Part shown: in pieces, positions 1 through 38,399 of the stretch
Position numbering within the stretch: the first letter of the stretch is position 1
How the letters are laid out: each line of letters opens with the position of its first letter
Source of the DNA: a virus
DNA length: 38,399 bases
IMG/VR virus record: IMGVR_UViG_3300018049_000053
Span: 1-38,399 of that record
Direction: 5' to 3' (one strand)
Translations under genes and position numbers: made by a program
The notes under the pieces: generated by a model
Told to the model about the DNA's origin: nothing
The model's input: only the letters and a program-made list of their open reading frames with translations
Databases searched by the model: none

Positions 1-419
1 GATTTAATTTTTTCCATTTTCTTCCATTCGTCGCCTACTAGCCAAGGCACAAGTGCTACATCATCTTCTTCGTAGATTTCATCTACAAAGGTAACACCGT
101 CAATGTGCTTACCGAATATAGTTGAACTTACATCACGTTTATCTTTGTAGTACAAATCGTGGTTGCCTACAAACATATAGAATTTGTCAAATGCTTTGCC
201 TAGTTTTTCTAAAGACCTAATAGTAGCGTCCATAGTTGTTAGGTTAAGACTGTTACGGTTATGATGCCAATCACCGCAAAAGATTGCAGTTTCGCAACCG
301 TGTTCTTTTGCTTGCTCGATAAACCAATCTACGAATTCCTCGCAATCGTTGTTATGTACTTTACTGTTGCCTTTTAAGCCAAAGTGTATGTCTGTAAAGA
401 CAGCCGCTTTTTTAAACAA
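1..419 (-). CDS. 47: gp47-like recombination endonuclease subunit, metallophosphoesterase (partial, runs off left edge)
   Basis: Translating the minus strand from 419 gives about 139 residues of an SbcD/Mre11-type calcineurin-like phosphoesterase. Metal-binding motifs are visible in order: D10-I-H12, G49-D50-W-H-H53 and G85-N-H-D88, followed by VPWLVGDEW, which matches the IPW segment of T4 gp47. In T4, gp47 pairs with the ATPase gp46 to resect DNA ends during recombination-dependent replication. No ATG exists in this frame between the upstream TAG and the first motif. A TTG at 419-417, 8 nt after GGAG (431-428), is the best start. An ATG at 433 is in another frame and stops after about 20 codons. 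It lies directly downstream of gp55, and T4 also has genes 55 and 47 close together. The C-terminal part, and any gp46, would lie outside the window. Confidence 0.85.
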   Translation of the reverse strand, partial: MFKKAAVFTDIHFGLKGNSKVHNNDCEEFVDWFIEQAKEHGCETAIFCGDWHHNRNSLNLTTMDATIRSLEKLGKAFDKFYMFVGNHDLYYKDKRDVSSTIFGKHIDGVTFVDEIYEEDDVALVPWLVGDEWKKMEKIK

Positions 420-427
420 AATAAGTT

Positions 428-431
428 CTCC
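428..431 (-). promoter_or_regulatory. Shine-Dalgarno GGAG deciding the TTG start of gp47
   Basis: Minus-strand GGAG lies 8 nt before the TTG at 419-417 in the phosphoesterase frame. The nearby ATG at 433-431 overlaps this GGAG and reads another frame, so it is not the gp47 start. Confidence 0.55.
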
Positions 432-447
432 ATACTAATCAGTTACT

Positions 448-476
448 ATAATAAAGTCTTTGTAAGAAAAAGTCAA
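448..476 (-). promoter_or_regulatory. sigma70-type promoter for gp47
   Basis: On the minus strand TTGACT (476-471) is followed after 17 nt by TATTAT (453-448), one mismatch from consensus in each box. It sits immediately after the gp55 stop codon and predicts a leader of about 20 nt before the TTG start. It would allow host RNA polymerase to express gp47 independently of gp55. Confidence 0.65.
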
Positions 477-479
477 CCT

Positions 480-1304
480 TTATTTTGTTTCCAGCCCTTC
501 TCGTTTCATTGCGGCTTCCCATTCACCGACCATTTGTCTAGTATGACTAGGATTCATATCGTTCATTTCTAAGATGTCGTCTCTAATATTTTGATTACGC
601 TTTTCAATATTAATAACTCGAACAAATGAATTAGTAACTGCGGCAGTGTAATATGCAAAAGGGTTTTGGCTTTTAGATTCGTCAAATTGCAAACCAATTT
701 GTGCAAGTTGTAGGATTGCCTGCCCTCGCATTTCATCATTGTAGGTATATCCACGGACGTTACCTCTAGTTGCATAGCGATCACACAGTTTCATCCACAT
801 TCTAGCTAACTTTTCTGTTGCTTTTCCTGCTTTTAGTTCAAAGTTTCCATTTTCCATTCCACCGACCCAATGACTTTTACCTACAAGCACTAATTCTCCA
901 TCGTCATTAAACTTATAATGTTGAAAAGGTGGAAAATTTAATTTTACTTTTGTGTCTGCTACTGTTTTAGGATTCTTTTTACGACCTGGCTCTTCAGGAA
1001 TATGATCATAGGTCATTATACGGAAGATTAATTCTTCTTTTGTAATTTTTTTATAATCAATTGCGCAATCTGCTTGTTTAACACGCTCGCCAGCGGCCTT
1101 TCTTGCCGCGTAATCAGCATCACCTAATCTCTTTGCTTTATTTCTTTTTGCTTCGGCAATGGTTCTTATGTTAATTTTGTCTGTGCTATCAAGAATAATA
1201 TCAAATTGATGATATTCCGGGTCGACAAAACTACAGAAACTCGACTTTGATTTGTGTATTTCTAATAACAAATCCTTATTATTTAAATAATTTATTTTTT
1301 TCAT
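480..1304 (-). CDS. 55: gp55-like sigma factor for late transcription
   Basis: This is a divergent homologue of T4 gp55, the small sigma factor that directs host core RNA polymerase to TATAAATA late promoters. The N-terminus has YLNNKDLLLEI, matching the YVNNKELLQAI of T4 gp55. Residues about 185-254 carry the core signature: RGYTYNDEM, FDESKSQNPFAYYT, then IEKRNQNIRDD, corresponding to FSGYT, FDETKYKNPHAYIT and KKERK in T4. The protein is 274-275 residues against 185 in T4. The extra length is mostly a lysine-rich segment (about residues 20-170) between the two conserved parts. Two ATGs occur in tandem (1307 and 1304). GGAG at 1313-1310 is 2 nt from the first and 5 nt from the second, so 1304 is preferred. 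The hydrophobic-acidic C-terminal clamp-binding tail of T4 gp55 is not visible. It has a consensus sigma70 promoter. Confidence 0.85.
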   Translation of the reverse strand: MKKINYLNNKDLLLEIHKSKSSFCSFVDPEYHQFDIILDSTDKINIRTIAEAKRNKAKRLGDADYAARKAAGERVKQADCAIDYKKITKEELIFRIMTYDHIPEEPGRKKNPKTVADTKVKLNFPPFQHYKFNDDGELVLVGKSHWVGGMENGNFELKAGKATEKLARMWMKLCDRYATRGNVRGYTYNDEMRGQAILQLAQIGLQFDESKSQNPFAYYTAAVTNSFVRVINIEKRNQNIRDDILEMNDMNPSHTRQMVGEWEAAMKREGLETK

Positions 1305-1327
1305 CATAACTCCAAGTTTAGATAACT

Positions 1328-1356
1328 ATTATAATATACGCAGATAATTTTGTCAA
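1328..1356 (-). promoter_or_regulatory. consensus sigma70 promoter for gp55
   Basis: Minus-strand TTGACA (1356-1351), 17 nt, TATAAT (1333-1328): both boxes match the consensus exactly. The predicted start near 1321 leaves a leader of about 15 nt containing the GGAG ribosome site. Its -35 box shares base 1356 with the divergent late promoter box. Confidence 0.85.
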
Positions 1357-1363
1357 CTAAATA
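1356..1363 (+). promoter_or_regulatory. T4-type late promoter before the tube initiator gene
   Basis: ACTAAATA differs from TATAAATA at its first two bases and begins 27 nt before the ATG at 1383. A start near 1369 would give a short leader holding the AGGAG at 1372-1376. It drives the first gene of the plus-strand structural block and abuts the divergent gp55 promoter. Confidence 0.6.
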
Positions 1364-1382
1364 ATGTATATAGGAGACACTT

Positions 1383-2192
1383 ATGGCAAACGACCCACAA
1401 AGTAGCGTACAAAATTTTGTAGGTTCTGCTTTACAAGCAGGAGAATCAGCATTAAATAATGTTTCTGCAACAGTATCGCAGACAGCAACAAATTTAATAT
1501 CAGACACCGGTTTTGGCAAAGCATTACGTTCCATTGGTTTATTACCTGGCGCAGTTCCTACTACGGGTACTGAATTTACAGATGCTAATTGGGGTTCAAA
1601 AACAGATTTAGACTGGAGAGTACGACTATCAGTTCCAGACACATACAAAGCTAGTCCTATGCTAAGACCTTTGTTAGAAACTGATGGTATGATATTTCCT
1701 TATACACCACAAATTATTGTTGAACACTCTGCAAATTATAATTCACTACATCCTACACATAGTAATTATCCTTTTCCTGCTTACCAGAACAGTCAAGTGA
1801 GTTCTATGACTATTATTGGTGATTTTTTGATTAAAAATGCACAAGAAGGAGCATATTGGATAGCCGCAGTGCATTACTTAAGAACAATTACTAAAATGGC
1901 ATACGGTGCCAGTTCAAATCAAGGGTCTCCGCCGCCTGTTGTAAGGCTTAATGGATACGGAGATTTTGTTTTTAAAAATGTTCCTGTTATAGTTACTATG
2001 TTTACAGTAGATTTACCTAGTGACGTTGATTATATACAGGTTGGGTTAGGAGAAAATGGTTCTTGGGTTCCTACTAGAAGTAACATTAATGTTACAGTTC
2101 AACCTATATACAGCAGAAAATCTATTACTGAGTTTAGTTTAGATGCTTTTGTTAACGGAACATATATCACCAGTGGAAAAGGATTTATATAA
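1383..2192 (+). CDS. baseplate tail-tube initiator/cap protein (gp48/gp54-like)
   Basis: This 269-residue protein resembles the tube cap/initiator proteins that connect the T4 baseplate hub to the tail tube. After a variable, Ala/Ser/Thr-rich N-terminus (residues 1-65) comes the conserved body: DWRVRLSVP, then DGMIFPYTPQI, THSNYPFPAY, GSPPPVVRLNGYGDFVF and VQPIYSRKSI. These motifs recur in proteins of similar length in marine T4-like phages, which are annotated as gp48- or gp54-type, and I cannot choose between the two. The start has AGGAG at 6 nt spacing. It is the first gene of the late block, and its stop overlaps the start of gp53 (TAATG), suggesting translational coupling. Confidence 0.7.
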   Translation: MANDPQSSVQNFVGSALQAGESALNNVSATVSQTATNLISDTGFGKALRSIGLLPGAVPTTGTEFTDANWGSKTDLDWRVRLSVPDTYKASPMLRPLLETDGMIFPYTPQIIVEHSANYNSLHPTHSNYPFPAYQNSQVSSMTIIGDFLIKNAQEGAYWIAAVHYLRTITKMAYGASSNQGSPPPVVRLNGYGDFVFKNVPVIVTMFTVDLPSDVDYIQVGLGENGSWVPTRSNINVTVQPIYSRKSITEFSLDAFVNGTYITSGKGFI

Positions 2193-2494
2193 TGGCAAAT
2201 TATGAAAATTCATCACCGTGGGCTTCGACAAAAATTGTTAATAATCTTTATTTGGACTTATTAACAATTCGTCCAATTCCAGCTGAACCTGATGATGTTT
2301 TATATAAAGTTCAACCTCAGTACACACATCGACCAGATTTGTTGGCATATGATTTATATGGTAGCTCTAAACTTTGGTGGGTATTTACACAAAGAAATAT
2401 GAATATTCTAAAAGATCCTGTTTATGATTTAGTTGCAGGAATTGAAATATTTTTACCTCAAGGCCCGGCACTATCAAGGCAACTAGGAGCATAA
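2192..2494 (+). CDS. 53: baseplate wedge protein gp53
   Basis: This 100-residue protein has the typical motif of the phage gp53 wedge family: RPDLLAYDLYGSSKLWWVF followed by an N-rich stretch and DPVYDLVAGIEIFLP. In T4, gp53 (196 residues) completes the wedge and ties wedges together around the hub. This version is about half that length and keeps only the conserved core, as in other marine T4-like phages. Its start codon overlaps the preceding stop codon, and the next gene starts 4 nt after its stop. The ending, rich in proline and glycine, is short and shows no extra domain. Confidence 0.75.
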   Translation: MANYENSSPWASTKIVNNLYLDLLTIRPIPAEPDDVLYKVQPQYTHRPDLLAYDLYGSSKLWWVFTQRNMNILKDPVYDLVAGIEIFLPQGPALSRQLGA

Positions 2495-2497
2495 TAT

Positions 2498-4930
2498 ATG
2501 GCAATACAAACAGATGCTCAAGGACGCCCAGTACAAACACCATCCGGAAATACTATAACAACTACTGCTTCTAATATTGCTAGTGGTGCAAGTAGCACAG
2601 CAGTTAATGCCGCTGCCGGTACTGCTGGAATTATTGTTGGTGGTGCTGGTGCACTTGCGTCTGGTGTTGTAGGTTCGGTGGTAGGAGCTACAGTTGCTCC
2701 AGTTATAGAAGCCGCTCAAAAAGTTGATCAAGTTGCGCAATTAATACAAAATCCAACACTAGGCGGAGCGTTGGCATTATTAGGACAAGGTTTTCCACCT
2801 TATGCCAATACATTAGATCAGTTTGCAAGTTACAATTATATATTTTCGTTATCTGCACTTACAAACTTTGAATTAAACTTTCCTTTAAGTTATAGAACTG
2901 TTGGCCCATTAGTACAAATTATTAAAAGCGGTGGTACAGGCGGCAAAAAGATTCCTACAATTTTTGAAACTGATGGACAACGAGAATTTTTTATTGATAA
3001 TGTAAACATTGATACTTATGTTGCACCAAACTCAAGATCTCGTCATTCAAATGCAATGTCAATTAGCTTTGATGTAACAGAACCATATTCAATGGGTCAA
3101 TTTTTTCATAACTTAAAGACAGCGGCTCTTGTAGCAGGACATTTAAATTATTTACAAGCACCATTTTTACTAGGTGTTGAATTTATAGGCTATGACGATG
3201 AAGGTAATGTAAGAGAACCATTTTTTGCAAAAAGATATATTCCTTTTAGATTTGTCGGTATCGATATGGCTGTTAATGAAGGCGGTGCCATATATTCTTG
3301 CCAAGCAGTTCCATACAACGAAATAGCACTATCAGATAATAACAATAGAACAAATACAGACACTGATATTAGAGGAAGATCTGTAGGAGAAGTATTAATG
3401 ACTGGTGCAAACAGTTTATGTAGTGTATTAAACGAAGCATCAATACGATTACAGCAGTCTGGTCAACAATTTGCGGCCGACCAATATGTAATTAGTTTTC
3501 CACAAGGTAGTGCAATGTCAGACGCTGTAGGAAGTGTAACCACAGCAGGAAGTGTTGTTGAAGCAGGAACTACTAGACAAGCGTTGTACGAATCATTAAC
3601 TGGTATTGCTGGCGGCGAAATACCTCCAGAACTTGATCAAAAATTACAAGCACTAAGCGGAGTTAGTGTACCTCAATCCGCACTAGGAGAAGCAATTAAA
3701 GCAGAAGCAAGTGATGCTACTAGATGGAATAACATTGGAAAATCTCCTATTGTAAAAAGTTTTCTCGACGGTGGAAATATGCCGTTTGCTGAACCTGTCT
3801 TTGTAGAAACAGAAAACGTCTCAGGCCAATTCCAAAGAGGTCGAGTTCAAATGAGCGATACTAACAGGAGATTTACATTTAAGTCTGGCGAATCTATCGA
3901 AGAAATAATCCAAGAAGTTATTTTGAGTAGTGATTTTGCTAGAAGATTAACAGATCAAACTCCTGACGCTCAAGGAAGGGTTAATTGGTTTAGAATCGAA
4001 ACACAGGTATTTAATGTTACTAATCCGCTTGCAGAAGGACAGCTTGGTAGAGCACCTAGAGTGTTTGTTTATCGGGTTGTGCCTTTTAAAGTCGACAGTG
4101 CAAAAATAGAAGGACCTAAGGCTAATATATTTAAAACGTTAATTAAACAAACTCAAGCAGTTAAAGCATACAATTATATCTACACAGGACAAAATAAAGA
4201 TATTATAGATTTTGATATTAATTTTGATATTGCATTCTTTACAAACCTTAATAATGATAGGGGACAAATGGGTGCAGATTCTAAAAAAGTAGACGGGACT
4301 GCCGAAGGCGATGCAGATGCAGTGTTAGTAACTAATCAAGGCGGCACTGGTCCAGATGGTAATCCAACGCTTAATAACTCTTCAGGACCAAATTCAGGAA
4401 GAAGAGGCGGCGGCGCAAGACAACACGTTGAAAATGCTGTTGCTCGAATGTTCAATGATGCTATACTTAATACTGACAACGACTTAATTAATGTCACGCT
4501 AAAAATTCACGGTGATCCGTTTTATATTGTTGATGGAGGAATAGGAAACTATCTAGGAATTGAAAACCCGTTACATTCACAAATTACCGTTGATGGGGCT
4601 ATGAACCCTCGGAATGGAGAAGTTGATGTTATTTTAAGTTTTAGAACACCAATTGATTACGACGGTGACGATGGATTTGTAAAATATCCTTTTGGAGGTT
4701 TCCTTCCGGTAGCAATGTTTAGCGGAGTATATCAGGTTATCACAGTAAACAATGTTTTTAACAAAGGACAATTTACTCAAGAATTAGACCTAGTAAGAAA
4801 GCGTGGACAAGAGTTAGGAAGCCTAAAAGACATTGCATCAAGTGTTGGTGGATTGTTTAGTGATGCTAAAGCAATGGTACAAGGAAGCGTTGCAAACATA
4901 TTAGATAGAACTGAAGGAAATCAGCAGTAA
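2498..4930 (+). CDS. large baseplate hub-like structural protein (possible gp27 role)
   Basis: This 810-residue protein sits between gp53 and gp5. Residues about 38-68 form a Gly/Ala/Val-rich hydrophobic stretch with glycine-zipper spacing. A conserved-looking body from about residue 95 includes YNYIFSLSALTNFEL, FVGIDMAVNEGGAIYSC and AVPYNE. Near the C-terminus, FSGVYQVITVNN with FTQELDLVRKRG (about residues 741-771) resembles the end of hub or late-control proteins that carry the gp5-type spike. I infer, without firm homology, that it does the job of T4 gp27 (391 residues), because no separate gp27 is seen and gp5 follows directly with overlapping stop and start. AGGAG lies 8 nt before the ATG. 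It could instead be a marine-phage-specific hub component. Confidence 0.5.
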   Translation: MAIQTDAQGRPVQTPSGNTITTTASNIASGASSTAVNAAAGTAGIIVGGAGALASGVVGSVVGATVAPVIEAAQKVDQVAQLIQNPTLGGALALLGQGFPPYANTLDQFASYNYIFSLSALTNFELNFPLSYRTVGPLVQIIKSGGTGGKKIPTIFETDGQREFFIDNVNIDTYVAPNSRSRHSNAMSISFDVTEPYSMGQFFHNLKTAALVAGHLNYLQAPFLLGVEFIGYDDEGNVREPFFAKRYIPFRFVGIDMAVNEGGAIYSCQAVPYNEIALSDNNNRTNTDTDIRGRSVGEVLMTGANSLCSVLNEASIRLQQSGQQFAADQYVISFPQGSAMSDAVGSVTTAGSVVEAGTTRQALYESLTGIAGGEIPPELDQKLQALSGVSVPQSALGEAIKAEASDATRWNNIGKSPIVKSFLDGGNMPFAEPVFVETENVSGQFQRGRVQMSDTNRRFTFKSGESIEEIIQEVILSSDFARRLTDQTPDAQGRVNWFRIETQVFNVTNPLAEGQLGRAPRVFVYRVVPFKVDSAKIEGPKANIFKTLIKQTQAVKAYNYIYTGQNKDIIDFDINFDIAFFTNLNNDRGQMGADSKKVDGTAEGDADAVLVTNQGGTGPDGNPTLNNSSGPNSGRRGGGARQHVENAVARMFNDAILNTDNDLINVTLKIHGDPFYIVDGGIGNYLGIENPLHSQITVDGAMNPRNGEVDVILSFRTPIDYDGDDGFVKYPFGGFLPVAMFSGVYQVITVNNVFNKGQFTQELDLVRKRGQELGSLKDIASSVGGLFSDAKAMVQGSVANILDRTEGNQQ

Positions 4931-6375
4931 TGGCAACCGAACAAAGAACCCAACCAAAAGATAATTTACCTTCCGGAATTTACCTTGGGTTAGTAATAAG
5001 TCATCTTGATACTAAATTTAATGGTTCGTTGGAAGTAGAAATATTAAAAAGGACCGACTCGGGAAACTTATCTGCAAGAACAGGGCAAATTGTACAGGCA
5101 AAGTATCTAAGTCCATTTTCGGGTGCAACACCATATAAAGATATGACTCGTAATAGTGGTTGGAATAATACACAAAAAGGTTATGGATGGTGGGCAATCC
5201 CGCCAGATGCTGGTTCACTTGTAATGGTACTTTTTGCTGAAAACAACTATAGTCAAGCATATTGGATAGGTTGCGTACAAGACGAATTTATGAATTTTAT
5301 GATTCCGGGAAATGCGTCTACTACGTATAATGACAAAGATAGATCAAAAGCACTGCCTGTAGGTGAATATAATAAAAAAGTTGAAACAGGAACAGGTAGA
5401 GATCCAACAAAATTTATAAAACCTCATAACCCGTTTGCTTTTGAAAAACTTGAAGAAGCAGGACTAACAACAGATCATATTAGAGGAACAACAACTTCTA
5501 GTGCAAGACGAGAAGTTCCCAGTATGGTGTTTGGAGTTAGCACTCCGGGACCGGTAGACCGTAAAGGACCGACTGCTAGATATGGACCTGCTGGATCTGA
5601 AAGCAATGTTCCGTTTAGTAGATTAGGCGGATCTTCGTTTGTTATGGATGACGGAGATATGAGCCTGTTAAGAAAAAATCCGCCATCGGGCAAAGATGGA
5701 GACAAGCTAGAATATGCAAGTGTTGAAGAAGGTAGCAGAGAAGGAAATGAATACTTTCCGGCTAATGAGCTTATTAGATTAAAAACAAGATCTGGACATC
5801 AAATATTATTACATAACACAGAAGATTTAATTTATATTTCTCACGGTAGTGGAAACAGTTGGATTGAAATGACCGGCAACGGAAAAATTGACGTTTATGC
5901 AAAAGATAGTATAAGTTTTCATACAGAAAATGATTTCAATTTTAATGCAGGTAGAGATATTAATTTTAGAGCCAACGGTGATATTAATTTAACAGCAGAT
6001 GTTAATTTTAGAGCAACGGCTCGAGAAGACTTTGAGCTTTATGCAGACAAAAATGGAAAAATTCGTGCAGGAGAGGACACTAATATCTATGCAGGCGGCA
6101 ACCATAAAGAAACTACTGGAGAAGGCGGCAAAATTTATATGAATAGTGATAACGCGGCTGAAGAAGCATCAAGAGCACACATTCCTAAAAGAGTTCCTAG
6201 ACACGAACCTTGGAAATATCACGAAAATTTAGATCCTAAAGCTCACGTTCCTGATGAAACAAAAGCATTAGATCCAAGCGAACAAATTTCTGGCAGAGAT
6301 AGAGGATATGAAGAACCAAACGAGGAAAATTTTGTATTCCCAAACATTCCAGATACATTTAAGAGGCCAACATAA
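4930..6375 (+). CDS. 5: baseplate hub spike protein gp5-like (OB fold plus beta-helix, no visible lysozyme domain)
   Basis: This 481-residue protein forms the puncturing spike at the centre of the baseplate. Residues about 14-120 look like the gp5/VgrG OB fold: GIYLGLVISHLDTKFNGSLEVEI and, later, GWWAIPPDAGSLVMVLFAE with YWIGCVQDEF. Residues about 284-407 alternate charged and beta-branched residues with short repeats (RDINFRANGDINLTA), as expected for an intertwined triple-stranded beta-helix. T4 gp5 has a T4-lysozyme-like domain between these parts. Here the linker (about 140-283) is Gly/Pro/Ser-rich, and I see no Glu-Asp-Thr lysozyme pattern. The start overlaps the preceding stop. Gp25 follows after 17 nt. 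Confidence 0.75.
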   Translation: MATEQRTQPKDNLPSGIYLGLVISHLDTKFNGSLEVEILKRTDSGNLSARTGQIVQAKYLSPFSGATPYKDMTRNSGWNNTQKGYGWWAIPPDAGSLVMVLFAENNYSQAYWIGCVQDEFMNFMIPGNASTTYNDKDRSKALPVGEYNKKVETGTGRDPTKFIKPHNPFAFEKLEEAGLTTDHIRGTTTSSARREVPSMVFGVSTPGPVDRKGPTARYGPAGSESNVPFSRLGGSSFVMDDGDMSLLRKNPPSGKDGDKLEYASVEEGSREGNEYFPANELIRLKTRSGHQILLHNTEDLIYISHGSGNSWIEMTGNGKIDVYAKDSISFHTENDFNFNAGRDINFRANGDINLTADVNFRATAREDFELYADKNGKIRAGEDTNIYAGGNHKETTGEGGKIYMNSDNAAEEASRAHIPKRVPRHEPWKYHENLDPKAHVPDETKALDPSEQISGRDRGYEEPNEENFVFPNIPDTFKRPT

Positions 6376-6392
6376 ATTAAGGTAAATACGGT

Positions 6393-6842
6393 ATGAGCAG
6401 TTTAGAAAAAAAATTATATAAACAAATCGCTGTACAGGCTAACAATATTAAAGATAATGCTGCCGGCGGTGTCCCTACCTATAAAGGGTTTAGTACAATA
6501 GATACTGATAGCAAAAATCCTAATCTTTATGATATAGCTCTAATTAAACAAGATCTTATTAACCATTTTCACATTCGACAGGGTGAAAAACTTAGTGATC
6601 CTGAGTTTGGAACAATCATATGGGATATACTTTTTGAACCATTAACAGAAGATACAAAGAATGCTATTATTTCTAATGTTTCGAGAATTATTAACTATGA
6701 CCCTAGAGTTAAAGTTAATCAAATTACTGTAGATACTTACGAAAGTGGCATACAAATAGACTGCGAGTTAGTGTATTTGCCGTATAGTATTGTTGAAAAA
6801 TTACAAATGAAATTTGATGAAAAGGCCGGATTTATAAATTAA
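6393..6842 (+). CDS. 25: baseplate wedge protein gp25
   Basis: This 149-residue protein belongs to the gp25/GpW family, a conserved wedge component that joins the gp6-gp7 core and helps nucleate the sheath. The family signature is clear at about residues 62-85: RQGEKLSDPEFGTIIWDILFE. The protein is slightly longer than T4 gp25 (132 residues) through an N-terminal extension. AAGG lies about 10 nt before the ATG, followed by a late-promoter-like TAAATAC too close to the start to serve this gene. It precedes gp6, its structural partner. Confidence 0.85.
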   Translation: MSSLEKKLYKQIAVQANNIKDNAAGGVPTYKGFSTIDTDSKNPNLYDIALIKQDLINHFHIRQGEKLSDPEFGTIIWDILFEPLTEDTKNAIISNVSRIINYDPRVKVNQITVDTYESGIQIDCELVYLPYSIVEKLQMKFDEKAGFIN

Positions 6843-6861
6843 GTGCGTACTTTAAAAATCA

Positions 6862-6869
6862 AATAAATA
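6862..6869 (+). promoter_or_regulatory. T4-type late promoter before gp6
   Basis: AATAAATA, one mismatch from TATAAATA, lies 34 nt before the gp6 ATG at 6896 in the 53-nt gap after gp25. A start near 6875 leaves a 20-nt leader containing AGGAAAG (6884-6890). Confidence 0.65.
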
Positions 6870-6895
6870 TAGTATAAGAGATTAGGAAAGCACAG

Positions 6896-9800
6896 ATGTC
6901 GTCCACAGATAGACAAAACAGATTATTACTAGCAGAAGATTGGAAGCGAGTTTATCAAACGTTCCGCAATGCTGATTTTCAGAGCTATGATTTTGACAAT
7001 TTACGTCGAACAATGATTAATTACCTCCGTGAGAATTATCCGGAGGACTTTAACGATTATATTGAATCAAGTGAATACCTTGCACTTATTGATCTTATTG
7101 CTTTCCTAGGTCAAAATATTGCATTCCGTGTTGATTTAAACTCTCGTGAAAATTTTCTTGAACTTGCTGATAGACGAGAAAGTGTACTACGTTTAGCAAG
7201 GTTGCTTTCTTATAATCCTAAGAGAGTACAAACTGCAAATGGTTTATTAAAAATTTCTAGTGTAAGAACTACTGAAGAAGTATTTGACAGTAATAACGTA
7301 AATTTACAAAATCAAACTGTTGTATGGAATGATCCTGCAAATGCTGATTGGAATGAGCAATTTACTAAAGTATTAAATGCTTCATTACCGGTAAATTCAA
7401 CAGTTGGAAGGCCTGTTAAAAGTTCAGACGTTAACGGTATACCAACGCAACAATATAGACTTAATAGTACAAATACAGATTTACCGGTATATAGTTTTAC
7501 CAAAACAATAGATGGTAGGGCAACAAGATTTGAAATTGTATCAACAGATATTTCTAACGATAATATAGTTGAAGAATCACCATTTCCAGGAAATAATTTA
7601 TCAATACTTTATAGAGATGATGGAAGAGGACCTTCAAGTTCTAATAATGGATATTTTTCACACTTTAGACAAGGGTCATTAGAAGAAGGGTTGTTCACAG
7701 TAAATAATCCAATATCAAATCAAACAGTTGCTATTGAAGCTCCAAATATTAATAATAACGATGTTTGGTTATATAGTTTAGATAGTTTTGGTAATGAATC
7801 GTCTTTATGGACTAAGGTTGATGCATTAGAAGGTAACAATGTTATCTATAATAGTGTGTCAAAAAAGAATAGAAAAATTTATAGTGTTTTAACAAGAATA
7901 GACGACAGAATTAACTTAGTTTTTACTGATGGAGTATTTGGCGATCTTCCTAAAGGTTCATTTAAAATATTTTATAGAACTAGTCGAGCAGATAGAGTAA
8001 TTGTCACACCAGAAGATATGAGAGGTGTTTCGATAACAATTCCATATTTAAGTAGACTTGGTAGAGAAGAAGAAATTACTATTACCTACGAATTAAAATA
8101 TACAGTAGATAATAGCAGTCCTAGCGAATCTAGTGATAGTATTAAGCGTAATGCTCCGTCTACATATTACACACAAAACAGGATGATAACGGGTGAAGAT
8201 TACCAAGTTGCTCCTTTAGGAATCAGTCAAGAAATTATTAAATCTAAAGCAGTTAATAGGACATCAAGTGGTATTTCAAGATATTTTGATTTAATTGATG
8301 CTACAGGAAAATATAGCCAAACAACATTATTTGGAAACGACGGTGTTGTATATAAAGAATATTTAAATCTACTAAAAACTTTTACATATACAACTAGAAC
8401 AGATGTCGAAGGCGCAGTAGAAAATATATTAACCCCTATTCTTAATAATAAAAAATTAAGAAACTACTATCACGATAGTTTTCCAAAGGTATTAACAGGT
8501 GACTTAGGAGTTAATTGGGTTCAAACAACAAATGAAACTAATTTAAGCACCGGATATTTTAAAAACAGAGAACAAGTAAAAAGTAAACTAGGTAGTTTTA
8601 CTGAATCTATATTAAAATTAGTAAAACCAAATAATATGGTTAAACTAGAAGCTCCTGCAGGTTTTTATTTTGATACTAGTTTTGAAAATCAAATTAAACA
8701 ATTACCTACTTCAGGAAAACTTCCAAAATTTGGTGTATTTTATAAATGGGTTAAAATTATTAGTGTAAACGGAACTGGTGTTGAAGACACCGATGACGGA
8801 TACGGACCAGTTTCGTTTAATGATATAATTCCTACAGGAGCATTATTAGTAGAGATCAAACCTACTCTACCTTCGGCATTAACTGACGAAGTTAAAACAC
8901 AGGTTATAGATCAAATATTTGCAAATAAAACCTTTGGCATTAGATTTTCTCAGAATGACGGTGAATGGAGAGTTATTACTGAAAATAACTTAAACTTAAC
9001 AACTGAGTTTTCTACTGGTAAAACAGGAGATGCAACTAATCAAAATCTTGACTCGAGTTGGTTGTTAAACTTTAAAACTGACGGAGAAAAATATACTATA
9101 GTGTATCGAGCAATGAGATATGTTTTTGAAAGCGATAATGAAATAAGATTTTATTATGATAGTAGCGATAAAATTTATAATACAAAAACAGGAAAAATTG
9201 TTAAAGATAAAATAACAGTTTTAAGTATCAATACCGCACCTGATATTTCTGAACCATTTACAGTTGACTATGATTGGGAAATAGTAGAATCATACAGAGA
9301 TGCTGAAGGGTATGTCGATAGTAAAAAGATAGAAGTTAGTTTTTATGATGACGACGAAGATGGTGTAGTTGATAATGTTGACATTTTTGACGATATTGTT
9401 GCTTATGATTCACTAGCATCTTTAGAAGAACTTAGAAAAAAATATGTTATCTTTAAAAGATATTTAACAGATGACGGTGTTGAAGATTTTAATTATTTTT
9501 CAAATGCAAACCAAGATATTTTAATTTATAAATCAAAAGCATCATTTGTAGAACCATTAAGTACAATCGATGATGGAAAAATATTGTATTACATAGAGGA
9601 CGATATTTTTGAAATTTGGGATAAAACAAATAATGTGTTAACATTAACTACAGACTATAAAGCTCGCATTGGCCGCGACGATATAAAATTTAGATATGTT
9701 CACGCCGCTGATCAAAATTCGAGAATTGATCCTAGTTCGAGTAATATTGTTGATTTATACTTGTTAACAAAAACATATGACACTGCATTTAGACTCTGGC

Positions 9801-10345
9801 TAACTGAAGAAATCATATCTAAGCCGTTGCCTCCAAGTAGTGATAGTTTGTTTATTCAATATGGATCTCAACTAAATCAAATTAAATCACTTAGTGATGA
9901 AATTATTATTCATCCGGTTAAGTATAAAATACTGTTTGGAGAAGAAGCGTCAGATGATTTAAGATGTAAATTTAAAGTAGTTAAAAATCCTGATGCTGTT
10001 TTAAATGATAATGATATTAAAGCTAGAGTAATAGCAAGCATTAGTCAATTTTTTGCATTAGAAAATTGGGATTTTGGAGAACCATTTTTCTTTTCAGAAC
10101 TTTCAACATATGTAATGCAACAGCTATCACCTGATGTAGTAACATTTGTTATAGTTCCGTATCAGGATAGTCAAACATTTGGTTCATTATATGAAATAAA
10201 ATCAGAAGCTGATGAAATATTCATTAGTGGAGCATCTGTTAGTGACATTGAAATTATTGATGCAGTAACAGCATCAAGATTAAAGGCATCCGGAAATGTT
10301 GTAACAACTTCTACAACAAATAATACAGGTATACAAAGTAGATAA
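6896..10345 (+). CDS. 6: baseplate wedge protein gp6
   Basis: This 1,149-residue protein is the wedge protein that forms the continuous inner ring of the T4 baseplate. The N-terminal region is strongly conserved: DFDNLRRTMINYLRENYPED, then YIESSEYLALIDLIAFLGQ and SRENFLELADRRESVLRLA, the standard gp6 start. The end of the protein contains a baseplate-J-like region (KARVIASISQFF, FFFSELSTYVMQQL). T4 gp6 is 660 residues, so this one is enlarged by roughly 490, largely in the middle (about 560-950), which is rich in Asp, Tyr and Ser and unlike the core. It has its own late promoter and AGGAAAG ribosome site. The giant gene follows after 15 nt. Confidence 0.85.
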   Translation: MSSTDRQNRLLLAEDWKRVYQTFRNADFQSYDFDNLRRTMINYLRENYPEDFNDYIESSEYLALIDLIAFLGQNIAFRVDLNSRENFLELADRRESVLRLARLLSYNPKRVQTANGLLKISSVRTTEEVFDSNNVNLQNQTVVWNDPANADWNEQFTKVLNASLPVNSTVGRPVKSSDVNGIPTQQYRLNSTNTDLPVYSFTKTIDGRATRFEIVSTDISNDNIVEESPFPGNNLSILYRDDGRGPSSSNNGYFSHFRQGSLEEGLFTVNNPISNQTVAIEAPNINNNDVWLYSLDSFGNESSLWTKVDALEGNNVIYNSVSKKNRKIYSVLTRIDDRINLVFTDGVFGDLPKGSFKIFYRTSRADRVIVTPEDMRGVSITIPYLSRLGREEEITITYELKYTVDNSSPSESSDSIKRNAPSTYYTQNRMITGEDYQVAPLGISQEIIKSKAVNRTSSGISRYFDLIDATGKYSQTTLFGNDGVVYKEYLNLLKTFTYTTRTDVEGAVENILTPILNNKKLRNYYHDSFPKVLTGDLGVNWVQTTNETNLSTGYFKNREQVKSKLGSFTESILKLVKPNNMVKLEAPAGFYFDTSFENQIKQLPTSGKLPKFGVFYKWVKIISVNGTGVEDTDDGYGPVSFNDIIPTGALLVEIKPTLPSALTDEVKTQVIDQIFANKTFGIRFSQNDGEWRVITENNLNLTTEFSTGKTGDATNQNLDSSWLLNFKTDGEKYTIVYRAMRYVFESDNEIRFYYDSSDKIYNTKTGKIVKDKITVLSINTAPDISEPFTVDYDWEIVESYRDAEGYVDSKKIEVSFYDDDEDGVVDNVDIFDDIVAYDSLASLEELRKKYVIFKRYLTDDGVEDFNYFSNANQDILIYKSKASFVEPLSTIDDGKILYYIEDDIFEIWDKTNNVLTLTTDYKARIGRDDIKFRYVHAADQNSRIDPSSSNIVDLYLLTKTYDTAFRLWLTEEIISKPLPPSSDSLFIQYGSQLNQIKSLSDEIIIHPVKYKILFGEEASDDLRCKFKVVKNPDAVLNDNDIKARVIASISQFFALENWDFGEPFFFSELSTYVMQQLSPDVVTFVIVPYQDSQTFGSLYEIKSEADEIFISGASVSDIEIIDAVTASRLKASGNVVTTSTTNNTGIQSR

Positions 10346-10360
10346 TAAGGTATAAACGTA

Positions 10361-13300
10361 ATGGCTTACGAAAACGATCAGACTGAATTTCCGCTACCAG
10401 GAAGCAATTCGAGCGATAGAAAAAGTGAAAATCACTTACCTAAATATTTTAGAACTGAAGCTAATAGTAAGTTTTTATCAAGCACTATTGATCAGTTATT
10501 AAAGCCTGGAGTTGCTGAAAAGTTAAGCGGTTATTTGGGACGAAAAACAGCAAAATCTTATGTTGCAGGCGACAATTACATTCCTGATGTTTCAAAACAA
10601 CGAGAAGACTATCAGCTAGAACCTGCACAAATTATTAAAGATGATATCGGAAACGTAGAATATTACAAAGACTATTTAGATTTAGTAAACCAAATATCAA
10701 ACTTTCAAGGAACTAATAATAATCACAATAGAATAAATGAGCAAGAGTTTTATACTTGGAATCCTCATATAAATTGGGATATGTTTACAAACTTCCGTGA
10801 ATATTATTGGTTACCTGCTGGCCCACAAACAGTTACTATTCCTGGCGAACAAAAAGAAATTACAAGTACATATACTGTAACACTACAAAATAACGGCGAC
10901 AGTTATTCTTATTTGTTCACTCCAGACGGAGCAACCCCTAATCCTAGTTTAAAATTATATAGAGGTGTTAAGTATAGATTCGAAATTAATACACCCGGAC
11001 TTCCATTAACATTTAGAACGCAAAGAACACTAGATGATCAGTTTTTGCTTGCTGAAGGTATATCAGCACAAGAAGTTGAAGACGGAGTTATTGAACTAGA
11101 ATTAAATGCAGGAACTCCTAATGAAATATTTTATGTATCTAACAATGACATTAACCTAGGCGGAATAATACGAGTAGCAAATATTACTGATGCCACGTTT
11201 ATTGATGTTACATCAGAAATAATAGGTAAAAAATATTATACAACTAGAGACGGATGGTCATTAACTAACGGAATGAAAGTTAGATTTAGTGGAGATGTAA
11301 CTCCGTCACAATATGCTAATTCAGAGTGGTATATTGAAGGTGTTGGAGATAAAATTACATTAGTGTCTGATACTGATGTAGAAGTTTCTTTCCCTGTAGG
11401 AATTGATTTAGAAGTACCATTCGATGCTGAAGAAGGATTTGACAGATTACCTTACGGTGAGGCAGTTGGATATCCTAAGAATAAAGATTATATTGTTATC
11501 AATCGTTCATCAATTGACGGCAATTTTTGGTCAAGATACAATAGATGGTTCCATAAAGAAGTTATTGAACTGAGTGCAAGTATTAATAATCAACCTGCAG
11601 ATATAGACCAAACAGCCCGTGCTAATAGACCAATTATTGAATTTGATGCAGGCCTTAAGTTATTCGAGTTTGGCACTATTTCGAAGCCTGTAGTTGATCT
11701 TATCGATACAATAACAACCGATGCCTTTTCAAATATAGAAGGAAAATTAGGATACAATATTGATGGTGTAACTGTAACACAAGGTATGAGGATTTTATTT
11801 ACTGCTGACCCTGACCCTCTAGTTTACGGTAAAGTTTTTCAAGTAGAATTTATAAACTTTAAAGGTAGCGGAACTGCTGGCCAAATTAGTTTAAAAGAAG
11901 TTGCAGACACAGATCCAGTTAAAGATGAAAACGTGTTGATTATTTCCGGAGAAAAATATTCTGGATCAATTTGGTATTATAACGGAGAAAAATGGCTACA
12001 AGGTCAAGAAAAGACTGCTGTTAATCAGGCACCACTATTTGATGTGTATGACAGTGACGGAAATTCATTTAGTGATAGTTCGGTATATGATGCAACAACT
12101 TTTAAAGGTACAAAGATTTTTAGTTATAAGGAAGGTTCGGGTGCTAACGATAGTGTTTTAGGTTTTCCTTTAAGTTATAGAAGCATTGACAATGTTGGAG
12201 ATATCTTATTCAATTTTGATTATAATACAGATATGGTTGATTATCAAGTAGAAACTCAATCTCAACAAGTTGAAGTTGCTTCTGGATATTTAAGAAAATA
12301 CAGCACAAGAACTGACTACATACAAGAAGGTGCTTGGATTAAAGCAAATGAGTTATCTAATCAATCAGTAATTATACAATATGAAAATGATAATACTAGA
12401 ACAGTGTATCCGATTAACTGTTTTGATAAAAGTGCATTTATTGATGATTTAGAAATAAAAGTTTTTGTTAATAATAAAATCTTAAGACAAGGAATTGATT
12501 ATCAAGTACTTAATACTGCTGATAAATTTAAAGCAATAACCTTAGAGAAGTCAAATATAGGAGATATTATTAGAATTAAATGCAATAGTAGTACTCCTAA
12601 AAATGATAATGGCTTTTATGAAATTGCTCCTAACCTTGAAAGAAATCCATTAAATGCAAATGTTCAAGATTTTACACTAGGTGAAGTTTCAGATCACGTA
12701 TCAACGATTGTTGAAAACATTCCAAATTTTGAAGGAATTTTTCCAGGAAGCACTAACTTAAGAGATTTACCAAATCAAAGCATATTTGGTCGAAAGTTTA
12801 TTAAGCATTCGTCACCATTAAACTTAGCAATGTATCATTTGTTAGATAAAGATGCAAATATAGTTAAGTCTTTAAGATTTGCACGTAGAGAATATGGTAA
12901 GTTTAAAAGACAGTTTTTAGAAATTGCAGAAACACTTGGTTTTGAAGGTCCTGTAAAACAACACGTAGACAAAATTTTGTCTGAAATAGTTAAAGATAAA
13001 ACTAATAAATTACCTTTTTATTTTAGCGATATGTTGCCTTTCGGAGCAGCCATAACTACAAGAATTACAGTAGAAGATCCAGATGCACAATTTTTTGCAT
13101 TATCACAACCTTTTGAATATAATAAAATTAATACTAAAGCAGTAAGTGTTTATATTAATAATGAACAACTATTATATAAAAGAGATTACGAATTTAATGA
13201 AAACGGATTTCTTATAATTACAAAAGAAAAAACATTTAATGATGTAATTGAAATCTATGAATATGAGAGTACAAATGGTAGCTATGTACCGCCTACTCCA

Positions 13301-16300
13301 ACTAAATTAGGTTTGTATCCTAAATTTGAACCTAGGATTTATACTGAAAATTCATATCAAACTCCAACGCAAGTTATTGAGGGTCACGACGGAAGTATCA
13401 TAAAAGCATACGGAGATTTTAGAGATAGTTTAATATTAGAACTTGAAACTCGTATTTTCAATAATATAAAAGTTGATTACGATCCTAATCTATTTGACAT
13501 TAACGATTTTATTAAAGGTAGCTTTAGAAAACAAGGTCTTACAAGACAAGTAATTAATAAGACAATGACTACTGATTTTATACAGTGGCTTCAACTTGTT
13601 AATGAAGATTACACTAAAAACGAATATGTCGAAACAGGAAACGGGTTTACTTATAATTATGCTAATATGACAGGTCCGGGCGGAACACAACTACCTGGCT
13701 TTTGGCGAGGAATATATAAAGAAGTTTTTGATACAGATCGCCCGCACACTCATCCTTGGGAAATGTTAGGTTTTAGTATAAAACCAAATTGGTGGGAAAC
13801 TGTTTACGGTCCTGCTCCTTATACTAATGAAAATTTATTATTATGGGAAGACTTAGAAACAGGAACAATTAGAGAACCAGGAAAGCCTTTTGTTTTTAAT
13901 CAAAAATACAAAAGACCAGGACTAAAGAATTTTATTCCAGTTGATAGCAATGGAGAACTATTAGATCCTTCGAGTGCTAATGTGCCTTTAAAATTTGAAA
14001 ATTTAAAAATTAATTCTACTTATGAGTTTGGTGATTATGCTCCTGTAGAGCTTGCTTGGAGGAAAAGTTCTGAATATCCATTTGCATTACTTACAAGTTT
14101 TGCAGTAAATCAACCTGCAAAATTATTTGCAAGTGGATTTGATAGATCGAGACAAGTTAGAAATACAATTGGACATTTAGTATATGCTGAAACAGGTCAT
14201 CATATAACTTTAAAAGATATTGTATTTCCAAATACACCAGACGATGATTCAGAAGTGTTAACTTTAGGATTAGTAAACTATATTGCAGGCTATATGTCAT
14301 CAAATGTTACTAGTAATTTTAAAATTTACAATGAGAGATTAAAAAAGATAAAAAATTCTTTGGCTTGTAAATTAGCTGGATATACAGACAAATCTAAATT
14401 TAAGTTAATACTTGATAGTAGAACTCCTGTTAACAAAAGTAACGTGTTTATTCCTGAAGAAAATTATCAAATTATTTTAAACACAAGTTCTCCTATTAAA
14501 ACTGTTAACTATAGCGGCGTTATTATTGAAAAACAACCTTCAGGGTTTATAATTAGGGGCTATAATAATGATAATCCACAATTTAGTTATTACCCAACGT
14601 TTAAGACATCAAAAGATCCTATAATTAACGTCGGAGGAATATCGGAACCTTATTCTCAATGGGAAGCAGGTCAATTGTATAGAGAAGGAACTAATGTAGA
14701 ATATACTGATGATTATTTCAAAGTTGTTAGCACTCATACATCAACTGCTACATTTGATAATACTAAGTTTGTTAGATTACCAGAATTGCCACTCGAAGGA
14801 GGAAAAACAGCAGTCTTTAGTAAAAAGTTTTTAACTGACGATGTGTCAACCTTACCATACGGTTCAGTTCTTAATACAATACAAGATGTTGTAGACTTTT
14901 TATTAGGTTACGGCAGATGGCTAGAAGACCAAGGATTTAAATTTGATTATTATGACGGCGAAGAAAAGATTTTATCTAACTGGACTAATAGTGCAAAAGA
15001 ATTTTTGTTCTGGACAACACAAAATTGGAAAGCAGGTTCAGTTATAAGTTTAAGTCCTGCGGCAGAGCAAGTTAAATTAGAAACAGAATACTCAGTTGTT
15101 GATAATGTGTTTGATAACTTTTATGGATATTCTATTTTAAGAGCAGATGGTAAGAAGTTAGTAGAAGAATTTACAAAAACAAATAGAACTGATCCTAATA
15201 AATTTACAATGCGTCCAAGAAACACTATAGATGGTGTTTATGCAATAAATCTACCTATAGTACAAAAAGAACATATACTATTAATTGATAATTTTACAGT
15301 TTTTGGAGATGTAATTTATGATCAGCCAACTGGTTATAGACAAGAAAGAATTAAGGTTTTAGGATATCGTACAGATACCTGGGATGGTAGTTTAAATATT
15401 CCAGGATTTATATATGATGATGCTAAAGTTTTAGAATGGAAATCGTGGACAGATTATCCAATTGGTGCGTTAGTAAAATATAAAGAATTTTATTACACTG
15501 CTAAAACAAAAATAAGTGGCGAACAAAATTTTGATCGCAACAAATGGTCTGTATTGTCAGAAAAACCTCAATCAGGTCTATTGACTAACTTTGAATATAA
15601 AACAAATCAGTTTGCAGATTTTTACGATTTAGACAGTGATAACTTTGATATTGAACAACAAAGATTTGCGCAACACTTAATAGGATACCAAAATAGAGAG
15701 TATCTATCTAATATTATTAATGACGATGTTTCGCAATATAAATTTTATCAGGGAATGATACAAGACAAAGGCACCAAAAACGCACTTGTTAAATTATTTG
15801 ATGTATTAAGTGCTGCCGATAAAGAAAGTTTAGAATTTTATGAAGAATGGGCTATTAAAGAAGGACAGTACGGAGCGTCAGACGGATTTGAAGAAGTTGA
15901 ATTTAGACTAGATGAAAATAAATTTAAAATTAGTCCACAGCCTTTTGAACTTGTAACTAACAATAATAATGATTCTGGAGATTTAATATATAGAATAAAA
16001 CCGTTCGAAGTATTTAAAAAACCAAATAATTATAACCACAAGCCTATTCCTGTTAAAGAAAATTTACAAAGAACTTTTACTAAAGATGCAGGATTTGTTC
16101 ATCAAGAAGATGTTACATTCATTTTAAATAACTATGATAGCATTTTATCACTTAATGTAACTGATTTAAGAAATGAAGAATACATTTGGATAGGAACAGA
16201 AAAGCAGTCTTGGAATGTTTATCAGCACGTTTTATCAGATTTTGTTATTAATAAAATAGAAGGAAATTCAGAAGCAGTTGCTATTGGAGATCCAGATCAA

Positions 16301-19300
16301 AATCAGTTTAAAGTTTCAATTACTACTTCGTTTGACGATGGATCAATTAAGGTGGGTGATATTATTGGAATATACGATATTATTACAACAAATCGTACAT
16401 CAGTAAATAACTCTCAAATTAAATCACAAACTACAAATGACGTACAAGGATTTTTCAAAGTATTAGAAGTAGGTACAGATAACCTTACTATTGAAACAAC
16501 ACAAACAATTAATGATGTTGTCGATTGTAGAGGACTTTTAACACGGTTTGAGTCTGTTAGGGTTTCGGATTTAAATAGTGCAAATGTTTTAACAGAGAAA
16601 GAAATTAATGAAGGTAATTTAGTTTGGTTAGACGATGACGGCACAGGTAATTGGGCTGTATTAAAAAATTCTCAGGCATATAAATTCCTACAAAAAACTG
16701 TATCCGATACAACTTCAGATATTGGATACGGTAAGTCAATAGACGCTGATAATAGAAATACTGTACTTGCAGTTGGATCACCAAATGAAGACAACGGTAA
16801 GGTTTACATTTATACAAGAGGTATAGATTCCCAAAACTGGCAATATGCACAAACTTTAGAATTAGATGCAACATTTAGTGACGATGAACATAAGTTTGGT
16901 TCTAGTTTAGGAATATCCGCGGATGGAGATTATTTGGTTGTTGGTTCCCCTGAAGCATCAAACGTAAAAACTAAATTCAGAGGTAATTTTGAAAATGAAA
17001 CAAATTATCAAAATGGTGAATCTGTTAAATATAGCGATCAACTATGGGAAGCAGTGGTTGATATTAAAGGCGCAGTAGAGGCATTACCGTTTACTACCTT
17101 TGGATCTATTGCAGAAGTTTATCAAAAAAATAACGTATTTTTTAACGAAGAAACTTTTAATTCTATATTAACTGGTAATTATCCTTTCGAGAATATTCAA
17201 CCACCAGAAGATCCAGTAGATCATTTCTTAGTAAGAGCGCCAGTTGATCAATATGATGCAACTGGCCCAGGAGATACTGTATATTTTGATTGGTATAGAA
17301 ATTCAACTGTAAACTTAATAGATACAGGGGTATTAGAAAGAGAAGTTTTTGATGGAGAGTATAGCTCTGTAATTAATGAATCAGTTTTAGAATCAGGATT
17401 GGTGATACAAAAGAAAATAGATGCAATTTTATATCTTTCAACATATGTAAACAGACCAACACTTGATGCTCAAGTTGACGGACCATCGGTATTTGGCTAT
17501 GCTACTAACATTTACGAATATGACGGAGCACTTTCTATATATGTTGAAGGATCATTTGGATCTTGGCCAACTGAAGGTGCATTGTATTTAGAATCTGGAG
17601 AATATGTTGGCCAGTTTACTAAAAGAGCACCGGTAGAAACAATTGATACCTCAGATGATCTTGGTGGTTATTGGCTCTTTAATGCACCATCAACTTATTA
17701 TGTAACCGATGTAACAGACGATACAGGTAAAGCACTAGCAGTTTATAATATCGTTCCTCAAGGAAAATCAAATATTGATGCTCGTGGTGGGAATATATAT
17801 GATCAAAATAATCCTGTTACTTTTGAAAGTATTCCACAATGGATACAAAATGGTACTGGTAATAGTTTAAATGATTTTAACAGTTATATTAGAAATCTGT
17901 CGTATCAGGGAACACCCGGCGCAGGAGGATTAACCAATGACCCAAGATTTACTGACTTATTTGTAGTAAGAGCACCAAAGTCAGTAACTGATGTAGTACA
18001 AGCAGGTGATACAGTTAATTTAGAAATATTCCAGTTTCCAGATGCTGATAATAACTTAATTGCAGATCTACGAACAACTGGATTAACAGTTGAAGATACA
18101 AATAAAGCACATACGTTGTATGATAACTGGGACGGCTTTATCAACTATACACTTAAAGGTTCATTCGAACCTAGAATAGGTCAGTTTGTTAGAGACTCAG
18201 TAACACTAGCAACAGCCCAAGTTGTATTTTATCAACGTGATGGATTAAATGCAACGGTCTTTATTAAAAATAATACTCCAGGAACATTAGGTAACTGGCA
18301 AAAAGGTTTAGAGTTTGGTGAAGCGTCAGTTATCCAGATGCTTGGAACAGCAGGCGATCCAGACCCAATTTTTGCTGTAACACAAGAGTTGGGAGATGTT
18401 AGATCAGTTTCAATTGGTAACGATTCTTTAGGAATCGGCGGCTTATTAGTTTTCCAGAGAACAGCTGGCCAGTTTACAGAAATACCTGCTAATGAATATG
18501 TTGTTGGTTTAGAATATCTTGTTTATAGAGACGATACAAACTTTGGAATACCTACAGAACCAAATATTCCGTCAATACAAAACTTTGACTGGCGCCCGAT
18601 ATATAAAATTCCTGCAGATGCAGAAGGCTATCAAATTGCCGGAAATAATCAAGGTATGTTTTCGGTATATGAAAGAAGTTTATCTAGTAATTATACCAAG
18701 ATTGGTACATTTATTGTACCAGAACAAGAAGAAAATCTTCGTTTAGGGTCTAATATTAAAATTAGAAAAAATAAAGATCTTTATAAAACCTTTATAGGAT
18801 GTCAAGGAGAAGGAAATTCAACCTTGCCAGGAAGAATTTATTTTTATAATTACGGAACAACGCCGGATGGTGATTTTTATAATTGGGAACTAGCAAAGAA
18901 CAAAAACTATAAAGGAGAATTTTCTCCTGAGAAAGACTATTTTATAGATGATATTATATTTTTAGATGGTAACTTTTATAAGGCAGTAACAAATATTGCA
19001 GGTAATCCTGACGATCCTGATGATTATAGATTTGCATTTGATCCTTTAGATTGGGAAAGAATAGCATATGACGGTGCAGGATATACAGGTATTGACTATG
19101 TAGGATATATTCCTAATGATACTGATTTTGTTCCTAATAGTGATTCTACATTTAAACTAAGTCAAGTAGGCCTAGAAGAATTTGGAACAGTATTTGATGT
19201 AGATGAGCGAGGCGAAGTATTAATAGTAACTGCAAAATATGACAGTGACAATGTTAATAAAGTTATTGTTTATAGAGCATTAAATGGAAATTATTTAAAA

Positions 19301-22300
19301 TATCAAGAAATTGACGCATTTGATACATTAGAAGACTTTGGAGATACAATATCAATATCTGCTGATGGAACTATGCTTGCAATAGGCTCTCCTTCTGCTG
19401 ATGAAAACAAAGAAGGACTTGTGTATGTTTATTTGCAAGAAAATGGAAACTTTAATCTAATACAAACTTTAAAAAGTACAAACGCTTCTAGAAAAGAAGC
19501 ATTTGGAAGCCAAATTGATTTTGATGGCAATACATTATTTGTTAGTGCTAACAAATCTTATTCAGATGAAATAACTATTTTTGATCAAGGCAAAACAACA
19601 TTTGACAACGAATTTACCGAATTTAAAAATAAAATAATTGGTAACGGTGTAATTTATGTTTATGATAGAGTTAACAACGGCTTAGTATTTGGACAAGTTA
19701 TTGATTATAATAATACCGAAGCAAGGTTGTTTGGAGAAACTATCATTGCAAGAAATAATCATATCTATACAGGTATGAGAGACTTTGTTAATACAGATAA
19801 TAAAGTTGGCGCAGTATTAGATTATAGAAGAGACTCTAATAACAGAGTTTGGACTAAACATAGAACTCCAAATAAATTACCTGATCTAGAAAAGATTAAA
19901 AAAGTATTTTTATATGACAATGATAAAAATGAAATTATAACTCATTTAGATTACATTGATCCTATCCAAGGTAAAATTGCTGGACCAGCAGAACAAGAAC
20001 TTAGATATAAAACTCCTTTTGATCCTGCTTCATATAATATCGGTGATAATACAGTTAATGTTAGCAGTATAGATACCTGGGGAACATATCAAGTTGGCCA
20101 ACTATGGTGGGATTTAAGCACAATTAAGTTTTTTAATCCGCATCAAGGTTCTAAAACTTATTCAGGAAATACTTGGAATAAATTATTCCCTGGATCAAGT
20201 GTAGATGTTTATGAATGGGTCGAAACTGAATTAACACCAGGACAGTGGGACGCACTGGCAGCAACTGAAGAAGGTCAGTCTTTGGGTGTAACAGGAAGAT
20301 CAAAATACGGTGATAGTGTTTTTGTAACTAAAAAGGTATATGATTCGATTGCACAAGCATTCTTTCCTAAGAACTATTTTTGGGTTAAAAATAAAACAAA
20401 TGTTCCTGATGTAGAATGGAGATCAATTAGTGCAATTGATGTAGCAAGATTTATTGAAGATCCTGCCGCAATGAAACACGAATATATTACTTTTACCGAA
20501 GACGATGCATTTATTTTATGGAACTGTAATTCTTTTATTAAAGGAAAAGACACTGTATTGAATATACAATACTGGACAAGTTCTGACAAAGACAGTAATA
20601 TACACAATCAATATCAAATTTTAACAGAAGGATTATCAACAAGTAAGCCAACACCAGATATTGAACGTAAATGGTTTGACAGTCTTATAGGTTATGATCA
20701 GCAAGACAGACCTGTTCCTAATCCTGAATTGTCGCCAAGACAGCGTTACGGTATGCTAGATAAACCAAGACAAGGGTGGTTTATTAATAGAATAGAAGCA
20801 TTAAAGCAATTTATAGAAAGAACTAACAGTGTTCTAGAGAAAAATCTAATAGTTGAATCGAGAGACATATCTCCATTGAATGCACTAGATGATTATCCAA
20901 GTGAAATAACAAGGAAATATGATCTAGTAGTAGATACTGACATTGATTTACAGTTTGTTGGTACTGCTCGAGCCGATCGAGCAGAACTTTCTCTAGTAAT
21001 TGAAAACGGAAAAATACAACGTGTTGATATTTTAAATTCTGGTAGAGGATATAAAGTAGTTCCGACTATTGAAATATTAGGAACTGGATCCGGCGCAGAA
21101 ATTGAACTAACAATTAATAATATAGGACAAGTTACATCTGCTACAGTTTTAAATAGCGGAAATAATTATTCTAATAATGCAAGAATTATTGTAAGAAGAT
21201 TTACAGTACTTGTTAAGTCTGACTCAACAATTAGAGGCAAATGGGCACTATACGAAAGAATTGACGAAACATCTAGCTGGAATAGAATATCAAGTCAGGC
21301 ATATGATGTAACTAGTTTTTGGAAATATAAAGACTGGTACGACACCGGGTATAATGAATTTACAGACATTAATTATGTTGTAGATTATAGTTATAACTTA
21401 CAAGGGTTAGATGATAACTTAGGTGATATTGTTAAAATTAATAATATTGGATCAACAGGATGGATATTATTAGAAAAAATTGACGAACAACAAACAGTTG
21501 ATTATACAGTAAATTATAAAACTATAGGTCGACAAAATGGCACAATAGAATTTTTACCTGAGCTTTACAATCTAGAAGGAAGCCAAGTAGGTTTTGATGC
21601 ACAAAGTTATGATACAAAATTCTTTGATAATCAGCCTGTAGAAGAAATACGTGTAGTTCTTAATACTTTAAAAAATAATATTTTAATAACAGATCTAGAA
21701 GTAGAATTTAATAAATTATTCTTTGCAAGTTTACGTTATGTATTTTCAGAGCAAGGTTATGTTGACTGGGCATTTAAAACATCATTTATCAAAGCTCAAC
21801 ACAATGTAGGTGAGTTGAAACAAAAACTAACATATCAAAATGATAACTTAGCTAGTTACCAAGATTATCTTGAAGAAGTTAAACCTTACAAGACAAAACT
21901 TAGGGAGTATGTTTCAAACTATAATAATATAGAAAATTCTTCTAGCATATTAACTGACTTTGATTTACCTCCTGCATTTGATAGTAATGATAATAGAATT
22001 AAAGCACCAAGTATCAAAGTTTTTGATGAAAAGTTAGTAGGAACAGCAGAAAACATTAATTTGTATCCGAACAAGTTTTGGCTCGATAATGTAGCATTTG
22101 AAGTAGTTGAAATAGGAATAGCTGACCCAGGCGAAGGTTATATAACTGCTCCTATTATTACTATTGAAAGCGAATCAGGTTCTGGAGCAAAAGCATTAGC
22201 ATCTTTAGGACCTAACGGTTCTATTTCATCAGTTAAACTTGTATCTAATGGTTCTAATTATTTAACTTTACCTAAAGTAGTAGTAAATGGATCATTAAAA

Positions 22301-25300
22301 GACAACGGTCGACCAGCAGTATTAGCCGCTAGAATTGGAAATTCTTTAATTAGAAGTATGCATTCTGTTATTAAATTTGACAGAGTAAGCGGGTCATTTT
22401 TAATAACAGAGCTAGATTTTAGTGAAACATTTATAGGCACAGGATCTAAGACAGAATTTGACTTAGAGTTTCCGATGGATATGAGAACTAATACTATTGA
22501 AATTACAATTAACGGAACAGCAATACTAAGCAGTCAATATACATATGAAAATGTACTTGATACAACAGTTAATTATGATAGATATTTTGGTAGAATTAAG
22601 TTTTTAACTCCTCCAGGAAATGCAAGAGAAATTGTTGTTAATTACAAAAAGTCAATAGACTTATTAACAGCTTCAGATAGAATAAATTTATTCTATAATC
22701 CAACTACTGGACAAATAGGTAAAGATATTAATCAATTAATGGACGGTGTTGATTACGGTGGTGTACAAGTTAAGAGTTATGGATTTGCAGGACCACAAGG
22801 TTGGGATAGTGATAATTGGTATGATAATGCTTGGGATTTATTTGACGAATCATTTGATGAAGAATCATTTTTACTAGACGGTTCTACGTTAACATTCCAG
22901 CTATCAAAACCTCTCGCAGAAAATGTTCAATATAATCTTTATATCAATGGAATTCGTATTGATGACGCTGAGTACGATGGCACAACTAATACTTCAAATC
23001 TTCAAAATACTCGTGCTATTATGGCATCACCTGAAGGTGATGGTGTAACTACAATAGTAACTATTGATAATGAAATTGGTTATGAAGAGTTTATAGAAAA
23101 ATATGGAACTGATACAAACTTACTTATAATTCGTAGAAGTACAACTGACGGGTCACTTCAGTTAAATCAAGAAAGTTATGATACTTCCTTAGGCGGTGGC
23201 GACTTAGCATATTCAACTGCCAAAGGTTTAGATGCAAACGAAATAACTGTTGATGGCGATGGATTTGTAACAGCTACAACTTCAAAAGGTCCTGAAGAAG
23301 TTATACCAGGACAAGTAATGGATACATTAGATATTAATGTATATGAAAGACCATCTGAAGGCTCTAGCCTAATTTATAATACAAATCATAGAGGGGACGG
23401 AGTAACTACTGATTTTGCTATTGAAGGAATTCCATTTAGTTTTGAATCAATGTTTGTAAAAGTAGATTACGAAATTTTAACAGAAAGATCAGATTTTATC
23501 ATTGACTACAATAATAAGAAAATTAAATTTTTCACAGCACCTAGTAATGGTGCAGTGATTCAGTTATTATCAATGGGAGTATCTGGAACACAAGTTTTAG
23601 ATTATGATTCTTTTGTAGCAGATGGAACATCTTCAGAGTTTTTAACAAATGTTAGATGGGACAACAATAGGTCTGCTTATGTAACAGTAAATGGCAAAAA
23701 TAAACCGTTTGAACTTTTTGAATCTGATAGTGGATATGCAGTTAAAGGAAATGTTGTTATTAAGTTTGTTGAACCTCCAGTTGCAAACACAAAAATACAA
23801 TACGCATTATTTGATTCAAAAGTACAAACATTCAGCCAAGTAACAGTTGACAAATTAATAGCAGATGGAAGTTCTACAGTATATGAAATTAGTCAAGCAC
23901 CGTTTGATCAAGAACCGTCGGCTTTTTATACTATTGTTACAGTTAACGGAAAAGTACTAAATCCTGGTTATAGTCAAAAATTTGAAGTAACAAGTGATAG
24001 AGAATATCAGTTGAAAAAATGGCAAGTTCCAGTTGGAAGTTTAAGCGGAGACAGAATTGAAGTTTATCTAAATGGAAGAAAATTAAGTTTCTTACAAGAA
24101 TGGACTTATGAAGGTTCAGGTGCGTTTGACCCTAACATTGCTGATGACGCACAGCCGGGAAGTACTATTGTATTAAATAGAGGTGTTGGAGTAGCAGGAG
24201 ATAGTTTAACAGTTTATTTAATGAGCGACGGCGAATATAGATTTGGATACTTTGAAATAGGTGAAGATTCAAGTGATACTTTTGTTCAAACACCGAGCAG
24301 TATACATTTTGACGAAGTATATGCTGATGGTTCAGATATTGTTGTATATCAATTTAGTAATCACGATAGTCAGGGCATAGAGCGTATGAATTACGATGTA
24401 ATAGAACGCACTACGATGACTCCGGGTACTGAAGGATATTCAGAATTTAGACAATTGAAAAATGGCTTAATTAAACTAAGAGCCGAAGCGTTTGATGTTT
24501 CTTATGTTTGGGTATCGTTAAATGGCAAATGGTTAATTCCTACAGCAGATTATATTTTAACTGAAAATAAGCAATACATTAAATTTGTAACACCAATTAA
24601 TGATAATGATGTAGTCGATATCATACAGTTTGCTAATGCTCCTATATCAAATAAATTTGGTTGGAAAATCTTTAAAGATATGACTAATAGATATTTCTTT
24701 AAGAGATTAGAGCCAGGCACTATTGAATTAGCAGAAGATTTAAGATACTATGATAAAACTATTACAGTCAATGACGGGTCTTTATTAACTTCTCCACTAG
24801 CAAAATCTAAAATTCCTGGAGTTATCTTTATTGAAGGCGAGCGTATTGAATATTTTGGCAGAGACGGAAATGTACTAAAACAAATTAGAAGAGGAACTTT
24901 AGGAACAGGAGTTAAGTCAGTTTATGATGCAGGAACATCAGTAATTAGACAAAGTCAAGAATCTGTTATTCCTTATAATGAAGATACTTTAGAAATTGTT
25001 TCAACATCTGGTGTATATAAAGATATGTCTGAAGAATATTCTAATAGTCCGTTAATAACTTTTGATAATCTTACATACACATTTAACAATAATTCTGCTT
25101 TTCCACTAGGTGGATTAGTTAATGGAGCTGTATTACAAGAAGGAGTAATAAAAGGAAGTGGGTTTAGATCTGTTGCAAAAGTATTTGTTCAAGATATTGA
25201 GTGTACAACTACTTTTGTAAGTACAACTGAATTACGATTTGTTCCACCAAAATTAGATGTAGGAGCGTACGATCTAGTTATTTACAACCCTAGAGAAGAA

Positions 25301-26062
25301 AGTCCTATTGAGATTCCTTCTACAGCATTAGTAGTTCCAAAAGTAGTTGAATATTTACAGATATTATTACCATTTGCTCCGCTACCAAACCCTGCGACAG
25401 AGTTTAATTGGTATAAAGAAACTGTTGATTTGCCTGTAACAGAAATAATTCCAGGAAGATATTATCGTGTTAAGAGTTTAGGTACTACTAATTGGTCTGA
25501 GGTAGGGTCTTCTGCTACTATAGGCTATGAGTTTAAAGCAACTGCTACAGGTACAGGTACAGGAATAGTCGAAGACTTTTCTAGTATACCATACGAATAT
25601 TGGGAAGGAATGGATATAGATATGTTTATTAGTGGTAGACGTTTACGTAAAAATCCACTAACATATTTTGATCCGGCTATTGGACAAGATAGTGTTAACG
25701 GAAATGTTACTCTTGAAGCAGAATATGCAGTAAATAGAGCAATCGGAGCATATGTAAGATTAACAAATCCGCCAGAACCAAATGTTAAAATTATTATTTC
25801 TAAGAAAACAGGGTATTCTTGGAATGAAATTAATAATATTTCCAACGGTCCTTACAAACTTAATTTTAAAGAAACCGTTGATTATAGCAAAGGAGAGGTT
25901 GTTTTATACAACGGAAAATTCTACGAAGCATTGCAAGATATTTTAGCAAGTTCTTGGGATGAAACAAAATGGAAAAATGTATCAATTATGAGTCCTTTAG
26001 GAAAATCTGACACACAGATTGCAAAATTCTTACGTAAGACAAGTATTGATCTACCGCGATAA
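10361..26062 (+). CDS. giant multidomain virion protein, in the gp7 position
   Basis: One uninterrupted frame encodes 5,233 residues, directly after gp6 where T4 has gp7 (1,032 residues). The N-terminus (PKYFRTEANSKFLSSTIDQL) resembles starts of large structural proteins in marine T4-like phages. Visible modules: carbohydrate-binding (CBM5/12)-like units near residues 1431-1477, 1695-1737, 2215-2239, 2854-2900 and 5173-5207; FG-GAP-like propeller blades at about 2115-2205 and 2935-3150; two 'GSGY' beta modules at about 3541-3607 and 3917-3980; 'DG' beta modules from about 4025 to 4760; an IPT/TIG-like domain near 4900-5000; and a small NWSEVGS/GTGTG motif near 5030-5069. No catalytic motif was recognised. 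A peripheral baseplate or host-contact role is inferred. TAAGG lies 10 nt before the ATG. Confidence 0.8.
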   Translation: MAYENDQTEFPLPGSNSSDRKSENHLPKYFRTEANSKFLSSTIDQLLKPGVAEKLSGYLGRKTAKSYVAGDNYIPDVSKQREDYQLEPAQIIKDDIGNVEYYKDYLDLVNQISNFQGTNNNHNRINEQEFYTWNPHINWDMFTNFREYYWLPAGPQTVTIPGEQKEITSTYTVTLQNNGDSYSYLFTPDGATPNPSLKLYRGVKYRFEINTPGLPLTFRTQRTLDDQFLLAEGISAQEVEDGVIELELNAGTPNEIFYVSNNDINLGGIIRVANITDATFIDVTSEIIGKKYYTTRDGWSLTNGMKVRFSGDVTPSQYANSEWYIEGVGDKITLVSDTDVEVSFPVGIDLEVPFDAEEGFDRLPYGEAVGYPKNKDYIVINRSSIDGNFWSRYNRWFHKEVIELSASINNQPADIDQTARANRPIIEFDAGLKLFEFGTISKPVVDLIDTITTDAFSNIEGKLGYNIDGVTVTQGMRILFTADPDPLVYGKVFQVEFINFKGSGTAGQISLKEVADTDPVKDENVLIISGEKYSGSIWYYNGEKWLQGQEKTAVNQAPLFDVYDSDGNSFSDSSVYDATTFKGTKIFSYKEGSGANDSVLGFPLSYRSIDNVGDILFNFDYNTDMVDYQVETQSQQVEVASGYLRKYSTRTDYIQEGAWIKANELSNQSVIIQYENDNTRTVYPINCFDKSAFIDDLEIKVFVNNKILRQGIDYQVLNTADKFKAITLEKSNIGDIIRIKCNSSTPKNDNGFYEIAPNLERNPLNANVQDFTLGEVSDHVSTIVENIPNFEGIFPGSTNLRDLPNQSIFGRKFIKHSSPLNLAMYHLLDKDANIVKSLRFARREYGKFKRQFLEIAETLGFEGPVKQHVDKILSEIVKDKTNKLPFYFSDMLPFGAAITTRITVEDPDAQFFALSQPFEYNKINTKAVSVYINNEQLLYKRDYEFNENGFLIITKEKTFNDVIEIYEYESTNGSYVPPTPTKLGLYPKFEPRIYTENSYQTPTQVIEGHDGSIIKAYGDFRDSLILELETRIFNNIKVDYDPNLFDINDFIKGSFRKQGLTRQVINKTMTTDFIQWLQLVNEDYTKNEYVETGNGFTYNYANMTGPGGTQLPGFWRGIYKEVFDTDRPHTHPWEMLGFSIKPNWWETVYGPAPYTNENLLLWEDLETGTIREPGKPFVFNQKYKRPGLKNFIPVDSNGELLDPSSANVPLKFENLKINSTYEFGDYAPVELAWRKSSEYPFALLTSFAVNQPAKLFASGFDRSRQVRNTIGHLVYAETGHHITLKDIVFPNTPDDDSEVLTLGLVNYIAGYMSSNVTSNFKIYNERLKKIKNSLACKLAGYTDKSKFKLILDSRTPVNKSNVFIPEENYQIILNTSSPIKTVNYSGVIIEKQPSGFIIRGYNNDNPQFSYYPTFKTSKDPIINVGGISEPYSQWEAGQLYREGTNVEYTDDYFKVVSTHTSTATFDNTKFVRLPELPLEGGKTAVFSKKFLTDDVSTLPYGSVLNTIQDVVDFLLGYGRWLEDQGFKFDYYDGEEKILSNWTNSAKEFLFWTTQNWKAGSVISLSPAAEQVKLETEYSVVDNVFDNFYGYSILRADGKKLVEEFTKTNRTDPNKFTMRPRNTIDGVYAINLPIVQKEHILLIDNFTVFGDVIYDQPTGYRQERIKVLGYRTDTWDGSLNIPGFIYDDAKVLEWKSWTDYPIGALVKYKEFYYTAKTKISGEQNFDRNKWSVLSEKPQSGLLTNFEYKTNQFADFYDLDSDNFDIEQQRFAQHLIGYQNREYLSNIINDDVSQYKFYQGMIQDKGTKNALVKLFDVLSAADKESLEFYEEWAIKEGQYGASDGFEEVEFRLDENKFKISPQPFELVTNNNNDSGDLIYRIKPFEVFKKPNNYNHKPIPVKENLQRTFTKDAGFVHQEDVTFILNNYDSILSLNVTDLRNEEYIWIGTEKQSWNVYQHVLSDFVINKIEGNSEAVAIGDPDQNQFKVSITTSFDDGSIKVGDIIGIYDIITTNRTSVNNSQIKSQTTNDVQGFFKVLEVGTDNLTIETTQTINDVVDCRGLLTRFESVRVSDLNSANVLTEKEINEGNLVWLDDDGTGNWAVLKNSQAYKFLQKTVSDTTSDIGYGKSIDADNRNTVLAVGSPNEDNGKVYIYTRGIDSQNWQYAQTLELDATFSDDEHKFGSSLGISADGDYLVVGSPEASNVKTKFRGNFENETNYQNGESVKYSDQLWEAVVDIKGAVEALPFTTFGSIAEVYQKNNVFFNEETFNSILTGNYPFENIQPPEDPVDHFLVRAPVDQYDATGPGDTVYFDWYRNSTVNLIDTGVLEREVFDGEYSSVINESVLESGLVIQKKIDAILYLSTYVNRPTLDAQVDGPSVFGYATNIYEYDGALSIYVEGSFGSWPTEGALYLESGEYVGQFTKRAPVETIDTSDDLGGYWLFNAPSTYYVTDVTDDTGKALAVYNIVPQGKSNIDARGGNIYDQNNPVTFESIPQWIQNGTGNSLNDFNSYIRNLSYQGTPGAGGLTNDPRFTDLFVVRAPKSVTDVVQAGDTVNLEIFQFPDADNNLIADLRTTGLTVEDTNKAHTLYDNWDGFINYTLKGSFEPRIGQFVRDSVTLATAQVVFYQRDGLNATVFIKNNTPGTLGNWQKGLEFGEASVIQMLGTAGDPDPIFAVTQELGDVRSVSIGNDSLGIGGLLVFQRTAGQFTEIPANEYVVGLEYLVYRDDTNFGIPTEPNIPSIQNFDWRPIYKIPADAEGYQIAGNNQGMFSVYERSLSSNYTKIGTFIVPEQEENLRLGSNIKIRKNKDLYKTFIGCQGEGNSTLPGRIYFYNYGTTPDGDFYNWELAKNKNYKGEFSPEKDYFIDDIIFLDGNFYKAVTNIAGNPDDPDDYRFAFDPLDWERIAYDGAGYTGIDYVGYIPNDTDFVPNSDSTFKLSQVGLEEFGTVFDVDERGEVLIVTAKYDSDNVNKVIVYRALNGNYLKYQEIDAFDTLEDFGDTISISADGTMLAIGSPSADENKEGLVYVYLQENGNFNLIQTLKSTNASRKEAFGSQIDFDGNTLFVSANKSYSDEITIFDQGKTTFDNEFTEFKNKIIGNGVIYVYDRVNNGLVFGQVIDYNNTEARLFGETIIARNNHIYTGMRDFVNTDNKVGAVLDYRRDSNNRVWTKHRTPNKLPDLEKIKKVFLYDNDKNEIITHLDYIDPIQGKIAGPAEQELRYKTPFDPASYNIGDNTVNVSSIDTWGTYQVGQLWWDLSTIKFFNPHQGSKTYSGNTWNKLFPGSSVDVYEWVETELTPGQWDALAATEEGQSLGVTGRSKYGDSVFVTKKVYDSIAQAFFPKNYFWVKNKTNVPDVEWRSISAIDVARFIEDPAAMKHEYITFTEDDAFILWNCNSFIKGKDTVLNIQYWTSSDKDSNIHNQYQILTEGLSTSKPTPDIERKWFDSLIGYDQQDRPVPNPELSPRQRYGMLDKPRQGWFINRIEALKQFIERTNSVLEKNLIVESRDISPLNALDDYPSEITRKYDLVVDTDIDLQFVGTARADRAELSLVIENGKIQRVDILNSGRGYKVVPTIEILGTGSGAEIELTINNIGQVTSATVLNSGNNYSNNARIIVRRFTVLVKSDSTIRGKWALYERIDETSSWNRISSQAYDVTSFWKYKDWYDTGYNEFTDINYVVDYSYNLQGLDDNLGDIVKINNIGSTGWILLEKIDEQQTVDYTVNYKTIGRQNGTIEFLPELYNLEGSQVGFDAQSYDTKFFDNQPVEEIRVVLNTLKNNILITDLEVEFNKLFFASLRYVFSEQGYVDWAFKTSFIKAQHNVGELKQKLTYQNDNLASYQDYLEEVKPYKTKLREYVSNYNNIENSSSILTDFDLPPAFDSNDNRIKAPSIKVFDEKLVGTAENINLYPNKFWLDNVAFEVVEIGIADPGEGYITAPIITIESESGSGAKALASLGPNGSISSVKLVSNGSNYLTLPKVVVNGSLKDNGRPAVLAARIGNSLIRSMHSVIKFDRVSGSFLITELDFSETFIGTGSKTEFDLEFPMDMRTNTIEITINGTAILSSQYTYENVLDTTVNYDRYFGRIKFLTPPGNAREIVVNYKKSIDLLTASDRINLFYNPTTGQIGKDINQLMDGVDYGGVQVKSYGFAGPQGWDSDNWYDNAWDLFDESFDEESFLLDGSTLTFQLSKPLAENVQYNLYINGIRIDDAEYDGTTNTSNLQNTRAIMASPEGDGVTTIVTIDNEIGYEEFIEKYGTDTNLLIIRRSTTDGSLQLNQESYDTSLGGGDLAYSTAKGLDANEITVDGDGFVTATTSKGPEEVIPGQVMDTLDINVYERPSEGSSLIYNTNHRGDGVTTDFAIEGIPFSFESMFVKVDYEILTERSDFIIDYNNKKIKFFTAPSNGAVIQLLSMGVSGTQVLDYDSFVADGTSSEFLTNVRWDNNRSAYVTVNGKNKPFELFESDSGYAVKGNVVIKFVEPPVANTKIQYALFDSKVQTFSQVTVDKLIADGSSTVYEISQAPFDQEPSAFYTIVTVNGKVLNPGYSQKFEVTSDREYQLKKWQVPVGSLSGDRIEVYLNGRKLSFLQEWTYEGSGAFDPNIADDAQPGSTIVLNRGVGVAGDSLTVYLMSDGEYRFGYFEIGEDSSDTFVQTPSSIHFDEVYADGSDIVVYQFSNHDSQGIERMNYDVIERTTMTPGTEGYSEFRQLKNGLIKLRAEAFDVSYVWVSLNGKWLIPTADYILTENKQYIKFVTPINDNDVVDIIQFANAPISNKFGWKIFKDMTNRYFFKRLEPGTIELAEDLRYYDKTITVNDGSLLTSPLAKSKIPGVIFIEGERIEYFGRDGNVLKQIRRGTLGTGVKSVYDAGTSVIRQSQESVIPYNEDTLEIVSTSGVYKDMSEEYSNSPLITFDNLTYTFNNNSAFPLGGLVNGAVLQEGVIKGSGFRSVAKVFVQDIECTTTFVSTTELRFVPPKLDVGAYDLVIYNPREESPIEIPSTALVVPKVVEYLQILLPFAPLPNPATEFNWYKETVDLPVTEIIPGRYYRVKSLGTTNWSEVGSSATIGYEFKATATGTGTGIVEDFSSIPYEYWEGMDIDMFISGRRLRKNPLTYFDPAIGQDSVNGNVTLEAEYAVNRAIGAYVRLTNPPEPNVKIIISKKTGYSWNEINNISNGPYKLNFKETVDYSKGEVVLYNGKFYEALQDILASSWDETKWKNVSIMSPLGKSDTQIAKFLRKTSIDLPR
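17219..18160 (+). repeat. diverged internal duplication in the giant protein
   Basis: Residue 2287 begins DHFLVRAPVD and residue 2532 begins DLFVVRAPK. Each is followed by a GDTV strand (PGDTVYF and AGDTVNL). Further on, each copy has a GSF motif (VEGSFGSWP near 2397, LKGSFEPRI near 2600). The copies start 245 residues apart, but the later motifs are about 203 apart, so the duplication is old and has unequal insertions. Both copies lie inside the segment that interrupts the propeller. Confidence 0.5.
22433..24640 (+). repeat. array of six DG-type beta modules in the giant protein
   Basis: A short motif recurs at residues about 4025 (IGTGSKTEF), 4172 (LDGSTLTF), 4345 (GDGVTTDF), 4419 (VADGTSSEF), 4500 (IADGSSTVY) and 4654 (YADGSDIVVY). 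Most copies continue with a VNG or NG turn about 20-30 residues later, and several then show a hydrophobic IxF-xxPP strand. Spacing is 75-175 residues. This looks like tandem beta-sandwich modules, typical of an extended fibre. Confidence 0.55.
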
Positions 26063-26065
26063 ATA
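26058..26065 (+). promoter_or_regulatory. T4-type late promoter after the giant gene
   Basis: GATAAATA (then C), one mismatch from TATAAATA, overlaps the stop of the giant gene and begins 26 nt before the ATG at 26084. The leader would hold AGGATA (26073-26078). It allows the fibre block to be transcribed without crossing the 15.7-kb gene. Confidence 0.7.
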
Positions 26066-26083
26066 CAATGACAGGATATAGAT

Positions 26084-26698
26084 ATGGCAGACAATTTTAA
26101 AGATACAAATGGCATTTTATTAGAAGGACACATAAAGATCCACGACCCAAATAGTGGTGAAGTTCTTATTAATAAACGTAATGCTATTCACTATGAGAAT
26201 ATGAGTATATCGTTAGCTGAAAGTTTAGCAAACGCTGGACAAGGTTGGATACACGAAATGAGCTTTGGCAACGGAGGCACAAGTATAGATCCTACAGGAA
26301 TTATTACTTATTTGACTCCAAATAGTACTGGTACTAATGCAAGTTTATATAATCAAACTTTTACTAAAGTTGTAGATGATAGAAGTGTTAATAATATTGA
26401 TCCTGTCCGAAATAAAATTGAAACACGACACGTAAGTGGTACTAATTATACAGATATATTAGTAACTTGTTTGCTAGATTACGGTGAGCCAAATGGTCAA
26501 GATGCTTTTGATACAGCATCTGGTACTGAAAGTTTATATGTATTTGATGAATTAGGTTTAAAAAGCTATTCACCAACTGGTGACGGAAGATTATTAACAC
26601 ACGTTATTTTCCATCCTGTACAAAAGTCGTTAAACAGATTAATCCAAATTGATTATACTGTTAGAGTACAAAGTTTAACCGGATTTAATGAGGCGTAA
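26084..26698 (+). CDS. conserved virion structural protein of marine T4-like phages
   Basis: This 204-residue protein has the motifs IHDPNSGEVLINKRNAIHYEN, MSFGNGGTSIDPTG and FDELGLKSYSP. Its closing segment LLTHVIFHPVQKSLNR is typical of a protein found next to tail-fibre genes in marine T4-like phages, by memory of that family. No enzymatic motif is visible. Its position between the giant baseplate protein and the fibre genes suggests a peripheral baseplate or fibre-attachment role, which is inference. It begins after a late promoter and AGGATA, and the next gene starts 2 nt after its stop. Confidence 0.65.
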   Translation: MADNFKDTNGILLEGHIKIHDPNSGEVLINKRNAIHYENMSISLAESLANAGQGWIHEMSFGNGGTSIDPTGIITYLTPNSTGTNASLYNQTFTKVVDDRSVNNIDPVRNKIETRHVSGTNYTDILVTCLLDYGEPNGQDAFDTASGTESLYVFDELGLKSYSPTGDGRLLTHVIFHPVQKSLNRLIQIDYTVRVQSLTGFNEA

Positions 26699-26700
26699 CG

Positions 26701-28779
26701 ATGGCATACACAATATCTTATACAGACGTAGCAAATAAAGGAACACTAACTATTGAAGACGGTACATTAAATACCGAAACAAGTATTAGTATTCCGGGAC
26801 GTAACACTACTTCGTATGGTGCTATTATTGCTGAAAACTTTTTACACTTATTAGAAAATTTTGCTAAATCAACAGAACCTGCAAATCCTACCGAAGGACA
26901 ACTTTGGTACGATAATGGAGAAGAAACTCCGACATTAAAAGTTTATGATGGTAGTAACTGGTCACCGGCAAGTGGCATTACAAAGGCAGTTTCTGCTCCT
27001 GCTAGAGCGCAAACTGGCGATTTGTGGGTAGATAAAGATAATCAGCAGTTATACTTATACACAGGCGGCGGCTGGATTCTAGTTGGTCCTCAATTTAGTG
27101 AAGGATTGGCAACGGGTTCATCACCTGCATCGATACTTGCATCAGATAACAATACATATACAGTTTTAGAAGTAGAAGTTTCGTCAGAAATTGTTGCAAT
27201 TTATTCTAACAATCCATCTTTTACACCAAAAGCAAAAATTCCAGGGTTTGATGTTATTAATCCTGGCTTAAATTTAATTAATAAAGACACTGACAATGAT
27301 GGAGTAAGCAATTTTAAATTTTATGGCATTGCAGAAAAGGCTGAAAGCCTTATTATTCCTGGAGAACCATTACCAATATCGGCAGCTAATTTTTTAAGAA
27401 GTAATGCTACAAGTACTACAGAATTTCCGATTAACATTCAAAACAACCAAGGACTAAATTTAGGTATTAACGCTGAACTTACAGTTGGAGTTGAAGGAAA
27501 CGCAGGTATTTTACAAAATAACATTGGTGGTTCAAACATTGACATACGTGTTAGAAACAACAATATTACAAGAACAATAATGCGTTTAGATTCTAACTTG
27601 AAAGTTGGTATTAATAACGAAGCACCAGATAAAGAATTAGACGTAATAGGCGATATTCAGTCAAGTGGATCTTTACTTGTTAATTCAACAACAGATAGTA
27701 CAGTGTTTACTAACGGTGCATTAACTACTAAAGGTGGCGCAGGTATTGCTAGAAATTTGAATGTAGGCGGCGATACGAAAATAACAGGTTTATTAACAAC
27801 ATCGTCTATTGTTGCTGATGATAATGCTATTAGAGATATAGGTTCGCCTAGCGTTAAGTATAGAAATATTTATGGAACAGACATATACGGAAATGTAATT
27901 GGTACTGTAACAGGAACAGTTAATGGTAGATCTACTAAATCTGACGTATTAACATCTAAAACAAACTTTTCAATAGTAGGTGATGTTGAATCTGTTTTAG
28001 ATGTTGTGTTTGACGGACAGTATCAAGATGCAAATTTTGAAAACGAAGACGGTTCTATTGGTGAATCTCCGCTAAAGAAAATTTTTAGAACTACAATTAG
28101 TAATAGATTTATTACAGATAGAGATGCAGTAACAGAAACAGATACATCTGATGAATTAATTATTAATGTTCCATCAGGATCTAATCAAGGCCTGTTTAAA
28201 ATTACTAGAAAAGACTTTTTAAGTGTAGTTCCAGTTAATCCTCCGGGTGTAATTATGCCATATGCTGGAGATGAAGCACCAGATGGTTGGATATTGTGCG
28301 ATGGTAGAGAAGTAGAAATTGCAAAATGGCCAGAATTAGCAACCGTATTAGGGTATAAGTTTGGAAGTAGAAGCTCAGTAACTCCTGAATATTTTAGAGT
28401 TCCTGATTTAAGAGGTAGATTGCCGCTGGGTGCTGATAATATGGGAGGCACAAGTGCAAATGTTGTTACTGCTGAATCTGCAGATACAGTTGGTCTTAAA
28501 GATGGTGAAGAAACTAAAAGTATTTCAATAAACAATTTACCAGAACATAAACACGATATGAGAGATAGCGAAAATAATCAGTTTTTTGCAATTTCAGATG
28601 TTACAGGAACACCAGTAGATGATAACGTTAGAGTGTATGATGCTCCTACAGGAACAGGTGCAGGACAAGCATTGTCAAATAGTGGTGGTGTTGATGAAAA
28701 TGATCTAGGACAACCTCTAAATATTATGCCTCCAACAATTACACTGAATTATATTATTTACGGAGGTAAGGAAAGCTAA
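26701..28779 (+). CDS. tail fibre-like protein with C-terminal tail-collar domain
   Basis: This 692-residue protein has three parts. Residues 1-140 carry a region shared with the next two genes (HLLENFAKSTEPANPTEGQLWYD, then GDLWVD and WILVGPQ). The middle is beta-rich and repetitive, with GGAGIARNLNVGGDTKITG and GTVTGTVNGR. The C-terminal part from about residue 515 is a phage tail-collar domain: GVIMPYAGDEAPDGWILCDG followed by FRVPDLRGRLPLGAD, with HxH (EHKHD) near residue 620 as in T4 gp12-type fibres, which bind metal at the tip. Its role is presumably host-surface contact. The ribosome site is GAGG at 26690-26693. Its stop overlaps the next start. Confidence 0.75.
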   Translation: MAYTISYTDVANKGTLTIEDGTLNTETSISIPGRNTTSYGAIIAENFLHLLENFAKSTEPANPTEGQLWYDNGEETPTLKVYDGSNWSPASGITKAVSAPARAQTGDLWVDKDNQQLYLYTGGGWILVGPQFSEGLATGSSPASILASDNNTYTVLEVEVSSEIVAIYSNNPSFTPKAKIPGFDVINPGLNLINKDTDNDGVSNFKFYGIAEKAESLIIPGEPLPISAANFLRSNATSTTEFPINIQNNQGLNLGINAELTVGVEGNAGILQNNIGGSNIDIRVRNNNITRTIMRLDSNLKVGINNEAPDKELDVIGDIQSSGSLLVNSTTDSTVFTNGALTTKGGAGIARNLNVGGDTKITGLLTTSSIVADDNAIRDIGSPSVKYRNIYGTDIYGNVIGTVTGTVNGRSTKSDVLTSKTNFSIVGDVESVLDVVFDGQYQDANFENEDGSIGESPLKKIFRTTISNRFITDRDAVTETDTSDELIINVPSGSNQGLFKITRKDFLSVVPVNPPGVIMPYAGDEAPDGWILCDGREVEIAKWPELATVLGYKFGSRSSVTPEYFRVPDLRGRLPLGADNMGGTSANVVTAESADTVGLKDGEETKSISINNLPEHKHDMRDSENNQFFAISDVTGTPVDDNVRVYDAPTGTGAGQALSNSGGVDENDLGQPLNIMPPTITLNYIIYGGKES

Positions 28780-30680
28780 TGAGTTACAGACTTAATAAAA
28801 CAAACGGAGAGCTATTAGTTGAATTAGTAGACGGTCAAATTGATAATACTTCTACTGATATAACCCTTGTTGGACGTAACTATAAAGGTTTTGGTGAATT
28901 TTTAAATGAAAACTATATTAAATTATTAGAAAATTTTGCAAAAACAAGCGCACCTGGAAATCCGTTAACTGGACAACTTTGGTATGATACTTCTGAAGAA
29001 CGTCTTAAATTATATGATGGAGAAACATTTAAAAGTGCTGGCGGCGCAGTAGTTAGCAGTTCTCAACCTAATTTAGTGCTAGGTGATTTATGGATCGATA
29101 GTTTAAATAATAAACTTTATTTCTTCGATGGTGCAGATTTAGTATTAGTAGGACCAAATTACTCAGATGCTCAAGGAAAAACAGGATTTGAAGCAGTAAC
29201 AGTATTAGATACTCAATCACAAGACAGAACTGTTATGTTCTTTTATATAGCAGGAACATTAGCCGGAATCCTATCTACAGCAACTTTTGTACCTCTTGTT
29301 AATATTACAGGATTTCCTTTAGATCCTGACGACACAAGCACTCCGAGAAGACAAAAAATTAAATTAGGATTTAATCCTGTAAGTGTAGATTTTTGGTTTA
29401 GAGGTACAGCAGAAAGTACAAGCTCACTTATTGATGTAAACACAAACGAAACATACACTGTTGATAAGTTTATGAAAACAAATGATGACACACAAACTAC
29501 AGGTGGCGTCAAGATTAAAAATCTTAAAGGACTTACAATCGGTGATCAAACATCAGATTATCTAACATTAACTGTTAGCAAAACCACAGGAACTAGTTTT
29601 ATTGACACACAAATTTCTAATAAAGATTTTGCAATAAGAACTAGAAGAGGCAATGCTCAAGATAATGCATTTTATGTAGATGCAGATAATAAGCGTGTAG
29701 GTATTTTTACTAGTGCACCGGCAACTGATTTTGACCTTACAGGATCTGCTAGAATCACTGGAAATATGGATATTGAAGGAAATTTAACAGTTGGTGGCGA
29801 TTTAACATATTTAGATGTATCTAATTTAAGAGTAGAAGATAAAAACATTGAATTAGGAATTACAAGTGATAGTACTCTACTAGATGACTCCCAAATGGAC
29901 GGTGCAGGAATTATAGTAAGAGTTTCGGGTAATGATAAAACTATAACTTGGGAATATGAAACTGATAATTGGACATCTAGTAATGATTGGGATCTAGTGT
30001 CTGGTAAAAGTTATAAAATTGATAATGTAGTTAAGTTAAGCGAAAATAGGTTACATAATTCTGTAATATATGCAGAAGGATTGGTTAGTATTGGTACGCT
30101 CTTAGACTTAGAAGTTGATAATTTTACTTTTGATGGATCAACAATAACAGTTAGTGATCCTTTGAATATAAGTTCAAGTGGAATTATTACTATTAATAAT
30201 CAAAAAATTACAGGAGTCACTGGACCAGCAGACTCTGATGGTGATACAGTAGTAGCAAACAAAGGCTATGTAGATACACAGATTGATAAAGAACCTGTTG
30301 TAACATCATTAGACACTACTGGTTTAAATAATCCAACAAACGATTTCAATCTAGATGGACCATATAATGATGTAAAGGATTTACTAGAATTTTTATATCC
30401 TGCATCAGAAAAAGAAAATGGAACAGTTGCTAGAATAGTTTGTACTTCATATACAGGTGCAACAGTATCTGGTATTGATATTGAGTCAACAGCAACTAAA
30501 TCTTATATTTCAGTATTACGTGATCCAGAAGATAGTTCAACCCCAGAAGAAGAATCAGTTGTACAAGATATTAACTTTTCTACAGCATCTGGTGTTGCAA
30601 ACCTTTCTGCTTTGAGAGCAAAAATGGAATTTATAGTAAACGCAGGCGTATGGCAGTTTGTCCGTACTACACCGCTTTAA
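28779..30680 (+). CDS. tail fibre-like protein, second of three with a shared N-terminus
   Basis: This 633-residue protein starts with the region shared with its neighbours (YIKLLENFAKTSAPGNPLTG, QLWYD, GDLWID, VLVGPNYSD). The middle has fibre-type strands such as ARITGNMDIEGNLTVGGDL and VEDKNIELG. Near residue 490 is the common fibre motif NNQKITGVTGP, followed by VANKGYVDTQI. Unlike the gene before it, it has no tail-collar domain, and the last 100 residues match nothing I know. TAATG overlap with the preceding gene and a GGAGG/AAGGA region (28762-28772) suggest coupled translation. Likely a subunit of the same host-contact structure. Confidence 0.65.
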   Translation: MSYRLNKTNGELLVELVDGQIDNTSTDITLVGRNYKGFGEFLNENYIKLLENFAKTSAPGNPLTGQLWYDTSEERLKLYDGETFKSAGGAVVSSSQPNLVLGDLWIDSLNNKLYFFDGADLVLVGPNYSDAQGKTGFEAVTVLDTQSQDRTVMFFYIAGTLAGILSTATFVPLVNITGFPLDPDDTSTPRRQKIKLGFNPVSVDFWFRGTAESTSSLIDVNTNETYTVDKFMKTNDDTQTTGGVKIKNLKGLTIGDQTSDYLTLTVSKTTGTSFIDTQISNKDFAIRTRRGNAQDNAFYVDADNKRVGIFTSAPATDFDLTGSARITGNMDIEGNLTVGGDLTYLDVSNLRVEDKNIELGITSDSTLLDDSQMDGAGIIVRVSGNDKTITWEYETDNWTSSNDWDLVSGKSYKIDNVVKLSENRLHNSVIYAEGLVSIGTLLDLEVDNFTFDGSTITVSDPLNISSSGIITINNQKITGVTGPADSDGDTVVANKGYVDTQIDKEPVVTSLDTTGLNNPTNDFNLDGPYNDVKDLLEFLYPASEKENGTVARIVCTSYTGATVSGIDIESTATKSYISVLRDPEDSSTPEEESVVQDINFSTASGVANLSALRAKMEFIVNAGVWQFVRTTPL

Positions 30681-30688
30681 TGAAAGTA

Positions 30689-30696
30689 GATAAATA
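30689..30696 (+). promoter_or_regulatory. T4-type late promoter before the third fibre gene
   Basis: GATAAATA (then C) begins 32 nt before the ATG at 30721, in the 40-nt gap after the second fibre gene. The leader contains AGGGG (30710-30714). Confidence 0.7.
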
Positions 30697-30720
30697 CAAT
30701 ATCGCACTTAGGGGTTAAAA

Positions 30721-32211
30721 ATGGCATATACAATAGACAAGTACAGCACAGGTCAACTAACAGTAATCGAAGACGGTACAGTTGATCAAACTACTGACTT
30801 AAAATTAGTAGGTAAAAACTACGCAGGATATGGTGAGATACAAAATGAAAATTTTGTATACTTGCTAGAAAATTTTGCAGGATCTGCATCTCCACCGAGA
30901 GCAATAGCAGGTCAGCTTTGGTTTGATACAGGAAACTCGAAACTAAAGTTTTATGATGGATTTCAATGGCGTACATCAGGCGGCGCAGAAGTTAACACCA
31001 ATACACCAACAGGTCTAAAAGAAGGTGATTTATGGTGGAACGGACAACAGCTTAAGGTATATGATGGAACAAATTTTGTACTTATTGGTCCACAAGCCGC
31101 AGGCGCTGGCCAAACTCAAATTGTAAGCCGAACAGTAAACAACAATCAAGGCGGTAGTAACAATATTATTACAGCAGTTGTTAACGACGAAGTTGTATTT
31201 ACTATTAGTTCAAATGAATTTACTATTGATTCAACAGATGCTGAAAATGCGATATCAGGATTTGATAGAATACGCCAAGGCATTACCCTTAAAAACACCT
31301 TAGCTGCCAACTCAGGTGTTACTTCAGGCGATTGGAGATTATGGGGAACAGCATCTAACTCGGACAAACTAGAAGGAAAGACAGCATCTGATTTTGTAAC
31401 ATCAGCTGGTGCAAGTTTTTCAAATCTTGCATCTTTTGCAGACGCTGGATTACAAATAGGTGATTCGGGTGATTTTGCTCTAAGTGTAGAAAGTTTAACA
31501 ACTAACGCAGTTATTGCTAATAACGTTGGTACACAAATTGTTATTAATGTTAAAGATGATGGCGGTATTATTAGAAATCCAATAAGATTCTTTTCAGATA
31601 GTGTAAACCCAGGGTTTGATACTGGTACAAATGTAAGATCAGTTACATTGGGAGAAGACGATCGTCGTTGGGAAAGAGTTTATGCAAACGAGTTTGACGG
31701 ACTAGCTTTAACAGCAAAAGCACTTAAAGATGTTGGAACACAAGTTGAATATTTACCCGCACTAACAGCTGGAATAAACACAGTTGCATTACGAGACGGA
31801 TTGGGCGATATTTACGCTAATGTATTCCAGGGAATTGCTTCAGAAGCAAAATATGCTGACTTAGCAGAAAAATATACTACAGACGCAGACTATCCAGTAG
31901 GAACAGTTATGGCAGTAGCAACACAAGGCACAGCCGAAGCAAGATCAGCTAACAGAGGAAGCATTGCAATTGGTGTTGTATCAGCAGAACCAGCATACTT
32001 AATGAACAGCGAAGCAGAAGGACAAGCAATTGGTCTTAAAGGTCGTGTTCCTGTTCGTGTAGTTGGCACAGTTAACAAAGGTGATGCAGTTTATGTAGAT
32101 GATAACGGTTGTGCAAGCACAGCAATTAACGGTGGTTGTTTGGTAGGGATTGCATTAGAATCAAATTCGTCAGAAGAAGAAAAATTAGTCGAGTGCGTAC
32201 TCAAGGTATAA
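30721..32211 (+). CDS. tail fibre-like protein, third of three, with distinct C-terminal domain
   Basis: This 496-residue protein has the shared N-terminus (YLLENFAGSASPPRAIAG, QLWFD, GDLWW, VLIGPQAAG). The C-terminal part from about residue 361 begins YANVFQGIASEAKYADLAEKY and continues with PVGTVMAVATQG, GVVSAEPAYLMN and GDAVYVDDNGCAS. This C-terminal block recurs at the ends of marine phage fibres. It resembles self-contained C-terminal fibre domains, some of which are intramolecular chaperone-like or peptidase-like, but I see no clear catalytic residues. It has its own late promoter and a strong ribosome site. Its stop codon lies inside the next late promoter. Confidence 0.65.
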   Translation: MAYTIDKYSTGQLTVIEDGTVDQTTDLKLVGKNYAGYGEIQNENFVYLLENFAGSASPPRAIAGQLWFDTGNSKLKFYDGFQWRTSGGAEVNTNTPTGLKEGDLWWNGQQLKVYDGTNFVLIGPQAAGAGQTQIVSRTVNNNQGGSNNIITAVVNDEVVFTISSNEFTIDSTDAENAISGFDRIRQGITLKNTLAANSGVTSGDWRLWGTASNSDKLEGKTASDFVTSAGASFSNLASFADAGLQIGDSGDFALSVESLTTNAVIANNVGTQIVINVKDDGGIIRNPIRFFSDSVNPGFDTGTNVRSVTLGEDDRRWERVYANEFDGLALTAKALKDVGTQVEYLPALTAGINTVALRDGLGDIYANVFQGIASEAKYADLAEKYTTDADYPVGTVMAVATQGTAEARSANRGSIAIGVVSAEPAYLMNSEAEGQAIGLKGRVPVRVVGTVNKGDAVYVDDNGCASTAINGGCLVGIALESNSSEEEKLVECVLKV

Positions 32212-32214
32212 ATA
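32207..32214 (+). promoter_or_regulatory. T4 late promoter, exact TATAAATA
   Basis: TATAAATA matches the T4 late consensus exactly and is followed by C. It overlaps the stop codon of the third fibre gene (TAA at 32209-32211) and begins 35 nt before the ATG at 32242. A start near 32220 leaves a 22-nt leader holding AGGA (32231-32234). Confidence 0.8.
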
Positions 32215-32241
32215 CGTACATAATAGATATAGGAAACGACA

Positions 32242-33147
32242 ATGGCAGTAAATCCTGGCTCAAAGATTACAGCGGCAAACTATAACACTTTATTCAGTAG
32301 AGTAAATAACCTACTCGGTGTAGGTTCCGGACAGTCAGGATATGGACAAACACCAGTTGCTGATTTCGTTGCTGTTTCAGAAACAGTAACAGCAGAACAT
32401 ATGGAATTGTTAAGAACTGATCTAAATAGAATAAATGTGCATCAGACTGGTGCATTATCTAATCTTGCAGAAATTAGTCCAGGAGAATCAATTGGTGCTA
32501 ATAACATTGCCGGAGATCCAACAAAAGGATTTAACGCTTATTTAGGTCTAATGGATGTGTTAGAACCTTTAAAAGACAGAGTTGATGGAACACAAGTAGA
32601 AGTACAAACTGCTATCACTAGCGAAAGGTATAGTCCTTGGAATGGTAATCCTATACATCAATTTACTGCAACCTTTGATAACTCAGATCATAGACGTGCA
32701 TTTTTTAATGCTGGCGGCGAAATTCATATTTCTGCAGAAATTTCAGGTGATAATTCTCTTAAAGGCCAAGACTGGAATACAATGTTATCTAATATGGGAA
32801 CAATTAAATTTGGAGCCAATACTACTGTAAAAACAGGAAATGGCGGTGTTACTCAACCTATTGGTAATTATGATTTAACATCTTCGTTCCAAGAAATTTT
32901 TGAAAGGCAAGGTCAAGATAACGATTATGCCGAAAACAGATACTATATTTTTGCTAAAGAAACTAGCGACAAAGCAATACAATTTAGAATAGAATTTGTT
33001 GATAATGACGCCGGCGATCCAAATGTTGACGAATCTATTTTAGGAACATTACAAAGTACAGTAAGACAACAGCGTCCTTCGGGGGCGTATGTTTCAGTTA
33101 AATCAGCATCATATTCTAATCAAGTTGACTTATCCGGCGGAGCGTAA
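32242..33147 (+). CDS. putative virion protein A of a related pair
   Basis: This 301-residue protein has no recognised enzyme motif. It starts MAVNPGSKITAANYNTLFSR, like the next protein. The best-conserved block is at about residues 150-200: RRAFFNAGGEIHIS, then LKGQDWNTMLSNMGTIKFG. It is followed by DYAENRYYIFAKE and a segment rich in acidic residues. The protein looks beta-rich. It sits between fibre genes and the early-type operon and has the only exact late promoter in the window, so it is probably made abundantly late. Virion or fibre-associated structural protein is the best guess. Confidence 0.55.
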   Translation: MAVNPGSKITAANYNTLFSRVNNLLGVGSGQSGYGQTPVADFVAVSETVTAEHMELLRTDLNRINVHQTGALSNLAEISPGESIGANNIAGDPTKGFNAYLGLMDVLEPLKDRVDGTQVEVQTAITSERYSPWNGNPIHQFTATFDNSDHRRAFFNAGGEIHISAEISGDNSLKGQDWNTMLSNMGTIKFGANTTVKTGNGGVTQPIGNYDLTSSFQEIFERQGQDNDYAENRYYIFAKETSDKAIQFRIEFVDNDAGDPNVDESILGTLQSTVRQQRPSGAYVSVKSASYSNQVDLSGGA

Positions 33148-33150
33148 CAG

Positions 33151-34239
33151 ATGGCTGTAAACGTTGGCGACATTATTAATTCATCGGATTATAATGATCT
33201 TGTTGATATAGTATGGTCTGTAATGGGCGATACATACGGACAAAATTTTACCTTAACAAAAGTTACAGGAAGTTCTACAAAAGACATTGATAATGCAGAA
33301 TGGAACACACTTAAAACACTTGTAGATCGTGCAAGCCAACACCAAACTAATGCAAATGCAGGCATTGGTTCACAAATCGAAGGTAGAATAGTTGGTGCAG
33401 ATGCAAGTGGAACTAGTGTTACCCGAGTCGATTCCGGCGGAGTAGTAACGTTTACACAGGTTAGTGCAACTGCTAATAAAGGTGTAAACGATTATTTAAA
33501 CGCTGTAACAGATATTAATACAGACAAGTATACTTTCTCCAATTCCGAAATGACTGAAACATCAGACGGTACAAACGGTCAAACAACTAGAACAACTTCT
33601 TGGGGAGGCGAAGGCCAGCCTACTGGTATAGATTGTCAATTTGACATTGAATTCCCTGGCGGATATGAATATATTGATTCTAACGGAAACACACAAACTG
33701 CTACCGGAGCACAACACGCTCAACATTTTTTTAATGCTGGCGGAAGTATTAATATTAGCGGCGAAGGAAATGGAACTAACATTAAAGGTTCTGACTGGGC
33801 AACTATGTTATCTAATATGGGTGCTGTTAAACTTGAAAGAACTAGAACTATTACCACAGGATCAGGAAATCCAGCAGACGGAAATCATAATTCAGACGAA
33901 TTAGGTGGCAATGACACAATAGGTTATAACACTCTTAATAATAGTTTGCAACAGATTTTTTGGCGCGGCGGCGGCGATGTTGATAGTGACTATGCAGAAA
34001 ATAAGATAAAAATTTACGCCAAGAAAAATGCTACAGGCGACACTGTATCATTTTATCTTCAATTAATGGACTTTGATACGGGAGATCAGACAGGTACTGG
34101 ACCACCAGAAGACGAACCTGTTCAAGGTACTTTCTCGATAAAAGTAGATTATCGTCGAGCAACAGGCTCAAATGTTGAAGTTGATGCACCATACGATGCT
34201 AATGTTTCAAACGAGCTATTCCAGGGTAGCGTTACCTAA
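33151..34239 (+). CDS. putative virion protein B of a related pair
   Basis: This 362-residue protein is a paralogue of the preceding one. Shared features are the start (MAVNVGDIINSSDYNDLVD), a block at about residues 190-240 (QHFFNAGGSINIS, IKGSDWATMLSNMGAVKL) and DYAENKIKIYAKK. It is longer mainly through the middle segment (about 115-190), rich in Thr and Gly. GGAG lies 8 nt before the ATG, and the gene starts 3 nt after the preceding stop, so both should be translated from one late transcript. Structural role inferred from position. No enzyme motif seen. Confidence 0.55.
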   Translation: MAVNVGDIINSSDYNDLVDIVWSVMGDTYGQNFTLTKVTGSSTKDIDNAEWNTLKTLVDRASQHQTNANAGIGSQIEGRIVGADASGTSVTRVDSGGVVTFTQVSATANKGVNDYLNAVTDINTDKYTFSNSEMTETSDGTNGQTTRTTSWGGEGQPTGIDCQFDIEFPGGYEYIDSNGNTQTATGAQHAQHFFNAGGSINISGEGNGTNIKGSDWATMLSNMGAVKLERTRTITTGSGNPADGNHNSDELGGNDTIGYNTLNNSLQQIFWRGGGDVDSDYAENKIKIYAKKNATGDTVSFYLQLMDFDTGDQTGTGPPEDEPVQGTFSIKVDYRRATGSNVEVDAPYDANVSNELFQGSVT

Positions 34240-34257
34240 AATAACTTCAAAAACAAC

Positions 34258-34286
34258 TTGACTTACTAGACTTTTTGTTATATAAT
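34258..34286 (+). promoter_or_regulatory. sigma70-type promoter for the glycosyltransferase/radical SAM operon
   Basis: TTGACT (34258-34263), 17 nt, TATAAT (34281-34286), with one mismatch in the -35 box. A start near 34293 gives a very short leader of about 13 nt consisting mostly of the strong ribosome site AGGAGG (34295-34300), 5 nt from the ATG. No late box is seen here, so this operon appears to be expressed by the host polymerase, unlike the structural genes before it. Confidence 0.8.
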
Positions 34287-34296
34287 AGTAGTCTAG
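34266..34296 (+). repeat. inverted repeat spanning the -10 box and reaching the ribosome site
   Basis: CTAGACT (34266-34272) and AGTCTAG (34290-34296) are perfect 7-bp arms separated by 17 bases that contain the -10 box. As DNA this could be an operator. In RNA read through from the late structural genes it could form a hairpin that covers the first two bases of AGGAGG. Transcripts starting at the promoter would lack the left arm. Confidence 0.5.
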
Positions 34297-34305
34297 GAGG
34301 TTCTT

Positions 34306-34650
34306 ATGGATGAACGTTTAGAAAAAGCATTAGATTTTTCAAATTATATGGTTACATTAAATAACCAGCGTAGATTAATTCACGAACAATTTTTAGAAAA
34401 TTGTGTACACTATTTAAATGGTGGAAAGTTTTCTGTAACAAGAGAACTAATTAATTTTTGTCATATGCTTGTTTCAACAGGTCAAGAAGATGTTGTGTTA
34501 ATTGACGATAACAACTCACCTGTTAAGGTTGATAATATTGAAGATTTTTTAAGTGAAATATTAGATATCTATTTTACAAATTCTAACGAATATTTAGAAA
34601 AATTTAGTAGTCTTAAAAAGAAAAGAATTAAGGATTTAGTTAATTTATGA
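34306..34650 (+). CDS. small conserved phage protein of unknown function
   Basis: This 114-residue protein is charged and probably helical, without signal peptide or membrane segment. A central motif is VVLIDDNNSPVKVDNIEDFL followed by EILDIYF and NEYLEKF. Similar short proteins occur beside glycosyltransferase-like genes in marine T4-like phages, by memory, with unknown function. It is the promoter-proximal gene of the operon, has the best ribosome site in the window (AGGAGG), and overlaps the next gene by 4 nt (ATGA). Its strong expression signals suggest an early regulatory or binding role, which is speculation. Confidence 0.6.
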   Translation: MDERLEKALDFSNYMVTLNNQRRLIHEQFLENCVHYLNGGKFSVTRELINFCHMLVSTGQEDVVLIDDNNSPVKVDNIEDFLSEILDIYFTNSNEYLEKFSSLKKKRIKDLVNL

Positions 34651-35513
34651 CCAAGGGTGTATTACTTTTTGCACTCAACAATCTTAACATAGATTATGTA
34701 AAACAAGCAATTTACTGTGCAAAAAAAATTAAAAAACATCTTAATCTTCCTGTTGTACTAGCAACAGATAATGTCGATTACGTTTTAAACAAATATCCTT
34801 TTTATAAAAAATACATCGACGATATTGTAAAGTTAAACTTTTACGAAACAACTCAAACTAGAAGATTTCGAGACGGAACTATGTCTGAAAGAAATCTTAC
34901 TTGGAAGAATCATCAAAGAGCGTCAGCATATGAAATCTCTCCATTCGACGAAACAATAGTGATGGATACAGATTTTATTGTTGGAAATAATATTCTTCTT
35001 AATGCGTTTGATACAGATGATGACTTTTTAATTTATAGGCATATTGAAGATTTAAATCAAGATCGTCCTGACGAACACCGATTTAATAAAATAAGTGACA
35101 GAGGTCCAGATATGTACTGGGCAACAGTTTTTTATTTTAAGAAAACAGACTTTACAAAATCTTTTTTTGATTTAGTTGAACATATTAGAGATAATTGGCA
35201 TTTTTATAGATTAATATATCAAATACCTCAAAGTAATTTTAGAAACGATTATGCATTTAGTATTGCAATACATATTTTTAACGGGTTTCAACGTACTAAC
35301 TGGCCTAAGATGCTACCAGGTAAGTTATGGTTGACAAGTGATGCCGATGTGTTAATTAAAACAGATAAAGACAATGAGCATTACGTATTTTTACTTGATA
35401 AAAAAGACTGGCCAGGACATTATACATTAGGCGCCATTGAATCTGCAAATGTACACATTATGAATAAATTTTCTTTAGATAGACATATTGATGAGGTATT
35501 CAGTAATGAGTAA
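34647..35513 (+). CDS. GT-A-type glycosyltransferase-like protein 1
   Basis: This 288-residue protein looks like a GT-A fold nucleotide-sugar transferase. The N-terminal Rossmann-like half has GVLLFALNNLNIDYVKQA and PVVLATDNVDYVL. The metal-binding DxD motif is D107-T-D109 in ETIVMDTDFIVG. The second half includes DMYWATVFYFKK and a closing aromatic segment. It is most like GT8-type enzymes in layout, but the family is not certain. The next gene is a paralogue. The substrate could be phage DNA, a virion protein or a host glycan, and cannot be told from sequence. Overlaps on both sides indicate operon translation. Confidence 0.65.
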   Translation: MTKGVLLFALNNLNIDYVKQAIYCAKKIKKHLNLPVVLATDNVDYVLNKYPFYKKYIDDIVKLNFYETTQTRRFRDGTMSERNLTWKNHQRASAYEISPFDETIVMDTDFIVGNNILLNAFDTDDDFLIYRHIEDLNQDRPDEHRFNKISDRGPDMYWATVFYFKKTDFTKSFFDLVEHIRDNWHFYRLIYQIPQSNFRNDYAFSIAIHIFNGFQRTNWPKMLPGKLWLTSDADVLIKTDKDNEHYVFLLDKKDWPGHYTLGAIESANVHIMNKFSLDRHIDEVFSNE

Positions 35514-36342
35514 AGGTTTTTGTCTATTAGCACAAAATAATGAAAAAACAGATTATGTCCGTCAAGCATATGCGTTAGCACTAAGTTTACACAAATATAA
35601 TACTGGACAAAAAATAAGTTTGATAACAAACGATAAAGTTCCAGACGAATGGCAGGGACCTTTTGATAAAATTATTTCTATTCCGTGGTCAGATGATGCC
35701 CAAGATGAAGATTGGAAAATACAAAATAGATGGAAAGTTTATCACGCAAGTCCGTATGATGAAACAATAGTACTAGAAGCAGATATGTTGATTCTAAGTG
35801 ATATAACACATTGGTGGGATGAACTAGGAAAAAGAGAGTTATTTTTTACTAGCAATGTAAGAACTTACAGAGATGAACTAGTTACAAATAGGTTTTATAG
35901 AAAAACATTTGATGCAAACAATTTACCTAATCTTTATAGTGCATTGCATTACTTTAAAAAAGGCGACAAAGCAAAAGAGTTTTATAATTTATTAGAAGTA
36001 ATAGTTAATAACTGGCAATTATTTTACGGAAAATATGCTCCAAACGAATATCAAAAATGGTGCAGTATGGATGTGTCTTGTGCTCTTGCAAGTAAGATTA
36101 TAGGAAACGAATTAGACATTACTGATCCGAATAGTTATATTACATTTACACATATGAAAACTCGTCTACAAGGATGGCATCAAGTACCTGAAAGATGGAC
36201 AAATGTTATTGGTAGATATTATAAAAAAGATGGTAGCTTATTGCTAGGGAATTATATTCAAAAGGGCATACTGCATTATGTAGAAGATATGTTTTTGTCC
36301 GAAGAAATTATAGAGAAGTTAAAAGATGGCACTGTATATTAA
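35506..36342 (+). CDS. GT-A-type glycosyltransferase-like protein 2 (paralogue)
   Basis: From the ATG at 35506 it is 278 residues. An in-frame ATG at 35488 exists, but GAGG at 35493-35496 lies 9 nt before 35506, and MSKGFCLLAQNN aligns with the start of the preceding protein. It shares the general plan: LLAQNNEKTDYVRQA, then ASPYDETIVLEADMLILSD in place of ISPFDETIVMDTDF. The DxD position therefore reads E91-A-D93. LYSALHYFKKGD matches the MYWATVFYFKK region of its neighbour. ExD variants can still bind metal in some GT-A enzymes, but activity is unproven. It overlaps the preceding gene by 8 nt and the next by 17 nt. Confidence 0.65.
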   Translation: MSKGFCLLAQNNEKTDYVRQAYALALSLHKYNTGQKISLITNDKVPDEWQGPFDKIISIPWSDDAQDEDWKIQNRWKVYHASPYDETIVLEADMLILSDITHWWDELGKRELFFTSNVRTYRDELVTNRFYRKTFDANNLPNLYSALHYFKKGDKAKEFYNLLEVIVNNWQLFYGKYAPNEYQKWCSMDVSCALASKIIGNELDITDPNSYITFTHMKTRLQGWHQVPERWTNVIGRYYKKDGSLLLGNYIQKGILHYVEDMFLSEEIIEKLKDGTVY

Positions 36343-36898
36343 CTTTAACGAAAAAACAGGTAAAATTGTTAAATTAACAAATGTGTTTGATGACACAACA
36401 CCTTCTATTGAAGTTGATAGAACTACTTATGTAGATTTTATATCTGGTAAAACTAATACAAAAGATTATTTAATATTGCCTACAGGAAAAGAAAATATAA
36501 AATACGAGCTACAATTAAAACATAGTGGAGTTGATTTATTTGATGTAGATAGAAGCATACATAGAGTAGAAAAAGTTACTAGTGTTGACAATAATAACGC
36601 ATTTATTATTATACAAAATACTGTAAATAAAACTTGGTCGTTTAAATTAACCGACGGGTTAAAAAATTTACTTCAGGAAACTCCGTATTATAAAGATAAA
36701 GAATATAATATTTACATCACTAGTCAAGATGATCCTAATATTTTATTAGATACAATTCATTTTCAATTATGGAATGTTATGTATAATGACAAATTTGTAC
36801 TTACAGATCAAAATAAAGAGGTTGCATCACAGAGTGAAGTGAGTGTATACTGTGGTAAAATATTCGAAAACTATTATCATATACAGGAAACAGAATGA
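36326..36898 (+). CDS. conserved hypothetical protein within the glycosyltransferase operon
   Basis: This 190-residue protein is not recognised. It is hydrophilic, without signal peptide, membrane segment or catalytic motif, and predicted to be beta-rich from alternating patterns such as KYELQLKHSGVDLF and TWSFKLTDGLK. It ends with VSVYCGKIFENYYHIQ. The start overlaps the preceding gene by 17 nt with only a weak purine-rich ribosome site (GAGAAG), which suggests coupled translation. The end overlaps the next gene by ATGA. Its place between glycosyltransferase-like genes suggests an accessory or substrate role, but nothing in its sequence proves it. Confidence 0.55.
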   Translation: MALYINFNEKTGKIVKLTNVFDDTTPSIEVDRTTYVDFISGKTNTKDYLILPTGKENIKYELQLKHSGVDLFDVDRSIHRVEKVTSVDNNNAFIIIQNTVNKTWSFKLTDGLKNLLQETPYYKDKEYNIYITSQDDPNILLDTIHFQLWNVMYNDKFVLTDQNKEVASQSEVSVYCGKIFENYYHIQETE

Positions 36899-37788
36899 AA
36901 ATACAAGTAGCTGAACAAGATATTATTTTTCTAAGTTATGACGAACCAAATGCAGAAAAAAATTATGCAGATTTGTGTAGTAAGATTCCCTGGGCAAAGC
37001 GTGTTCACGGAGTATACGGGAGCGATGCCGCACATAAGGCTTGTGCAGATTTAAGTGAAACAGAGTATTTTGTTACTGTAGATGCAGACAACATTGTTGA
37101 TCCTAAATTTATGAATGTAGTTGTTGATACAGAAGAGCTTGGATTAACACCAGACCACGTTTTTAGTTGGTGCGGCAAAGTTCACGTTAACGGACTGATG
37201 TACGGTAACGGCGGACTAAAAATGTGGACACGTAAATTTGTTCACAATATGAAAACACACGAAGCAAGTGAAGACGGAGATGAACGAGGAAAAGTCGAAT
37301 TCTGTTTTGACAACAAGTATTACCAGTTTAACGAAAACTACAGCGAATCTTATACTAATGCAACACCTTGGCAGGCTTGGAGAGCTGGCTTTAGAGAAGG
37401 CGTTAAGATGAGTTTAGATCAAGGAGCTAAAGTAGACGATTTACGTAGTGTATGGTGGCAAAATTATCAACGCCTTCTTATTTGGAGTCAAATCGGTGCA
37501 GATGTAAAAAATGGTATGTGGAGCATACTAGGCGCACGTCAAGGTTGTTATATGACAAACTGTACAGATTGGGACTATGCCAATGTGCGTGACTTTGAAT
37601 GGCTAAACAACTTTTGGGAAAGTGATGTAAAAGATTTAAACCCAGACGAAGAATCAGAACGTTTGGGATTTGAAATACTAAAAGGCACAGGTGTTGATAT
37701 GTCTACAAAGCCATTAGATGCAGAACAAAGTAAATTCTTTAAAGCAGTATATCAAAATACACCAAGGATTATAAAGCGAGCTAAATGA
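36895..37788 (+). CDS. glycosyltransferase-like protein 3 (GT2-like)
   Basis: This 297-residue protein has a GT-A/GT2-like N-terminal half: DIIFLSYDEPNAEKNYADL, then IPWAKRVHGVYGSDAAHKAC and the DxD motif D63-A-D65 in FVTVDADNIVDP. The C-terminal half is Trp-rich (TPWQAWRAGFREGVKM, RSVWWQNYQRLLIW) and is conserved in similar proteins of marine T4-like phages, by memory. It is unrelated at the motif level to the two GT8-like proteins upstream. AGGAAACAG precedes the ATG. It overlaps both neighbours by ATGA-type junctions. It probably transfers a sugar or related group. Donor and acceptor unknown. Confidence 0.65.
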   Translation: MKIQVAEQDIIFLSYDEPNAEKNYADLCSKIPWAKRVHGVYGSDAAHKACADLSETEYFVTVDADNIVDPKFMNVVVDTEELGLTPDHVFSWCGKVHVNGLMYGNGGLKMWTRKFVHNMKTHEASEDGDERGKVEFCFDNKYYQFNENYSESYTNATPWQAWRAGFREGVKMSLDQGAKVDDLRSVWWQNYQRLLIWSQIGADVKNGMWSILGARQGCYMTNCTDWDYANVRDFEWLNNFWESDVKDLNPDEESERLGFEILKGTGVDMSTKPLDAEQSKFFKAVYQNTPRIIKRAK

Positions 37789-38399
37789 GCAACGAAGAAA
37801 AAATACGCATACTAGAAGAAAAGCGTGATAAAATAAACAAAGTAAGTTGCAGTTTCTGTACGGCTAAATGGTTGCAAACTACATTATATCTACAAAACGG
37901 GTATAATCACAGTTGTCACCATCCTGCTCCGCATAAAATACCCTTGAAAGAAATCGAAAAAGATCCTGGCGCACTACATAACAGTCAATATAAAAAACAA
38001 CAACGCCTTGATATGATATTAGGTAACAGACCAAAAGAGTGTGATTATTGTTGGAATATTGAAGATTTAGATAAAAATTATTTTAGTGATAGGCATTATA
38101 AAACAGCAGATACTTGGGCCTGGGATAGATTTGAAGAAATTGCAACTAGCGATCCTGGAGAAAATGTATATCCTAGTTATTTAGAAGTTAGCTTTTCAAA
38201 TGCTTGTAATTTTGCTTGTGCATATTGTAGTCCAGAAATTAGTAGTAAGTGGATGGAGGATATAAAACAGAATGGAGAATATCCTACAAAACACGGAAGT
38301 CATAATTTAACCTATTTAGAAAAAGTAGGAAAAATGCCATATAGGCATAATGATGATAACCCTTATGTAGAAGCATTTTGGAAATGGTTTCCTGATGCA
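37785..38399 (+). CDS. radical SAM protein, twitch-type (partial, runs off right edge)
   Basis: The visible 205 residues contain the radical SAM cluster motif C141-xxx-C145-xx-C148 in FSNACNFACAYCSPEIS, which binds a 4Fe-4S cluster and S-adenosylmethionine. Before it lie two CxxC pairs (C22/C25 and C86/C89) and C44. The second pair is within GNRPKECDYCWNIED, a feature of phage and marine radical SAM proteins annotated as twitch-domain enzymes. The gene starts at an ATGA overlap with the preceding glycosyltransferase-like gene. It probably modifies a sugar, nucleotide or peptide. The rest of the core barrel is outside the window. Confidence 0.8.
   Translation, partial: MSNEEKIRILEEKRDKINKVSCSFCTAKWLQTTLYLQNGYNHSCHHPAPHKIPLKEIEKDPGALHNSQYKKQQRLDMILGNRPKECDYCWNIEDLDKNYFSDRHYKTADTWAWDRFEEIATSDPGENVYPSYLEVSFSNACNFACAYCSPEISSKWMEDIKQNGEYPTKHGSHNLTYLEKVGKMPYRHNDDNPYVEAFWKWFPDA

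Follow-up and report, generated by a model that had tools for sequence, protein, structure and literature searches.

A giant gene in the gene 7 position of a jumbo-phage-type baseplate cluster: a probable enlarged counterpart of the T4 wedge protein gp7

The window, by which we mean the whole stretch of DNA that was analyzed, comprises the whole of one 38,399-base IMG/VR fragment (IMGVR_UViG_3300018049_000053). PHROG and Pfam matches give its baseplate genes in the order gp53, an 810-aa protein, gp5 hub, gp25, gp6 and then a giant. The gp53 baseplate wedge gene lies at 2192..2494 (+; Pfam Phage_gp53 and phrog_7145), and the gene for the 810-aa virion protein (2498-4930) separates it from the gp5-like baseplate hub gene at 4930..6375 (+; phrog_13211). 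The gp25 wedge gene follows at 6393..6842 (+; Pfam GPW_gp25, E 2.4e-9), and the 1,149-aa gp6-like wedge gene at 6896..10345 (+; phrog_10646, E 1.9e-293) is immediately upstream of the giant. The giant gene itself spans 10361..26062 (+) and encodes 5,233 residues with a calculated mass of 590.9 kDa. Directly downstream is the gene for a 204-aa protein (26084..26698, +), which is conserved in the same jumbo phages. The hub protein is short, at 481 aa, and matches no lysozyme family; the RaK2 hub has 886 aa and a lysozyme domain.

In T4 the order is gp6, gp7, gp8, gp9, gp10. Standing directly after gp25 and a gp6-like gene, the giant is therefore in the place of T4 gene 7, as the original prediction had proposed. 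The position is a stable one: a giant gene begins within 500 nt downstream of a gp6-like gene in 64 of 72 loci, the exceptions being mostly truncated loci. SCTP-2 departs from this order, its gp6-like gene lying at a distance from the giant.

A gene of this size invites suspicion, and the frame stands up to it. It is a single open frame that stops only at its end and is free of ambiguous bases; shuffling the window 20 times produced no open reading frame longer than 158 aa. GC content is 0.14-0.20 at third codon positions throughout and 0.41-0.48 at first positions, so the full frame has a coding-like base composition. No tandem repeats were found, and dozens of contigs assembled independently carry the frame as well, so we rejected a repeat array or an assembly artefact. 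The claim of one stop-free 15.7-kb gene filling about 41% of the window holds in its coordinates, its length and its share (40.9%). A stop splitting the frame in relatives had been named as one result that would overturn it; ten relatives' records contain no interior stop. Overall dN/dS is 0.06 in one of two related pairs of giant genes and 0.14 in the other, and it never exceeds 0.23 in a 500-codon block; every block is thus under purifying selection, and the whole chain is maintained. The frame is real, intact, conserved and selected, and it sits in the gene 7 position.

The protein matches phrog_10938 with an E value of 3.8e-209, a family of 3,324 positions made up of virion structural proteins. 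A tblastn search with the giant protein matched 59 phage records, essentially all of them jumbo phages, among them RaK2/K64-1, 121Q/PBECO4, GAP32, CBB, Munch, PA5oct, Atu_ph07, Phosso, SCTP-2 and Vibrio 2.275; the homology that joins the giant to these records is block-wise. An affinity with Pelagibacter-type myophages, our first guess, was dropped when the relatives turned out to be jumbo phages. Homologues have 3,326 aa in RaK2, 3,340 in CBB, 3,771 in Vibrio 2.275, 3,807 in SCTP-2, 3,857 in PA5oct, 4,449 in Atu_ph07 and 4,555 in Phosso. A search of IMG/VR yielded 52 loci with a homologue; the complete environmental proteins have about 4,313-5,187 aa, and one that is incomplete at a contig edge already has 5,247, giving an overall range of 3,313-5,247 aa. 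In all the relatives listed, the matched region lies in one open frame. Homology, the post-gp6 position and a single frame of more than 3,300 aa all place the gene, as far as sequence comparison goes, in a family of giant virion proteins that is known but little described, and of which it is a new and long example.

The closest comparison is with the RaK2-type proteins of the family (RaK2 ORF070, CBB_236, phAPEC6 gp245, PA5oct gp355, Atu_ph07 gp180 and Phosso 294), which are homologous to the giant at residues 1-150, 375-1900 and 3150-3900. Both appear to be single large virion proteins in a post-gp6-like slot. The window protein is longer, however (5,233 versus 3,313-4,555 aa); it has a larger number of CBM5/12-like units, and residues 1950-3150 and 3900-5233 contain additional sequence. 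A 399,796-base IMG/VR contig that carries a relative has another giant frame, 4,122 aa long and bearing GxGY-type repeats, noted at about 359377-359607.

Is the protein part of the particle? Virion mass spectrometry has detected three homologues in particles, in agreement with the original prediction of a virion protein. For PA5oct gp355, the evidence is an ESI-MS/MS note in its own sequence record. CBB_236, which we identified as a homologue from its sequence record, was found in virions with 21 peptides (PMC5259590). In phAPEC6, the 381.9-kDa gp245 was found in virions with 17 peptides and is listed beside the baseplate-wedge protein gp244 (PMC7247149); from its size and gene position we infer that gp245 is the giant homologue. 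The giant is very probably a baseplate-associated virion structural protein. PHROGs files phrog_10938 under head and packaging, and CBB and phAPEC6 bear hair-like whiskers of unknown composition (PMC5259590, PMC7247149), so that a head, neck or tail-decoration protein, perhaps of the whiskers themselves, might be entertained. We think this highly improbable: the giant adjoins a gp6-like baseplate gene in nearly all loci, and the gene is equally present in RaK2-type phages, where whiskers are unreported (PMC5259590). The family belongs to the baseplate cluster, and its head-and-packaging category is probably misplaced.

How the chain is built can be read from an alignment of 26 full or near-full giant proteins, which served as our conservation map. 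Residues 1-150, 375-1900, 3150-3520 and 3650-3900 are universal in it, some 2,300 in total. Residues 3900-4875 are well kept within the environmental clade and align partially in cultured phages, while residues 1950-3150 and 4880-5233 are variable, with about 2250-2925 aligning in a minority of relatives only. About half of the giant is conserved scaffold, and much of the rest consists of accreted modules.

At the N terminus, alignment conservation defines a module at residues 1-150 (10361..10810, +) with the motif LPxxFRTExNxKFLxxTxDQL...YQLEP. Scaffold block A, residues 375-1900 (11483..16060, +), is common to RaK2, CBB, PA5oct, Atu_ph07, Phosso and SCTP-2, and scaffold block B, residues 3150-3900 (19808..22060, +), is common to RaK2-type phages. 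Block A contains the first two of five CBM5/12-like modules, at residues 1433-1473 (14657..14779, +; matching chitin-binding-domain structures) and 1692-1732 (15434..15556, +), followed by a candidate gp7/gpI-type core to which we return below. Modules 3 and 4 (the latter weak), at residues 2209-2238 (16985..17074, +) and 2854-2882 (18920..19006, +), fall in the variable region of residues 1951-3150 (16211..19810, +). This region also has FG-GAP-type propeller repeats, with an FG-GAP_2 repeat at residues 2992-3024 (19334..19432, +; Pfam E 5e-9). GxGY-type repeats, known also from the giant gp7 of cyanophages and from further families of phage neck and baseplate proteins, lie at residues ~3539-3616 and 3914-3975 (20975..22285, +). 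Toward the C terminus come a weak similarity to T4 gp10 at residues 4558-4760 (24032..24640, +; hhalign 41.6%), an IPT/TIG domain at residues 4929-4976 (25145..25288, +; Pfam E 3e-5) and the fifth CBM5/12-like module at residues 5168-5206 (25862..25978, +).

AlphaFold models residues 976-1735 with generally good confidence. Among PDB entries, Foldseek searches with residues 976-1960 hit chiefly chitin-binding domains, along with small chains of phage baseplates; among viral models they recovered the protein's own family. Sequence and profile searches of solved structures with the giant returned chitin-binding domains only. Domain searches found no catalytic family in the protein, so that the absence of a catalytic motif, remarked on at the outset, still stands beside several recognizable binding-type modules. 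Less durable was the picture of binding modules strung along the whole chain. The blocks common to all the jumbo phages (1-150, 375-1900 and 3150-3900) hold only two of them, and CBM5/12-like units number five in the window protein, two in most environmental homologues and none in RaK2, CBB and XacN1. The idea that the protein consists of such modules is therefore not borne out.

These observations bear directly on the role first suggested for the giant, a wedge fused to an arm and serving the baseplate as a large, multi-specific fibre for host contact. One chain does combine five CBM5/12-like units, FG-GAP-type repeats and a TIG domain, and the number and position of modules differ between relatives, as surface contact would predict. 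Against this, three homologues do without any CBM-like unit, and the greater part of the conserved sequence matches no binding family. Apart from the CBM5/12-like, FG-GAP, TIG and weak gp10-like modules, our searches of the giant found neither homology to known fibres nor a receptor-binding tip domain. Fibre-type genes, one with a tail-collar domain, are encoded separately downstream at 26701-32211, and in the RaK2 relative phiKp24 the branched fibre system has been modelled as joined to the baseplate by a different protein, gp306 (PMC9700779). We therefore regard the host-contact fibre as unlikely.

What we favor instead is a structural role. The giant is probably a baseplate protein of the contractile tail, a single chain that would correspond, in enlarged form, to the wedge protein gp7 of T4, to P2 gpI and to TssG of the type VI secretion system. 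T4 gp7 is a 119-kDa monomer present in six copies (PMC3004832), and T4 gp7, P2 gpI and TssG are thought to be related (PMC6300606). T4 gp7 shares with the giant the order gp25, gp6, gp7 and possibly a KG helix motif (T4 residues 734-756). At 1,032 aa, though, it is five times smaller, its profile similarity to the giant is insignificant, and a counterpart of its neighbor gp8 was not found in jumbo phages.

Direct searches for gp7 were largely silent. Windows of 500 residues compared with T4 gp6-gp12 profiles gave nothing significant apart from the weak gp10-type match, so of the similarities to gp7, gp8 and gp10 that the original prediction had proposed looking for, those to gp7 and gp8 failed to appear and that to gp10 survives as a weak match at the level of a module. 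The T4 gp7 profile scores below 2% in hhalign against the giant, and phrog_964 is silent in jumbo genomes. A search of seven relatives' genomes with the T4 gp7 PHROG, which has little power, detected no other gp7 gene. For gp8, the jumbo genomes gave only short matches, all within giant frames and all to that part of the profile which covers the GxGY repeats. Pfam Tail_P2_I hits neither the giant nor its relatives; it misses T4 gp7 too and is powerless as a test. A profile of the giant's core was silent on T4, P2 and cyanophage genomes.

The one positive signal comes from the candidate core, residues 1744-1833 (15590..15859, +), predicted to be helical in low-confidence models and bearing, from residue 1795, the motif FYQGMIQDKGTKNALVKLFDVL. 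The core carries YLSNIINDDVSQYKFYQGMIQDKGTKNALVKLFDVL, to be compared with DFYSTKGIEASYKFLFKVLY in T4 gp7, SFYQSKGSEESFKILFRVLY in cyanophage gp7 and FIHCHKGTIGAIRRVVEPLG in P2 gpI. This KGT helix motif, at residues 1795-1818, is a weak, in-register match to the gp7/gpI type. When 127 windows are compared with the cyanophage gp7 core, those over residues 1795-1820 take ranks 1-3; when 101 are compared with P2 gpI, they take ranks 1, 2 and 4, in register in both cases, with P-values of 0.006-0.018 (best 0.006-0.01) that are similar to the 0.007 of gpI against cyanophage gp7; the score of gpI with T4 gp7 is worse. When the cyanophage motif is run without gaps along the window protein, the site comes third of 5,191 positions. 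Scored against the T4 core, the motif comes no higher than 25th among 127 windows, and with the K-G columns masked the signal falls to about the top 1.4%. Because the search began after the motif had been spotted by eye, we have lowered its weight. With P2 gpI and TssG the giant may share an in-register KGT helix followed by a strand with EEW/EWW; gpI, on the other hand, has only 176 aa. AlphaFold models of the core, alone and in context, are of low confidence (pLDDT about 40-52; 52 for the core alone), as one would expect of a segment that needs gp6 in order to fold, though this is no proof of it.

A gp7 identity is suggested by the position of the gene together with a motif that falls short of significance. 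A skeptic might answer that the giant is a peripheral baseplate protein beside gp6 whose unrelated fold has replaced gp7 and gp8, with the KGT motif there by chance. The gp7 profile match is indeed not significant, nor is the motif signal when taken alone. Yet two different gp7-type families pick the same residues in register, and gpI scores no better against T4 gp7 or cyanophage gp7, even though gpI, TssG and gp7 are held to be related (PMC6300606) and cyanophage gp7 matches that of T4. To us this makes an unrelated fold rather unlikely, and we keep to the enlarged gp7 counterpart.

The cyanophages (Kyanoviridae) offer a parallel. In them the gene after gp6 is annotated as gp7 or wedge initiator and encodes 3,045 aa in S-CAM3, 4,225 in ACG-2014f and 7,312 in P-RSM3; these cyanophage proteins match T4 gp7. 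The P-RSM3 protein (record 7151-29089), annotated as 'similar to gp7', is larger than the window giant. The size of the window giant is thus not exceptional, with relatives reaching 5,247 aa and cyanophage genes in the gp7 position 7,312 aa. Like the giant, the cyanophage proteins follow gp25 and gp6 and contain GxGY-type and RGxxGT-type modules, and a KGT-type motif may be common to both. They differ in that homology between their scaffold and that of the giant is undetectable (the two N termini, too, show no significant homology), in that the gp7 anchor is near residue 200 (ACG-2014f, S-CAM3) or 700 (P-RSM3) rather than, as proposed for the giant, near 1800, and in that a gp8 gene comes next after gp7, where none was found in jumbo phages. 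A wider idea, which we put forward tentatively and with some doubt, is that a gp7-type wedge subunit has swollen to 3,000-7,300 residues through a shared pool of modules in two lineages, the RaK2-type jumbo phages with their environmental relatives and the cyanomyophages. The jumbo version would now serve as the platform in place of gp8 and further proteins of the wedge periphery, one chain per wedge organizing the rim of the baseplate.

How might the enlarged gp7 counterpart work? One copy per wedge would clamp the gp6 pair through its helical KGT region at residues 1744-1833, joining the two gp6 chains in the manner of (gp6)2-gp7 and (TssF)2-TssG, on which this step is modelled. The long conserved blocks could form the peripheral platform of the wedge, built in T4 by gp7 with gp8 and gp10. 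Since no separate gp7 or gp8 gene was detectable in the relatives searched, the giant may replace part of the gp8 platform too. The separately encoded downstream fibres would dock on this platform, and the CBM5/12-like, FG-GAP, TIG and GxGY modules, whose number and location vary, would decorate it, making weak contacts with glycans or surfaces or merely supplying bulk and spacing. Six copies of the 591-kDa chain come to 3.5 MDa, so the earlier figure of more than 3 MDa per baseplate at one chain per wedge is right as arithmetic, with the copy number itself assumed from T4.

Jumbo phages repeatedly have a giant gene behind gene 6, and these genes have been filed as hypothetical, as virion structural, even as head and packaging. 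What our analysis adds is the link between the phrog_10938 family, the gp7 slot and the giant gp7 of cyanophages, together with a named candidate core. Placement as a gp7-type wedge protein would give a testable role to one of the larger known phage proteins and a parallel to the cyanophage giants. It also suggests that in these phages the baseplate scaffold, besides the fibres, carries carbohydrate-binding-type modules.

The genes beyond the giant deserve a few words. The 204-aa neighbor is found in 60 records at up to 57% identity and is more highly conserved than the giant; our searches found it no relative of solved structure and no assigned function, and it is possibly a wedge partner. 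The PA5oct gene at its position is noted as found in virions. Of the three consecutive fibre-type genes that come next, whose N termini are related (phrog_15511, phrog_14394), the first ends in the tail-collar domain and the third has a C terminus with a weak match to Peptidase_G2 (autoproteolytic) and to cement proteins. Two proteins encoded at 32242-34239 have related MAVNxGxxI starts, and on the 399,796-base contig the gene after the relative's giant matches only the N-terminal 35 residues of T4 gp10; these starts and the gp10 match are possibly a common docking tag. Past the fibre genes, at 34647-38399, are proteins that by eye, and with no Pfam match, resemble glycosyltransferases and a radical-SAM protein; genes annotated as radical-SAM are found at a similar location in Atu_ph07 and Phosso.

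Follow-up and report, generated by a model that had tools for sequence, protein, structure and literature searches.

Downstream of the tail genes of an uncultivated virus lies a run of overlapping genes for sugar-transferring and radical SAM enzymes, which raises the question of what these enzymes modify and at which stage of infection they act. The window analysed here is the entire virus record IMGVR_UViG_3300018049_000053, which is 38,399 bases long. This record is a genome fragment of an uncultivated aquatic T4-like phage. Besides baseplate and tail genes it carries a late sigma gene of the gp55 type, tail-fibre-like genes and one gene of 5,233 codons. The products of the gp55 gene and of a 204-aa tail gene show 43-57% identity to those of the nearest isolates, which are jumbo T4-like phages such as PA5oct, Sinorhizobium phage Phosso and Agrobacterium phage Atu_ph07. 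Genes A, B, C and E of the operon have zero tblastn matches among 50,697 phage records, indicating that the lineage is without a close relative in that collection, from which this genome and its nearest records may have been left out, and blastn with positions 30721-38399 also found no near relative there. The relatives described below are IMG/VR loci compared gene by gene, and counts are given over diverse subsets of them.

A first reading of this DNA, made from the sequence only, had placed six overlapping genes behind the tail genes at 34306-38399. Six plus-strand open reading frames, A-F, are indeed present (Table 1), and neighbouring ones overlap by 4-17 nt. The start of gene C is placed at the ATG 8 nt inside B instead of the upstream TTG of the open reading frame list. 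No membrane segments are predicted in A-F.

Table 1 Features of the A-F operon and of its upstream boundary in the window
Feature	Position	Strand	Basis
Late-promoter box TATAAATA of the preceding tail genes	32207..32214	+	single copy in window; boundary marker
Sigma70-type promoter of the A-F operon, TTGACT-N17-TATAAT	34258..34286	+	11/12 match, conserved in relatives
Ribosome-binding site of gene A, AGGAGG	34295..34300	+	sequence
Gene A, 114 aa, small conserved phage protein	34306..34650	+	alignment of 26 sequences
Gene B, 288 aa, GT8-like glycosyltransferase	34647..35513	+	DxD, profile match to C
Gene C, GT8-like glycosyltransferase, paralogue of B	35506..36342	+	profile match to glycogenin
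Gene D, 190 aa, fast-diverging protein in a conserved slot	36326..36898	+	C-terminal Ig-like beta-sandwich predicted
Gene E, 297 aa, GT-A fold glycosyltransferase-like protein	36895..37788	+	model, invariant DxD
Gene F, N-twitch radical SAM enzyme, 5' 205 codons	37785..38399	+	NF033640; contig end cuts gene

The promoter is the key to the timing of the operon. A simple sigma70 scan found 63 matches against 53.6 expected, a count that is not significant alone, and the match upstream of A (11/12, spacer 17) is among the two best in 12.4 kb. Its conservation is decisive. Among 45 diverse relatives, a match of at least 11/12 stands upstream of A in 34 and one of at least 10/12 in 41, and the spacer is 17 nt in 36 of the 45. 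The distance from the end of the -10 element to the ATG of A is about 16-29 nt in nearly all relatives. At the threshold of at least 11/12, the control genes give 1/64 for u301, 0/51 for B, 1/48 for C, 0/26 for D and 0/29 for F, and shuffled sequences give 0.4%. The E set exceeds the other controls (10/60); this set includes the paralogue E2, which lies further downstream and has its own sigma70-type promoter in two large relatives. The proposal of a sigma70-type promoter without a late box is thus strongly supported by comparison of the relatives with the controls. The late-promoter box TATAAATA, expected 9.0 times, is found once in the window, 27 nt upstream of tail gene u301, where it occupies the same place in both large relatives, and it is absent upstream of A. 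The gp55 gene of the window has a perfect sigma70 promoter, which is of the same class as that of the operon. Because TATAAATA precedes u301 and a sigma70 promoter precedes A, the tail genes and the operon are under different promoter classes. The conserved promoter of its own suggests that the operon is probably transcribed before and independently of gp55-driven late transcription, and its products may accordingly act early, as judged from the promoter class. The stretch from the tail gene to A showed no terminator, and late transcripts may therefore run on into the operon. An inverted repeat that spans the -10 element (34267-34296) was discarded as a candidate feature, being absent by eye in the relatives.

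Gene order is conserved as well. C immediately follows B in 50 of 50 diverse loci, A immediately precedes B in 47 of the 50 with room for it, E lies at most 3 kb away in 46 of 47, and the tail gene (u301/u362) is directly upstream of the operon in 47 diverse loci. The slot between C and E nearly always holds a D-like protein, although BLAST misses many of the copies because of their divergence. Within 2.6 kb after E, a radical SAM gene was recognised in 27 of 39 diverse loci. The conservation search suggested by the sequence-only reading, run on the IMG/VR relatives, therefore identifies A-E, on gene order, as a fixed core that is kept together in dozens of related phages; within this core, neither independent occurrence of the genes nor loss of catalytic residues was seen. 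In the relative L002, a gene of the sugar-nucleotide epimerase family is inserted in the operon.

Three of the core proteins had been read as glycosyltransferase-like. This holds for B and C, which are GT8-like paralogues, and for E, which has a predicted GT-A fold; the GT2 assignment of E is not established. As single sequences B and C have no Pfam match. The C profile matches glycogenin (E 4e-8) over the N-terminal ~100 residues, and the B profile matches C at 99.8%, consistent with paralogy. B is tied to GT8 through C alone, and a PDB sequence search with the B profile found nothing. The DxD motif of B consists of D107 and D109, and a DxD-type motif is found in 50 of 51 diverse relatives of B and, as [D/E]xD, in 44 of 48 of C. 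At the place of the C-terminal HxxGxxKP-type metal motif of GT8, B has invariant H270, N273 and K274 and C has H256 and Y257, a pattern that is not identical to that of GT8. The DxD motif of E (D63, D65) is invariant in 32 of 32 diverse relatives. E has no Pfam, NCBIfam or PDB sequence match and a weak match to a PHROG glycosyltransferase (E 0.04). Its model (pLDDT 92) matches many glycosyl- and nucleotidyltransferases at Z 8-10, the best being 6p61 (Z 9.9, rmsd 3.3 over 139 residues). Because these matches are tied among several families, the family of E cannot be named. Gene A gave no convincing family match in profile searches; D67, P72 and Y89 are invariant in its alignment.

Of the core genes, D is conserved least, and its divergence resembles that of the adjacent tail gene. 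The median identity in close pairs is 0.48 for D and 0.45 for the tail gene, compared with 0.70-0.86 for A, B, C and E. Divergence of D covaries weakly with that of the tail gene (partial r 0.22, Mantel p 0.0002; 0.39 under a linear model, falling to 0.22 with nonlinear terms), and because B shows about as much covariation with the tail gene, that of D is not taken as proof of a link. The model of D is confident and its C-terminal half is Ig-like. Fold searches gave no PDB match at E<0.001, the best (Z 4.7) being to the Ig-like C-terminal half, and matched three uncharacterised viral proteins. A PDB sequence search gave one match, which was judged to be due to chance. An N-terminal YVYYDxxTGKI motif suggested a tail-fibre chaperone, a candidate that found no family support and was dropped. 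Long forms of D contain CBM5/12 modules at E 3e-4, which is below the Pfam cut-off and so a hint only.

Gene F was claimed to encode a twitch-type radical SAM enzyme, and both its profile match and its Fe-S motif bear this out. The 205-aa fragment matches NF033640 (N-twitch radical SAM) with E 1.4e-42 and scores 146 bits against a cut-off of 170, over part of the profile as the contig ends. The full-length orthologue in L002 scores 324.7 bits, and a close full-length relative of F has 460 aa. The motif CxxxCxxC, which reads CNFACAYC in the window, is present in 28 of 28 diverse full-length relatives. In the two large relatives (186 and 201 kb), an island of ~25-30 kb continues from the operon. 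It encodes about ten or more radical SAM enzymes as well as E2, the paralogue of E, and a PP-loop ATPase-like protein, and some of its genes are SGNH-like by eye. Nearly all proteins of these two islands are without membrane segments. The island showed no recognisable flippase, polymerase or lipid-carrier enzyme, and weak matches among its proteins include one QueC-like (E 0.0055) and one QueE-like.

Parts of this system are also found in bacteria. A GTDB scan with the E profile returned both true chromosomes and phage contigs binned into bacterial metagenome-assembled genomes, the latter being recognisable by tail genes and A-B-C upstream of E. Relatives of E and F do occur in bacteria without A-D. 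On Bdellovibrionota chromosomes, E and E2 cluster with an M190-like protein and with radical SAM proteins, named here rSAM-alpha, rSAM-beta and rSAM-gamma, that have matches in the phage islands. E and rSAM-beta each occur in 12 of 191 Bdellovibrionota genomes and are found together in 10 (Fisher p 3e-13, or 4e-12 after exclusion of the Bdellovibrionales match G179, which is a phage contig in such an assembly), with p overstating independence because the genomes are related. In several of these genomes, E and a radical SAM gene are physically clustered. In a tree, E and E2 form two groups, each with phage and Bdellovibrionota members, which indicates that the pair is ancient and that phages and Bdellovibrionota have both retained it. 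E relatives in Rhodobacterales adjoin a gene for a GT1 enzyme, and those in one Bdellovibrionota chromosome lie beside genes that are GT2-like by eye from sequence. Asparagine-synthase-like and PP-loop genes are found near bacterial counterparts.

The operon most likely modifies a host surface glycan, starting before late transcription, and so excludes competitors of the phage. This reading is tentative; its timing, its target and the exclusion of competitors are what we infer. It is preferred because the conserved non-late promoter, the combination of GT8-like and GT-A with radical SAM enzymes, and the place in the tail-fibre region fit it best. On this view, a phage biosynthetic island would begin here, within the tail-fibre ('host recognition') region, and host sigma70 RNA polymerase would transcribe the operon from its own promoter. 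The soluble B, C and E would use nucleotide-sugars as donors for sugar transfer, and F, together with other N-twitch radical SAM enzymes encoded downstream, would alter a sugar or a carrier. A glycan, be it LPS core, O-chain or another surface glycan, would thereby be built or remodelled at the cytosolic face of the host inner membrane, and the surface of the infected cell would then no longer suit competitors. Acceptor specificity may come from D, whose rate of evolution matches that of the tail protein. Conservation of the DxD and CxxxCxxC motifs, the epimerase gene in L002 and the GT1 or GT2-like neighbours of bacterial E genes argue for this reading. So does the lack of membrane segments in A-F, as LPS-core GT8 enzymes are cytosolic. 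However, late read-through may occur, no flippase, polymerase or lipid-carrier enzyme was recognised, peptide S-glycosyltransferases are among the nearest folds of E, tied with others, and the adjacency of tail genes and the weak D-tail covariation also fit modification of the virion.

The host surface glycan was one of several targets put forward from the sequence alone. Of the others, phage DNA gains no support here, and a protein or peptide is the main rival, one that we regard as somewhat unlikely. The enzymes would then glycosylate and radical-modify tail-fibre or other virion proteins, or D, and so tune receptor binding or protect the virion. The operon lies constantly and directly downstream of the u301/u362 tail genes (47 loci), D keeps pace with the adjacent tail gene in divergence and shows a weak covariation with it, and late read-through could supply the enzymes. 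The peptide glycosyltransferases SunS and ThuS are among the fold matches of E, and peptides are frequent substrates of twitch/SPASM radical SAM enzymes. Mycobacteriophages are known to glycosylate their virions (cited in PMC12619734). However, the promoter of the operon is of the early or host type, unlike the late type of the tail genes, and E, E2 and the radical SAM families are found on Bdellovibrionota chromosomes where tail genes are absent, which argues against a phage tail protein as their general substrate. The clustering of the same families in Bdellovibrionota, with asparagine-synthase-like and PP-loop genes nearby, is also consistent with the synthesis of a natural-product-like small molecule or modified peptide, diffusible or cell-bound, that acts on the host or on competitors and combines sugars from B, C and E with several radical SAM steps. 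The ten or so or more radical SAM genes and the PP-loop ATPase-like gene in the islands of the two large relatives point the same way. Such a product is nevertheless unlikely, since an unsystematic look recognised no precursor peptide, exporter or carrier and a typical precursor would be smaller and less variable than D. Hypermodification of phage DNA bases, one of the targets first proposed, would fit the ability of phage glycosyltransferases to act on DNA and could draw on the weak QueC-like and QueE-like matches. However, it is very improbable: the cluster sits in the tail region, E, E2 and rSAM-alpha, -beta and -gamma are families that bacterial chromosomes also carry, the relative of C is a glycogenin-type GT8 and not a known DNA glucosyltransferase, and no base-modifying partner was recognised in an unsystematic look.

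A wider idea, which we consider quite doubtful, is that a single undescribed enzyme system, made up of E, E2, the N-twitch radical SAM enzymes and their partners, is shared by aquatic T4-like phages and Bdellovibrio-like predatory bacteria and alters the envelope of an occupied cell to exclude rival predators. If so, such phages and bacteria, both of which prey on Gram-negative cells and grow at their cost, would have one envelope-altering system in common.

Islands of this general kind are already known. The host recognition cluster (HRC) of pelagimyophages and cyanomyophages contains cassettes of GT8 and radical SAM genes in a tail-fibre island, and its GT8 genes in pelagimyophages have been interpreted as serving host glycan remodelling (Zaragoza-Solas et al. 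2020, PMC7029224). The pelagimyophage form is delimited by VrlC and the neck gene gp14. The present locus resembles the HRC in that both are large islands that adjoin tail-fibre genes in T4-like aquatic phages and contain several GT8 and radical SAM genes. However, the HRC is described as hypervariable and non-syntenic (PMC7029224), whereas here the first five genes form a fixed core with a conserved sigma70 promoter. TARA_ERS488813_N000010, a T4-like marine phage of ~180 kb with 12 radical SAM genes (Nishimura et al. 2017, PMC5332604), is alike by its description in being T4-like and having about a dozen such genes, which the relevant section of that article treats only as Fe-S metabolism, giving neither gene order nor glycosyltransferase partners. 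The claim that no described pathway has this set must therefore be narrowed: an island with GT8 and radical SAM genes (PMC7029224) and a T4-like genome with 12 radical SAM genes (PMC5332604) are known, but the exact core was not found in the literature searched, nor were its conserved promoter and the system shared with Bdellovibrionota. What is new is the fixed A-E core with its own conserved non-late promoter, and the clustering of E, E2 and at least three radical SAM families of the island on Bdellovibrionota chromosomes. Islands with glycosyltransferase and radical SAM genes are common in uncultivated aquatic phages and are usually labelled variable cargo. A definable five-gene core that can be traced in dozens of phages, together with the occurrence of part of the system in culturable bacterial groups, turns the target of these phage enzymes into a testable question and offers a clue to what N-twitch radical SAM enzymes do.

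The Bdellovibrionota clusters have the same E, E2 and radical SAM families, and some share neighbours, with E2 beside rSAM-beta; they differ in being chromosomal, variable in order and without A, B, C and D. In serotype conversion of the gtrABC type, a membrane flippase acts with membrane-bound glycosyltransferases, whereas A-F are without membrane segments. Moraphages have several glycosyltransferases, and no radical SAM gene is mentioned for them (PMC12619734). Sinorhizobium phage Phosso was rejected as a counterpart of the island, since only one of the radical SAM genes at its syntenic place is weakly similar to an island protein. Vibrio phages K566 (OZ196521) and K567 (OZ196593), the latter known here as a matching search result only, are isolated phages with a related gene cluster. 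This cluster differs in having no A-E core, in lying away from tail genes within the stretch examined, and in radical SAM proteins that show only 21-26% identity to those of the island. Its K566 version combines four radical SAM genes of N-twitch-like type with two Pfam GT8 genes, and it also has a possible GT4-like gene and a gene annotated as PagP.

The promoter of gp55, the late sigma factor gene, matches TTGACA-N17-TATAAT perfectly and is of the same class as the promoter at gene A. Promoters of this kind also serve gp55 in the two large relatives, in one of which the -35 hexamer is TTGACT. The -10 region of gene A is spanned by an inverted repeat, CTAGACT-N16-AGTCTAG, and none was seen in the relatives when they were inspected by eye.

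The slot of gene D evolves fast, and in some phages D reaches about 450 residues and carries CBM5/12-like insertions. Further upstream, a single gene of 5,233 codons (15.7 kb) is flanked by baseplate and tail-fibre genes.

Coordinates of the features (L067 and L072, compared loci; L212 and L214, loci of cultured phages)
Feature	Location	Strand
gp55 promoter	window 1328-1356	-
Giant gene	window 10361-26062	
Inverted repeat	window 34267-34296	
Gene D slot	window 36326-36898; L067:8658-9992; L072:8634-9992	
Sinorhizobium phage Phosso, radical SAM stretch	L212:21269-33794	
Vibrio phage K566, radical SAM and GT genes	L214:9863-20325	

Two cultured phages carry radical SAM genes. In Phosso, several of them lie with a cupin gene and unknown genes directly 3' of the tail genes, in the syntenic place, although they mostly belong to other radical SAM types. 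K566, a possible laboratory model, has four N-twitch-like radical SAM genes and two GT8 genes; a gene annotated as PagP and one that may be GT4-like accompany them.

Radical SAM enzymes are also clustered with GT-A proteins in Bdellovibrionota chromosomes (L217, L218, L222, L223, L225 and L226), an arrangement for which no description was found in the literature searched. Phage tail genes are present on eight other contigs (L135, L136, L138, L141, L150, L157, L159 and L221) binned in GTDB MAGs that are named as Neomarinimicrobiota, Rickettsiales, Gammaproteobacteria, Bdellovibrionales, Verrucomicrobia, Pelagibacter and even Pacearchaeota; these contigs are likely to be binning errors or infecting phages.
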